Source: Undaria pinnatifida (lineage: Eukaryota > Sar > Phaeophyceae > Laminariales > Alariaceae). From it: a stretch of 64,000 nucleotides of DNA. The stretch's first letter is position 1, and every line of letters begins with the position of its first letter. The position numbers and the translations under genes are program-made. The notes under the pieces are model-generated. The model saw nothing but the letters and a program-made list of their open reading frames with translations, did not search any database and was not told the origin of the DNA. The stretch is taken from the NCBI GenBank assembly GCA_012845835.1, contig JABAKD010000023.1, positions 15,186,702 to 15,250,701 of the forward strand, given 5' to 3'. Of the stretch, positions 1 to 64,000 are shown piece by piece.

Positions 1-180
1 GTCCAGAGGAGGAACGTTCCATTTCCGAGAACGCTCTTGTGGTACAAACTAGCTAGATTCTACGGGTTATCCGCTCACTCAGAATGTTCCGTTTAAGAGA
101 ACCTTCTTGTGGCCAATAGACCATGAATCTGCGGACTATCCTACCGAATCTATTGCCAGCTATACTGACACTCTATAACA
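1..180 (-). repeat. 3' LTR fragment of gypsy family, copy A1
   Basis: Read on the minus strand, an LTR begins with TG at base 180, directly after the purine-rich tract at 181-193, and runs off the window at base 1. The same sequence, clearly diverged but alignable by eye, lies at 42147-42316 next to the 3' end of the minus-strand gypsy element; that neighbour sets the orientation. Copy A2 (ending at 26760) has a different sequence at this place. The outer end of the LTR is not visible. Confidence 0.6.
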
Positions 181-193
181 TTAGCCCACCCTG
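181..193 (-). other. putative polypurine tract, copy A1
   Basis: On the minus strand the tract reads CAGGGTGGGCTAA just before the TG of the LTR. Near-identical tracts precede the LTR-like TGT starts at 26760, 38370 and 42316. A polypurine tract next to the 3' LTR primes plus-strand DNA synthesis in LTR retrotransposons. The assignment rests on position and conservation across four sites. Confidence 0.5.
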
Positions 194-280
194 AATAGTC
201 GTAGATGCAGATCACCTGCCCATTAAATGATGTCAACAAAACATCAAAAATTGGGAGGGGGATCGAAGATGCGGCTATTC
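193..280. other. conserved stem next to LTR junction, copy A1
   Basis: GAATAGTCG at 193-201 can pair with CGGCTATTC at 272-280 over nine positions, one a G-T wobble. The same pair of segments occurs at 26773-26781/26852-26860 and 42329-42337/42414-42422, and in altered form at 38386-38392/38458-38464. Short hairpins follow, such as cctc/gagg around 318-333 and gaggc/gcctc around 329-344. This may be a cis-acting RNA structure of the element; its function is unknown. Confidence 0.4.
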
Positions 281-3200
281 GAAACAAACGAAAATGAGGC
301 TATAGATTCCCCCACACCTCGTAATAATGAGGCTTAAACGCCTCATTGCAAGATATACAACCCTATGATGGAGCTCACAACCGTGAGAGCTCGAAAAAGG
401 GTATGTACCTACGGTATACCAGTAGCAATCGGCCTACGAAAACACGAAGGGCGTGGCCACTGAGCGCAAGGATGCGAAGGGGGCCAAAGAAGAAGGTATA
501 GACGCGGAAATCAAGTCAGAAGAGAAGAAGGGAACACGTGTCGCGCTGTGGAGGCCAGACGAGTTTACGGCCTGAAGCGTAGTGCCGAAGGGGCGGGCGG
601 TCGGTCCATTTGCCGGAAGACAAGAGAGAAATAAAGGAACACTGCCTAACAGAACATCAGAGTCCGCTACGTTGGACATGGACACCTGACGTGGGGCCAT
701 CGCTTGGACGGTGAAAGAGAAACAACCAAGACGCGAAGAAGTACGCAAGCGTCGGGCCATTAATCGAAAGGCAGAAGAGAAAGAGCCTGAAGCAAGAGAA
801 AACAAAAAACAGTGCCTAAAATAATGCCAGGGTCCGCAAGGTTGGACCTGGGAGGCTGACGTGGGACCATTGGTCGAAAGGCAAAACTATCAATAACCAG
901 TACGCTGATGTGTAACGGAAGCACAGGGGCCGTAATGTGGGACCTAGGAGGCTAGCATAAGGCCCTTGGTCGAACTGTAGAACGGGAAACCGAGGCTACC
1001 AAAACAAATCGCGAAAACGCAGTGAAAGACAACACCGTAGTGAAATACAACACCTAAACAGTGGCACAGACAACACCAAAATGATGGTACTGGAGGCGTG
1101 TGTGATACGCCGGAAAGCTTAACCGGGGGGCAACAGTGGAGTACCCTTGAAAGCTATCTGGGTACAGTGCCATGAAAACGGGAAGAAATATGTGGTGAAG
1201 TCACCTAGCCAAAGCTATGCGCAAACAAGGACGAAACTGAAACGTAGACACCAGAAAGACGGAAGGCACTATCGGAAGCCGGAAAGAGAGTCGACATATG
1301 ACACCTTGAGAGGGTAACTAATAACGGGAACAATGCCAGCAAACGTAGCGAGGCTATTCAACCATAACAAAGCAAGCCAAAAACGGGGTCAACACGAGGA
1401 TACTCGTTCAGCTCGAAGCAGCGCTGAAAGTGTCTAGATCCAAAAAGAATGCAGGGAACAGAGAAGACAATATGAAGAAAAGCCGCAGCTGGGTACTATA
1501 CGTCGGGAACGCGGGGTCGCTAACGTGGAGCAACCCTAAAAAGGTAACCGAGAAAAATGCAGGGAAAAACAGGAAATAGGCAAATCGTGTCATAGCAACG
1601 TGCTGCAGCCTGACAAAAAGAAGGGTCCATAGCAAAGGACCTTGAAAGGCTACTTTCAGAAAACGAGCAACACTAGGTACGTAGCGAAGGTATACCTCCG
1701 AAAGCGATTTCGCCGGAAAAAAAAAAACAACACGAAAGGGGGTCAACAGGGAACGACCTATATGGGCTGCGAAGCCAAACTGGAGTCGAAACGTGGGCCC
1801 GATGCGACAAGTACGCCAACAAGCCAAGAGCAAAACGGGGGCCAAGAGGGGATGACCTGTGGACTGCACAGTCAGGACGGGCTGTAAACCCATGATTAAG
1901 GCCGGTGTAGTTGAACCCTATTGGCAGGTATGCCGAAAAGAAACAAGAAAAAGTGGTCGAGAGAAACAAAACCTGTTGGCTGCAAAGCCAGGACGGGGGT
2001 CAGTGTCGTTGGACCGAAGGGGCAGCGGTGCCGAGAGAAAAAGGTAAGAAATAGTGGTCCAGGGGAATAGATCCGCTGGCTACGAAGCAAGAACGGAGCC
2101 CGACAGCAAGGGGCTCTTGGCGGCAGGTACAACCAAACAAAAAGGCAGAGGCCAAAGAGAACCGACAGATGGGCTGAAGAGTCAGCACGGGACCGCTAAC
2201 ATGGAACCTAAGGGGGGGCTCTCAATGTGAAGCCAGTGGTCGACAACATGGGACCATAGACAGTAGCAATAGCTGAAATGCCGTAATACCAAGTGGCTGG
2301 GGCTAAAGTGCAGCGACGTCAGTCGTGGGAAGAAGTACGCCAAGAAGCAAGAAATGTGCAACAACAAAAGGGAAGTATGCCGAGGGGCAAGGAAAGTTCA
2401 TCAGCAACAATAAGAGGTAATGCCTCGCGAAAAACGGAAGTGAAATAACGCGGAAAGCATCCATGTTGTCACCAATCGCATTGGGCGAGGTGGGAACGAC
2501 ACGCCAGAAAACCTCGACATGGTTCGGAAGCGCCATGGTTCGTCGGTATGCACGAAACGTGGGTAGGCTACATAAGCGGTAGAAGGCGGAAGCAAAACCA
2601 CAAAGGCAAACACTCGTCGCACTGTAGAAAAGTGGAACAACTTGGGCGCGAGTTCAGGATCAAGGCGCCCATGAAGGTCACCGAAAAACTAACAAGTGTC
2701 ATACTTTGAATGCGGCAAATAAGACAGAAGGCATACTACTACGTTCAAACGTTGTTGGGGGCTCAATGATACTGAGACTGTAAGGGAATACTTTGGGGGG
2801 CCACAAGGCGATAACACTGACGATACTGGTAACTACCAGGTAGAATTGTACTGAGACAGTAGGGTCCAAAGCTAATACGCGCACTAAGCGTTCACTCCCA
2901 GAAGAAAGGAGAGAGTACTACTACGGTCGGCCGCTAACTGCGCACAGCGATAACCACTAAGGAGCAAGCGTGACCAGAAATAACAAGAAAAAAAAATCAA
3001 ATAATACCCGCGTTGCATGGACGCGAAAGCGGAAGGTATCGGTTCCGAAAATTCACGAACGCCAGAGTCGGGAGGAAATACGTTCCGAAAACGCACACAC
3101 TGCCGAGAGGAGGGGGTGTACGTTCCCATCCGGCACATAGTGCAGGGGGAGGGGAAACCAAGATAGAAAAACCGAGCTAACACGATATTAATTTCAACTC

Positions 3201-3679
3201 ATACCGTGAGGGCGGTAAAAACGGGGTCTTAACACAACGGAGGGCTCAGAAACTCTGCGAAAGAGCACGCACATGGTGCAGACAATATCTCGGCTGAGAA
3301 GGAATCAGACGAAACTGTTACGATGTCGCGGGCTGATACCGTAAGCCGGACAGAGGGAGGGGGCAAACCACGTACAACTCTAAAAATGCTAGCGGGGCGC
3401 ATGCACAGCGTACAAGCGAAGTTCAGGCTAATAAGGACCAAGCGAAACTACCATGGTTTCGGGGGTTGATACTATAAAGAAGCCTAGAGAGGGGAGGGGG
3501 GTCGTGAACAAACGACGGACCCGAAAATACTAGCAGTTGATGTCGTGAAACTCTGAAAATGATGTGGCCTACTATAGAGCCATTCCTACCGGAAGCTAAG
3601 TGACAAAAAACGGGGAAAACATACGCGAAAGCACTTGGATGTCCAACCGAGAAGATGGAACTTGTGCAGGGCAATATGA

Positions 3680-4060
3680 CGCAAACAAGGGGGACAACAC
3701 GCCTCAATAAGCACCTACGGCGTGCGTAGTACAGAAAATAGAGGAAGGGCCAGAGCACATACCACGTATACCACAGTGGTAACAGAACAAATACGACGCC
3801 TCAATAAGCACCTATGACGTACGGATTGCAAATATTTGGGGAAGGGCTAAGACATATATGCCAAAGCGGTAAGAAGCCAAATATGACGCCTCATTAAGTA
3901 CCAATGACGTACGTAGTGCAAAAAGCGGAAGAGCCAAGATGGGCATGCCACAGCGGTTTTGGAGACATATACGATGCCCAATATGCACCTATTTCGTGCG
4001 TATTGCAGAAATCAAGGGGAAAGCCAACGAAAAAAAATACCACAGCGGTTTCGGGCGCTG
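3680..4060. repeat. tandem repeat, unit about 95-110 bp (A1)
   Basis: Three to four degenerate copies repeat the pattern atgacgcctcaataag, then acctatgacgtacgtagtgc, then a purine-rich stretch ending in a cacagcggt-like motif. The same array is found at about 30240-30600 in copy A2 with small deletions. It is part of the non-coding 3' region of the element. Two further copies of a roughly 66-bp unit with cacaccgac.caagcacgc follow at 4220-4340. Confidence 0.6.
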
Positions 4061-5477
4061 CGAAACAAGGGTACGCTAAACCGACGAGGGAAAAAGAAGT
4101 CACGCCAGGTTTGAGCCAAGTTACGAAAACAGGGCAGGTTAAACCGGCACACACAGGAAGACGGAACCATCACAAATTTTCGGCCTGGTTACGAAAATGG
4201 GGCCAGCTAAATCAGTGGCTGGAAGGCCAGGGTAGCACACCGACGCAAGCACGCAAACATATGTGCTCGTCAAAAGTGGAAACGCCCGAAAAGTCAAGGT
4301 ATCACACCGACACAAGCACGCGAACATACATGCTGGTCAAAAGTGTGACAACTCTAAAGGTCAAGGCGAAGAAGAGGCACCTTGAAACTAACTGAACAAC
4401 AAAATCAAACCCAAAAGAGAAAATCAAGAAGCCAATGCGCACAAAACAAATCCCATGGGAAAAAAAAACTCAAGAAGGAACTCAAGAAACACGGTGAGGG
4501 TCAGGGACAACAAGACAAAAGGGTAAGTGCGACTCAACGCGATAATACCCTGACTGCAGATATCCCTGTCGCGTGGCGTTGTAGGCACGCCGGTCCGTAG
4601 ATGGTGCTCCGCGAAGATATGCAGTAGAGACGCCGTAGGTTGATCCTGGAACCGGGTGATGTAGGGTTTGAAGAAAGATCCGATGGAACGCGACTGGTGG
4701 TCGTACTAGGGTGTGCTGCAGCGCTCCGATCGCGAGACAGTGACGTCGTGGTGTTCGCGGAAGATGTGGTAGAAGCGCTGGAGACGGATGATGGTCCAGT
4801 AGAACGCGTTGAAGAGCTCCGAGCACGAACCAGTGAGGGTGGGGTGTTCGCGGAAGATACGGTAGAGGCTCTTGTGACGGAAGAAGACGGGGCTGTAGTA
4901 GCTCAATATGGTAGGTTGAAGAAGGTGGCGGATAGCGTACGCGGTGGTGGAATGTGCGTGTTCCGCAGCGTACATGTAGGCGCAAGCGTTGACGCTGTAG
5001 TAGTCCTTTAAGGTGGGCCTGTGGAGATGCCTGCGGTTCTCGCGGTGGTGGAGTTCGCTTTGTACGCGGCGAGGATAACGGCGTGGTTGTCGGAATAGGC
5101 GGTAGAGAAGACCCGAAGTAGCCGGCGATGGCTGTGACGCCGGGGCGGTTAGTAGCGGACTGAAGGAGCAAACCTACCGGCGCGGTGGCTGCAGGAGTCG
5201 GCGAAATATGTCCCCGCTGGTCGGCGCTGACGGCACGATGACGCCGGAGTTGGTGGTAGTGGCCTGGAAGAGGGCGCCTCGCTGTTGGTAGCGGTTTGAA
5301 GCGGCAGACCCATCGGTTCATGGCTGCAGAAGTCGGTGAAACAATTCCCAGATTGTCGGAGTAGATGGTGGCGACGACGTCGGGGGCCGGCGGTAGTGGC
5401 CAAAAGAAGAAAGGTCGCCTTGACGTTGGTAGTGGCTTGAAGGGGAAAGACATCGAATGATGAAGTCGCGGAAGACG

Positions 5478-5820
5478 GAGGTGGAGCTCAGGTGAAAGGT
5501 GGAGCTCTGACGAAGGTGGAGCTCTGGTCGCGAAGCTCAGATGACGACAGACGGCGACGAATTTTCGTGCAGGAGGAGCTGTGGTCGCGAAGCGCAGGTG
5601 ACGACAAAGCTCTGTCCAAGATGGAGCTCTGAAAAAGGTGGATCTCTGGTCTTGAAGCTCGGGTGACGGCGAAGCTCTGGTGAAAGGTGGAACTCCGGTG
5701 AACGTGGAGCTCTGGTCGCGAAGCTCAGGTGACGATGGAGCTCAGGTGACGTCGAAGCTCTGGTGAAAGGTGGAACTCCGGTGGCAAAGCTCAGGTGACG
5801 ACGAAGCTCTGGTCGCGATG
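5478..5820. repeat. minisatellite with ggtgacgatggagctctgg-type units (A1)
   Basis: Units of about 18-27 bp alternate between tggagctctggtcgcgaagc and caggtgacgatggagctc. The matching block in copy A2 (32050-32420) has a different number and order of units, as expected for an unstable minisatellite. In A2 one plus-strand frame stays open through the array and gives a periodic peptide; I regard this as a consequence of the repeat, not a gene. Confidence 0.7.
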
Positions 5821-5979
5821 TTCGGGCGGCGATGGGGGGGTGTCGATGATCTTGGAAGTGTAGCCACAGGTACTGGCGAGAAAAACCGTAGTCGGAAGGG
5901 CAGTCCACAGTTTTCAGCGGCGGCTGTGGAGCGATGACGGCTCCGGGAAAATAATGGTCCGACGAAGGATGAGGAAGGC

Positions 5980-6480
5980 CAAAAAGGGATGCGCCAATGG
6001 TGGGCGCTGGGGAGAACGAAGGACGGCCTGAAAGCCGATCCAGGATGAGCGCCAGCGTCCTCGGCGCCTTTCTCGGAGCTGGCTAGCGAACCGAAAGCGA
6101 TGTCATGGGCCGAAATAGACCCGACGGAGGTTTTGGCGCGGAGAAGGGGTCGACGGATTGTTTTGGTATGGTCCGCAACGGTGAGTTTGCCGAAAGTATT
6201 TCCAGCAAAACGTGGTGCATGGGGCAGGAGGGAGGGGGTTTGAGCCCACCCAAGTCAATGCCTAACAGGAAGGGTGCACGGTTTGCGCGTCGCCGGTGGA
6301 TGGGGGCGGATAGTGATGGTGGGTCGAAAGGGAGGGGGAACTAGCCCACCCAAAAGGATACCCGGGATGGGATGCTCGCATCCGGCGACGTGGGCAGCGA
6401 AGAGGCCGTGGAAGGGCCCGATTTCTGGCTTAAAAGGTCCCATACGTACCAGGCTCGGGAGGTTCATGAGCCCGAGGCTA
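5980..6480 (-). pseudogene. broken gypsy pol linker region (A1)
   Basis: The minus strand resembles the RNase H-integrase linker of the complete gypsy element. Plus-strand phrases such as gccgatccagga.gagcgcc, ttctcggagctg and gtcgaaatagacccgacg recur at 53230-53340, and the agcccacccaa block recurs at 53450. The reading frame is destroyed. A further gagcccacccaa motif is repeated near 6240, 6345, 6550 and 6665, a local amplification. Confidence 0.5.
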
Positions 6481-7456
6481 AAAAAATAACAAACTCGGAA
6501 AAAGAGGGCGGTGGAATGGTAGAGGTGGGTCGTAGAGGAGAGGTAGCGAGCCCACCCAAACCGATAGTCGGTTCGAAACGCTCATACCCGGAAAAAAAAA
6601 ATTGCTCCAACTCAGAAGATGGGAGCGGCGGGATGTAGTGGTGGGTTGGGAGGGACGGGGGAACGAGCCCACCCAAGCCGATGCTCGGCTCGGAGAGGTC
6701 ATAACCGGAAAGGAACAAAACCACAGGTTCAGATGGTAAACCTATAGGAATGTTAGGGTAGGGGGGGGTGGCGACAGTGGCGTCACAGATATGCCTTCAG
6801 GAACGGGTAGGGGTTGCCTAGGTTCAGGTGGTGAACCTACAGGGTTGTTGAGGCAAAAGGGGGGTGGCGGTATTGGTGTCGGATGGGGATTCGCGACCGT
6901 TGGGTTGGAGGGGAACTGTTCGGTGTTCACTGGCAACGGAAGCAGAATCAGTCGGGGTCGTCCGTGGTTGTGTCGTGGAGGAAAGCTGAAGGGCCGTTGG
7001 TGGCAAGGATCCGGTTAATGAAGGAGTAGCTAAAGAGCTGGGTCGGGAGCGATAAACCGCGGGTTTGTTGTGGTTGCGGGAAACCAGGGCACGCTGGTGG
7101 GTAAACGGAAAAGTTGGCCGGGAGGTACCGTCGGTGGCCTGGAACAGGCGGGATGGTTTGGGCCAGGGTAGCCGTGAAAAGGGGGGCGGTAGGGGGTCCA
7201 ACGTTTGTCGAAGTGAGAACTAACCAGACCGTGAGGAGAAGGGCGGCTGCTTCCTCCAGATGGTCGGCGGAGACCGGAGCAAGGCGGCTCTGCGGTAACA
7301 CGTCGGGGTGGAGAACGGCTTGGGGGATTTGGCAGGTGCGCCTCGGTGGTGATGGAGGGGGCCGGGACAGAGGTGTTCCGTGGAAACCGGTCGCGTTGAA
7401 GGGGGGGGGGGCGGCAGACTTGTTCTGTCGCGATGGAAAGGGTCGGAACGAGGTCG

Positions 7457-7956
7457 NNNNNNNNNNNNNNNNNNNNNNNNNNNNNNNNNNNNNNNNNNNN
7501 NNNNNNNNNNNNNNNNNNNNNNNNNNNNNNNNNNNNNNNNNNNNNNNNNNNNNNNNNNNNNNNNNNNNNNNNNNNNNNNNNNNNNNNNNNNNNNNNNNNN
7601 NNNNNNNNNNNNNNNNNNNNNNNNNNNNNNNNNNNNNNNNNNNNNNNNNNNNNNNNNNNNNNNNNNNNNNNNNNNNNNNNNNNNNNNNNNNNNNNNNNNN
7701 NNNNNNNNNNNNNNNNNNNNNNNNNNNNNNNNNNNNNNNNNNNNNNNNNNNNNNNNNNNNNNNNNNNNNNNNNNNNNNNNNNNNNNNNNNNNNNNNNNNN
7801 NNNNNNNNNNNNNNNNNNNNNNNNNNNNNNNNNNNNNNNNNNNNNNNNNNNNNNNNNNNNNNNNNNNNNNNNNNNNNNNNNNNNNNNNNNNNNNNNNNNN
7901 NNNNNNNNNNNNNNNNNNNNNNNNNNNNNNNNNNNNNNNNNNNNNNNNNNNNNNNN
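7457..7956. other. assembly gap (500 N)
   Basis: Exactly 500 N bases, the usual sign of a gap of set or estimated size. Copy A1 enters it on the left and a poly-C run leaves it on the right. Any conceptual translation that crosses it is meaningless. Confidence 0.99.
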
Positions 7957-8078
<122 letters not shown>

Positions 8079-8231
8079 TTTTTCCTTTTTTCAACTCTTA
8101 TATCGATCTATTCCCCTAAAAAATGTTTGTTCATTCCTCTATGACACTTTGTAAAAATAAACGTTCGAGGGACAGGCAAAGTGGCCGTTCCCATAAATCA
8201 TGTATAACTTCTGCAATTTAATCGCTCATTC

Positions 8232-9470
8232 CTAAAAACCATGTAACGTACAAAGACGTACCCACTCCTCACTCAGCAGTCTATCATGCCCGGGTGCTTG
8301 ACCTTCCCTTTCGATACATTTCCAAACTCCTTCAGTGACCAACCACCAATACTTCTCACGTACAACCGGGTCATGCACTCTTTTAATAGTCGGCTTTATT
8401 GGTGAGTTTTTGAAAAATGTTTGGCGGAAATTGTGGAGTTTGTTCCTCAGACGTTCCTTGGCATAACCATGTCTAATCATGTCCGTCATCAACTTAGCAG
8501 CTGCTACTTGGAAGAAATGGATTTCCGAGCACCTAATTGCAAATCGACAAAGTTGGCAATGGAGGGTCGCATACAAACACTTTTTTGATAATCGTGTTTC
8601 AATGTGGGGGTATCTACGGTACTGCTTCAGTGTCTCCATGTGGTCCCGCTTATCATACATTCGAATTTGCGACACTCCAGCAGTACTTTGAAGAATTTCC
8701 ATATCCAGGAAATGCACTGTTTGCCCTCTTTGTTCCTTGGTGATCGATACAGGGTTCGCAACCAGCTCACCCTCGTCATCCAGGATGTGTTCTGGGTACA
8801 TTCCACCATACATCCCCCCCTCCCCTCCTTCCCGCTTGATAATTTGTTCAAACGTAGGGCCTTTCCTACTTGGTAAGCCTGGTGCTACCGTAAGTATGTC
8901 ATCTATGAATCTCTTAGTGTTACTACCGTACTGTTCAATAAACTCTAATGGGTAAAGAGGTTCAATGTTGTTTCTCGTATCGAGCAAATATCTATTTATC
9001 ATAGTTTTTAGGAAATTGAGTTCATGCATGAACGCAAAATCGTTCGCTAAATCGGGTGCGGGTGCAGTGCCCATGAATATGCCCGATGATTGCTTATATA
9101 TCGCTCCTCCAAATTGTACAAACCCTTCGTCTAATACGAAGTTAATCCATTCACACAGTTTGGCTTGACCAACATTAAATTCCCTTTTGTTGTTGGTTGT
9201 TCCATTAGCATTTACAGGAGGGTTGAGAGACCAGTGTATTTTGTTGATCTTCGGTTCCTTTTCATTATTTTTGAACCCATACTTAATGTACATCGATTTG
9301 GAATCATCTTTTGCTTCTTGGTACGTGAATACCAAGTCCAGTAACTCGCCCATGATACGTTTAAGACATTTGACCGGAATGTTAGTGTACATGGCTACAA
9401 AATCAAAAGTTTCCAGGTGGTGAGGCAGTCCGTTTTTTGCCATCGCTGCTTTGTGGTCCAAATCTTTCAT
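8232..9470 (-). pseudogene. Penelope-like reverse transcriptase, C-terminal part
   Basis: A 412-residue frame carries the central RT motifs. TFDFVAMYTNIP near residues 22-33 holds the first catalytic Asp, SGIFMGTAPAPDLANDFAF is the fingers/palm motif, and RFIDDIL is the active-site DD motif. A thumb-like region with HFLDMEI and a basic tail follow. The RT copies the element RNA, in Penelope-like elements by target-primed synthesis. The N-terminal part lies in the upstream frame (9403-10566). The break looks like one inserted base near 9479 in a tagatagatg context, since frame and homology resume at once. Without that base the RT would be continuous, so I treat it as a recently broken gene. 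Confidence 0.85.
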
Positions 9471-10566
9471 AACATCTATCTACTATCTCAGCCCCACCTG
9501 AAGTAATCCAACACTTGTTTGCCTCCAAACCGATACGAATACATTCTTCACGCCACAAAGCATCTAGTACTGGTCTAATGCCAACGAGTACTGCATTTAC
9601 TATCTTAGCTACGCCTTCTGTGGTTGTGCCACAACACGCTGTGATACCCCGGAAAGCTGGGATCGCTTTGTGTAATTTGGGCATAAGATATCTAACGGGT
9701 ATCTGCGTAGAGTATCTTTTGACATACTTGTGTTTGTGTGGATTTTGAGGATCTTGGATTTTCACCATGACCATCGGTATCGGTAAATGTTCCTTCAGCA
9801 AATATGTAATTTGCCTCGTCGTGATTTTTTCTATGAGGTCTGGGAACAATTCACTCTCAATTCGTGTATATCCTGGACCACTCAACTCTTCTGTGGTTAC
9901 TCTCGCATAACAGGCTTTGCACATGACGCTCAAGCAGTTTGCTGCTTTGTCCACTTTGGTGATAACGACACTTTTATGCGCCTGTTTGAATGCGTGTCTA
10001 GCTGCCGAAATGTCGATGTTGCCTGTTACTGGACGTGTTTCAGCAGCATCTTCTGCGTATTCTAAACACCTACGTATTTCTTCAAATAGCGTGTTCCTCC
10101 AGTCTAAAGTATCCACGTAGTTGATTGCTAAGTTGCTGCGGATCTCGGCTACATGTTCCTCAATGGCCGTGACCAATTGTACATAAAATGGTGCTGTATG
10201 CGTATCCTCCGCATAATCTAATCTAAACCCGGCCTGCAATTTAAGTATGGCTTCAGCATCTTTTTGCTTAAGGCACTCTGCATCCGTTGTTAATACACAA
10301 AGGGAACCATCCTTAATACATACGGCATACTTAGACCATCTAGAATTCCCGCAAATACACTGAAAATCCTGGTTGATGTCGCGTGCTACGGCGCTGGCAT
10401 TGAGGAATAAAGAATCCAAGGTCTGGCCATACTTGAAACATGGAATTGTTTCCGTAACACTCTCCCGAAACCCAACGCATACAGGGGGTATCCTACTTAA
10501 TATATTTGGCCGCATCAGTAATCCGCGCAGGGGGACTACGTTGGCAATTTCACTAGTGAATCCCAT
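9403..10566 (-). pseudogene. Penelope-like reverse transcriptase, N-terminal part
   Basis: A 387-residue frame starts at an ATG (10564-10566) ten bases after the stop of the endonuclease ORF. It contains the N-terminal region typical of Penelope RTs: SVVITKVDKAANCLSVMCKA near residues 205-225, and YLMPKLHKAIPAFRGITAC near residue 305, the PKxHK...RxI motif. After GAEIVD the frame diverges into unrelated residues and stops at 9403, while the homologous continuation is in another frame from about 9475. A separate ORF following the endonuclease ORF so closely is unusual; reinitiation or an ancestral fusion broken by mutation would both explain it. Confidence 0.8.
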
Positions 10567-10576
10567 GACGATTAAC

Positions 10577-11503
10577 TTAGGTACTTTTCACCGGTTGGAC
10601 CGAAGGCGTCGGGAACGAGCTCAAGTAGCGTTTCCTGAGTACATTGAAAGCATTTTGGACGTTACCGGGAATGCCGTGTTGTCCTATGTACTTGATCATA
10701 CGGAGCAAGTTTCTGGGAGCCAAGTGCAAGATGTACGAATCCACCAAGTGTGGTCTATTATTAACAAGTCCGGCAAAGTAATTAATCCTACGCTGCCAGT
10801 CTCTAGACAGAAACATCCTCCCATTGTGCGTTATCTTAGAAATACGCGATTTGTGCCTAGAGCGTCTGACCCGTCTAATCCCAAAGCCATGTGTTGGTAT
10901 CTGTGGGAGTTGTTTCTTGGCGATTTCCCTACGTGGATTGTATCCTTTCACGCGTGTGTGCAATCGGTTAATCCATGAGTTTTCTCTTTCTCGCCAATGG
11001 AGTGGTGTCCCTGAGTTCTCCACACCCTCTAAACACCGGGGAACTATTTCCAGGAGAACGACTACAAATTTGGTTTGGTCCGCCTTGATTTCTCTACCTA
11101 GAGCGTCTGTTGTGGAAATATGTTCCTGGAATCTAACGTATGGGCTCTTGATCGTTCGTCCCACGTATGTTTTCCCGTTTTTCAAATGGACTATGGCGTA
11201 AATAGAACATGTGTCCTTGTCAGCGACTGGGCGTCTTCCACCTGGGCCGGGAACAGCGCGCCATTTTTGAAATGTTTTCCCACTCTTTTGCTGGCAAAGT
11301 GCTCCTGGTGGCAAATCCCCCCGTTCCCCCTTACCCTTTGCCAACCAAGCATTCCGAATCCTCCAAATCCTTTTTAGCGCCGGATGGTTAGACATCACTG
11401 CCTGTCTAGTTCGTACAAATGCATTTCGCATTATCCCTGAGGGAGATGCATCGTCCCATTTAAATGGTCGTGGGGGTCTACGTTTACCCCGTATCCGTGG
11501 CAT
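10577..11503 (-). CDS. GIY-YIG endonuclease of Penelope-like element
   Basis: This 308-residue protein contains a GIY-YIG nuclease domain at about residues 98-185. SIYAIVHLKNGKTYVGRT gives the IY and YVG signatures, an Arg follows in SPYVRFQEH at about residue 124, and a Glu in RERENSWINRL at about residue 173 fits the metal-binding Glu of the fold. The enzyme would nick target DNA to prime reverse transcription. The N-terminus (PRIRGKRRPPRPF) and C-terminus are basic and may bind nucleic acid. It lies upstream of the RT instead of downstream, which fits the permuted Naiad/Chlamys type. The ORF looks intact, ending in TAA at 10577-10579. Confidence 0.85.
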   Translation of the reverse strand: MPRIRGKRRPPRPFKWDDASPSGIMRNAFVRTRQAVMSNHPALKRIWRIRNAWLAKGKGERGDLPPGALCQQKSGKTFQKWRAVPGPGGRRPVADKDTCSIYAIVHLKNGKTYVGRTIKSPYVRFQEHISTTDALGREIKADQTKFVVVLLEIVPRCLEGVENSGTPLHWRERENSWINRLHTRVKGYNPRREIAKKQLPQIPTHGFGIRRVRRSRHKSRISKITHNGRMFLSRDWQRRINYFAGLVNNRPHLVDSYILHLAPRNLLRMIKYIGQHGIPGNVQNAFNVLRKRYLSSFPTPSVQPVKST

Positions 11504-12166
11504 GATTGATCGGGGGTCTAAATGCCTGACTGCTTTTGGTTACGCGTCTTGTTCCTGATGGTGTGTGATGAGGTCTTGAGGTTTCCAAAGACCAGGTCGT
11601 CCAGGTGTAATCTGGTGTGTCGTAAAGTTTATGGTGTGGTAAATGAAAGCGGGGGGGGGAGGGGGGGGGAAAAGAGACCAGCATCGTTTTTTGAGAACTA
11701 TGATTATGCCTAAATGCGTGCTCTTCGTCTTTCAGGAATACAAATGTACTTCACATCTTTGCGGTGTGTGCGTTCAAGTTCCTGCTTCCAGCATGTTTTT
11801 TTTGGCACTGCGCTCCTTTACATCTTAAGTTGTAGTTTTCCTGTCTCTATCCTTGACAAGCGCGTGCCTGGTGTTTATGCACTGCGATAATTTATTATTG
11901 ATGATCGACTTAGAGAGAGCTATTAATAAGTGTACAGGACCTAGGTACTACCTGAGAGGTGGAAGGATATGCCAAGCAAGTCCTCCGACGTGCCCATCAT
12001 GGACTGGGCGAATGGATGATAATAACAAACTCATAATCATAATCGTCTCTATCCTGTACCGTTGTACTATATATGGACCTCTTGGCATTTTCAAGTCGCC
12101 AGTTGCGCCATTTGTGCTTCTTTTCCCATTTTCTACTGAATGTCCATTCCTCCTTCGGCAAGCGTA

Positions 12167-12189
12167 GCGGGCGGCGCCCAGCCGCCCGC
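12167..12189. other. perfect GC-rich hairpin
   Basis: GCGGGCGGC, a five-base loop GCCCA, then GCCGCCCGC make a perfect 9-bp stem. A TA microsatellite follows about a dozen bases later. It could be a transcript-end structure or a trace of a small mobile element; nothing nearby decides this. Confidence 0.7.
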
Positions 12190-13620
12190 GAGCGAAGCCC
12201 TTGTATATATATATATTTTCCTTTGTGATTTGATCGCGTCGGTTTTGCAACAACCGATGCCCGGCGCCCACGTGTTTTAGGATTTCCTGTAGCCGGCAGC
12301 CCTTCATGGCTTCTTTTGATTTTTTTGTCCTATGTCCTCCGTGCGAAGTACCGCGCACGCGTGCCCGTGGTTATCTTGTTTTGAAGCATGACCACTGATC
12401 ATGTATGTTTTTTTTCTATTGACTTCTTGGTGAGGTACAATACCGTCTGTTGTACACCAGACCAGTTGACTCCCCGCGTCGTTACGCGCCCTTATGTCCT
12501 CGCACGACCTTTGGAACCGGTATCAATTTGTGTACTCTAAGCAATATAGAGCTTTGCTTTGCCAGAAATCGAGTGGAATAGCGTATTAGTCGCGTTTGCG
12601 TTGCATCGTTTACGTCGCCTGTTGGCATTTGGTCTCCACGAGACCCAGATGATTAATTGACTACTCGTTTTTTTTTTTCCGGAGTGGCTTTCAGCCACAG
12701 GGGGGTCGGGCAAGATCCGAGCTAGTCGAGAGGAAATTCATAAACGAGCAAACACCATTTCTTGTCTACTGGCTCCACGGGCATCCACGCCCAGTCTCTT
12801 TCCACCGGAATGCTTTTAAAAGCCCGGGTGGTTGGATATGAGACGCATGTTTGTTGCAGGGTGCATTTTTCTGCGAGGTTTAGTTTTATTTCAACCTCCA
12901 GAAAGGCAACAAACTTCCGTCTGACTTCTGGCTACATACATGCCGTCACCTAGCATCGGCCTACCCATATGGCTGCTTTGCTTTTCGCCATGAATTTTCG
13001 TTCGTCAGTGCTTCCGATCGCATCAATTTTTATCTGGCCATGATGCGTCAATGTTGCATAGCACACTCAGGATACGTCAAAACGTCTTTCGCGCGACGCT
13101 TTCAATACGCTTTGCGTATTTTTTCCGTGCTAGCCATTTGTCCTGCAGGCCGCAGCAATGCTGTGTTTTTGGCTAAGCACAATTGTCATTACTCCTCCGT
13201 TATTCGATCCTGAACAATACTCTGGTTTACTACAAGTATTTCCGGAACCTTTTCGGTACTACGTCGTTCATACTTTCGAAGATTTTGAGGAGACTCTTCG
13301 AAATAGCGTCTTAGGAAGGTTGGATTACCAGAGCCTGTGTTCCCATTGCTCTGTAATTTTGATGGAGTGAGCGCTCTAACACCATCAAAACTGGGGGGTA
13401 ATGTGGGTCACAATGCTCTGAACCCAATCTACCTACTTGCGTCTGAACACAAATTCTACAACCTTCGGGAACGTTCCGCACGTTCTCCTAGAAAGATCGT
13501 CTCTCGGAGCGATGTCGTTCTCACCCACACTCCGAGCCACAAGGAAGGGTACAACATCCCGAGGAACCTCAAGACGTCTTCCCAGACGCTTCCTCAGCTC
13601 GTTGCCCCTTGCTTTCGTCC

Positions 13621-13656
13621 GAGAGGAGTGCGAGGGTGAACCCTCGCACACCTCTC
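13621..13656. other. long hairpin, 15 bp stem
   Basis: GTGCGAGGG, loop TGAA, CCCTCGCAC form a perfect 9-bp stem, and the flanking GAGAGG and CCTCTC extend it by six pairs across an A/A mismatch. The length and symmetry make a chance origin unlikely. No gene is recognised on either side. Confidence 0.75.
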
Positions 13657-15041
13657 ACACTTCCCACTGTCCCCATCTCAACCTGAGATTCTGTCTCTTT
13701 ACCGAGCACGTCTACTCGTCCGGTGATCGTCAACACCGCCCACATTCTGCGGCCGTTGCCTAAGAGGAACGCGTGTACACACAGCGTTGGAGATTCGCAC
13801 CTCCCTACGGTGTTCTTGAGTACAAACCCTTATCAATGTGAGAAAAAAAACAAAATACTGAAGTTACCTGTGAGGACAAACCCTCTGCCAAATACGAAAG
13901 CCAACCTACTGCTGTAGGTCAGTATTTCCGAGCCTTACGATATACAGCGGTACTACAGCAGTACAAGACACCTACCTGTAATTTTCAAGGTGCAGCAATA
14001 AGAAAGCCAAGTTGATACAGTATTTTCAGGGAAAAAAGAAGCTCGGGAGCTGTTATACTGAAGTCAGTGTAGAACGTACCCCCTCATAAATAAGAAAGCC
14101 AGCTTACCGCAGGTACCAGGTAAGTATGTTTCTTATCTGGTGTCCTCTAGTCTACTGCTTTAGCTTTACCATGGTACCAGATACTGCTGTGTAAGATTCG
14201 TCCGTACAGCAGCAGGTACGTAACAAAGAGAAGTCTACGATAGAACCAATCACATCCGGCCTTGTGTAGCGTAGGTAGAGGGCTGTAAGGAAACTACCCC
14301 ACCCGCTCGCTTTCCCTCTTGACGTGCTGGCTTTGACAGAATAGTGCTCGTGATGTCGATGAGTGCCCTGCTGTCGAAGTATATGAAGTTGCACTTTGTT
14401 GTGGTTCGCTCTCCCGAGCGTATCCATCACCGCTGCCTCCACCGCTACTTCCACCGCTACCTCCACCGTCACGATCTCCGCCGGTGCTGCTTCCAATGCC
14501 CCCACCGCTGCCTCTGCCATCAATACCCACCTCGTCGCATCGACAGATGGCAGGCTCCAAGAAACGAAACTAGTCACACTACAACTGCTGCTACAGGGAG
14601 GCTCCTTGGCTCGGGACCACGGAAACGAGCCCGGTGGTCGTAGGCTAGGAGAGCCGCAATTAGACATACCAAAGCGTACATAGCCGCCACACCAGCATGG
14701 TGCTGGGGGTCCGGCTGTGGTGTCGGTTGTCTGGTGTTTGCGCTGCGCGCCGTCCCGCTTGCGGTCTCTATCCTTACAAAAAAAATCTCCAGGTATAGAC
14801 TAGACGCCGTGCCGTACTTCGTGTCGGCTTAGGCCCATTGTGCTAGCATTTCTTTTGGCATAATTGGCGTTTTGTGGCATAAGAAAAGCATAATAATTCA
14901 AAAAGAGCATTGCTCGAGCACATTTTGGGCATATTTAGCCCAATAAGGAGCATATTCGCCTGCAATTGCTTCAGATTGAGCACAACAATGCCTGTGCATG
15001 AGGGCATTTATGGCGCCTGATGCTCAATCGTTCGACTCTCT

Positions 15042-15626
15042 GTGGGTCTTCACAAAACTTTCTGTCTTTTGACTCGCGCGTCAGAAATGTTTGCGGAAAC
15101 CCGGTTACGAGTTCACGAGACTTATTGTTTGCGGCGTGCTGATGTTGCCTTCTTTCGCGGAAATATTCAGCTTACCGTTGCGGAGTGGTCAACAGCAGCA
15201 GATTGTGTTGAGGTTCGGTTTCGCGGGTCGAAGGGTGACCAACTGCGGAAAGGGGCGGTTGTCACGCGTGTGCGAAAGGGTCCGCCGATGCGCGTGGGGG
15301 AAGGTGGCGGCGCCGTCGATCTCATGATCGAATTGATGTCTTGTTACTTGTTTCTTCGCTCTTCGGCCCCCCTGGTTGCGTTTGGCGTTGGTAACGGCAG
15401 ATGGTCCATGTGGACACAACATCAAGCAACGACAGCTTTGCGGAAAGTGGTTGCGTAGGCGGGTGTGCGTGCGGAGGAGTACGCCTTGCACTCCCTGAGG
15501 ATTGGAGGCGCAACGCACTCGTCGGCGGGGGGTGCAACACCGGAGGTGTTGCAGCTTGAGGGCCGATGGGCGCCCAATGCTTATAAGACGTATGTCCGTA
15601 GTCACGGAAAGGACGCCAGGAAGTAG
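15042..15626 (+). pseudogene. tyrosine recombinase remnant (DIRS/Crypton-like)
   Basis: One frame runs from about 15042 to a TAG at 15624-15626 with a single internal TAG at 15456-15458. The C-terminal part reads ALHSLRIGGATHSSAGG, then LEGRWAPNAYKTYVRSHG: the HxxR motif and the final catalytic Tyr of tyrosine recombinases. An earlier Arg in TYCLRRADV and similar positions could be the first catalytic Arg. Such domains integrate DIRS-like and Crypton elements through circular DNA. No RT or terminal repeats were seen nearby, so this is an isolated, disrupted fragment. The true N-terminus is unknown; the given start is only where the frame opens. Confidence 0.7.
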
Positions 15627-15703
15627 TTGGGTAGCAAGTGTTATGGCCTAAGAAGGAATTAGCGGTGGGGTTCAGCCGGGGCAGGGCACCGAGTGGGGGC
15701 GAA

Positions 15704-15790
15704 TTAACCCATCCTTAGATCCAACTAGTTAGTTAGGCAAACGCGGGATGTTAACCCACCCTTAGATCCAACTAGTTAGGCAAACGCGGG
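15704..15790. repeat. tandem duplication of about 45 bp
   Basis: Two adjacent copies of ttaaccca.ccttagatcc followed by aactagttaggcaaacgcgg. The first copy carries an extra agtt. It lies just downstream of the recombinase remnant and might relate to an element end, but this is not shown. Confidence 0.75.
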
Positions 15791-16665
15791 AATTACAAAG
15801 AAGTGTGTTATCCCGTGTGCACTCTACGACTCGCGAGTAGGGGGGGGGCGGGGAGGTGAGACTACATCGATCGGATGTAGTATCCGTAATACGGGTCTAC
15901 TACCAGTTGTGCTGGAGGCTGGCGTCGAGAGTTCGATGTCGCCGGCAAACTTTTTCGAGGGTGGGACATAATTTTTGGGAGTTTAAATAGCCGCCGGAGG
16001 CGGTAACAAATGGGTGAAAAGGGGGGGGTGGACAAAAAAAAGAACGAAGAAAGAGAGAGGAGCACGAGGCTAGAGCAAAGCACAGCTAAGCGAGCCTTGC
16101 TTACGCGATTGGCGACGGCCGTGATGGAGAAACGAGATGCACGAGGTCAGACCTCGAATGTAATTGGAATGCATACATCCTGCGGGATATTTGGGTGCTT
16201 GGCGGGCGCTCATGACCAAGAGAAGCTGCGGTACTTGGATGCTTTTTTTTGGAGGGCGCCTAGTTTTAAACCAAGATAATAAGGAGAAGGTACGTACCAG
16301 GTACCATGTACGGGTACCAACTGTAATTTAGAGGGGGCGTAGGCAGGCAGGTACATGCCCTCCTTCCGCGGAGAAGGAAACGTATATAGCAACAAAGGTC
16401 CAACAAGGCTGTCTCCACTTTTCCTGAAGCCGTCATAGCATCGAACCTGCTTCTTTGGCTTCCTCTGTTGGGACGAAGCCAGTATGAAATTCGCAAGGTA
16501 AGAGGGTGTTGTTTAAAATTTCAGTACTGTAGTGTGGTTGAACTAGACTACTTGTCGTAGTTGCAAACGCAAGGCTGTTCGCGGTACGAAGCAAACGCGA
16601 ACGCGTGCCATCATATGTAGGACCGACCCGTGGTGGCGTGGTGTGGTTGTTCTATTTGCAGGAGC

Positions 16666-16690
16666 GTGCGGTGCGGTGCGGTGCGGTGCG
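16666..16690. repeat. (GTGCG)5 microsatellite
   Basis: Five perfect GTGCG units. Confidence 0.9.
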
Positions 16691-17236
16691 GGGCGATGAT
16701 GCAGCTACGGTGCGGTTCGGTGGTACCGCGCGCTGCACCTCGTTGCAACTGGAAGCTGCCGCACGCCCGCACCGTAAGAGCGACGCGCACCCTTATTGAA
16801 AACGCTGACAAATACAAGCAAGCGTATAGCGAATATAACTTGAAGTCAGATGCGTGCACAGCAGATATCCACCATCCTTGCATCGGACAAGTACAACAGT
16901 ACGTATGTACTTTGGCGTGCCTTCCGACTTGTGAGCTGGCTTTGCTTGTGCTGCCGGCTAAGTCTCCAGCCACTCCCCCGCCCAACTTGACGCTCCTGCC
17001 AGATGATGAACCGGGACGCTGCGGAGGCACACCCGAAATTCCAGGCGTTGGGTACGAGTGCAGGCGTCGTGAAAGGAGTCGAAATGGCCTCGAGTCAAGA
17101 TGACCTCCTGATCCTGCCCGAGTAACGAACACACTCCGTTGTAAGCGTGGCGTAAGAAGGTGGGCTACATTGGTACACATCACAGCAGACGGCAACAGGC
17201 TGTTATAAACGAACTCCTTGCGAAACTACTTTGACA

Positions 17237-17287
17237 TCATGTCGGAGGGTCATGTCGGAGGGTCATGTCGGAGGGTCATGTCGGAGG
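17237..17287. repeat. 13-bp minisatellite, four copies
   Basis: The unit tcatgtcggaggg is repeated four times, the last copy lacking one G. Copies are identical, so the array is recent or actively homogenised. Confidence 0.9.
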
Positions 17288-18725
17288 TACCCAATTCGTA
17301 ATGTCATTCATGTGGCTGACCTTTTTCTTCTAACCTGCTGTTGCAGCTGCTGCTGCTGTTGCTGCTGTTTGGTGTTTATGTGCAGTTTGAGTACAGCGCA
17401 TACGCTAGTGTTCGCGTACCGCTCCGGTTGCTAGCTTCTGTTAATTTTGTGTTCCGCTTGATAGGAGTCTCACAGACGGTGACCCCAACACTGTAATAGG
17501 AACGTGCGGTGATAATAGTTTTGACTTGGTACAATCATCACCGGGGACGGCGTAGTTCTGTGGAGAAGTGTTGAGGGGACCCCCGGCGACAAGAGGAGAG
17601 GTGCGCGAGGCCTGAATTTCAAGGGAATGCGCCAAAATCCACGGGCAACTTTCACGGGGTTGATATCGAGGAGATCCGGAACCAATATTATATCGGCGCT
17701 TGAGGCGCGACATCAGTTGGTCTCGCGGCCGCGGACGCGTTAGGTCAACTTTGATGGGCCAGTCTTCGGGGAAAACTTTGCACCTCCTCCGTCTTGGTAG
17801 CCTCGTGCTCTTGCTTAGTGCGGTTGCAGTTGATTTATTTGTGTCAGTGTCGATTGCACCTCATTCAACCTGCACTCTTCTCCTGTTGCTTCGTTGCGTG
17901 CGTGCTCCGCCTTTCCCTTCTCGTTGCTGCTGCGTTTTGTTGTTTACTGCTGCTGCTTCCTTCCATGCGTACTGCTGTACCTTATTTTCTTTTTTTCGCA
18001 GGGCGGGGACCTCGAAGATGGAGAACCCGCTACTAGCGTTGTGACGATTACTGGCCAGCGTGTCTAGTGTGATCCCTGTGCGCGTTTGCACTATTTTTAA
18101 ATAGTGGACGGAGAGGTGTTGATGGTGCATCGTGCGTACCATTTAGTTTCAGAACGACACACCCCTGCGTGTTTTTGGTGCTGCTCTATTTCGAGCCCTT
18201 TGGTTTCCTCCCCCTTGCAGATCGTCGTACACCCTCTCGGCTGGGAGTTGGATGGTGCCTGATGGCTCTGCTCAGAAACTTCGAGAGTCAGTCGTTTGAA
18301 TTTTGTATTTGGGCACAGTACACGTTAAGAAGTACGCATGAATGCGAATACCGATGTCAGATACATTATAAAAAATGAAAATACACTCCAGCTGTGAGAT
18401 CGAAGATTTTGTCGAAACTCATCTTTGCAAGCTGTGTGATACTCCGATCGCGCGTATTACGGGTTGTGTGTCCTCATTAAGGATATAGGTCGGCGACTCC
18501 CCCTACAACTACAGTGTAGCTATCAGGGTCAACAGGGTGATGCCAGTCAGTCTGTGCGCGGAAACTATAAAACCCGTTTCTGATGGGTACAAAATCTGGC
18601 AGCTGTGGAAGGAAATGTATCCGTTTATCAAGTGAATCCTGCAAGTCGAATAACCGGTGAGGGGAGGGCGGAGTTTTGAAGGACGTGGGGGCCTGGTTTT
18701 GATCAAAAGCGAGCGGGGTTGGAAG

Positions 18726-18935
18726 GGGGGGGGAAGGGGGGGGGACTGGGGGGGGACTGGGGGGGGGCGGACGGGAGGGCAATTTGTGCGTGAAAGCTAT
18801 AAATCCTTCAAGGGGATAAATCTGACGGTTTTGGAAAAAAAAAAAAAAAAAAATGCACCAGTTTATCATAGGGTTTATCATAGGGGGGGGTTGGGGCGGG
18901 GGTGGGGCGGGTGGGGCAGCAATCTGTACGTGGAA
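18726..18935 (+). repeat. G-tract clusters (G-quadruplex candidates)
   Basis: Two clusters of four or more G-runs lie at about 18726-18775 and 18883-18918, each within one copy of a tandemly duplicated block that also holds ctataaat..ttcaagggga-type and acggttttggaaa motifs. Four closely spaced G-runs on one strand can form intramolecular quadruplexes. Confidence 0.65.
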
Positions 18936-19012
18936 ACTATACATTATTTTAAGGGGATAAATGTTACGGTTTTGGAAATAATGCATCATTTTATCATGTA
19001 TACAAGGGCTCC

Positions 19013-19044
19013 GCATGGCCGCCGGCATTCGCCGGCGCCCATGC
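19013..19044. other. GC-rich hairpin, 13 of 14 pairs
   Basis: GCATGGCCGCCGGC, loop ATTC, GCCGGCGCCCATGC pair except for one C/C mismatch. It follows the duplicated G-tract block and lies about 650 bases before the hypothetical gene. Confidence 0.7.
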
Positions 19045-19697
19045 TTCGGGTAGGGCAGGGCAGCACTTCGACAACTTAAGTTGTAGCTGTCCGATTTGGC
19101 ATGCATTGAACTTTAAAGTAATGCCAAGACTTTAATACGAACATGAGATTATGAAAGTAATGATTTGACAGAAAAAAAACGTAATATTATAAATAAAGAA
19201 GGCAAGGATAGGCGAAACACACCATGTTAAATAAGCCGTCAAGTAAAAGTTGGCGTCTGTTGATTGTATGCTTGGACATGATGCGGATATGATGACGGTT
19301 GAGTGTTGTAGGGGGTCCCAGTGATAAGTTGGCTACATGATGGCGGGATATCGGGATGATGGAAATACTCCGCCTATTTATCCGCCTCTCTTCCTGGCGA
19401 GCGCACTCCACGCTGCGCCTTGGCTAGGAGCAACTTATTTTATATATGTACGTCTTACATTTGTCTTCATACCGGTGACTCCACTACCCCACTATTGTCA
19501 GCTCAACGGGGAAGCCCTCTACGCTTCGTAGGGATCAACAAGCACGATAATTATCGCGTACCGTACGCGGTACTATCCCTGTTCGAAGCAAAGGGTGTTG
19601 AGTGACGTGGGCTCTTCTGCGGAAGAGAGCTAGCTGGAGATATCACAAAAACAGCCCTCCCCGTGAAAGGGAGCGAGCTGGGTGCCTTGTTAGAACC

Positions 19698-20579
19698 ATG
19701 CCTGAGGGCGAGGTAAACATGGGCGTTGTGGACGAGAAGGCGTTGGCAGCGAGAGCGAGGAGCTCTCAGCTGGCAAAGATGCGGGAGCTGGAAGAGCTGC
19801 TCGCAATACGGGACCAACTTGAGAAAGAAATCGAGGGTGGTTTCGGTTATGGTTTCCGAACCATCGACCAGATTTCGGCAGGATGGCGCGAGTTCTACAG
19901 AATCGAAGGTCGCATTGAGGAAAGCGAACTCATCATTCGCGACTACTCGCAACTTCTCCTCGAGCTCTCAAGCTTCTTTTTACGACTGGAGCGAATGCGG
20001 GGCATTTCTCAGCCGTCTCAGGTGCCAGAGAGGGGAGCGGGCGTGGCCAGATGTGAGTCACAGCTCGTAATTCCAGTACTTGAGACTGGGAGTGAGACCA
20101 CTGCTCAGCAGCAGCCGCAGCAGCCGCAGCAGCAGCAGCAGCAGCAGCAGTTCAAGACGGAGAAAAGGTTTATCTGTGTGGAATTAGAGACGAGGAGGAA
20201 AGAGCAGGAGAAGCTCTTGCAGCTGCCATTGAAGCAGCAGCAGCAGCTGCAGCCTCCGGCGGCACCATCCCCTGTTTGGACGTCACAGCTCGTATACCCA
20301 ATGCTTGAGACTGGGAGCGAGCACGCTGCACATCAGCAGCCGCAGGGGCAGCAGCAGCAGTTTGAGACGGGGGAGAAGGGATGGCTCGTAGACTTGGTTG
20401 TGAAACCAAATTACGAGCAGTATCTGCCGTGCTCCGTGGGAGCGCCGGCTGCTGAGCCCGTTGATATGTGGGCCCGGGTTGGGGTCGGCACGAGGTGTCT
20501 GGTTGCGGTGGAGGACGCTGGGTGTGGGAGGCACGGACACCCAGGTGGAGAATCCTTCCCACCGTTTGCACCAGACTAA
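19698..20579 (+). CDS. hypothetical protein with coiled coil and Q-rich repeats
   Basis: I do not recognise this protein (293 residues from the ATG at 19698; the frame is open further upstream to an ATG at 19602). I prefer 19698 because its context aaccATGc is good and the upstream residues are basic and unlike the rest. The N-terminal half is rich in Leu, Glu, Lys and Arg (AKMRELEELLAIRDQLEKEI, then RIEGRIEESELIIRDYSQLL) and should form coiled coil. The C-terminal half is Q-rich and contains an imperfect internal repeat: SQLVIPVLETGSETTAQQQP and SQLVYPMLETGSEHAAHQQP. No transposon motif is seen. It is intronless as read, and ends in TAA at 20577-20579. It is the best candidate for a host gene here; expression is unproven. 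Confidence 0.5.
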   Translation: MPEGEVNMGVVDEKALAARARSSQLAKMRELEELLAIRDQLEKEIEGGFGYGFRTIDQISAGWREFYRIEGRIEESELIIRDYSQLLLELSSFFLRLERMRGISQPSQVPERGAGVARCESQLVIPVLETGSETTAQQQPQQPQQQQQQQQFKTEKRFICVELETRRKEQEKLLQLPLKQQQQLQPPAAPSPVWTSQLVYPMLETGSEHAAHQQPQGQQQQFETGEKGWLVDLVVKPNYEQYLPCSVGAPAAEPVDMWARVGVGTRCLVAVEDAGCGRHGHPGGESFPPFAPD

Positions 20580-20616
20580 GGCAACAACCACAGGTCATGT
20601 TATGAAGAATTGTTAT

Positions 20617-20654
20617 TGTCTGGGCTTTGTCTTGTTTCTAGAGTAATACAGCAG
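20617..20654. repeat. 38-bp flanking repeat, left copy
   Basis: This sequence (tgtctgggctttgtcttgtt and following) recurs at 25724-25761 with four differences in 38. The two copies bracket the LINE and its tandem 3' region, so they could be an old target-site duplication or two copies of an unrelated short repeat. Confidence 0.6.
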
Positions 20655-20669
20655 GTGTGTGTGTGTGTT

Positions 20670-21735
20670 CTTCACATTAAACCGTTCTTCTACTCGTCGA
20701 CATCCAGCACACCCAGTGTCCGTACTGATTCTTCACCCTAGAAAGATCAGCTCTGTGGTCACAAGCCACGACACAGAGATAATGCATCGTAATGCATTCG
20801 ACAACGCAATGTCATGCCCTAGTACTGGGTACGACAGGCACAACATACATACGTCAGCAACAGAAATACATTGGAAGAGAGAAATACGAAATAAACAAAA
20901 ACAAAAACAAAAACAAAAAAAAAAACAAAATAAGAAAACAAATAAAAACAAAGATAAAAATAAAACAAAAAATGAAACAAACAAAATGAAGGGGAAATCG
21001 AAGAAACAACCCAACCGGAAAGGAGAGCCAAAGCTCGGAAAAGAAACATAATAAAATGAAATAAAATAAAGTAAAGTAAAACCAAAATAAGATAATCCGA
21101 ACACGAGCCAAAAACCTGGACACGCAAGGAAGGGAACAAAGGGGAAAAAAATACCCCAGAAAAAGACGAAAAGTGCTATGTACCTACTAGTCGGCCTGGT
21201 ACCTTGCTACCCTGTCTGCCATCTCCTTCCTGCCTTCGTCCACCGCGGTCTCCCTTCTATTCCTCCTGTTGCCCCCCCTGCCCCCATTCCCTTGGACGGC
21301 TTTCCTTCTACTCCTCCTGTTTCCCCCCCTCCCCCCTTTGTGTTCTTCTCATTAAACCAAAATACCTTGTAAAAGAGAGAAACAACGAAAGAAACCAAGA
21401 CAAAATAAATAAATAAATAAATAAAAAGGGGAGCCAAAGCACGGGAGATAGAAACATACCCCGAGCATGAGCCAAAATGGACATGCAAGGGGGAAAGAAA
21501 GGGAAAAAATACCCCGGAAAAAAGAAACAAGTAAAAGAAGGAAGATTGGGAGGGCCAAATAAAACAGGCTCGTCACCTACCCACCATGCAAGACTCCCTT
21601 CATAAGGATAAGAAGGGGAAAGAAAAAAAAAAAAAGAGAAAGAAAGAAAAAAATAAATTCACGGAAAAATCAAAGTACCAAGACATCACATTCCGAGCAG
21701 CCGCAGCAGTTGGCGGTACGAGTGGCATAGATAGA
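20670..21735 (-). repeat. two tandem roughly 540-bp units at the LINE 3' end
   Basis: The sequence from about 20670 to 21190 and that from about 21345 to 21735 share attaaacc, an A-rich stretch, gagccaaagc.cgg, a gagccaaa block, and a final ctactagtcggcctggtacc. The second of these motifs leads straight into the LINE ORF end. The plus strand is very A-rich with aaac/aaat repeats around 20895-20990. The unit includes the end of the coding region (compare 21196-21350 with 21735-21895), so the duplication spans the 3' UTR and the last codons. Confidence 0.65.
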
Positions 21736-21748
21736 AAGGTTCCACCTA

Positions 21749-24700
21749 CTAGTCGGCCTGGTACCTTGCTACCCTGTCTGCGGTCTCCTTCCTACTTTCT
21801 ACCGCGGTTTCCCTTCTACTCCTCCTGTCCCCCCCCCTGCCCCCATACCCTTGTGCGGTGTTCCTTCTACCCCTCCTGCTGCCCCCCCTCCCCCCGTTCC
21901 CTTCGACACCACCCACGGCGGATGCGCGGCGCTGTCTACTCAGCTTTGCCTCATCCTCGTGCCACCTGCCCATGAACCGTTCAGCTGCTTCGAGGACCCC
22001 CCGGTACCACTTGCCCACCTTTTTTGCTGCAGTGGGCCACAGCGCGGTCCCAACTCCAAAAACTAAGGGGGAGTGTTCCGTTGATCCCTCGTTGGCTTTG
22101 AACACCCTAAGGTCCTCAGCTATGGCTCTAGGCCAAGTCTTGAGTTGTCCGCCTGGTTTCGGGTTCTCCCCACCAGCGATCGTCCCGAACATCAACCGAC
22201 GGGGCAGTCGCCCCTTGTGTTGTCGCACCAGGGCCCCGGCAAAGAAGAGCCGCCGTTTACGGATGGTCGTTTCGATGCTCTCGCATCGTGTCATCCTGAG
22301 GGCCTTCGCGTACGAGAGGGTGGTGTGGTCGGTGCGTAATCGGCGCTGGAAGCCAATGACTCGCAAAAGGACTTCGTGGTGGGCTGATCGGAGCTTGGCG
22401 AAGTGGTCCGCATTGAGGGTCCACGTCACACACCCGTACAGCAGGGTCTCAATGACCTCGACCTTCAGCATGCGGACTTTCAGACTAAGCGGGGCGGTCG
22501 TCCTGTCATACAATTCCGGGCCAAACCGTTTGAGGCATGCCCGCATGAGACGGATCCGTCGTTCGATTTCGAGCGAGAGGTCAGCGCTTTCGTGGATAAT
22601 GCCGCCTAGGTATAAAAACTGGGTCGTCTGTTTATACCTCTGGCCTGATGCTTCGATCGCGAGCGGTGGGGCGAGGGATGTCTGGTCCGGTGTTCGTAGC
22701 AGCATCGTCTCTGTCTTCTTTTCCGATACCGTGAGGCCTGCTGCTTCGAAGACAGTCACGATGACTGTCATCATTTTAGCAAGGCCTTCCGCCGACTTCG
22801 AAACAATTCCTGCGTCATCTGCGTACAACATGCCCCACACAGCCCTTTGCACGCATGCCAACGGTTCCTCTTTTCCGACTGCACTGCCCTCTTCGAGGTG
22901 AACCAAATCCCTTACGATGCTTTCGTCTTTGCTGAAGCGTACCAGCACGACGTGTATCGCAGCAGCGAAGAACACGTTGAACAGTAACGGTGATAGCACG
23001 CAGCCTTGCCGCAGCCCCTGGGTGACATTAAACGAATCCGAGTGCTCGCCGTCATCCGCACGCACGCGAGCCCGCATGCCTTCGTGGAAGTTGCGGATAA
23101 CTGTAAGCATCTTGGTTGGTACGCCAAGGCGTGTGAGTACCTCCCACAACAGTTCCCGGTCGACAGAGTCGTACGCTTTCTGCAGATCGATGAAGCACAT
23201 GTACAGGGGGGTTTTCCTCTGTCGTCCGAGCTCTTGCAACCGGCGCACGACAAACAGCATGTCGACCGTCGACCGTGCGGGACGGAAGCCGCACTGTTCT
23301 TCAGGAAGTATTTCTTCGGCCTCGCAGTAGTTGCTAAGGCGGGACGCAACGATTTTCAACAATATTTTGCCTGCGTGGGCAACAAGCGAGATCCCTCTGT
23401 AATTGTTGCAATCAGTTCGATCCTTTTTTTTGTGAAGGGTCTTGATGATAGCATCTTTCCATTGCTGGGGGACTTCGCCCGTTACCCACACGTTGACAAG
23501 GATATTGTGAAAACACTGGACGAAAGAGGGGTGGTCAAGTTTTAGTAGTTCGACCGGGAGACCGTCTGGTCCAACGGCTTTCCAATTTGACATGCCCTTA
23601 ATCGCATCCATCATCTCGCCCATGGATGGTTCATCTCCAAGCGATAGTTTAAGCGGTCGCGGTGGCAAGAGGTCGATGATCGTGGGATCGAGTTTCAGCG
23701 ATTTCGTGTTCAAGAGTTTGTGGTAGTGCCCCGCCCATCGTTCACGAATTCGCGCTTGATCCCGCAACAACGTGCCATCCTCGTCCATAATAAACTGCTC
23801 GCTCCTCGCTTTTGTACCTTGCAATCCCACCGTACTCTTCAGGTGCTTGTAGAACCCTCGTTGATCGTTACTCGCTAGGAGTCTCTCGGTTTCGGCGAGG
23901 TACTCTTCAAAGTACGCTTGTACTCCTGCGGCAACCACTTCCTGCAGATTCGCACACGCAGATCTCAATTTCTTCCACGCTACACTATCTCGGGGGTTGG
24001 CACGCAAGAACTGTCTCGCATCGTCCCTCGCTGTCCATGCTACTCTGAAAGCGGCCGAAGTTTCGGCAGGCTCGCACCAACCATGCCGGCGGTGGCGACG
24101 TGGTGGAGGTGGCACCTCTTTCTCTACAGCATCGATGATAGTCGTGGTGAAAAACTCAACCATGCCAGACGTGTTACGGGGCTGGAAAGGTTGGTTGAGA
24201 GTGGAAACAACCCTCGCGATTACTCGTTGGCGACGCTTTCCGTCGGATAAAAAAAGCTGCCTATCGAATTCTCGGCGTTTTGGGGGTTTCAGCATTTTTC
24301 TGTTGGACGAAAAGTGACCACTAAGTCGGACCTTGATGTACACAATGTTGTGGTCTGAATCGGCCTTAGCTGGTGGCGGAGGCTGTGGGATGACTTTAAC
24401 ATCATGTACTCTAGGTCGATGGGCTTGGCGGGTTAGGATGTAGTCTATCCTCTTACGGTCATTCGGGCTGGTGCCGTTGTACGTATGCGATATCCCACCC
24501 TTGCGCGTGCTGAAAAATGTGTTGGTGAGAGCTAGCTTGCAATTGGTAGCGAACGACAAAAGTCGTTTGCCATTATCGCTACGAGCATCTCGTCCGTATG
24601 CTCCAAGCACCCTACTTTCATCATCACCGCACCCTTCCATCCTCTGCCCAGTTCGCGCGTTAGCATCCATCAGTACAAACAAACACTCTTTAGTGGGGAT

Positions 24701-25486
24701 CTGTTCAACCAGGTCCTCCAGCTTTTGCCAGAAAATACCTTTCAGCTTGGTGTCTTTGGTATAATCAGTTGGGGCGTACGCAACGACGAAATTAACAGCA
24801 TCGCATCGACCATCCAACTCAAAGCGCATAGACATAAGCCGTTCGTCAATGAACTGCTGGGTGAACCTAGACTTACGGCATATTGAGTCCTTAACTGCTA
24901 GACCTACTCCGTACAGCCCTTGCCTCGCTGCTGTTTTTTCCTGACCTGAGCAAAAAACTTGGTATCCAGCTGCACTGAATCTCGTGTTGCCGGGCCGTCG
25001 AGTTTCCTGCAGGCCAATGAAGTCACAGCCGAGTTGCTGGCCTTTCGCCAGTACACGCTCGTCATGCCCATACCCGTTCTTCCCCTTTACGGCCAGGGTA
25101 CGCACGTTGTAGGTCGCTACCGCCACAAGTGCCGCCTTCCGTCTCTTACGAGTCTCGCGTGCTGCTTTCTCGGCCAGCCGACGAGAGGCTCGTCCCCTCC
25201 TCCGTTTCTGTTTCTGTTGTTTCTTTTTTCTCTCTATTAATGTGATGATTGTGGCTCTCCGTTTCGTAGCCCGGTTCGCGCCTTGGTTTCCGCTGGCTGG
25301 GTGCAGCCGTCCCAGCCAACGCCGACACTCCCATCCTTCCTGTCGTGCATGCGTACCCACGCGGTGGCCAGCCTCTCCACTCCCCAAGCTGCCCACGCTG
25401 CGCTCTCTGCTGTGGTGATGTACCCGTCCTGCCCCGGGGATGAACTCCTCGGCGTCGGGGTTAAAAAGAAAACCCATCACCACCAC
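21749..25486 (-). CDS. LINE-type ORF: AP endonuclease plus reverse transcriptase
   Basis: An uninterrupted 1245-residue ORF of a non-LTR retrotransposon. A very basic segment with KKKQQKQKRRRGRASRR near residues 90-105 precedes an AP-like endonuclease at about 120-395 (ATYNVRTL, GLQETRRPG with the metal-binding Glu, VLMDANARTG, terminal SDHN). The RT spans about 660-960, with NNYRGISLV near 692, GFRPARSTVDMLF, FIDLQKAYDSVDR, GLRQGCVLSPLLFNVFF and the catalytic YADD near 885. The C-terminus is basic and Gly/Arg-rich with repeated GG.RR.RR.TA motifs. It nicks target DNA and primes reverse transcription there. I see no ORF1 and no terminal zinc knuckle, so it is a single-ORF LINE. The frame is intact, suggesting recent activity. 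Confidence 0.93.
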   Translation of the reverse strand: MVVMGFLFNPDAEEFIPGAGRVHHHSRERSVGSLGSGEAGHRVGTHARQEGWECRRWLGRLHPASGNQGANRATKRRATIITLIERKKKQQKQKRRRGRASRRLAEKAARETRKRRKAALVAVATYNVRTLAVKGKNGYGHDERVLAKGQQLGCDFIGLQETRRPGNTRFSAAGYQVFCSGQEKTAARQGLYGVGLAVKDSICRKSRFTQQFIDERLMSMRFELDGRCDAVNFVVAYAPTDYTKDTKLKGIFWQKLEDLVEQIPTKECLFVLMDANARTGQRMEGCGDDESRVLGAYGRDARSDNGKRLLSFATNCKLALTNTFFSTRKGGISHTYNGTSPNDRKRIDYILTRQAHRPRVHDVKVIPQPPPPAKADSDHNIVYIKVRLSGHFSSNRKMLKPPKRREFDRQLFLSDGKRRQRVIARVVSTLNQPFQPRNTSGMVEFFTTTIIDAVEKEVPPPPRRHRRHGWCEPAETSAAFRVAWTARDDARQFLRANPRDSVAWKKLRSACANLQEVVAAGVQAYFEEYLAETERLLASNDQRGFYKHLKSTVGLQGTKARSEQFIMDEDGTLLRDQARIRERWAGHYHKLLNTKSLKLDPTIIDLLPPRPLKLSLGDEPSMGEMMDAIKGMSNWKAVGPDGLPVELLKLDHPSFVQCFHNILVNVWVTGEVPQQWKDAIIKTLHKKKDRTDCNNYRGISLVAHAGKILLKIVASRLSNYCEAEEILPEEQCGFRPARSTVDMLFVVRRLQELGRQRKTPLYMCFIDLQKAYDSVDRELLWEVLTRLGVPTKMLTVIRNFHEGMRARVRADDGEHSDSFNVTQGLRQGCVLSPLLFNVFFAAAIHVVLVRFSKDESIVRDLVHLEEGSAVGKEEPLACVQRAVWGMLYADDAGIVSKSAEGLAKMMTVIVTVFEAAGLTVSEKKTETMLLRTPDQTSLAPPLAIEASGQRYKQTTQFLYLGGIIHESADLSLEIERRIRLMRACLKRFGPELYDRTTAPLSLKVRMLKVEVIETLLYGCVTWTLNADHFAKLRSAHHEVLLRVIGFQRRLRTDHTTLSYAKALRMTRCESIETTIRKRRLFFAGALVRQHKGRLPRRLMFGTIAGGENPKPGGQLKTWPRAIAEDLRVFKANEGSTEHSPLVFGVGTALWPTAAKKVGKWYRGVLEAAERFMGRWHEDEAKLSRQRRASAVGGVEGNGGRGGSRRGRRNTAQGYGGRGGDRRSRRETAVESRKETADRVARYQAD

Positions 25487-26369
25487 CCCACGCGGTCCTT
25501 AGAGTGAGCAGTTCACTAGCCAGACCGCGCAAGGTTCCCTCTCTACCCAGCCCGAGGCTCGATGCCCGTGTGACTGCCGCTAGACCGCTGCAGGTCCTCG
25601 CGGGCTTCCTCGGCCCACCCCAAGGACGGGGCAGGCCGAAGGCAGGTTGTAGATGGTGTACAGTCAGTTGCAGGTAGTGGACTTTAGCTTTATGAAAATA
25701 CATCATATGAACTGTCGCGTTTCTGTCTAGGCTTTGTCTTGATTCTAGAGTGGTACAGCAGCAGTAGTTGACTGACGTAGCGATGCTCGAGCGATGACAT
25801 GTTATTATTTGAGGCTGTGAGACGATCATTTTCTTTCGAATTCTTTGCGGTCTAGTATTAGTTTTTCGCGTTAAATCATAGCAAAGGGCAGAGTAGCTTG
25901 AGCAGAGGGGCGGGCAGGATAAATGCTTGTGCCTGTCCCCCAGCCCCTCTGGCCCCAACAACCGGCAAATGTGGTTGCGTGTGGTATGGTAGCTCTGCTG
26001 GTCAACATATTACTAGGCACGGGATGCAGGGTGCTTGACGGGTGATGATAGATGATGTCAGCAGTAGCTAGCGCTTGCTTGCGACAGCCATATTTTCTGT
26101 CTGTCGTATGTAAAGCAGTTTAGTACTTTGATTCATTTTCAATCAACCATTTTTCCTCACGCATCAAAGAGGGAAGGAATTGAGAACGAATTCGCCATCT
26201 CCGAAAGATAATACTCCGGAGTATTTGATTTCGGTTGTGTGCCGAGTATTTTCCTAACAAACTTCCTGGTACGATATCGTACGTCATCCGGTTTTACAGA
26301 TAAATTGGTGACGGCTGATGGCTGTAGGGGTATCGTTAGTACCAGTAGTACTATATTTTAGGTACGTGT
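25487..26369. other. LINE 5' region and unassigned sequence
   Basis: The LINE 5' UTR should begin just right of 25486, but its end is not defined. The right flanking repeat is at 25724-25761. A 16-bp perfect palindrome (aatactccggagtatt) sits at 26210-26225. No gene is recognised. Confidence 0.5.
25724..25761. repeat. 38-bp flanking repeat, right copy
   Basis: Partner of the repeat at 20617-20654; 34 of 38 positions agree by eye. It lies about 240 bases beyond the LINE start codon. Confidence 0.6.
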
Positions 26370-26760
26370 AGTGGTACTCCGAGTGGGGGATGCGTGGTTG
26401 GTCGGTGTTGGGAAGCGTGCTCCTCATGGGTTCCGGTGCCCTTGTTTGGTCTTCTCTCCTAATGGCTCGCTGGATAGACTCAAAAGCTTATACATTATTT
26501 CCTCTACATTAAACTCTAAAAGACAGACAAAACATGCCTTTGGCACATGGTAGCGCAGGACAAAGCAAGTAGAGCAGGTAGAGCAGGTAGTGAGATGTGG
26601 GGCGTCCTGCTTGTCCCATCATCGTCACCTACATTATCGCCCATCTATGATGGCCTTGACGTGAATGTAACATCTAAAGTCACGTGGTTTCACCTCAACC
26701 ATGACATGGCTTCACGTCGAATCTATAAAGCTATCCTTCTACGGAGGGCACTCCATTACA
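26370..26760 (-). repeat. putative 3' LTR of copy A2, left end undefined
   Basis: On the minus strand an LTR would start with TGTAATGGAGTG at base 26760, right after the purine tract at 26761-26773. Apart from the last few dozen bases it does not resemble the LTR of A1 or A3, although the interior of A2 is about 95% like A1. The left end is a guess. Confidence 0.4.
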
Positions 26761-26772
26761 CTAGGCCACCCT

Positions 26773-26860
26773 GAATAGTCGTAGATGCAGGTCACCTGCC
26801 CATCAAAGAATGTCAAGAAAACATCCAGAATTGGGAAGGGGATCGAAGATGCGGCTATTC
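26773..26860. other. conserved stem next to LTR junction, copy A2
   Basis: GAATAGTCG (26773-26781) and CGGCTATTC (26852-26860), identical to copy A1. Confidence 0.4.
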
Positions 26861-29800
26861 GAAACAAACGAAAATGAGGCTATAGATTCCCCCACACCTC
26901 GTAATAATGAGGCTTAAACGCCTCATTGCAAGATATGCAACCCTATGATGGAGCTCACAACCGTGAGAGCTCGAGAAAGGGTATGTACCTACGGTATACC
27001 AGTAGCAATCGGCCTACGAAAACACGAAGGGCGTGGCCACTGAGCGCAAGGATGCGAAGGGGGCCAAAGAAGAAGGTATAGACGCGGAAACCAAGTCAGA
27101 AGAGAAGAAGGGAACACGTGTCACGCTGTGGAGGCCAGACGAGTTTACGGCCTGAAGCGTAGTGCCGAAGGGGCGGGCGGTCGGTCCATTTGCCGAAAGA
27201 CAAGAGAGAAATAAAGGAACACTGCCTAACAGAACATCAGAGTCCGCTACGTTGGACATGGACACCTGACGTGGGGCCATCGCTTGGACGGTGAAAGAGA
27301 AACAACCAAGACGCGAAGAAGTACGCAAGCGTCGGGCCATTAATCGAAAGGCAGAAGAGAAAGAGCCTGAAACAAGAGAAAAAAAAAAACAGTGCCTAAA
27401 ATAATGTCAGGGTCCGCAAGGTTGGACCTGGGAGGCTGACGTGGGACCATTGGTCGAAAGGCAAAACTATAAATAACCAGTACGCTGATGTGTAACGGAA
27501 GCACAGGGGCCGTAACGTGGGACCTAGGAGGCCAGCATAAGGCCCTTGGTCGAACTGTAGAACGGAAAACCGAGGCTACCAAAACAAATCGCGAAAACGC
27601 AGTGAAAGACAACACCGCAGTGAAATACAACACCTAAACAGTGGCACAGAAAACACCAAAATGATGGTACTGGAGGCGCGTGAGATACGCCGGAAAGCTT
27701 CACCGGGGGGCAACAGTGGAGTACCCTTGAAAGCTATCTGGGTACAGTGCCATGAAAACGGGAAGAAATATGTGGTGAGGTCACCTAGCCAAAGCTATAC
27801 GCAAACAAGGACGAAACTGAAACGTAGACACCAGAAAGACGGAAGGCACTATCGGAAGCCGGAAAGAGAGTCGACATATGACACCTTGAGAGGCTAACTA
27901 ATAACGGGAGCAATGCCAGCAAACGTAGCGAGGCTATTCAACCATAACAAAGCAAGCCAAAAACGGGGTCAACACGAGGATACTCGTTTAGCTCGAAGCA
28001 GCGCTGAAAGTGTCTAGCTCCAGAAAGAACGCAGGGAACAGAGAAGAAATTATGAAGCAAGCCGCAGCTAGGTACTATACGTCGGGAACGCGGGGTCGCT
28101 AACGTGGAGCAACCCTAAAAAGGTAACCGAGAAAAATGCACGCAAAAACAGGAAAAAGGCAAATCGTGTCGTAGCAACGTACTGCAGTCTGACAAAAAGA
28201 AGGAGAGTCCATAGAAAGGGACCTTGAAAGGCTGCTTTAAGAAAACGGGCAACACTAGGTACGTAGCGAAGGAATTTCTCCGAGAACGATTTCGCCGAAA
28301 AAAAAACCAACACGAAAGGGGGTCAACAGGGAACGATCTATATGGGCTGCGAAGCCAAACTGGAGTCAAAACGTGGGCCCGATGCGTCAAGTACGCCAAC
28401 AAGCCAAGAGCAAAACGGGGGCCAAGAGGGGACGGCCTGTGGACTGCACAGTCCCGACGGGCTGTAAACCCATGATTAAGGCCGGTGTAGTTGGACCCTA
28501 TGGGCAGGTATGCCGAAAAGAAACAAGAAAAAGGGGAGACCTGTTGGCTGCAAAGCCAAGACGGGGATCAGCGTGATTGGACCGTAGGGACATGGGTGCC
28601 GAGAAAAAAAGGTAAGAAATAGTGGTCCAGGGGAATAGATCCGCTGGCTACAAAGCAAGAACGGAGCCCGACAGCAAGGGGCTCTTAGGGGCAGGTACAA
28701 CCAAACAAAGTAGTGGCCAAAGAGAACCGACAGATGGGCTGGAGAGTCAGCACGGGACCGCTAAAGTGGAACCTAAGGGGGGCTCTCAATGTGAAGCCAG
28801 TGGTCGACGACATGGGACCATAGACAGTAGCAATAGCTGGAATGCCGTAATACCAAGTGGCTGGGGCTAAAGTGCAGCGACGTCAGTCGTGGGAAGAAGT
28901 ACGCCAAGAAGCAAGAAAGGTCCAACAACAAAAAGGAGGGATGCCAAGGGGCAAGGAAAGTCCAACAGCAACAAGAACGGAGGTAATGCCTCGCGAAAAA
29001 CGAAGCGAATAACGCGGAAAGCATCCACGTTGTCACCAATCGCATAAGGCGAGGTGGGAACGACACGATAGAAAACCTCGACATGGTTCGGAAACGCCAT
29101 GGTTCCTCGGTGTGCACGAAACGTGGGCAGGCTACATCGGCGGTAGAAGGCGGAAGCAAAACCACAAAGGCGAACACTCGCCGTATTGTAGAAAATTGGA
29201 ACAACTTGGGCGCGAGTTCAGGATCAAGGCGCCCATGAAGGTCACCGAAAAACGAACAAGTGCCATACTTTGAATGCGGCAAAGACAGAAGGCATACTAC
29301 TACGTTAAAACGTTGTTGGGGGCTCAATGATACTGAGACTGTAAGGGAATACTTTGGGGGGCCACAAGGCGATAACACTGACGATACTGGTAACTACCAG
29401 GTAGAATTGTACTGAGACAGTAGGGTCCAAAGCTAATACGCGCACTAAGCGTTCACGAAAAAATTCTCCCAGAAGAAAGGAGATAAGGCTACTACGGTCG
29501 GTCGTTTGCTGCGCACAGCGATAACCACTGAGGAGCAAGCGTGCCCAGAAATACCAAAAAAGAAAACAAATAATACCCGCGTTGCATGGACGCAAAAGCG
29601 GAATGTATCGGTTCCGAAAATTCACGAACGCCAGAGTCGGGAGGAAATACGTTCCGAAAACGCACACACTGCAGAGAGGAGGGGGTGTACGTTCCCATCC
29701 GGCACATAGTGCAGGGGGAGGGGAAACCAAGATAGAAAAACCGAGCTAACACGATATTAATTTCAACCCATACCGTGAGAACGGTAAAAACAGGGTCTTA

Positions 29801-30239
29801 ACACAACGGAGAGCTCAGAAACTCTGCGAAAGAGCACGCACATGGTGCAGACGATATCTCGGCTGAGAAGGAATCAGGCGAAACTATTACGATATCGCGG
29901 GCTGATACCGTAAGCCGGACAGAGGAAGGGGGCAAATGACGTACAACTCTAAAAAATGCTAGCGGGGCGCATGCACAACGTGCAAGCGAAGTTCAGGCTA
30001 ATGAGGATCAAGCGAAACTACCATGGTTTCGGGGGATGATACTATAAAGAAGCTTAGAGAGGGGGGGGGTCGTGAACAAACGACGGACCCGAAAATACTA
30101 GCAAAAAGTTGATGTCGGGAAACTCTGAAAATGTGGCCGACTATAAAGCCATTCCTGTTGGAAACTAAGCCACGAAAAATGGGGGAAAACATACGCGAAA
30201 GCACTTGGATGTCCAATCGAGACGAGGGGACTTGTGCAG

Positions 30240-30600
30240 GGCGATACGACGCAGACAAGGTGGACAACACACCTCAACAAGCACCTACGACGTGCGTAGG
30301 GCAGAAAACAGAGGAAGGGCCAGAGCACATACCACGTATACCACAGTGGTAACAGAACAAATACGACGCCTCAAGGATGACGTACGTAGTGCAAAAGGGT
30401 CGGGGAAGGGCTAAGACATATATGCCATAGCGGTAAGAATCCAAATATGACGCCTCAATAAGTACCAATGACGTACGTAGTGCAAAAGGCAGAAGAAGAG
30501 CCAAGATGGGCATACCACAGCAGGTTTGGAGCCATATACGATGCCCAAATATGCACCTATTCCGTACGTAGTGCAGAAAGCGAGAGAAAGGTCAACAAAA
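30240..30600. repeat. tandem repeat, unit about 95-110 bp (A2)
   Basis: Counterpart of 3680-4060. One unit around 30360-30390 is shortened: cacctatgacgtacg is reduced to a fused caaggatgacgtacg. Confidence 0.6.
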
Positions 30601-32049
30601 AAAAATTACCATAGCGGGTTTGCGGAGTGCGAAACAAGAATACGCTAAACCGACGAGAGGAAACGAAAACACGGCAGGTTTGAGCCAAGTTACGAAAACA
30701 GGGCAAGCTGAACCGGCACAACAGGAAAACGGAGCCATCTTAACTTTTCGGCCTGGTTACGAAAATGGAGCCAGCTAAATCAGTGGCTGGAAGGCCAGGG
30801 TAGCACACCGACGCAAGCACGCAAACATATGTGCTCGTCAAAAGTGGAACAGCCCGAAAAGTCAGGGTATCACACCGACACAAGCACGCGAACATATGTG
30901 CTGTTCAAAAGTGTGACTACCCGAAAAGTCAAGGCAAAGAAGAGGCACCTTGAAAAGAACTGAACAACAAAATCAAACCCAAAAAAGAAAATCAAGAAGC
31001 CAATGCGCACGAAACAAATCCCATAAAAAAAAAAAAAAACTCAAGAAGGAACTAAAAAAACACGGTTAGGGGGAGGGACAACAAGGCAAAAGGGTAAGTG
31101 AGACTCAACGCGATAATACCCTGGCTGCAGATATCCCTGTCGCGTGGCGTGGTAGGCACGCTGGTCCGTAGATGGTGCTCCGCGAAGATGTACAGTAGAC
31201 ACGCCGTAGGTTAATGTTGGAACCGGGTGGTGTAGGGTCTGACGAAAAATCCGATGAAACGCGGCTGGTGGTCGTACTAGGCTGTGCTGCAGCGCTCCGA
31301 TCGCGAGACAGTGACGTCGTGGTGTTCGCGGAAGACGTGGTAGGAGCGCTGGAGACGGATGATGGTCCAGTAGAACGCGTTGAAAAGCTCCAAGCACGAA
31401 CCGGTGAGGACGGGTTGTTTGCGGACGATGCGGTCGGAGCTCTTTGACGGAAGAAGACGAGGCTGCAGTAGCTCAGCATGGTAGGTTGAAGAAGGTGGCG
31501 GATAGCGTACGCGGTAGTGAAATGTGCGTGTTCCGCAGCGTACATGTAGGCGCAAGCGTTGACGCTGTAGTAGTCCTTTAAAGTGAGCCTGTGGAGATGC
31601 CTGCGGTTCTCGCGGTGGTGGAGTTCGCTTTGTACGCGGCGAGGATACTGGCGTGGTTGCTGGAATAGGCGGTAGAGAAGACCCGAAGTTGCCGGCGATG
31701 GCTGTGATGCCGGGGCGGTTAGTAGCGGACTGAAGGAGCAAACCTACCGGCGCGGTGGCTGCAGGAGTCGGCGAAATATGTCCCAGCTGGTCGGCGCTGA
31801 CGATGCGATGACGCCGGAGTCGGTGGTAGTGGCCAAGGAGAGGGCGCCTCGCCGCTGGTAGCGGTTTGAAGCGGCAGGCCCATCGGTGCATGGCTGCAGA
31901 AGTTGGTGAAATAATTCCCAGATTGTCGGAGTAGATGGTGGCGACAACGCCGGGGCCGGTGGTAGTGGCCAAAAAGAAAAGGCTGCCTTGACGTTGGTAG
32001 TGGCTTGAAGGAGAAAGACATCGAATGATGAAGTCGCGGAAGGCGAAGG

Positions 32050-32420
32050 TGGAGCTCAGGTGAAAGGTGTAGCTCTGACAAAGGTGGAGCTCTGGTCGCG
32101 AAGCTCGGGTGACGACGAAGCTCTGGTGAAACGTGGAACTCCGGTGAACGTGGAGCTCTGGTCGCGAAGCTCAGGTGACGATGGAGCTCAGGTGACGATG
32201 GAGCTCTGGTGGCAAATCTCAGGTGACGATGGAGCTCTGGTGAAAGGTGGAACTCCGTTGAAGGTGGAGCTCTGGTCGCGAAGCTCAGGTGACGACGAAG
32301 CTCAGGTGACGATGGAGCTCAGGTGGCAAAGCTCAGCTGACGACGAAGCTCAGGTGACGATGGAGCTCTGGTGGCAAAGCTCAGCTGACGACAAAGTTCA
32401 GGTGACAATGGAGCTCTGGT
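32050..32420. repeat. minisatellite with ggtgacgatggagctctgg-type units (A2)
   Basis: Counterpart of 5478-5820 with more units. The plus frame 32060-32638 stays open and gives a peptide with repeats such as VELWSRSSGDDEA and QVTMELWWQSSADD. Periodicity alone explains the open frame. Confidence 0.7.
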
Positions 32421-34739
32421 CGCGGTGTTCGCGCGGCGATGGGGGGGGTTTGATGATCTTAGAAGTGTTGCCACAGGTACTGGCGAGAAAAATCGTAGTC
32501 GGAAGGGCAGCGCACAGTTTCCAGCGACGGCTGTGGATCGATGACGGCTCCGGGAAAATAATGGTCCGACGAAGAATGAGAAGGGCCAAAAAGGGATGCG
32601 CCATTGGTGGGCGCTGGGGAGAACGAAGGACGGCCTGAAAGCCGATCCAGGAGGAGCGCCAGCGTCCTCGGCGCCTTTCTCGGAGCTGGCTTAGCGAACC
32701 GGAGGCGATGTCATGGGCCGAAATATACCCGACGGAGGCTTTGGCGCGGAGAAGGGGTCGACGGGTTGTTTTGGTATTGTCCGCAACGGTGAGTTGCCGA
32801 AAGTATTTCCAGAGAATCGTGGTGCATGGGGCAGGAGGGAGGGGGTTTGAGCCCACCCAAGTCAATGCCTAACAGGAAGGGTGCACGGTTTGCGCGTCGC
32901 CGGTGGATGGGGGCGGATAGTGATGGTGGGTCGAAAGGGAGGGAGAACTAGCCCACCCAAAACGATACCCGGGATGGGATGCTGACATCTTTCGACGTGG
33001 GCAGCAAAGAGGCCGTGGAAGGGCCCGATTTCTGGCTAAAAAGGTCCCATACGTACCAGGCTCGGAAGGTTCAAGAGCCCGAGGCGAAAAAAAAATAACA
33101 AACTCGGAAAAAGAGAGCGGTGGAATGGTAGAGGTGGGTCGTAGAGGAGAGGTAGCGAGCCCACCCAAACCGATAGTCGGTTCGAAACGCTCATACCCGG
33201 GAAAAAAAAAATCAACTCAAACTCAGAAGATGGGAGCGGCGGGATGTGGTGGTGGGTTGGGAGGGGCGGGGGAACGAGCCCACCCAAGCCGATGCTCGGC
33301 TCGGAGAGGTCATAACCGGAAAGGAACAAAACCACAGGTTCAGATGGTAAACCTATAGGAATGTTAGGGTAGGGGGGAGTAGCGACAGTGGCGTCACAGA
33401 GATGCCTTCAGGGACGAGTAGGGGTTGCCTAGGTTCAGGTGGTGAACCTACAGGACTGTTGAGGCAAAAGGGGGGTGGCGGTATTGGTGTCGGATGGGGA
33501 TTCGCGACCGTTGGGTTGGAGGGGAACTGTTCGGTGTTCACTGGCAACGGAAACAGAATCAGTCGATGGTCGTCCGTGGTTGTGTCGTCGAGGAAATCTG
33601 AAGGGCCGTTGGTGGCAAGGATCCGGTTAATGGGGGGGGAGCTAACGAGCTGGCTCGGGAGCGATAAACCGTGGGTTTGTTGTGGCTGGGGAAACCAGGG
33701 CACGCTGGTGGGTAAACGGAAAAGTTGGCCGGGAGGTACCGTTGGTGGCCTGGTATAGGCGGGATGGTTTGGGCCAGGGTAGCCGTGAAAAGGGCTCCAA
33801 CGTTCGCAGAAAAGAGAACTAACCAGACCTTGAGCGGGAGGGCGGTTGCTTCCTCCAGAGGGTCGGCGGAGACCGGAGCAAGGCGACTCTGTGGTAACAC
33901 GTCGGGGTGGAGAATGGCTTGAGGGATTCGGCAGGTGCGCCTCGGTGGCAATGGAGGGGGCCGGGACAGAGGTGTTCCGTGGAAACCGGTCGCGTTGAAG
34001 GGGGGGCGCGGCAGAGTTGTTCTGTCGCGTTGGAAAGGGTCGGAACGAGGTCGGTAGTAGGTGGGTTCGGTGAGAAATGCCGAGACCGAAAGGGGATGAC
34101 TCGTTTGCAACGCGGCGGGTTAGGGGGAAAAGGCGGCTGCCAACCGGATAAAGCGGTTATTGCTTCTACCTATGGATGGGATTGCCAGTCTCGGGTGTAC
34201 CGTTGCCGAAGCTAGAGATACGAACTGGGACGGCGGTGGAAGATGTCGAGGGTCGTTGGGTGGTGGTAGGGGAATAGTTTCCGGCGTTTGTCGGCCTCGG
34301 AACCATTGTCCCAGATAGGTAATAAAGGAGCTCCGGCGTTTGTTGGCCTCGGAACCAATGTCCATGGCTGTCGTAGGAACGGTTCCGATACTTGGTCGAA
34401 GCCGGGAGAGCTGAGGGGTCGTGGTGTCGCTCAAAATGTCGGTATTGGGCGATGTCGGAAACTACTCCACACGGTGATAAGAAAAAACCGTAGAAGAAGA
34501 ATCTAAAAGGGTGGCACTGCTAAAGGTTGAACATCCCAGAAGGGGTAGTTCGGTGTAGGCTGACTGCGGTGAGCCGCCAAGCAGTGGTCAGTTGCGGCTG
34601 TCTGTAAAACTGTCGCGTGGCGATGTCGAGGGTGCAGCTGGCTGATCTAAAAAATTGAGCCGGCTAGGTCCACGTGATCGCAAAGGTAGTCTCGGTATTG
34701 TATCACCGAGGCTCTGGGAGGGTCTCCGTGGGTTGCGTT

Positions 34740-35300
34740 TAAAGGAGCGGGGCGAAGATACCCTGGGGGTCCTGTCTCCAAGCGGCGTTGGATGAGCAGG
34801 ATAGAACTCGCTAGGAAATGCCGCACCTGTGGTCCGTGTCCACGCAATCCACGAGGGTTGCGGGGAAGACGGGGCAGGGGGCTCAGGGCATGTCCTGGTC
34901 AACTATGATCGCGAGTCTTCCGTCGTCATGACGGGACTGTCCCTTGGGCCCAGGGGCAGTGGTGCTGTCAACACTGTGGCAGCGAGTGGGAACCCGTCGT
35001 TCGCGGGCCCACCGCTGGCGCTTGAAAAACTCGCACGTCCTAGGACGAGCGCGGGTGGAGCCGCCGATAAATAGGCGAGGCGGTCTCAGGATGCGATGGC
35101 CCAGAATTGGAAGCAGAAGTTTCGTGCTGTAGTCCGGAACCGCTGGTAGCCGTGGTCTTCGGCAAGTAGCGTTGCTCATCGGTGGAAGGCGTCGAGTGGA
35201 GCATCCCAGTAGGGCTCGACGTCTTGGCCTCCTCGCACCCACACCTCAAGACCATCGCTAGAACAAGGGGATCAGGCTTGGACAAGCGATATCGCATGTA
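34740..35300 (-). pseudogene. remnant of gypsy gag-pol spacer (A2)
   Basis: The plus strand shares long stretches with 56970-57550, including gcatgtcctggtc, gatcgcgagtcttcc, gtggtgctgtcaaca, gtggcagcgagtggg and tcgacgtcttggcctcctc. On the minus strand the frame is broken. This ties copies A1 and A2 to the NADAR-bearing gypsy family. Confidence 0.65.
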
Positions 35301-38238
35301 TGGGGCTGGGCGGGGGAGGTAGATTGTTGGGGGGCGGGGGCGTCGGTGGGGCTCGTTCTTGTAAAGTTGAAGCTGGAACCTCGTCCCGCAATTAGATTGC
35401 CTGGCGCTGGTAGTGCTTTATCGGTTCATCAGCGTGTAGCGTCCAGGGATTTTTGCCGCGATGGGTATCGGCCGGCCACGCTGTTGCTGCCGATGTTGTC
35501 GTCGTTGTCGCAGTAGTTGCCCGCGGAAGAAAGGCGATCATGGCGCTTTCGACCCAAAAAATAGTTGCCGCGGCATTTACAACGAGCGGCACTGGTTGTC
35601 GTGGGTTGTTGCCGGGTGATGGCGCCGGGTGTATGGTCAGCACGTTTCCGTAAATACCTAAAGTAAAAACCGACATCCTGAAGTATGACCATACCTTGGT
35701 TGAGCGCACCAGAGGCGTAGCGGTGTTGCTACAGTGGGAGAGTGCCGCCGGCACGATGCAGACGTCAGGGAGAACGCCCGAAAGCCAGCGGAGTGGTACT
35801 CGATGGCCAGGTAGTTGACAATGATGCTCGTCGTAGGTTGTGTCCCGTATCGCAATATGTGGTGGTTGCGAGCCACCACTTTTTGCGGTTCTTGAGACAG
35901 ACGCAGGCGTCATGGGCGTCACAATTCGGGTGGTCGCGACCGCCGTCGCGGCCACTACGGATAGGATGGCGTCTGCGTCGTTGGGCGACCTTGCTGTCGC
36001 TGTTACAACGGTCAATATCGGTGATGTAGGTGGTAGGCGGAGAAGAATGGTGGCGTAGGTGGTAGTCGGAGAAGAACGGTGGTCTTGACCCGAGCGGAAG
36101 GTGATGCGGGGGGGTGCGCGCGGCGTTTTTGGGGGGTGGTTGCGGAGGGCGTGTGCGGCGTTTTCAAGCCGTGAGTTCACGGGAGGTGGGTGCTGGGGCT
36201 TGGAGCGCGTAGGACAATGCGGCAACAAAGTTGGTTTGGCGGCTCTGTGGCCGTCTTGACAACTTTAGTAGCGGCGGGAGGGGGGGCTGAATTTCAAGGA
36301 AATAGACCGAACCCGCAGATTACCGCAGACGGAGCGCCTAACGATGTCGACAGGAGTCGTAGTTGGGTAGGTACGACGTGGCCGATAACCGAAAAATATT
36401 TTACCGCAGACAAGGTTGCCTTTGGGTGCCGCCCGGTCGAGACCGTGGGCGCGCCGGATGCAGTTGTGAGCAAGTACCAGCAAACAAAAGCAGGGGCGAT
36501 TGGGCGCAGGGGGTTAAGCGCGATAGTGGGCGGGCGAACTTGAACCGTTGTGGTGATAGACGCGTCCGCGTGGGGTGGGCGGCTATGGGAGCCGGGGTTG
36601 GGATGTGAGCAGCAACGTGTCGGTTGGGACGTTAGTCGTGGCTCAGATTGGGGGGGTGGGGCACAAAGGGCTGTAGTCGCGGTGGCATGATATTCGGTAA
36701 CCACCGCGGCACTGGCCTGATGGGTGCCGCTTCGGCGATACACGCTGTGGTAGTCGTCGCTGTACTTGCGGCGTTGTTGCGCTCCCCGACGGGAAAAAAT
36801 ATAACCTCTTGCCCTCAGGCGCTAAACAAAAAATCGCAGTCGCACCAGGTGGTCGTCTCTCGTAGAGGGATCCGTCCTCCTAGTCTCGGCGTGTAAGGTG
36901 GCCGTACCAAACGTCGAGAGATCCGGTTTGACTGAAATGGGTCGGGGTCAGTGGCGGCGGTGGAAATGCCGTCAACGACCCTGGCCGCAAAAATGCGCTC
37001 CGGGCATTATTTCGATTTTATTGGAACATAATGACAAGGTCCTTCACCGTAACTGTACCACCCATGGCTACAGCAGGAGAAAGACGCGAAGCTCACTGTT
37101 CATTGTGAGGGTTTAGGGGTTGGGTCCTGGTTGGGGCGGGACTTACCGCAAAGGTTGGGGGGGGATCCATGTTGGTCCGGAATGGATAGGGAGGTATCGC
37201 ACGCACCGGAGTAGAGGGGTAGGATGCAGTACCAGTAGTTTTCGAACGTCACCAAGAAGACCGGAGGGTGATGGATGATTGTAGATATTCCCGGGGGAGG
37301 AGCGTGGTGCTCGGGAGATGGTTAGAACCACCGAGTTATCCAGTCGAAAACAAAACAAAATCAGACGTTACAACACGGAAAATATGTGTACCTCTTGTAC
37401 CCGTCGATAACCTAAGCTATGTTTCAGGTTTCCGAAGCAAAAATCCGGACCTAAAAATGACGGTATACTTCGGGGGTGCACTGTTTATAAAAATACCGGG
37501 GGGGGTTCCGTGTAACACAGGTAGGACACTCGTGAAAAAGGGAGAGAGATGGCATTCGGAGCGCGACGCACTCGGGGTGCGGTTTTACTCAACCGTATTT
37601 TTGCTCAGGCACGATCCTAATACAGTTCGGGTCACTCCAACGCTGCATCAGGTCGGGGGTGCGCAACAGCAAAAACGTAAAGCCTCATAAAAATAGCTCA
37701 AACACGCGTGGGGTATTGAGCGTATTGACGAGGCTCGTGGCACGTTGAGTCTCCACCCTCACAGATGTTTTCAAATAGTACACAGTGCACCGTGAGAGGA
37801 TTTTATAAAATAGTACCAATATGATATAATAGTGGGATGTTCGACATGTAATGCCGCCGTTCGCGCATTCTGGGGTTGAAACCCCTAGAAAAAAAATAAT
37901 GCACCGTGACAGAGCACAATCATTGTCAATTGTGTAAGTCAGCATTATGTGCAGCGCGTGTTGATGCTCGTGACAAGACGATCATGGTTGCACGACCATT
38001 TTTGCAAGACGAGATGTGCGCCAGCATGATGAAAGCAACACGCGCAGCATAGGAACGGAGGGGGAGCATTTCCCGTGGTTGCTCGCAAAATTATTGTCAA
38101 GTGTGAAATTAAAGGTGGGGGACACAGAGTGCCCCCTGCAGGTCTGCCAATTGAGCAGGTCTTCGGAGAGTACTCACTTTCGTTCCTTCGAAGAGATGTA
38201 GCTTTATTCGTTTCCACCAGAGCCCGGGGTAGCTTCCG
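35301..38238. other. unassigned, possibly degraded gag-side sequence
   Basis: The minus strand from about 36228 to 35392 has an open low-complexity frame rich in Pro, Thr and Ala that loosely recalls the gag/zinc-knuckle region of the gypsy, but without a C-C-H-C motif. From about 36300 to 38238 I see no recognisable gene or element on either strand. Confidence 0.4.
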
Positions 38239-38264
38239 AGATCGGAGGCGCGTGCCTCCGATCT
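38239..38264. other. perfect 11-bp inverted repeat
   Basis: AGATCGGAGGC, loop GCGT, GCCTCCGATCT. It lies about 105 bases left of the LTR-type junction at 38370 and may sit inside that LTR. Confidence 0.8.
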
Positions 38265-38579
38265 AATTCCTAACTTCCCCGAATATAAACCGCCAGCCTT
38301 ATCATACGAAACCCATCCAAATGATCTCAAATTCGGATACCTACAGGCCTTTCGAGGCCGTATCTTAACACTAGCCCACCCTGATGAGTCGCATATTCAG
38401 AAATATGGGAGATTCGGGGAAACTCCGGTTCTACGAACTAGACCATGAGTCGAAGATGCGGCTCCTCAAACCCCACTCCCACACCTCTAACCGTCTGGCT
38501 ATGGAGCCAGGAACACGCGAAGAAAAGCAGTAGAAAGAAAAGCAGACCCTACAGCCAGGCAATAGTCACCCATCAAAAA

Positions 38580-38677
38580 CCTGCCGCATGCCGCCGGTGC
38601 GGCGGGGGGGGCAGAAAAGGCTCTAGAACCTGCCGCATGCCGCCGGTGTGGCGGGGGGGGCAGGAAAGGCTCTACGG
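38580..38677. repeat. 49-bp tandem duplication
   Basis: Two copies of cctgccgcatgccgccggtg followed by a G-run and caga/gaaaaggctcta. Confidence 0.85.
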
Positions 38678-38724
38678 TAAACCAATCACAGAAAAGGTGA
38701 TATGGCAGGGCGATATATTGACAG

Positions 38725-40010
38725 AGGTCCGCCGTATATCCGGCCGACCTGCTATCCCGCCGTTTCAGGGGGGGAGAGTGTTATAAGGCTTAGTTTGGGT
38801 AAGCTATTGGTTAACCTTTTGCGAGTGGTCAAACGGACTAATACCCCACTAGTTCCTTAACAAATGGCGTCGTCGACAGACCATGGGTTTTTGGGTCGTG
38901 GGTTCAAGCCCCACATCCACCGTAATAAACTTTTTCAGACTTTCCCCGTGTCGAACTTGAAAAATACTCTCCCCGGTATGCCCAGGAAATGAAACGGCTT
39001 GGATATTGACAGGTCCGCCGTATATCCGGCCGACCTGCTATCCTGCCGTTTCAGGGGGGGAGAGTGTTATAAGGCTTAGTTTGGGTAAGCTATTGGTTAA
39101 CCTTTTGCAAGTGGTCAAACGGACTAATACCCCACTAATTCCTTGACAAATGGCTTCGTCGACAGACCATGGGTTTTTGGGGTCGTGGGTTCGATCCCCA
39201 CCATCCACAATAATAAACTTTTCAGATTTTCCCATGGCGAACTTGAAAAATACTCTTCCTGGTATCCCCAGGGAATGAAACGGCTTGGATAATTGACAGG
39301 TCCGCCCGTATATCCGGCCGACCTGCTATCCCGCCGTTTCAGGGTGGGAGAGTGTTATAGAGCTTAGTTTGGGTAAGCTATCGGTTAACCAGTTGCAAGT
39401 GGTCAAACGGACTAATACCCCACTAATACCTAAACAAATGGCGTCGTCGACAGACCGTGGGTTTTTGGGTCGTGGGTTCAATCCCCACATCCACCATAAT
39501 TAACTTTTTCAGATTTTCCCATGGCGAACTTGAAAAATACTCTTCCTGGTATCCCCAGGAAATGAAACGGCTTGGATATTGACAGGTCCGCCCGTATATC
39601 CGGCCGACCTGCTATCCCGCCGTTTCAGGGGGGGAGAGTGTTGTAAGGCTTAGTTTGGGTAAGCTATTGGTTAACCTTTTGCAAGTGGTCAAACGGACTA
39701 ATACCCCACTAATAACCTTAACAAATGGCGTCGTCGACAGACCATGGGTTTTTGGGTCGTGGGTTCGATCCCCATCATCCACAAAAATAAACTTTTCAGA
39801 TTTTCCCATGTCGAACTTGAAAAATACTCTCCCTGGTACACCCAGGAAATGAAACGGCTTGGATATTGACAGGTCCGCCGTATATCCGGCCGACCTGCTA
39901 TCCCGCCGTTTCGGGGGGGGGAGAGTGTCATAAGGCTTAGTGTGGGTAAGCTATTGGTTAACCTTTTGCCAGTGGTCAAACGGACTAATACCCCACTAAA
40001 GCCCTTAACA
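38725..40010 (+). repeat. 286-287 bp tandem array with A-box and B-box motifs
   Basis: Units start at 38725, 39011, 39298, 39584 and 39871, giving periods of 286, 287, 286 and 287 bp; the fifth is partial. Each full unit contains TGGTCAAACGG, which fits the pol III A box TRGYNNANNNG, and about 70 bases later GGGTTCAAGCCCC or GGGTTCGATCCCC, which fits the B box and can form a tRNA-like T arm (GTGGG/CCCAC). I could not fold a complete tRNA around them: no acceptor or anticodon stem fits. The array resembles a tandem tRNA-derived SINE head or a pol III-transcribed satellite. Confidence 0.75.
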
Positions 40011-40069
40011 CAAGCAACTACACTAACAGCAGAAAATAATGCCTTCAAACCATAAAAAAAATAAAGAGA

Positions 40070-40870
40070 GTAAAAAAAAAGAAACAGTTATTGACTCTCA
40101 AGCTTGCGCAGCAACGTTACATTTTTGAGCAGCATAGACCCTGCTTTATTTTATCGTAAAATTGAAGCGGAAAATGCGTTGAAATTTTGGGCATCATCTA
40201 CCCTATATCACCAGAAATGGGGAAAAGTAAACTCGGTCCGGTGACAAAACTGGGCGAATCTCAGGAGGGTCTACTCCACTTCATCATACGAGATGGAGAT
40301 GGGGCAGATGCAAAGGACTTTGATGCTTTTTGTCGCGAAAAAAAAGAACACTGTTAGCGTAGAGCCTGCTTTTGTTATGGCGTAAAAAGCTGGTCGAACG
40401 CGCGGGGGGGGGAATAATCCAATATTAGACAGCGTAGAGCTCGGGCACGACAAATATACTGGCACAATGCTCTTACAGCAGAAGCATATGGGCATGATAG
40501 AGCCCATATATGGCTCAAAACTGGTAAGAGGCGCGGTTACTGCAGCATTTCGGATGATGTGAGGAGCATAGGGGGCCGTGCGTGAGACAAAACCGACGGA
40601 ATTCACATATATGGCACTAGTATCCTGACAAATTAGGGCAGCATAAAGCCCGTGTATGACAGAAGGCTGGCGAGATACACGTACTACAGCAGTATTTTGT
40701 CAGATTTAAACAGCGTAGATGCGATGCAATGGCCAAAATGTACGAAGTGTGCGCTAAACAGCGGCATGGTGGCAAATGGCAACATAGAGCCCTGTATGTC
40801 ATAAAGCTGGTAAGAATTGCACACAGATTCGAATACGCTATACCTGGTATTTTGTAACTAATTTTCAAGG
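40070..40870. repeat. degenerate repeat family R3, copy 1
   Basis: The left part (40081-40530) matches 61318-61790. Inside, a phrase like gcagcatagagcccgtttatg...aaagctgg returns about every 80-120 bases, with changes such as gcagcataaagcccg and caacatagagccctg. No gene is visible. The family identity is unknown to me. Confidence 0.6.
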
Positions 40871-42146
40871 GCGTCAGCTGTGAGTTTGTTATTCCAACCG
40901 TAGCACGCTGTTTCCGCAGGGGGCTATTAATAGATGGTTGGGATCCATACGAACGTTCCGGAGATCGCAGAACGTTCTGATGGTATTGTCATCACGTACG
41001 TGTCATATCGATATGTACCATAGGACCAAAACCTGCCAACAAGAAAAAGGCACGAAGGACAAGTGTTTGCCGTATTCGATACCAGTGTATGATACGCAGC
41101 TACGATACATAAAGCAGAAGAGTGCATGAAGAAAAACAAAACTCAGACCAGGTAGTACTGGTATCTAGGAGAGCGCGTATGTTATAGCAATGTGAGACAA
41201 CAACAGCAGCGCACCACAAGGACGCTTGGTGCTTGGTGCTAGTTTCCATCTCACACTTACTAGTCTCCATCTCACGCACAAGATGTTTCAAAACTTCCGT
41301 TAAAAGGCAAAACGAAATGTTTCGAAGGTTTCATCAAAGCCAGATAGAAGATTACCAGAACGAACACTAGTGAAAGTAGTCGCGACGTGCACTACTGCTC
41401 GCTGAAAGAGCCAACACAGTAGTACAGCTATAGGCGTCGCGCACCGCTGGTGGTGGGCCTATACGAGTAGATGAGCCGTACTGTGAGCGAACCCACATAA
41501 AGGTGGAGTGTCTCATAGGTCAGAGATGCACTGCTCGAAAGGCTGCAGCACACAGCGTGCTGGTACCTGGTAAAAATATGCCAAGAAACCAAAACCCAAA
41601 CATGGTTCAGCTAAAACACGAAACCCAAAAAATAGTCACGCACTACTGCAGGCCTGCTGTGTCTATAATATAGATTATTAGCAGAAATGCGAGGGGATGA
41701 CCAAAAGTAGGAGAGAGAGGCGAGTTATTGCCTTCATCCGAAGCGCGCAACTCGTACTCGGGGGGGTGTGGTAGGGCAAGCTATTGCACATGTACCTCCC
41801 GTAACGTACGGTACAGTAGTAAGGTGTGGTGCAACTGTAAAGGAGTCGTGGTGCCGGATGTTGGGAGGGAAGGGACGCAGGGGTATCAGCTTCGCTTGGA
41901 GACAGCACCGGTTCTTCTTTGATGATTTCTTATTACTGGCGTTGAGCTATGAGAAGCTCGAAGGAGACAGGAAAGGTGAAGGAGTGAGAGCATGGGGGTG
42001 GGGTGAGGCTCACAGAGTTCGCTTCACCCTCCAGCATTGCTGCTGTACTCTCTTCTGCACCTTTACCTATGGAACGTACAAGGAACGTTCTCCTAGGTGT
42101 TCTATATTCCCATGAGCGCTTAACGCGCTTACTTCCACCTATCTTG
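40871..42146. other. unassigned stretch
   Basis: No recognisable gene or repeat structure apart from the possible outer part of the LTR ending at 42316. Short plus-strand frames around 41728-42115 lack any known motif. Confidence 0.5.
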
Positions 42147-42316
42147 TCCAGAGGAGGACCGAGAACGTTCTTGTGGTATAAGCTAGCTATTCTCTACGGG
42201 TTATCCGCTTCACTAAGAATATTCCGTTCTAAGAGTATCTTCTTGTGGCCAATAGACCGTAACTCTGCGGACTATCTTATCGAATCTATTGCCCGCTCTA
42301 CCGACACTCTATTACA
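42147..42316 (-). repeat. 3' LTR (inner part) of complete gypsy, copy A3
   Basis: On the minus strand the LTR starts TGTAATAGAGTGTCGG at 42316 and resembles the LTR fragment at 1-180. The left end was not found, so 42147 is only the limit of the match. It lies downstream of the integrase C-terminus at 44247, as a 3' LTR should. Confidence 0.6.
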
Positions 42317-42328
42317 TTAGCCCACCCT

Positions 42329-42422
42329 GAATAGTCGTATATGCAGACCTGAAGACGGTCGAAAGATAACGACAAAGTTCATCCTAAAAGACCGGGAAAG
42401 GAGGTCGAAGATGCGGCTATTC
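42329..42422. other. conserved stem next to LTR junction, copy A3
   Basis: GAATAGTCG (42329-42337) and CGGCTATTC (42414-42422). Most of the interior beyond this point differs from A1 and A2, yet this stem and the following cacacctcgtaatgagg hairpin are kept. Confidence 0.45.
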
Positions 42423-44246
42423 GAAACAAACACATGAGGCTATAGATTCCCCCACACCTCGTAATGAGGCCTAAACTCCAAGGATAGAGCTATTCACTAA
42501 TAAAGCAAATCGCTAAAAGACAGGCCATAGGAAGAGAGAGGAAAACAGAAAACCCAGAATGGAGCAACCTATGTAGAGTATGGAAAACTTGAAAACAAAA
42601 AGGAAACCTTAAGACAAAGGGATGGCAGCTAAGAAAGGCAGATATCAAAGCGAAGGCAAAGAGGAAACAGAAACATATTTCCGGAGCGATCTATGTAGGA
42701 CCCAGGGGGGGAGCGAACGGAGAGTCGTTCGCCGTACAGGGTCGGCTACTCGAAAGCTCGCAAAGGGACATCACCCAAATTCGAAAGTATACATGGCCGG
42801 GAGGCATTACGCGTAGCCGCGTGGCCAAGGCCCGAAGAAAATGAAAAATAACACGTAAGACAAAACGAGCGCTGCTGGGTTGCCGTAAGGCTTGCTAAAA
42901 CTAAGGGGCTGCTAGGACCACTTGGTAGAGCGAACAACATGGCGACTTGGTAGGTCTGTTTGCGCTGGGAACAAAACCGGCAAACGTAGCAAGGTAACTC
43001 AACCAACAAGAACAGAAAGTCAGGGTAGCCAAAGAGGTACGCGAGTGGATCGACCTAATTCGTTCAACACAGAAAAAAATGGCAGCAGCGCTGAGCGACG
43101 GAGTTAGCATGCCAAAACAACGCCTACAGGGGGGGTCGACTGGCGCGTAATATAGCGTAGAATGGCAACGCAACGTGTACACCTAGAAGAAAAAAAACAG
43201 GAACCAAAAGACTCATAAGAAAGGGAGAGCATAATTACCGCCGTGATTGAGAAGTTCACGGGAACCTGAGCACAGTTCCAGGGGATCAACCGTGGCAGGA
43301 AAATGATTACTGAGAATTCGGCAGTCTTGTGGGGCGGTAAAAGCTACCGTGACCCAAACACGAAGAAAACACGAGAAGACAAAGAAAGAAAGCAAGGATG
43401 GCCGGCATTCCGGTGGTCTTGCAAGTCTGCAAGGCTGCCGGGGCCCTACTTGGCAAAGTGCGCAGAAAACCGATCAAACCTAGAGCTCGGCGATGCCGTC
43501 AGGGCAAAGCGGCACCGGCGGTGGTCAGGATACAACACAAGATCGAGCGCCTAGGGGCAAAATCACCGAGTATCGGCGGAGGAATGGTGAAGTACAAACA
43601 CAAAAAGAAAAAGAGACGACCCCGGTTCGGAAGCCTGGACGAAACGAGACTAGCGGAGACCGTAGTGGTAGAGAGAAAACCAAAAGAACATAAAAAAGAG
43701 AGGGGGAGGAACACCTTAACACACCCTAGGTACGAGGCGGTCCTGGTTCGATAGCCATCACAGAGTGGGGCAAAGAAAGACCGGGTCGTCAGACGGGCGT
43801 ACCTAAAACACTGCATACTGCAGAAAATTATGAATACCGCTCTACCACCACGAGTTGTCAGCCGTCACGGTGTGGGACAGACGGAATCGATGGTGGTGAG
43901 AAAAAGAGGCAAACGCTGGTATGAAGAACAAACCAAAAGCGGAGGTATTGCGAGGAACACCTCAATGTTGAAACCAAATTCAAAGCCTGATAACGGTTGT
44001 AGGCTAACCACGAGAAAACATGTCGAAAAAAAAAAAAAAACACTCTAGGTCGAAAGAATGACCACGACAACACCACTGAAGTTACTGCAAGTTGAAGGCT
44101 GACTATGAAGAATCATTCCCAATGCTACCGTAGGTGAAAGGCCTAACCATGAGGTAGTACTATCAAAGCTGTTGTAGAAGGCTGACCGTGAAGAACTAAT
44201 GCCAAAACTACTGTAGAATAACCAAAAACAGATAGAACACCCGAAA
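42423..44246 (-). other. non-coding 3' region of the gypsy element
   Basis: About 1.8 kb without a convincing gene, purine-rich on the plus strand as in A1 and A2. Between about 43960 and 44235 a degenerate unit of about 50-55 bp recurs (ctactgtag, then aaggctgacc.tgaagaa). The small Lys/Arg-rich frames on the plus strand follow from the base bias. Confidence 0.55.
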
Positions 44247-45490
44247 CTAACCAATGGGGGGAGTTGGAACGGTAGGGGCACCGCGGGAAGCATTAGAATT
44301 CCGTAGCACCCCACGGGATAGGCTCCCATGCCCATGGCGTTGAAGGCACCACGATCCGGAGACGGCGTTCCGGGCTGTAGTGTAGCGAGCTGGCTGGAGG
44401 TCGATCTTGATCGGGCCGGGGTCGTCTAGGAACCTGATGATGTAGGACCTACCCGGGAAAGGGTCCGGGGGGGTTCGCGAAGAGACGTCCGGTAGTACGC
44501 GGTGAGCGATCTTGCCTAGCCACCAGAGGCCGTCACGTGCCTTGTACCAAACGTGTGCCCCGGAGGGGAGGGTGGAGTTTCTGAAATTGCGAAGCCAAAG
44601 GTCGCGGGGGACCAGGGTGTAGCCGGGGGCGAGGAAGAGTTGGCCTTGAGATCGGGAGAGCTCGCGGTGTGCGGCGCCGATGCGCATCTGGCGGTAGAGG
44701 CGGTTGGTCTGACGGTGTTGTGTCGGCTTCCCGGACCAGTAGAGTAAAATATGGCGCCTGAAGTGTTGGAGGTCGAGCTCGCGTTCCCACGAGGGGCTGA
44801 GGAGTCCGGTCCAGTGGGTCTCGTATAGGACGGCGATGACTCCGCCGCGGCCGCGTACGAGTTGGTGGCCGGTGATTTGCTCAACCTCAAGGCGCTCCGG
44901 TGGTGGTGTGACGTCGTCGAGGGTGACGTGGTAGGGGGGGGACTTGGCAGCGGAAGCTGTGAGGACGTATGTTGTGAGATCCGCTGGTAGGTGCTTGGGT
45001 ATGTCGCTGGTGCCGTCGGGGTTGTGGCAGGGCTTGCACCGTTTGACGGAGACGCGTGGTTTGGACTCCCGTCCCGGAAGGTCTGAAGGTAGATCGAGGA
45101 AAAGCAGCTTGTCTGGAAGCGGCCGGTTGTCGGGGGTGTCGGAGGCTGCAGTCGGGCCCACCGCGAGGATCTTGAAAGGCTCGTTCCAGTTCAACGAGAG
45201 TTTCGTCTTCAGAACGGTTGCGTCGGTGCCCTTCTTGGCACCCTGGCGGATAGTGGAGGCGGAGTTGTAGACCCAGGCCCAGCCGCCAACGGAGAAAGGG
45301 GGGGAGGCGAGGAGGGCGGCCATGATGGGCGCGTTGCGGCGTTGTAGAAGCGAGACGGTGAGTCGGTGGAGCTCTCGGACGAGGGAGTAGGCGCGTTGTT
45401 GCCGGTCGGTGGCAAGGTTGATGTAGACTAGGTGGTCGCGATCCGGGCTGTGGTGGCCGCCGATGTTTTCGGGTCGAAGACCGAGAGCGG
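44247..45490 (-). pseudogene. gypsy integrase C-terminus: GPY/F, chromodomain, Tudor-like module
   Basis: The frame continues the integrase after the copia insertion (the open frame from the Met at 45323 is 358 residues; homologous coding starts upstream, e.g. RQQRAYSLVRELH). LSLNWNEPFKILAVGP near residues 42-57 is the GPY/F module. Residues about 145-196 (LEVEQITGHQL, ALYETHWTG-like strands, SPSWERELDL, RRHILLYW) look like a chromodomain, which guides integration to marked chromatin. Residues about 253-317 (GAHVWYKARDGLWWLGKI, YIIRFLDDPGPIKIDL, ARYTT) look like a Tudor/SH3-type barrel. The ORF ends at 44247. The gene is broken by the copia insertion and probably by a frameshift near it. Confidence 0.75.
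45486..45490. other. target-site duplication, left (AGCGG)
   Basis: AGCGG directly precedes the 5' LTR and is repeated at 51834-51838 directly after the 3' LTR. A 5-bp duplication is typical of copia integrases. Confidence 0.95.
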
Positions 45491-46022
45491 TGTTCGTGAT
45501 AGCGGCATGTATGTATCAACTGTACTGCGGTGAAACTCTGATTGGTTGGTTTGAATAGCAGAACTGTTGATTGTATGTTGTTGTACCAGAATACTCTTCT
45601 TGTGGTGCTACGGTACTTCGGTAGATTGTACATGTGCACGAGTTATACATCGGACCGTAGTGGTGTGTACGGTACGTTGGTATGTCGGTACGTTGGACAC
45701 ATTGACGAGTAGGAAATTTCCTGTAGTGTTGCTAACACGATATAGCTTGTCTCAACGAACAGCCTACCAATAAGTTACAGTTACATACGTTGTGTCACGG
45801 AGGTAAGTTACAGGGATCGTCTCGTGGTATCACCCACGAGCAGTCCCACGGGTATGTACGAGTAGGCACTATGCGAGGAGGTTTAGGTATTCGACTACGA
45901 GCGGTTGTTACTGGGCTGTGGAGAGTTGGCCCACATGACCCACTCCACTTTCTGACCTGTCTCTCCAGACATTGGCCTCTCTAGTATAATACCTTTCTCC
46001 AGAAGCCACTGATTTACCAACA
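45491..46022 (+). repeat. copia 5' LTR (532 bp)
   Basis: Starts TGTTCGTGAT and ends ACCAACA (TG...CA). It differs from the 3' LTR at three positions by eye (near offsets 13 and 202, and near 45976), i.e. about 0.6%, so the insertion is young. It would contain the promoter and the polyadenylation signals of the element. Confidence 0.97.
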
Positions 46023-46032
46023 CGCTATAGCG
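46023..46032 (+). other. palindrome at expected primer-binding site
   Basis: CGCTATAGCG follows the LTR immediately. In the second copia copy the same place (62331-62340) reads CGCTTAAGCG, also a perfect palindrome. A usual TGG-type tRNA complement is not seen here. Confidence 0.5.
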
Positions 46033-46181
46033 CTATCGGTCGACTGCTGTACGACCCCCTGGACTGTGTTCGACGAGACTGTGAGGGCGGCTTGATCAAC
46101 CGGCCTCGTCATGGCTGAACAGGAGGGAGGTGACCCTGCGGCAAACCAACAACGGGTGACCCGCAGGGCTTTGGTGAGAGA

Positions 46182-47795
46182 ATGGATTCCTTAGAGTCTC
46201 GAGTGTCTCAAATGCTGGATATGTTTTCTAACCAGCAGCAAATGCTCCAGACAGTTGTTGAGACACACCAGAGGGAGAATGTGGAGTCCTCTAATTCGCG
46301 TGCTGCGCCGCGAGGCATCGAACTAGAGTCTGGTGTGCACCAGTCGGGTGCCGCCAGTAGGACCGCGGGGAGTACGGGAGGCGATACCCTAGGCTTTGGC
46401 GTGTCCGACATGAGGGTTGGGAGTAGGGGTGTTGTAGACCCAGGCTTGAACCCGCGTGTTTCTGATGAGAATCGTTCCTATGTTCCTGCAGTAAACTTTG
46501 GTTCGGTTGACGGGACTGTTGGTGGGGCTTTAGGTAGCCAGTCCTCTGTTCCGCCCACTACCTCAGCAAGTGAGTGGTGGGGAAAAGTCGCTAGTGGGAA
46601 CACACTGATCCCAGCGGCTGACAGTAGTTCGGGGGAGAGCTTGGGTGGGGGTCTTTTCAAGAAAGTTCCCAAGGCTCCTGCATTTATCGGTGCTGATGTA
46701 TCGTATCCTTCATGGTCGCAGAATTTTCTGCTCAAAGCTCGTCACTACAATCTGAGCGAGCCGTTCACCTGTGATATCGACATTAAAATCGCCGACGTTA
46801 ATTTCGACTTGACCCCTTGGGTAGAGAAGGGATACAGCGTTGGTGTACTGCGTCAGCATAAGATTGCTTGGTGGTTTCTGTTCGACCGCTTGAAGAAAGA
46901 CAGCCACAAAAACATGGCAAGGCAAGCTGGTTCGCCGTATAAGGCTTTTCGCGCGCTCAAGGATCACTTTCTACCGTTGAGTCAGAGTCAAATTCGAGTG
47001 CAGGAAGAAAAACTGAAGTCTCTGCGCATGCGTCCCCACGAGAATCCCACAACTTTCTTTTCATCCATCAGAGAGACGCTTGGTGTGTTGACCATGCTTG
47101 AAGTAACGAAGGATGATCGTGAAGTGTGCAATCTCATGCTGGAAGGACTGTCCCCCGAGTACAAGACTTTGCGTGAGACTCTTGTGGTGTTCTGTTCGAA
47201 TGACCCCTCTTTCATCGAGACCAAAGTGCGTGAGCGGTACCTAGACTTGCAAGCACAGGGTGGTTCTAAGAAGCAGAATAGTGTTGCTCTGGTGTCTAGG
47301 CCTGCGAAGAAGAAGAGTAACTTCAAGAAGCACAACAAGCAGAAGTCTAACTCTGAGTCTGATTCCTCGAAGAAGTCTTTTCAGGGGAGGTGTTACAAGT
47401 GTGGGGAGGTGGGTCACATGAAGCTCGACTGCAAGGCTCGCATCATCCCTCATCCTTTCCAGACTGGAAAGCCCGAGGCCGACGAGAATAAGAGCGGTGA
47501 GCAGTGTGCTATTCCTGATTCGGATCTGGTGTGCAGAAATGGTAGTTACCGCATGAGTGATGACTGCCAAAAGGTGTTGCTTGCAGCATGTCGTAAGGAA
47601 GTGGTCTTGAAGGCGTGTGATGATTTGAGTAGGATGTGGTATGATGTCTCTGGTCTGAAGTGTCTGATGACGTCCCGTGATGATCTGATTATGAGCGCCG
47701 TCAGTAATGATATGATCCTGAAAGCTGTCAACAAGGCTAGATATGTCGAGGATTGGTATGCTGACACAGGTACTTCATATCACATGACTGATTAG
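46182..47795 (+). CDS. copia gag and start of protease
   Basis: A 537-residue frame. Residues about 150-370 (WSQNFLLKARHY, KAFRALKDHF, FFSSIRETLGVLTMLE, MLEGLSPEYKTL) are the capsid-type gag domain of copia elements. CYKCGEVGHMKLDC at about residue 404 is a CCHC zinc knuckle that binds the element RNA. The frame ends in DWYADTGTSYHMTD, whose DTG is the aspartic protease active site. TAG at 47793-47795 then ends this frame just where the next begins. An upstream ATG at 46111 (MAEQEGGDPA...) matches the start of gag in the second copia copy but is out of frame here, so the true start may be lost through a small indel; 46182 is the first in-frame ATG. Confidence 0.9.
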   Translation: MDSLESRVSQMLDMFSNQQQMLQTVVETHQRENVESSNSRAAPRGIELESGVHQSGAASRTAGSTGGDTLGFGVSDMRVGSRGVVDPGLNPRVSDENRSYVPAVNFGSVDGTVGGALGSQSSVPPTTSASEWWGKVASGNTLIPAADSSSGESLGGGLFKKVPKAPAFIGADVSYPSWSQNFLLKARHYNLSEPFTCDIDIKIADVNFDLTPWVEKGYSVGVLRQHKIAWWFLFDRLKKDSHKNMARQAGSPYKAFRALKDHFLPLSQSQIRVQEEKLKSLRMRPHENPTTFFSSIRETLGVLTMLEVTKDDREVCNLMLEGLSPEYKTLRETLVVFCSNDPSFIETKVRERYLDLQAQGGSKKQNSVALVSRPAKKKSNFKKHNKQKSNSESDSSKKSFQGRCYKCGEVGHMKLDCKARIIPHPFQTGKPEADENKSGEQCAIPDSDLVCRNGSYRMSDDCQKVLLAACRKEVVLKACDDLSRMWYDVSGLKCLMTSRDDLIMSAVSNDMILKAVNKARYVEDWYADTGTSYHMTD

Positions 47796-50700
47796 CTTAC
47801 TCCGGAACGCTAGACTTGGTATTTGTGACTGCTGACAGTGAGTTCTCCGTGGAATTGAAGAACGTATTGTACTCTCCCAACTTGGGGTATAATCTCTTTT
47901 CTCCGAGTGCAGAGTTTGATGGTGAGTCATGGAATGGTCTTGGTGGTCCTAATGGTGTTATGACTGCATTCAATGGACAAGTAACTTTTCAGAACTTCGA
48001 TGGCATGCTGATTGCGTCTGCGTATCGCCTAGGAGAAGCCTCTGTTGGTACGGTGTTGGCTGCTCTCACTCCCGCCAACCCCAAGCATGAAACCACGATG
48101 GATATCAACGATTTCCACAATATTTATGCACATTCGCACGAGGGTCTGCTTCGCACTACTGCAAAGCGATTAGATACCAAGTTGGTTGGTGACATGCATG
48201 CTTGTTCAGGGTGTTCGATGTCGAAGGCTATTCGGAAAGGAATCGTTCGGGAAACTAAAACTCGATCGGATAAAAAGTTGGGCAGAGTTTTTGGTGACCT
48301 GGGAGGAAGGAAGGACATTGCGTCCGTAGGGGGAAAACATTACCCCATGATTGTGAAGGATGATTTCACGAGACGTGCATGGCTGTATTTCCTGAGAAAT
48401 AAATCAGACGCTGGCAGTGCTTTCCGGAGTTTTCTTGCGAGTGTGCGTGCTGATGGTGTCCCGTCATTGGTTGAGATTGTTAGGTCTGACAATGGTGGGG
48501 AGGTTTTCGGGGGGGAGTTTGCATCTGTGTGCAACGAGCTTTTGATCAAACAAGAGTTCACACCGGCTTATAGTCCGCAATATAATGGTGTTGCAGAGCG
48601 TGGGCTGGGATTGATAGAGGAGGCCGCGATGGCGGCTCGTATTCAAGCTAAAGTTCTTTTTGGGCATGTACAGTTACCTAAGACTGATAAACTCTGGGCT
48701 GAGGCTATGCACTGGGCTTGCGAAGCGATGAACCACACTGCGTGTTCTGCTAACCCTGAATCCAAATCGCCGTATGAAATGTGGTATGGTGAACCTCGTC
48801 CCGCTAGACCGTATCCGTTTTTGAAGCCCGCCTACTGTAGGTGGCAGCGACCGTCAAAGCTGCTGCCGAAGGGTGAGAGTTGTTTCTATGTCGGTCCTTC
48901 GAGAGACCACCCGCGTGATTGTCATAGAGTACTTACGAGGGCTGGTACTATTCAAGAAACGAGGGATGTGACGTGGGAGGTGCTGCCGTCACAGCTCCCT
49001 CCGCTGCAACCTTCTTTGCCGATAGAGGTAGCAGAGGAGGGAGGGGAGGATAGTGACGACGATGTTGAAACCGAGATATGGCCGCTTGTGGGAAGAGGAG
49101 TCGCTCACACACTTTTGAAACGTGATGCCGTGCCCTCTGGTGCGGGAGTCGAGGAGGTTGAGAGTGTTGGCGCAGGTAGTATAGGCCCGTCCTTTTCTGT
49201 TCCATCTTCCCCTGCTGAACCGTCTGCCCCCGTGAACATTTCTTCTGGTAGTGTAGCTCCTTCTGTGTCTTCGCCTGTGAATGACGGGGAGGGTCAGGGA
49301 GGGCAGGAATCAGCAGAGGTAGAGATGGGGGATCTGGGAGGAGATGATGAGGTAGAGTCGATGGGGCAGGGAGGGCATGATGATGAAGAGTCGATTGGGT
49401 CGGGAGGACTGGTAGAGGCGGAGGCATCCCCTCCAGCCGCTCGTCGTCCGCGGCATGTGGCCGAGCTTGCTGACTTTAATACTTCCGCGCGTGAAAATGA
49501 TGAAGTGAGAGAAGGTAAGACTCGCGCGCAAACTCGTGCAGTCAACCAGCAGAGTGTACCCGGCCTCATGGCCACCCTAGGACCCATCTTCGCGACAGAG
49601 GTCGTGTACTCATTGTTGTCAGAGCAGAGAGCAGGTGATGAGACGGAATTGCCGAAAGAACTGGTTCAGGATGTAGAATCGGAGCCTGGTAGTTATCAGG
49701 AAGCCCAGCGTTCGAAGTACGCTAAGATTTGGGAAGGAGCCAGGTCTGCCGAAATTGAAGGCTTGATAAGAGCAGGAACGTTCACGTTGGCAGTAAAAGT
49801 CCCGATAGGCTGTAATGTGATTGATGCTAGATGGGTTTTCAAGTGGAAAGCAGACGAAACAGGAAAGATAGTGAAGGCCAAGGCTAGGCTTGTAGCGAAG
49901 GGCTTCAAGCAGAAGTATGGTATGGATTATCGTGAGACATTCTCGACTACCGCAAATGTTGCATCTTTACGATTGCTGATAGTGTTGGCGTGTTTGTACA
50001 ATTTGGAATTACTCCACTGGGATATTGAGCAAGCATTTGTTCAGTCGGAATTGGATCACGAGGTGTTCATGAAGTTGCCTCCTGGCTGTGGGTCGATGTC
50101 AGGAAAGGTTGTCCGTTTGAACAAGAGTTTGTACGGATTGAAGCAGGCTTCTAGGACATTTTACAAGAGGCTGGTGTCGGAACTGAAGAGGATTGGTTTT
50201 GAGCAGTCAATGTCTGACCCCTGTGTCCTGCGTTTCATGATGGGAGACGAGGTATTGGGGATAGTCGCGATCCACGTGGATGACATTTTGTATGCAGGAA
50301 GTAAGAGCCTTGCCAAGGTGGTTGTGGAAGCACTACGTGACTCTCTTCCTACGAAGGACTTGGGGGAGGTCAAGTTCTTTCTAGGTTGTGAATATATTCG
50401 CGACCGTGAGGCTGGTACGATTGAGATTTCTCAGGAAAGTTATATCAGGAGTGTTCTCGAGAGATTCAATATATGTCGCACCAGCTCGATCCCTGCTTCC
50501 CTTGCCAATGATAACAGGTCCGTGATGGAGGATGAGGGGGCAGGAGATGTGCCGTTCCGAGAGGTGGTGGGGAGCCTGATGTGGATCGCCAGCCAGACAA
50601 GGCCCGACATCGCGAATGCTGTGCGGGCGGTGGCGAGGCACTCTCACGAACCAAAGAGGAGCCACTTGAAGGCAGCTCAGAAGATTCTCAATTATCTTCT

Positions 50701-51226
50701 GGAAACGGTGCATCTGACTTTGAAGTTCAAGCAGGATAGTTCGGTAGACGCAGGCACGTTGGTGTATGTAGATGCTGACTTTGCAAGTAGGGCCACTGAC
50801 CGTAGATCAGTTTCGGGTGCGATGGTTTTCGTGGCGGCGATGCTTGTAGTTTGGATTTCTAGGACGCAGAAATGCGTTTCACAGTCAACTTCAGAAGCAG
50901 AGTATCTTGCGATGGGAGATGGTGTAAAGGAGGCTCTGTTTGTAAACGGAATGCTTCAGTTCCTGAGGCCTAGTGCGAAGCCTCGTAAGATAGATGTCCT
51001 TGAAGACAACGATGGTGCGATTGCGCTCCCAGAGAACCCGCTGAGCTCGAGTAGGAGTAAGCACATCGATGTGAGGCACCACTTTCTTAGGAATCTGACC
51101 GAGGAGGGTGTGATCGAAGTCACCCACGTCCCCAGCGAGAAACAACACGCGGACATCCTCACGAAGGCGTTGCCGAGAGATCTTTTTGAAGGTCACCGCG
51201 ACTTTGCACCTGGTATCAAGAAGTAG
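47792..51226 (+). CDS. copia pol: protease end, integrase, RT, RNase H
   Basis: The frame is open from 47792; the 1136-residue count starts at a TTG at 47816, so there is no own ATG and it must be read as a continuation of gag. ELKNVLYSPNLGYNLFS is the copia protease end. The integrase has an HHCC finger (NIYAHSHEG, ACSGC) and D161, D225, E261 as catalytic triad. RT motifs are DARWVFKWK, LLHWDIEQAFVQSEL, LYGLKQASR and HVDDILYAGS (near residue 820). RNase H begins with YVDADFAS (near 983) and includes STSEAEYLA, RSKHIDVRHHFLR and KQHADILTKALP. Joining to gag requires a -1 shift near 47792. No classical slippery heptamer is seen, so mutation is the simpler reading. Confidence 0.93.
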   Translation, partial: LAYSGTLDLVFVTADSEFSVELKNVLYSPNLGYNLFSPSAEFDGESWNGLGGPNGVMTAFNGQVTFQNFDGMLIASAYRLGEASVGTVLAALTPANPKHETTMDINDFHNIYAHSHEGLLRTTAKRLDTKLVGDMHACSGCSMSKAIRKGIVRETKTRSDKKLGRVFGDLGGRKDIASVGGKHYPMIVKDDFTRRAWLYFLRNKSDAGSAFRSFLASVRADGVPSLVEIVRSDNGGEVFGGEFASVCNELLIKQEFTPAYSPQYNGVAERGLGLIEEAAMAARIQAKVLFGHVQLPKTDKLWAEAMHWACEAMNHTACSANPESKSPYEMWYGEPRPARPYPFLKPAYCRWQRPSKLLPKGESCFYVGPSRDHPRDCHRVLTRAGTIQETRDVTWEVLPSQLPPLQPSLPIEVAEEGGEDSDDDVETEIWPLVGRGVAHTLLKRDAVPSGAGVEEVESVGAGSIGPSFSVPSSPAEPSAPVNISSGSVAPSVSSPVNDGEGQGGQESAEVEMGDLGGDDEVESMGQGGHDDEESIGSGGLVEAEASPPAARRPRHVAELADFNTSARENDEVREGKTRAQTRAVNQQSVPGLMATLGPIFATEVVYSLLSEQRAGDETELPKELVQDVESEPGSYQEAQRSKYAKIWEGARSAEIEGLIRAGTFTLAVKVPIGCNVIDARWVFKWKADETGKIVKAKARLVAKGFKQKYGMDYRETFSTTANVASLRLLIVLACLYNLELLHWDIEQAFVQSELDHEVFMKLPPGCGSMSGKVVRLNKSLYGLKQASRTFYKRLVSELKRIGFEQSMSDPCVLRFMMGDEVLGIVAIHVDDILYAGSKSLAKVVVEALRDSLPTKDLGEVKFFLGCEYIRDREAGTIEISQESYIRSVLERFNICRTSSIPASLANDNRSVMEDEGAGDVPFREVVGSLMWIASQTRPDIANAVRAVARHSHEPKRSHLKAAQKILNYLLETVHLTLKFKQDSSVDAGTLVYVDADFASRATDRRSVSGAMVFVAAMLVVWISRTQKCVSQSTSEAEYLAMGDGVKEALFVNGMLQFLRPSAKPRKIDVLEDNDGAIALPENPLSSSRSKHIDVRHHFLRNLTEEGVIEVTHVPSEKQHADILTKALPRDLFEGHRDFAPGIKK

Positions 51227-51301
51227 AAGTCTGAGTCGTTTTGTTTTTGTTTTTGTTTGATATGTATTTGGTCTGGTAGATACAACAGTCCCTATGGAGG
51301 G

Positions 51302-51833
51302 TGTTCGTGATGGCGGCATGTATGTATCAACTGTACTGCGGTGAAACTCTGATTGGTTGGTTTGAATAGCAGAACTGTTGATTGTATGTTGTTGTACCAG
51401 AATACTCTTCTTGTGGTGCTACGGTACTTCGGTAGATTGTACATGTGCACGAGTTATACATCGGACCGTAGTGGTGTGTACGGTACGTCGGTATGTCGGT
51501 ACGTTGGACACATTGACGAGTAGGAAATTTCCTGTAGTGTTGCTAACACGATATAGCTTGTCTCAACGAACAGCCTACCAATAAGTTACAGTTACATACG
51601 TTGTGTCACGGAGGTAAGTTACAGGGATCGTCTCGTGGTATCACCCACGAGCAGTCCCACGGGTATGTACGAGTAGGCACTATGCGAGGAGGTTTAGGTA
51701 TTCGACTACGAGCGGTTGTTACTGGGCTGTGGAGAGTTGGCCCACATGACCCACTCCACTTTCTGACCTGTCTCTCCAGACATTGGTCTCTCTAGTATAA
51801 TACCTTTCTCCAGAAGCCACTGATTTACCAACA
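51302..51833 (+). repeat. copia 3' LTR (532 bp)
   Basis: TG...CA ends and same length as the 5' LTR, with three differences by eye. It follows a purine tract GGAGGG. Confidence 0.97.
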
Positions 51834-51838
51834 AGCGG
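51834..51838. other. target-site duplication, right (AGCGG)
   Basis: Second copy of the 5-bp duplication at 45486-45490; gypsy integrase sequence continues beyond it. Confidence 0.95.
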
Positions 51839-52440
51839 GAGGCGTGGTAGGCGGCCGATGTGGATCTCGTTGGGCGCCAGTCCGGTGGCGGCGTTGACAG
51901 AGTTGTTGTAGGCCGCCGACATGTGCGGCAGTAGTACGTCCCAGTCGGTTTGCTTCTCGTTGCCAACCATGGAGAGCATCTGGGCCAGTACATGGTTGAC
52001 CCGCTCGACGCCGCCGTTGGTGCAGGGGTGGTAGACGCTGGTGTTGACCTTGCGGATGCCGACGCGGTCGTAGACGATGTTGCCAGCTTGGAGGTGAATT
52101 GTTGACCATTGTCGGAGAGGAGCGTCACCGGGCACCCCCAGAGAGGGATGTACTCGTTGAGCAGGATGTCGGCAGTTCCGGCGGCCGTGAAGTTCTCTGC
52201 CGAGACAGCGAACATGTCGGCCCGGCGGCTGAAACGTTCGGTAAATAAGAGGATGTGCACGTTCCCGCGCGGTGTGAGAGGTAGGGGCCCGAAGTAGTCG
52301 ACGCTGACGGTGATGCCAGGGCCGTTGGGTAAAGGGAGGGAGAGCGTCGGCCAGCGAATGGTGTGTCGGGAGGTCTTGCGCGCCTGGCAGTGAAGGCAGC
52401 GGCGGATCCACCAGCGGGCGGAGACGTCCATGCCGATCCA
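51839..52440 (-). pseudogene. gypsy integrase catalytic core
   Basis: Right after an in-frame TAG (52441-52443) the minus strand continues with the second half of the zinc finger (CLHCQARK), then ITVSVDYFGPLPLT (first catalytic Asp) and LLSDNGQQFTSKLA (second Asp). Near 52083 the frame shifts, probably by one lost base in a GG pair, and continues with NIVYDRVGIRKVNTSVYHPC and NGGVERVNHVL (catalytic Glu), then NEIHIGRLPRLP up to the copia insertion at 51838. The D,D,E triad is preserved across the breaks. Confidence 0.85.
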
Positions 52441-55400
52441 CTAGTATAACCGTGCCAGCATGCGAACCGTCCGGGTAACTCCAAGGTGTAGGGAGGTGTC
52501 GGCGTGGCATGTGTTCAGCACCCAGGGGCGCATCAGCATTGGAACGTAGACGCGGGGGGGATAGGGTGCAGGTGGCGGGAGGCTGTTCCCGGGTTGAGAT
52601 GTGGATGGTCGTTGGACCAGGAGGGCTGTTTCGTCGTCAGTGCGGTGGAGTCTGCCTTTGGCGGCAAGTGCAAGGACGTCGGAGAGTAGTGGTCGCTGGG
52701 CCGAGGGGATGGAATCCAAGAGGTCAGCCGGCGGCGGAGAAGGGGAGTCCAACGATAGGAAGCGGATGGCGGCGTAGCACACGGGCTCTGCGCGTTGTTC
52801 GCGCGCCCAGTCTCTGTAGGTGTAGCGCTCAACGCGGGCGAGGAGGTGGGGGTCGATATTGAGGTCAACAACAGGATCCGGGAGCAGAAGTGGCGGTGTT
52901 GATGGGGATGTCGGAGAAGTCGTCGAAGGAGGGGCCGGTCTTGGTGCGGTTGGTGCGGGTGACGCGGGCGGCGTGGGGACGGCAGCTGGAGGCGTTGTCG
53001 TCGGGGGAAGCCTTGGTTGGGCCCCGGCCGGGGGCGTGTGCGGTCGACGGGTAGATGTAGATCTTCTGGATACGGTTGGTTTCGGACGGCGTCCGAACCC
53101 ATAGTCTGCGGTAGGTCGGGGGTTTCCCGCGGCGGCGGCGGCGCGATGGCGGGTCCGTGAAGAGATCAGACCAGAAGGCGGTGGTTCCGTGGCGCCAGTG
53201 GTGGACAGCGGGGAGACGACGGGTGGCCTGGAAGCCGAACCAGGAGGAGCGCCGGTGTTCACGGCAGCATTCTCGGAGCTGACGAGCGGCCTGGCGGTGG
53301 AGTCCCGGGTCGAAATAGGCCCGACGAAGTTGTTGGGGATGCCGTGGTGCTCCATGCGTGATCCCAGTAGGCGGAAGTCGGTATAGTCGTCGGCGGTGAA
53401 GGGAAGAGGCTGGATTGTTGGAATGGGTCTTGAAGGGGGGGACACGAGCCCACCCAAGCCGATACCCGGTGTAGGCGGCTCGTTCGGTGCGAAGCCGCAG
53501 GGGCGGATGAGGTAGATGCCAACAGTGTCCGGGCCAGTGAGGCGGTTGCGTCCGGTGCGGTTGGCGTCGGTGGCTGGTTGTGGTAGGCGTGAAAGGAAGT
53601 CGGCGTTGCCGTTGGCCGTACCTTTGCGGTACTTCAGTGTGTAGTTGTAAGCCGAAAGGAACTCGAGCCAGCGCCGGACGCGAGCGTTGTGCTCACCAAC
53701 CTTGGCGATGTTCTCGAGCGCCTTGTGGTCCGAATAAATTTCGAAACGGGTGGACCACAGATGCCCGCGTAGTCGCTTGATCGCCCAAACGATGCTGCCG
53801 GCCTCGAGGTCGAGGGGTGTCCATGAACGCTCGGAGTCCAGAGTGGCGCGGCTGATGTAGATTATCGGGCGGACGGAGCCGTCAGGTTGTTCCTGCTCGA
53901 GAGTCGCTCCAAAACCGTCGATGCTAGCGTCGCAGTAGAGGCGGAAAGGGCGGGAGTCGTCGGCGACGGCGTCCCAGTCGGGGTAGACGAGGATCGGTGG
54001 CTCGGTAAGTTCGTGGAGGATGGCGCGGATGGTGGCTTCTATGGCGGGGGTGAAGTCGAAGGTGGCGCCCTGCTTGAGTAGAGCATTGATGGGGCGAAGG
54101 CGTCTGGAAAGGTTTGGTAGGAACTTGCCGTAGTAGTTGATACCTCCGAGGAGTGATCGCACCTGTTTCTTGTCGGTGGGCATGGGCCTTTTGGTGAGGG
54201 CGGCGACCTTCTCGGAGTTGGGGCTGTAGCCGCCAGCGGAGATGGTGTGCCCCAGGAAGTCGGCGGTTGTGGCGCCAATTTTGGCCTTGGAGGGAGAAAG
54301 TTTGAGGTGGTGCTTACGGAGGCGACCAAAAAGGGCTCGGATGTTGGCGACGTGGTCGGTGGGGTCGGGGTCGAAGACGATGATGTCGTCGAGGTACGCG
54401 GCGACGCGTTCCAAGCCTTTAATGACCTCGTTAATAACCTTAATGAACCAATCGGGGGAGGCACTGCTGCCGTGCGGCATCACAAGCCACTCGAAGAGCC
54501 GGTCTGGCATGCAAAACGCCGTCGAAGGAATGGTATCCTTGTCGATGGTGATTTGGTGGAACGAGGAAACCAAGTCGAAGAGGGAGAAAATGCGCCCTTT
54601 TCCTAAAGAATCGAGGACCTCGTCAACGCGGGGGATGGAAAGCTGTCCGAGGGAGCTGATGGCGTTCAGCTTCTTATAGTTGATGGTGATGCGGACACCG
54701 CTGTCCTTCTTCGGGATGGCGACCATGGGGCTGGAGTAAGGTGAGGTCGAATGCTGAATCAAGCCGGCGGCCAGGTACTGGTCGAGGACGGCGTCGGCCG
54801 TTTTGGTAAGGATGGGGTTGATCCTGTACGGGCGGGAGGTAACTGGTTCGCTGTCCGGAGGTACGGTGATCTTGAACGGCATCAATGAGCACGAGCCGAA
54901 GTCGGTCTTGGAGGTGGAGAAGACGTCCGGAAACTCGCAGAGGACATCTCCAAGGCTGTCGATCACCGATGGGGACCATCCGGAACCGTGGAGGTCGAAG
55001 ATGATGTCGCGCAGAAGCGGCGGCAGACGGTCCCAGAGGTTGAGGAAGTTAGTTCGTTGATCGGTGTCGAGGCGTGCAAGGAGCTGTGGGCACGGGGCTG
55101 TCGGTGGGTACTGGGGATTGGCTGGTGGGGGGTTCTCGCTGGCCACAGGGATGTTGTCGTGTAGGGCATGTACGCCCGGCGTAGGCGGAGGGGCTGGGGG
55201 GTCCAAAGAAGGGTGCCCAAGGGTGGCTAGTGGTACTTCCACCAGCGGGGAGAGGGAGGTTCCGAGGAGGTCGCCCGGTTCGAGATCGGTTGATCCTGAC
55301 AATGGGATAGTGTGGTGTCCGTCGGAGACGAAAATTACCTTGTCGGTGAGAAGGTCCTCGCGGGGGAGCATGTTGACCATGTACTGCCCGGTAAACGCCG

Positions 55401-56325
55401 GGGCGCCTGACTGGCGCACGAGGTTGACCTTGATGAGCTTCGGCGAGGAGGAAAGCGAAATAACTTTCGTGCCGGCGAACCGGAGGTGGTAGACGTCGTC
55501 GGTGTATCGGTCGTCGGGAATGAAGGCGGAGGCCCTGTTGGTGTCGTGGTGGCGGAGGGAAAGTTCGCCCAGGGTCGGTTGGGGGGGCTGGTGTGGCAGC
55601 TGGGGCTGTCGCGGGAGCGTGGTATACGAGCGTCGCTCGAAGCGCATCCAGCTATCTCGCCCCAAGAGGATGGGATGCTGCATAGTTCCTGCAGGAACGA
55701 CGCAAGCCCATACTGCCAGGGCGGCGGTGGGGGTTTGGTGGTGCTTAAACTGGATGCTTAAACGGATGGAAAAGGAGGTGGAGAGGGGAGTCGAGGTTCC
55801 GAAACCTCCCCATGAACGAGGTGAGTTATGTCGCTCGCACTCATCCGTTGCTGACCGGGACGCCTTCAGTTGTTCCACGGCGGCGGCGGTGATGAACGAC
55901 TGAGGGGAGCCTGTGTCGAGCAGCGCCACGAGTTTGCAGCGTTTGGCGGCGGTAGGGCCGCTGTGGACTAGTACTTCGGTCGTGAACGACGCGTCGTCGA
56001 CAGTTAGGATGCCGCTTGTAAGGCACGGTCCATGTTCTGGTATCGTCGGCGCCGTAGTAGCGGGGTATAGGTTGGTTGCGCCGTCGACGGCGGAGACCCG
56101 AGCGAAGTGGCTGCTGGGCAAGGCGTCCGGGGTGGAGGGTGGCAGAAGGAGTCCAAGCGGGGTACTCGGCGTTTGTCGAGGGGGGGGGGGGCTTGTCTCG
56201 TGGATGCCATCTGCGGTGGGGAAGACCCGGCTGGCGTCGGTGGTGGTGGGTGTTGGCTCAGCGGAGCAGGGGGCGAGGGCGCTTGTGGCGTGGAGGCTTG
56301 AGCGAAGGCGTTCGCGGACGTCCAT
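52441..56325 (-). CDS. gypsy pol: protease, RT, RNase H, integrase zinc finger
   Basis: A 1294-residue open stretch of the long gag-pol frame; the first Met shown lies inside the end of the NADAR domain, so it is not a natural start. Protease: LVALLDTGSPQSF with DTG at 137-139. RT: MPFKITVPPDSEPVTSRPYR, YSSPMVAIPKKDSGVRITIN, FSLFDLVSSFHQITI, and AAYLDDIIVFD near residue 640. RNase H: FRLYCDASIDGFGATL near 790, TPLDLEAGSIVWAI, YSDHKALENI. A Pro/Thr/Ser-rich linker with LGGLVSPPSRP follows, then the first part of the integrase HHCC finger (CHADTSLHLGVTRT). TAG at 52441-52443 falls where YYW is usual in gypsy integrases, so a Tyr codon probably became a stop. Confidence 0.92.
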   Translation of the reverse strand: MDVRERLRSSLHATSALAPCSAEPTPTTTDASRVFPTADGIHETSPPPPRQTPSTPLGLLLPPSTPDALPSSHFARVSAVDGATNLYPATTAPTIPEHGPCLTSGILTVDDASFTTEVLVHSGPTAAKRCKLVALLDTGSPQSFITAAAVEQLKASRSATDECERHNSPRSWGGFGTSTPLSTSFSIRLSIQFKHHQTPTAALAVWACVVPAGTMQHPILLGRDSWMRFERRSYTTLPRQPQLPHQPPQPTLGELSLRHHDTNRASAFIPDDRYTDDVYHLRFAGTKVISLSSSPKLIKVNLVRQSGAPAFTGQYMVNMLPREDLLTDKVIFVSDGHHTIPLSGSTDLEPGDLLGTSLSPLVEVPLATLGHPSLDPPAPPPTPGVHALHDNIPVASENPPPANPQYPPTAPCPQLLARLDTDQRTNFLNLWDRLPPLLRDIIFDLHGSGWSPSVIDSLGDVLCEFPDVFSTSKTDFGSCSLMPFKITVPPDSEPVTSRPYRINPILTKTADAVLDQYLAAGLIQHSTSPYSSPMVAIPKKDSGVRITINYKKLNAISSLGQLSIPRVDEVLDSLGKGRIFSLFDLVSSFHQITIDKDTIPSTAFCMPDRLFEWLVMPHGSSASPDWFIKVINEVIKGLERVAAYLDDIIVFDPDPTDHVANIRALFGRLRKHHLKLSPSKAKIGATTADFLGHTISAGGYSPNSEKVAALTKRPMPTDKKQVRSLLGGINYYGKFLPNLSRRLRPINALLKQGATFDFTPAIEATIRAILHELTEPPILVYPDWDAVADDSRPFRLYCDASIDGFGATLEQEQPDGSVRPIIYISRATLDSERSWTPLDLEAGSIVWAIKRLRGHLWSTRFEIYSDHKALENIAKVGEHNARVRRWLEFLSAYNYTLKYRKGTANGNADFLSRLPQPATDANRTGRNRLTGPDTVGIYLIRPCGFAPNEPPTPGIGLGGLVSPPSRPIPTIQPLPFTADDYTDFRLLGSRMEHHGIPNNFVGPISTRDSTARPLVSSENAAVNTGAPPGSASRPPVVSPLSTTGATEPPPSGLISSRTRHRAAAAAGNPRPTADYGFGRRPKPTVSRRSTSTRRPHTPPAGAQPRLPPTTTPPAAVPTPPASPAPTAPRPAPPSTTSPTSPSTPPLLLPDPVVDLNIDPHLLARVERYTYRDWAREQRAEPVCYAAIRFLSLDSPSPPPADLLDSIPSAQRPLLSDVLALAAKGRLHRTDDETALLVQRPSTSQPGNSLPPPAPYPPRVYVPMLMRPWVLNTCHADTSLHLGVTRTVRMLARLY

Positions 56326-56754
56326 AAGTACCCGACCTAGCAGGTTCCGACCGCGCCAGCGCGCCCTTTTGCAGGCAAACGGGTGGTCGGCCCTATAGCC
56401 GATGCCCCAGACGAGGTCGTACGGGCTGGCCTCAGCGATGTGCTTCTCGCCAGTTGCCTCGAGCGCTTGTTATAGGTCCGGATGTTGGCTGAACTTGCAG
56501 AAGTTGGTGTTGAGGACGATGTCGTAGCGGTGTCGCTCCCAACACTCCTGGTCGAAGCCGGACACGGTGCGTCCAAGAGATTTTTGATCGGCGGGGTCGG
56601 GGGTGATTCGGATGCGAAGCTCTGTCGCGGTGTCACCGAAGAGCGCAGCCTTCTACGCCATCATCATCTGTTCGGCGCAGTTGTACGTGACGCTTTCGTA
56701 CTCGATGTCGCACAGGTACCACTGTGAGAAGACGGACGAGGAGTTCCAGAAGAA
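56298..56754 (-). pseudogene. NADAR (YbiA-like) domain within gypsy gag-pol
   Basis: In the gag-pol frame, about 150 codons between the spacer and protease match the NADAR family (YbiA of E. coli is the known member). Visible: FFWNSSSVFSQWY (FY..FSN-like start), SVTYNCAEQMMMA..KA (the EH..Q..K-like helix with Glu), DPADQKSLGRTVSG (the A..LGR motif), DQECWERHRYDIVLNTNFCK (Trp helix), LEATGEKHIAEASPYDLVWG (the LL.TG...L.E.S..D..WG motif) and RGRNLLGRVLMDVRERLR (the N.LG..LM.VRE end). The four positions I recall as important in YbiA (Glu, Trp, Asp, Trp) are all kept. TAG at 56653-56655 and TAA at 56470-56472 interrupt it. NADAR enzymes act on ADP-ribose or NAD-derived substrates; the role here is inferred. 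Confidence 0.85.
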
Positions 56755-57708
56755 ATGGGAAGAATCCGGGGGGTCCGCGATGTCATGTGCTGGTGAGGGC
56801 GAGTCGTCGGAAGGGTGTTGCAGTGGTGGGTGTCGGCGATTGTTGGTAATGTCGCCGTGTGGCGTTGTCGGGGGTAGAGTCAGGTCCGATCGGGTGGTGC
56901 TGACTTGAACGCCCGAGTTCGCGGGGGAATTGCTCGGCAAAGCCGAGGTACCGGGAGAGTCCACGCGGTGGCGCGCACGCTGGGCGGGGATACCCTGAAA
57001 GGTCCTGTCTTCAGGCGTTTGGAGAGCAGGGCTGTACTCTCTAGGGCATGCAGATCCTGTGGCCCGAGTCCATGCAATGCGTGAAGCCGGCGAGGATGAC
57101 GGGGCAGGGTGCTCAGAGCATGTCCTGGTCGACTGTGATCGCGAGTCTTCCATCTGTACGACGGGGCTGTCCCTCGAGCTCAGGGACAGTGGTGCTGTCA
57201 ACACCGTGGCAGCGAGTGGGAAACCGTCATTCGCGGGCCCAACGTTGCCACTAAAAGGGCGCACGTCCTGTGACGAGCGGGTGAGCAGTGGCCAATCTGG
57301 GGTCGAGGCGGACTCAGGGGGCGATGGCCCGGTAGACGAAACAGCCCTTTCGTGTGAACCGGAACCGCTGGTAGTCGTAATCGTCGAGACTTCGCCCAGG
57401 TTAGCAATGTCTGGAATCTCAGCGACAGTCGGCAGGTAGCGTTGCACATCGCGGAAAGGCGTCGAGTGGAGCATCCCAGTAGGGCTCGACGTCTTGGCCT
57501 CCTCCCGCCCACACCTCAAGGCAATCACTGGAACAAGAGGATCAGTGCTTGAACAAGTGGTTGGGGTTCGGGCTGGGGTAGGGGGGGGGCGTAGGGGGAC
57601 AGGGGGAAGGGGGTCGTGACGCACGTGGTGTACTCGGGCGTCTTGAGACCCGGTCTTCGCAGCAAGTGCTGTTGGCGGAGATGCTGCAGTTGCTCCACCA
57701 CCGGCTCT
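56755..57708 (-). pseudogene. gypsy Pro/Ser-rich spacer before NADAR
   Basis: The same frame continues from the stop TGA at 57709-57711 down into NADAR. The roughly 320 residues are Pro, Ser and Thr-rich without a recognisable fold, with one more ordered phrase: VPVIALRCGREEAKTSSPTG followed by MLHSTPFRDVQRYLP. That phrase is the part conserved in the defective copy A2 (34740-35300), which suggests it was under constraint. It may be a linker or a processing region between Gag and the enzymes. Confidence 0.7.
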
Positions 57709-57711
57709 TCA

Positions 57712-58416
57712 GTTGGTGCGAAAGGTGCCCGGTTGTCGTTGATTGGGGTTGGTCGCGTTATTATTGCCGATCTGCATGTTCGGCGGGGCGGCGGCTGGGG
57801 GGACATAGGTCGCCGGGTCGTGTACCGTCATGGGTGTCGACTGCGATGCGGCGGCGGCGCGACGATGTTGAAATTGCTGCCCTTGCGACTGTCGGTTGCC
57901 GTTGTCGTGGGAGCGGCTGTTGTCGTGCGAGCGGCCGTTGTCGTGGGAGCGGCCGTTGTTGTGGCGTCTGTTGTTGGAGCGTCCGTTGTTGCCCCGGTGT
58001 TGGTTGGAGCGGTCGTGGTTGTAGCGGTTGTTGTTGTTGTTGGCGCCCCGGTTGTTGTTGTGGTAAGTGCCCCCACGGTTGTCGTTACGGTGGGCGTAGC
58101 GGTTGGAGTTCCGGTCGACGTTGTGCTCGTACTGGCCCCGGCGGTAAGAACGCATCCGTTGTTGCCATTGGCGGTAGGCGTGGCCGCCATCGTTTAGCTG
58201 GCCAAGTGCAGGGTTGAGGATGCCGGATATGTTGATGATGTCCTTGGGGCAGGTCTTCATGCTGTGATCCGTACCGTTGCAGTTAAGGCAATGTCCACCG
58301 TGAGCGCGTAGGGCTTGAGCACGGGCCGAGCTCGTGAGGAGCGGAGTCAGCAGCGGGGGATCCTGCGTACTAAACGTTGTCGTCACCATGTACACCTCCT
58401 CGTAGTGTCGGAGAGG
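57712..58416 (-). pseudogene. gypsy nucleocapsid-like segment with zinc knuckle
   Basis: In frame with gag after a TGA at 58417-58419. It contains CLNCNGTDHSMKTC, a CX2CX4HX4C zinc knuckle, followed by a long Asn, Arg, His and Gly-rich tail (HDNGRSHDNSRSHDNG-like repeats, YHNNNRGANNNNNR) that would bind RNA and could be disordered. The segment ends at TGA 57709-57711. The natural end of Gag may be this second TGA, with Pol expressed by readthrough in the same frame; that is a guess from the shared frame. Confidence 0.8.
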
Positions 58417-60456
58417 TCAGTCGGACTCGTCCTCGCAGAATTGGTCACTGTCGGCCTCGGATACGTTCATGATTAGTGGGTTTGACGCGGAACCCATCGC
58501 ACGAGTGCCGGGGCCACGCGTGTTGGTGTGTTGCGCAGGAGGTGGTGGTGAAGAGGAGTACGTAATATGCCCGCCGAAAGAGGTCGCATGAAATCCTTGG
58601 CCGTTGATAGCTGGCGTCTTGTTCGTTGCCAGTACCTCGAAGGCCGACCACATGTCCGCAACCGTGACGAACGGCTGCGAGGTCGTCATGAGGCGCCCAG
58701 GGTAGAGAGTTGGCATCAGCGACGGGTACTGACTGCTGGTAACTCCGCGTACGATTTCGACGACCATAGCGTCACTGGGCTTGAAAATCTTCTCCGTGCC
58801 CTGTGCGAGCGAGACACGCTCCTTGAACGCTCGCAGGAACGTGGAAAAGTCAGTTGAGCTCGGTACGCCGAAGGAGTGTAGCTGTTGGAAGGCGCGCCCC
58901 TGGTCGCCGTCGTCGAAGTGGTTGGTTGGGAGCTGCAGCAGCTTCCTAAAAGCCGACGGTCCGGTTCCGTCGATGCCTAGTTCCTGGACAACTTGGACGA
59001 AGAAATCGTCGATGAGACGGGTTAGGGGAGACGCCATGACCTGCGGATACCCGAGAGCCTTTCGGAAGCATTTGTGGAGGGTTCTGTGCCATCCCTTAAC
59101 CCACGGGGGTGTGTCGAATGATTGCTTTCCGGACTCGTCGCAGATTGTGAGGATCTCCCTCATCGCCAGTTTGACGCTGGCGAGGAACATGCCCAGGTAG
59201 ACGGCGGCGTCGCTGTTGGCCGGGAAGGGTAGGCGTACGAGTGGTGTCAACTTCCGCATGTCCACCACGTCGTACTGGCGCGTAACGGCATGATGTTCGT
59301 CGTCCGTCATAGGTCCCGATCGGGATGGCGTTGTCCTGGTGGGCGGGGTGGGGACCGTCGCCGGCGTGGGCGCGTCCGTGGTGGGCTGGGGCGGTGTCGT
59401 AGCAGTGGGCGCGGCCGTCGTAGGGGGGGGGGTGGGGCGTGCAGGGGCGTCGGGACGGTACTCTGTCTGGTTCCACACGTAGCCGCGGCCGGCGTTGTTG
59501 TGGAAGTGACGAAGGGCGAGTACCAGGGTGTTGGTGGCCCTGATGAGCTCGTCGGATGCGCTAGTTGTGGCGGCACGGGCCTGGACGAACGCGACCGATG
59601 GTTCGCTATCGGGGGCCAATAAATCCCACAGGCGGTGTGCCGCCGATGAGACATCAGAAAAAGCTGCTCCGCGTGTTCTCCGCATGCAGCGGAGGGTGGC
59701 GTCGCAGAAATCCCAATCAATAGCCTCGCGCGGCAGAACCGTCGGTCGTGAGGATGCCAAGGGGGTGGGGGAGGGCAAGGACTGGGCAGGCGGTGGCACC
59801 TGGTAGGTTGTGGTAACCGGCGGGGCCGGCGGTGGCAGCTGGAAAGTAGTGGCTCCAGGCGTCTCGGCGGGCGCATGGGTTGGCGCTACCCGCAGCGGCT
59901 GTGCCCGCAAGGACACAGGCACTGAAGGTTGCGTGGGGGAGGGGAGCGGCTGCGGTTGGAACAGAGTGGCCGCGGTCGCACCTGTAGCCGTATATGACGG
60001 CGAGAATGGGTTCGTGGAAAGGGTTGGGGATGGGTGGAGCCTAAGCAAGAGCTCGGCGCTCTCCTTTAGTTGGAGAACCAGCTGTTCGTGGTGAGCTTGC
60101 AGGGCTGCGCGGCGCTCGCGAAAAACCGCGCGGTGGCCCTGGGTGTTCCAAGGGTCCGAGATTGGGCTTGCAGAGTCCTGCGAAGTGGTCTCAGGCTTTA
60201 CAGTGGGCTCGCGCCCGGCACCGGAGGTGCCTGCTCCCAGGGGAGGGGGGCCCGGCGTGGCCGTGTGGAGCGTCAAGTCGCCCAGAATGGATTCCACGTT
60301 TGGGATGTCGTCCATGTTTGCGCGGGCGGTCCTGGCGGTGTACCGCTCCTCGTGGGAGCTGGGGGAATCAGGGGTGTGGGCCCCAGCCATGTTGGTGTCG
60401 GAAGCGTATTTCTCAGCCATGTCGATGTCGAGGAAAGGTGGGAGGGACGCTTGCAC
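58417..60456 (-). CDS. gypsy gag polyprotein
   Basis: 679 residues from the ATG at 60454-60456 to TGA at 58417-58419; a second Met lies at residue 13. Residues about 1-250 are Pro/Ala/Thr-rich with one helical segment (HRAVFRERRAALQAHHEQLVLQLKESAELLLRL). Residues about 430-620 form the ordered gag part (VRLPFPANSDAAVYLGMFLASVKLAM, GWHRTLHKCFRKALGYPQV, FRKLLQLPTNHFDDGDQGRAF, FSTFLRAFKERVSLAQGT), consistent with a retrotransposon capsid. The zinc knuckle follows in the same frame beyond the stop. The only support for gag identity is position and character; the fold was not tested. Confidence 0.8.
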   Translation of the reverse strand: MQASLPPFLDIDMAEKYASDTNMAGAHTPDSPSSHEERYTARTARANMDDIPNVESILGDLTLHTATPGPPPLGAGTSGAGREPTVKPETTSQDSASPISDPWNTQGHRAVFRERRAALQAHHEQLVLQLKESAELLLRLHPSPTLSTNPFSPSYTATGATAATLFQPQPLPSPTQPSVPVSLRAQPLRVAPTHAPAETPGATTFQLPPPAPPVTTTYQVPPPAQSLPSPTPLASSRPTVLPREAIDWDFCDATLRCMRRTRGAAFSDVSSAAHRLWDLLAPDSEPSVAFVQARAATTSASDELIRATNTLVLALRHFHNNAGRGYVWNQTEYRPDAPARPTPPPTTAAPTATTPPQPTTDAPTPATVPTPPTRTTPSRSGPMTDDEHHAVTRQYDVVDMRKLTPLVRLPFPANSDAAVYLGMFLASVKLAMREILTICDESGKQSFDTPPWVKGWHRTLHKCFRKALGYPQVMASPLTRLIDDFFVQVVQELGIDGTGPSAFRKLLQLPTNHFDDGDQGRAFQQLHSFGVPSSTDFSTFLRAFKERVSLAQGTEKIFKPSDAMVVEIVRGVTSSQYPSLMPTLYPGRLMTTSQPFVTVADMWSAFEVLATNKTPAINGQGFHATSFGGHITYSSSPPPPAQHTNTRGPGTRAMGSASNPLIMNVSEADSDQFCEDESD

Positions 60457-61317
60457 TGGAGTCGAGATTGGTGGGGTGGAAGTGTAGAGGAAGGTTGGAT
60501 CCAGGCTTGGATCTTGGGGCGGCAGCTACAATCACCAACAAACCGATCTAGAGGGAGAAAAAAAAAAGACAGCAAAATACAAAATGGAAGTAAGGGCGTA
60601 CGGTAGGGGGGGGGATGTGCCACGATTTTAGTGCTCGTCCAAGGGTATATGTTTATGTGGTTTGGAGAGTATCTGACCAGAAATCAGACGTCTCGTTTTT
60701 GTCAGACGACAGTCATACTCACGTCACTTGAGCGATACCTATGAGACTGAATTGGGCAGAGCTCCGTCTGAACTGCAGAATTCCTCTGTTATGGTATCAG
60801 GGCGTGGCAATTGTGGGACGTTGGCAGTGCAAAACCGATCGCGCGGGTACGATTGATCAGTACCTAAAAAGAGCGAAGGGTGAAAAAAAAAAAATTGCAG
60901 CATGCCGGCACCATTTGGTGGGCACACAAAATACCGGGCGATCGAAAGGCGGGGTGTTCGTCGTTACGTGACAAGAAAAAATGGGCAGCATGCCGGCCGT
61001 TTCGGGGGGGGGTTCGCGTAGTCCGGTACGTCGTGGCGTAACGCAAGGTATCGTAAAGGCAGCTTAAATGACATCAGACCCCGGTACGTGAAACAAAGAA
61101 AAGCATACCGATCAGCTACCATGGGGAAGGAGCTCGGGTACGCTAGTCTGTTGCGACTATAGTTATAATTTGTCCAGCAGACAGTTTTCAGTTTTAGGAC
61201 ATTTTTATGCACGGGCGGCATCGAACATGTTCTAAATTTGAGTAGCATGCAGCTGCTGTTGGTGATATGCTGGACAAACAAGGAAAGAAAAGAATAAAAG
61301 AAAAAAAATAATAAAAA
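60457..61317. other. gypsy 5' side and unassigned sequence
   Basis: The gypsy leader should start here, but I found no match to the LTRs at 1-180 or 42147-42316. A plus-strand tggtatcagggc at 60792-60803 resembles the initiator-tRNA primer site of other retroelements, without a recognisable LTR beside it. Several A-runs and G-runs are present; no gene. Confidence 0.4.
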
Positions 61318-61790
61318 AATAAAACAGTTGTTGACTTTCAAGCTTGCGCAGCAACGTTACAATTTTGAGCAGCATAGACCCTGCTTCATCGTAAAGCTGA
61401 GGCGGAAAAAGCGTTGAAGTAGCAACAGGGGGGGGAATTTGGGCATCATCTACCCTGTATCACCAAAAACGGGGAAAAGTAAACTCGAGGGTGACAAAAT
61501 TTGGGCAAATCTGAGCAGCGTCTACTCCACTTCATGGGAGATGGAACAGATGCGAGGGAACTTTAATGCATTTTGCTTTTTCGAGAGAAAAAAGAAAGAA
61601 AAAAAAAATTGCAGCGTAGAGCCGGCTATGGGGTAAAAAGCTGGCCAGACGCGGGGGGGGGGGGGACAATTCAACATTAGACGGCGTAGGGCTCGGGCAC
61701 TACAAATAAACTGACAAAATGCTCTTACAGCAGAATAGAGAAGCATATGGGCATGATAGAGCCCATATGTGGCTCAAAACTGGTGAGAGG
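61318..61790. repeat. degenerate repeat family R3, copy 2
   Basis: Matches 40081-40530 with indels: ttgacttt/ctcaagcttgcgcagcaac, gagcagcatagaccctgctt, cttcat...gagatgg, catgatagagcccatat. The copy stops exactly where the second copia LTR begins, so it served as its target. Confidence 0.7.
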
Positions 61791-62330
61791 TGTTCGTGAT
61801 AGCGGCATGTATGTATCAACTGTACTGCGGTGAAACACTGATTGGTTGGTTCGAATAGCAGAACTGTTGATTGTATGTTGTTGTACCAGAATACTCTTGT
61901 GGTGCTACGGTACTTCGGTAGATTGTACTGCTGTAGAACAGGACAGAGCGTTATGGAAATGTTAGCACATAGCCAGTGTGAGTCAAAGTTCAGTAGCACT
62001 GCACTTGTACGTCGTAGATTATCGTAGATCTGTTATGTGTTGGTTGGCATGTTACGTGCGTATGAACATGCGGAGGAATTACTTCTGTAGGATTCTCTGT
62101 TGCCTTGAGTAGGAACATTCCTGTAGTGTTGCTAGAGGTCGGGCCATCGGCTTGTTGTCGATGTTCGGTATGCTGTGTTGTGTTCCGGTTGAGCATTTTA
62201 CCGAAGGTGGCGAGAGAGCTGGGAGCCCATGCGCTCGCCCCTCTTGTTCACTCCACTTTCCAGCATGTCTCTCCAGACGGAAGTCTCAATAATATAATAC
62301 CTTTCCCCAGAAGCTACCGATTTATCAACA
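61791..62330 (+). repeat. 5' LTR of second copia copy (540 bp)
   Basis: Starts TGTTCGTGAT and ends TTTATCAACA. The first about 140 bases and the last about 60 closely match the LTRs at 45491 and 51302. The middle is diverged or replaced (for example after ggtagattgta at 61930). The candidate left target duplication is AGAGG (61786-61790); the right side lies beyond the window. Confidence 0.9.
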
Positions 62331-64000
62331 CGCTTAAGCGAGTCATCAGTCGACTGCTGTTTCGTCCCCCTGGACTGTGTCGACGGGCTGTCGGATGGAT
62401 GTCGGAGGCGGCTTGATCACCCGACCTCTCTTCGTCATGGCTGACGGGGATAACGCGACCCCTGCGGCCCACCATCAGGGTGAACTGCAGGTTGTTGGTG
62501 AGAGAATGTGTTTCATGAGTTCCCTAGAGACGCAGTATCTGTATTGCTCACCCCAGCTTTCACACCAACAGGGTTTGTTCGCGTTGGTTGTTGTTGAGAC
62601 ACAAAAGAAGAAGGAGAGAAAGGAATGGAGTCCCCTGGTTGTGCATGTAGGTGTTGCACCAGGGGCTGGTGTGCACCACTCGGGTACCACCAGCAGGACC
62701 GTTGGAAGAACGGGCGGCGATGCCCAAGGCTTTGGCGTGTCCGGCATGAGGGTTTGGAGTGGGGTGTTGTAGACCCAGACTTGAACCCCCGTGTATTTTA
62801 TGAGGATTGTTCCTCGCAGGTTCGGAGCGTTGCACTTAGAGACGCGGGACCACAGGCTGGCGCGCACCAATCGGGTGCCGCCGGCAGGGCCGTCGGAGGA
62901 ACGGGCGGCGATGCCCAAGGCCTTGGCGTGTCCAGCACGATGGTTGGGAGTAGTAGTCTTGTAGACTTAGACTTGAACCCCGTGTAGCATTGTATGCTGA
63001 TCGTTCGTTGTTACTGCAGTAAACTTCGATTCGGTCCACGGGACTGTAGGTAGGGCTTTAGATAGCCAGTCCTCAGTTCCTCACACCTCTTCTCAGTTGA
63101 GTAGTAGGAGGTGGGAAAACGTCGCCAGTGGAAATACATGGATTCCTGGGGCTGACATATATAATTCGGCGAGAGGTTGGGTGGGGGTCCTTTTCAAAGT
63201 TCCCAAAGCTCCTGAATTCAACAGTACTGTACGGCACTGAAGTATCGTATCCCTTGTGGTGACAGAATTCGAATATTCTGATGAGTGCCCGACACAAAAT
63301 CTGTATGAGACGCTTGTTTCTGAGGCTGATATTCCGATGACTGACATTGTTTTCCAACTGACCCCCTGGTAAGAGAAATGACTCAGTGTGGGTAAGGTGC
63401 ATCGGCAGAGAGTGTAGTGTTTTTTTCTCAAACCAGTTTGAACAACTCTAATCGTCGAACATGCATGGTATCATTTTTAGGTGCCATCCTGTGCGACTTG
63501 TAGCATGAATGGTGTGGTAGCATTTTCGCTGCAACCTGAAGTTGGTATTCGTGTTGTTGGTGTTTGTGACTGCTGACAACGAATAATCCGTAGTAGAGTG
63601 AAAGAAAGTGTTGTATTCCCCCAACTGAGGATACAACAATCATCTCCGATTTAGATGTGTGCTAGGTCATGGAATGTGTGTTGATGGTCCTGATGTGGTG
63701 ATGACTGCGTTTGAAGGACAAAGTGATATTTCCAAACGTTCATGGCATGCTGAACGCGTATCGTCTAGGAGAAGACTCTATTTGTTCGGTGTTGACTGAT
63801 TTAATACTGCAAGCAGGAAACCACGATGGATGTGAACGAGTTAAGAACATTTATGCTCATTCGCTTGATGCTAAACGTAGATTGATAAGATAAAAGTTGG
63901 GCAGAGAGATTTGTTTTTGTTGACCTGGGAGGGAGGAAGGACATTGTGTCCGTAGGGGGTACAGCGCTACCCCATGTTTGTGGAGAATGATTTCACAAGG
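62331..64000 (+). pseudogene. degenerate copia interior, second copy
   Basis: The start MADGDNATPAAHHQGELQVV (about 62438) parallels the upstream frame at 46111 of the intact copy and runs on in frame into the segment equivalent to MDSLES. Then a gag segment (gtgcaccactcgggtacc ... ttgtagacc) is present twice in tandem, at about 62668-62790 and 62858-62985. At about 63186-63260 it matches the intact gag at 46650-46710, and from about 63560 it matches the start of pol at 47820, so about 1 kb including the zinc knuckle and protease is missing. Many stops and frameshifts are present. It continues beyond base 64000. Confidence 0.85.

Follow-up and report, generated by a model that had tools for sequence, protein, structure and literature searches.

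Why a retrotransposon of the brown alga Undaria pinnatifida should carry an enzyme domain of the NADAR (YbiA-type) family, and whether that domain belongs to the element or reached it by accident, are the questions raised by the locus examined here. The DNA analysed, which we call the window, is a stretch of 64,000 nucleotides, and a sequence-only reading of it had placed a NADAR domain inside a Ty3/gypsy polyprotein.

A NADAR domain in a decayed Ty3/gypsy copy

This placement was borne out by profile and structure-database searches. A Pfam search with the minus-strand translation of positions 56281-56760, in which 160 residues were submitted with X at both stop codons, identified a complete NADAR domain (PF08719, E = 6.6e-50) with a score of 170 bits against a cut-off of 35.1. 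The match included 151 of the 160 residues and covered the whole profile (positions 1-163 of 163). When the PDB was searched by sequence at E ≤ 0.01, only NADAR proteins were returned, namely 8bau (3.9e-18) and E. coli YbiA (2b3w, 2.2e-05). A structure model of P0136, an element-type homologue distinct from the window copy, had a pLDDT of 93 and also found 8bau as its best match in the PDB (7e-12), with 2b3w at 1.7e-08, which points to a YbiA fold.

The domain lies in the same reading frame as the gag side of the element (58420-60525 and 57712-58416) and as the RT/RNase H region (52441-56469). On the minus strand, the gag frame spans 57709-60525 and includes a zinc knuckle of the form CX2CX4HX4C (58249-58290), which was recognized by eye without a Pfam match. 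The gag stop and the NADAR domain are separated by a Pol leader with many Pro, Ser, and Thr residues (56761-57708, minus strand). The remaining Pol domains on this strand are an aspartic protease region (55450-56079, with DTG at 55909-55917), reverse transcriptase (54241-54717; RVT_1, 5e-24), RNase H (53647-53961; RT_RNaseH, 4.4e-28), and the first part of an integrase (51833-52554). This is the Ty3/gypsy order, although the protease was placed by motif only (by eye and by alignment across copies, without a Pfam match) and the integrase profile rve (1.4e-06, 28.9 bits) scored under its curated cut-off of 32.6. By tblastn, the first part of the integrase matches the database protein P0024 at 68-73%.

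The integrase is interrupted by a Copia element on the plus strand (45489-51836), which is young, its LTRs (45489-46025 and 51300-51836) being 99.3% alike, and which is flanked on both sides by AGCGG (by eye). Because this element inserted there, the remainder of the gypsy Pol resumes at 45479-44256; the integrase end and C-terminal tail of the same Pol (44256-45479, minus strand) match P0004 at 84% and P0024 at 57% by tblastn. A candidate gypsy terminal repeat at 61294-61790, with no strand assigned, pairs with 40052-40531 at 76.8% and lacks clear TG..CA ends.

The sequence-only reading had described a single frame running from gag through the domain into protease and RT. The frame is indeed shared, but a conserved TGA at 57709 ends gag. 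This stop recurs in the near copies L089 and L090, and in L004-L006, which belong to a second subfamily, a TGA occupies the matching place after a similar end, RQPGTFRTGN. Judged by this conservation across two subfamilies, the TGA at 57709-57711 is the end of gag rather than a mark of decay. A conserved TGA between gag and pol implies one shared frame, with NADAR near the Pol N-terminus, and the same-frame pol past the stop may be reached by readthrough or restart rather than by frameshifting.

The copy had also been called dead on account of two nonsense codons. It is dead, but its damage is larger than two codons: there are two nonsense codons in NADAR (56653 and 56470), one in gag (58417, a sense codon in L089), and one in pol (52441, which P0009 and other relatives read through), together with a frame break near 52080 in the integrase and the Copia insertion.

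Several other repeats and elements were observed in the window. A degenerate second piece of the Pol leader that precedes NADAR is found at 34747-35286 (74% like 56979-57557). A tandem array with a unit of about 288 bases (38712-40010) adjoins the candidate terminal repeat, and sequence similar to this array was found upstream of several truncated gypsy copies. A second Copia-like stretch begins at 61785, and a 7.3 kb repeat is present at 169-7456 and 26749-34053 (91.6% alike), four ORFs of which were scanned without a Pfam match. An open frame of 1249 residues with endonuclease and RT domains (21749-25498, minus strand) represents a LINE-type element, and a GIY-YIG domain (10577-11539, minus strand; 3.6e-07) is, at a guess, part of a Penelope-like element.

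Distribution and origin of the element domain

We searched the Undaria genome (511,146,479 bases in 68 contigs) with PF08719 and obtained 150 scored matches among 1454 candidates; 22 of the 150 sit in open frames of at least 2000 residues. The window RT used as a query gave 151 genomic matches, of which 80 were chosen non-randomly, closest first and then a spread. Copies whose RT is about 87-96% identical to that of the window are referred to as subfamily A, and a large group near 74-77% as subfamily B, whose NADAR domains are 44-49% identical to that of the window. As established by tblastn, NADAR lies upstream of RT in 58 of the 80 chosen copies.

On the earlier reading, gypsy copies lacking the domain would have indicated a chance host insertion. 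Such copies do occur (22 of 80), but in 21 of them the stretch resembling a full copy starts in the final bases of the domain (L018) or beyond, mostly at scattered points, and in L041 the domain was removed by an internal deletion. Three copies, L010, L019, and L034, have a common break point (about 1418-1424) and a common upstream stretch, and therefore may form a small internally deleted group.

A profile search of the 92 database relatives P0004-P0095 (among 120 matches listed) found a whole or partial NADAR in 33. Approximately 55 of the 59 relatives without a match begin inside or past the domain, and four (P0017, P0044, P0049, and P0061) possess an extended N-terminus that lacks NADAR. 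Three of these, P0017, P0044, and P0061, look like fused gene models with unrelated N-termini. The fourth, P0049 (1377 residues), carries 262 residues upstream of the protease side in which NADAR is not matched, and is possibly a relative lacking the domain. The idea that a host NADAR gene inserted by chance into one gypsy copy can draw on the existence of stand-alone brown-algal NADAR proteins, but it is ruled out for practical purposes, at a vanishingly small residual probability, by the 58 of 80 RT copies and the 33 of 92 relatives (among the matches listed) that carry the domain. NADAR is thus a domain of the gypsy lineage rather than a host accident, as had been supposed.

The supposition that no such Ty3/gypsy lineage had been described did not hold. 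A Gypsy lineage with NADAR at the Pol N-terminus has been published from Ectocarpus, with Gypsy-12_Ec32 as an example (PMC12477816), and the Undaria elements have the domain in the same place. The Ectocarpus protein P0009, among the matches listed, shares 72% identity with the window Pol across residues 520-960. A point of difference is the conserved gag-pol stop described here for the Undaria elements. Gypsy-12_Ec32 is the example there for both NADAR and a putative C-terminal chromodomain (PMC12477816); we obtained no Pfam match to a chromodomain in P0024, in P0009, in the window-tail ORF 44887-45642, or in 44247-45515. The same source mentions Tx1 LINEs of Crassostrea gigas in which ORF1 carries a NADAR (PMC12477816); these are likewise retroelements with a YbiA-family NADAR but are non-LTR elements with a different domain place. 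In the open-licence literature, as far as its text was accessible, we found no paper on NADAR in retrotransposons besides this one.

With respect to origin, the named matches outside brown algae in the best 120 of 4866 from a NADAR search were bacterial (Nannocystis, other Myxococcota, and Planctomycetes), and these were 54-61% identical to a B-subfamily domain. Five short proteins, P0126, P0129, P0130, P0141, and P0146, consist of NADAR only. Four derive from Ectocarpus (two), Pylaiella, and Scytosiphon, and P0130, which groups with them, is probably a brown-algal stand-alone NADAR as well. Inspection by eye shows a Cys/His motif at the N-terminus of four of these proteins. The short algal proteins and the element domains have a lead motif in common, [F/Y]-D-x-x-x-[E/T]-Y. 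Its pattern occurs in seven of the best 120 matches, each of them algal or placed with elements; P0124, P0146, and P0225 were added by eye, and none of the remaining 110 matches listed has it. Subfamily A lacks the motif. This shared feature suggests common ancestry of element and stand-alone NADARs in brown algae, whatever the direction of transfer.

Phylogenetic trees were less decisive. In a FastTree analysis of 292 rows, the 27 element rows did not come together, their common ancestor spanning 153 of the 292 rows, and in a more careful tree of 88 chosen rows the element rows were split among bacterial proteins on a weak backbone. A one-clade constraint was nevertheless not rejected, either for 22 element rows (p-AU 0.327) or with the five short algal proteins added (0.485). 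When subfamily A was left out, the tree held to one clade was 7.2 log units better (p-AU 0.613), and a second tree of 94 rows gave p-AU 0.221 for an element-plus-algal clade. A single origin of the element NADARs is allowed by these trees. The analyses also contained 58 NADAR loci from viral contigs, which entered the trees only. A predicted mollusc protein, P0244 from Haliotis (1608 residues), has three NADAR domains that are 94-99% alike.

Active site and selection

Eleven residues are named around ADP-ribose in 8bau (PMC11543638), and we followed these positions through 33 element rows, comprising 24 database Pol proteins, three Undaria copies including that of the window, and six fragments included because the tree placed them with elements. 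The window copy keeps E43, K50, K75, R79, W89, E125, D130, and W133, and each of these eight is at least 95% conserved in the 32 other rows. At the remaining three positions, the elements depart from 8bau: all 33 rows have F in place of Y84 and a residue other than D at position 86, and 17 of 33 keep R93. Of the 150 columns, 41 are alike at 95% or more, and these include nine of the 11 (hypergeometric 1.5e-4 over 32 rows, window excluded), a value to be read with the knowledge that columns are non-independent, that many of the 33 rows are closely related, and that the positions are conserved across the superfamily. It supersedes an earlier test of eight positions (1.8e-5), which was post hoc, the positions having been picked after alignment.

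The YbiA subfamily is characterized by a catalytic Glu at the E125 place, where BC4488 has Asp and phage proteins have His (PMC11543638). At this place, the window and all 32 of the 33 rows with a residue there have E. The K50 equivalent is K in 33 of 33 rows including the window, and the E43 equivalent is E in the window and in 27 of the 28 rows with a residue, with one D and five gaps. The element domain thus has catalytic residues and, by the model of P0136, its fold in common with NADAR hydrolases (the DarT1-linked antitoxin, Phytophthora 8bau, and E. coli YbiA), and differs from them in its place within a retroelement Pol, in Y84F, and in the changed D86. No DarT-type partner toxin was found among the subset of window ORFs scanned with Pfam.

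Purifying selection across copies was assessed with NG86 omega values from stop-free copies only, using 2000 codon bootstraps. Omega for NADAR was below 1 in both subfamilies, at 0.51 in A (14 copies; bootstrap interval 0.26-1.06, with 82 of 2000 replicates at or above 1) and 0.43 in B (16 copies; 0.26-0.72, with 4 of 2000). The protease gave 0.35 in A (15 copies) and 0.51 in B (15 copies, interval up to 1.00), and RT gave 0.36 (16 copies) and 0.46 (17 copies), respectively. Between A and B, pn was 0.38 for NADAR, 0.34 for protease, and 0.15 for RT (272 pairs, 33 copies); because dS is saturated (ps 0.77), no A-B omega ratio is given. Among 13 pairs with an RT dS of 0.1-0.3, omega was 0.41 for NADAR, 0.52 for protease, and 0.69 for RT, values on which decayed copies weigh. 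Taken together, the omega and pn values put NADAR under a constraint similar to that on the protease and weaker than that on RT; selection seems to maintain the domain.

Possible role of the domain

A further retroelement protein bears on function. P0246 (1919 residues), a distant Gypsy-type polyprotein recovered in a protein search that returned 14 proteins, is a single sequence from a contig of 8569 bases in which Pfam identifies RT, RNase H, and integrase, followed by Macro (7.3e-19) and NADAR (4.9e-52). Over RT/RNase H it shares 31% identity with P0024, its macrodomain is closest in the PDB to those of PARP14 and MacroD1, and its C-terminus has a chromodomain-like tail (by eye). Holding P0246 with the element rows gave p-AU 0.143 in the 94-row tree; its RT distance and the place of its domain favour a separate capture of its NADAR. 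A scan of viral contigs with P0246 gave two loci, which matched its NADAR part, and for the long NADAR proteins P0248 and P0249 the PDB yielded NADAR matches only. We found no report of a macrodomain-NADAR retroelement in the open-licence literature. New here are the Undaria copies, the conserved gag-pol stop, the active-site conservation, omega below 1 in recent copies, the algal lead motif, and P0246.

The window holds a decayed copy of a brown-algal Ty3/gypsy element with a bacterial-type NADAR at the start of Pol. The explanation that we prefer, and consider about equally likely to be right or wrong, is that this NADAR would serve as an ADP-ribosyl hydrolase on element nucleic acid. The domain would be cleaved from Pol and act in the virus-like particle, stripping ADP-ribose, most likely on guanine, from element RNA or cDNA, and this removal would keep reverse transcription or integration unblocked. 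The logic would be that of the retroviral dUTPase, a nucleic-acid-protecting enzyme that removes dUTP and is encoded near the protease; the two would be alike in place and protecting logic, with unrelated fold and chemistry. The earlier proposal that the domain undoes ADP-ribosylation of the element's DNA or RNA agrees with its active site and with the polyprotein P0246. In its favour we count the conserved pocket residues, the match of the P0136 model to 8bau, omega below 1, and the macrodomain-NADAR pair of P0246; against it stand the three of 11 positions that differ, the NADAR pn of 0.38 against 0.15 for RT between subfamilies, and the A interval that extends to 1.06.

Which substrate the domain would act on is a separate matter. 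NADAR/YbiA proteins that were tested hydrolyse guanosine-ADP-ribose in vitro, four E. coli and phage subtypes among them (PMC11125620). In cells, the YbiA and phage NADARs failed to protect against DarT1 despite their in vitro activity (PMC11125620), and the target therefore cannot be read from the fold. A role in riboflavin biosynthesis is stated for YbiA-type NADARs (PMC11125620, PMC11543638), E. coli YbiA is described as acting on riboflavin intermediates (PMC11543638), and the authors of the Ectocarpus study propose that RNA intermediates are processed (PMC12477816). These statements lend weight to an alternative, in our estimate an unlikely one, in which the substrates would be small molecules or RNA ends, such as NAD-derived metabolites, riboflavin intermediates, or NAD-capped RNA. 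The guanosine-ADP-ribose activity of the four subtypes argues otherwise, and so does the macrodomain that adjoins NADAR in P0246, which speaks for ADP-ribose attached to macromolecules.

The same pocket residues could also serve binding, and the domain might then read rather than remove ADP-ribose, attaching to ADP-ribosylated chromatin or nucleic acid and steering particles or integration. The NADAR and putative chromodomain of Gypsy-12_Ec32 (PMC12477816) and the chromodomain-like tail of P0246 would suit such a role, but the invariant catalytic Glu at the E125 place and the position of the brown-algal domain at the Pol N-terminus, away from the integrase, make us rate it slightly lower still. 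We doubt more strongly that NADAR is a passenger without a role, carried along by copying. The 22 of 80 NADAR-less copies, the shared break point and upstream stretch of L010, L019, and L034, and the possible domain-free relative P0049 could be taken in that sense, but active-site columns are conserved, omega is below 1, the domain has the same place in Undaria and Ectocarpus elements, and, except for L041, the NADAR-less copies also lack upstream parts (within the stretch fetched).

If the domain is indeed an active hydrolase that erases ADP-ribose, brown algae would be predicted to mark foreign nucleic acid with ADP-ribose, a eukaryotic defence that would be a counterpart of bacterial DarT. 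The activity can be tested directly, given the numerous open copies in Undaria and the algal NADARs that stand alone. P0246 suggests that the theme extends beyond one lineage. A more tentative proposal, which we consider rather less probable than our preferred explanation for the window element, is that retroelements captured ADP-ribose erasers more than once as a counter-defence, as a Pol-start NADAR in brown algae and as a macrodomain-NADAR pair after the integrase in P0246. If this were true, eukaryotic hosts would ADP-ribosylate the nucleic acid or proteins of retroelements as an undescribed defence, which the elements would erase.
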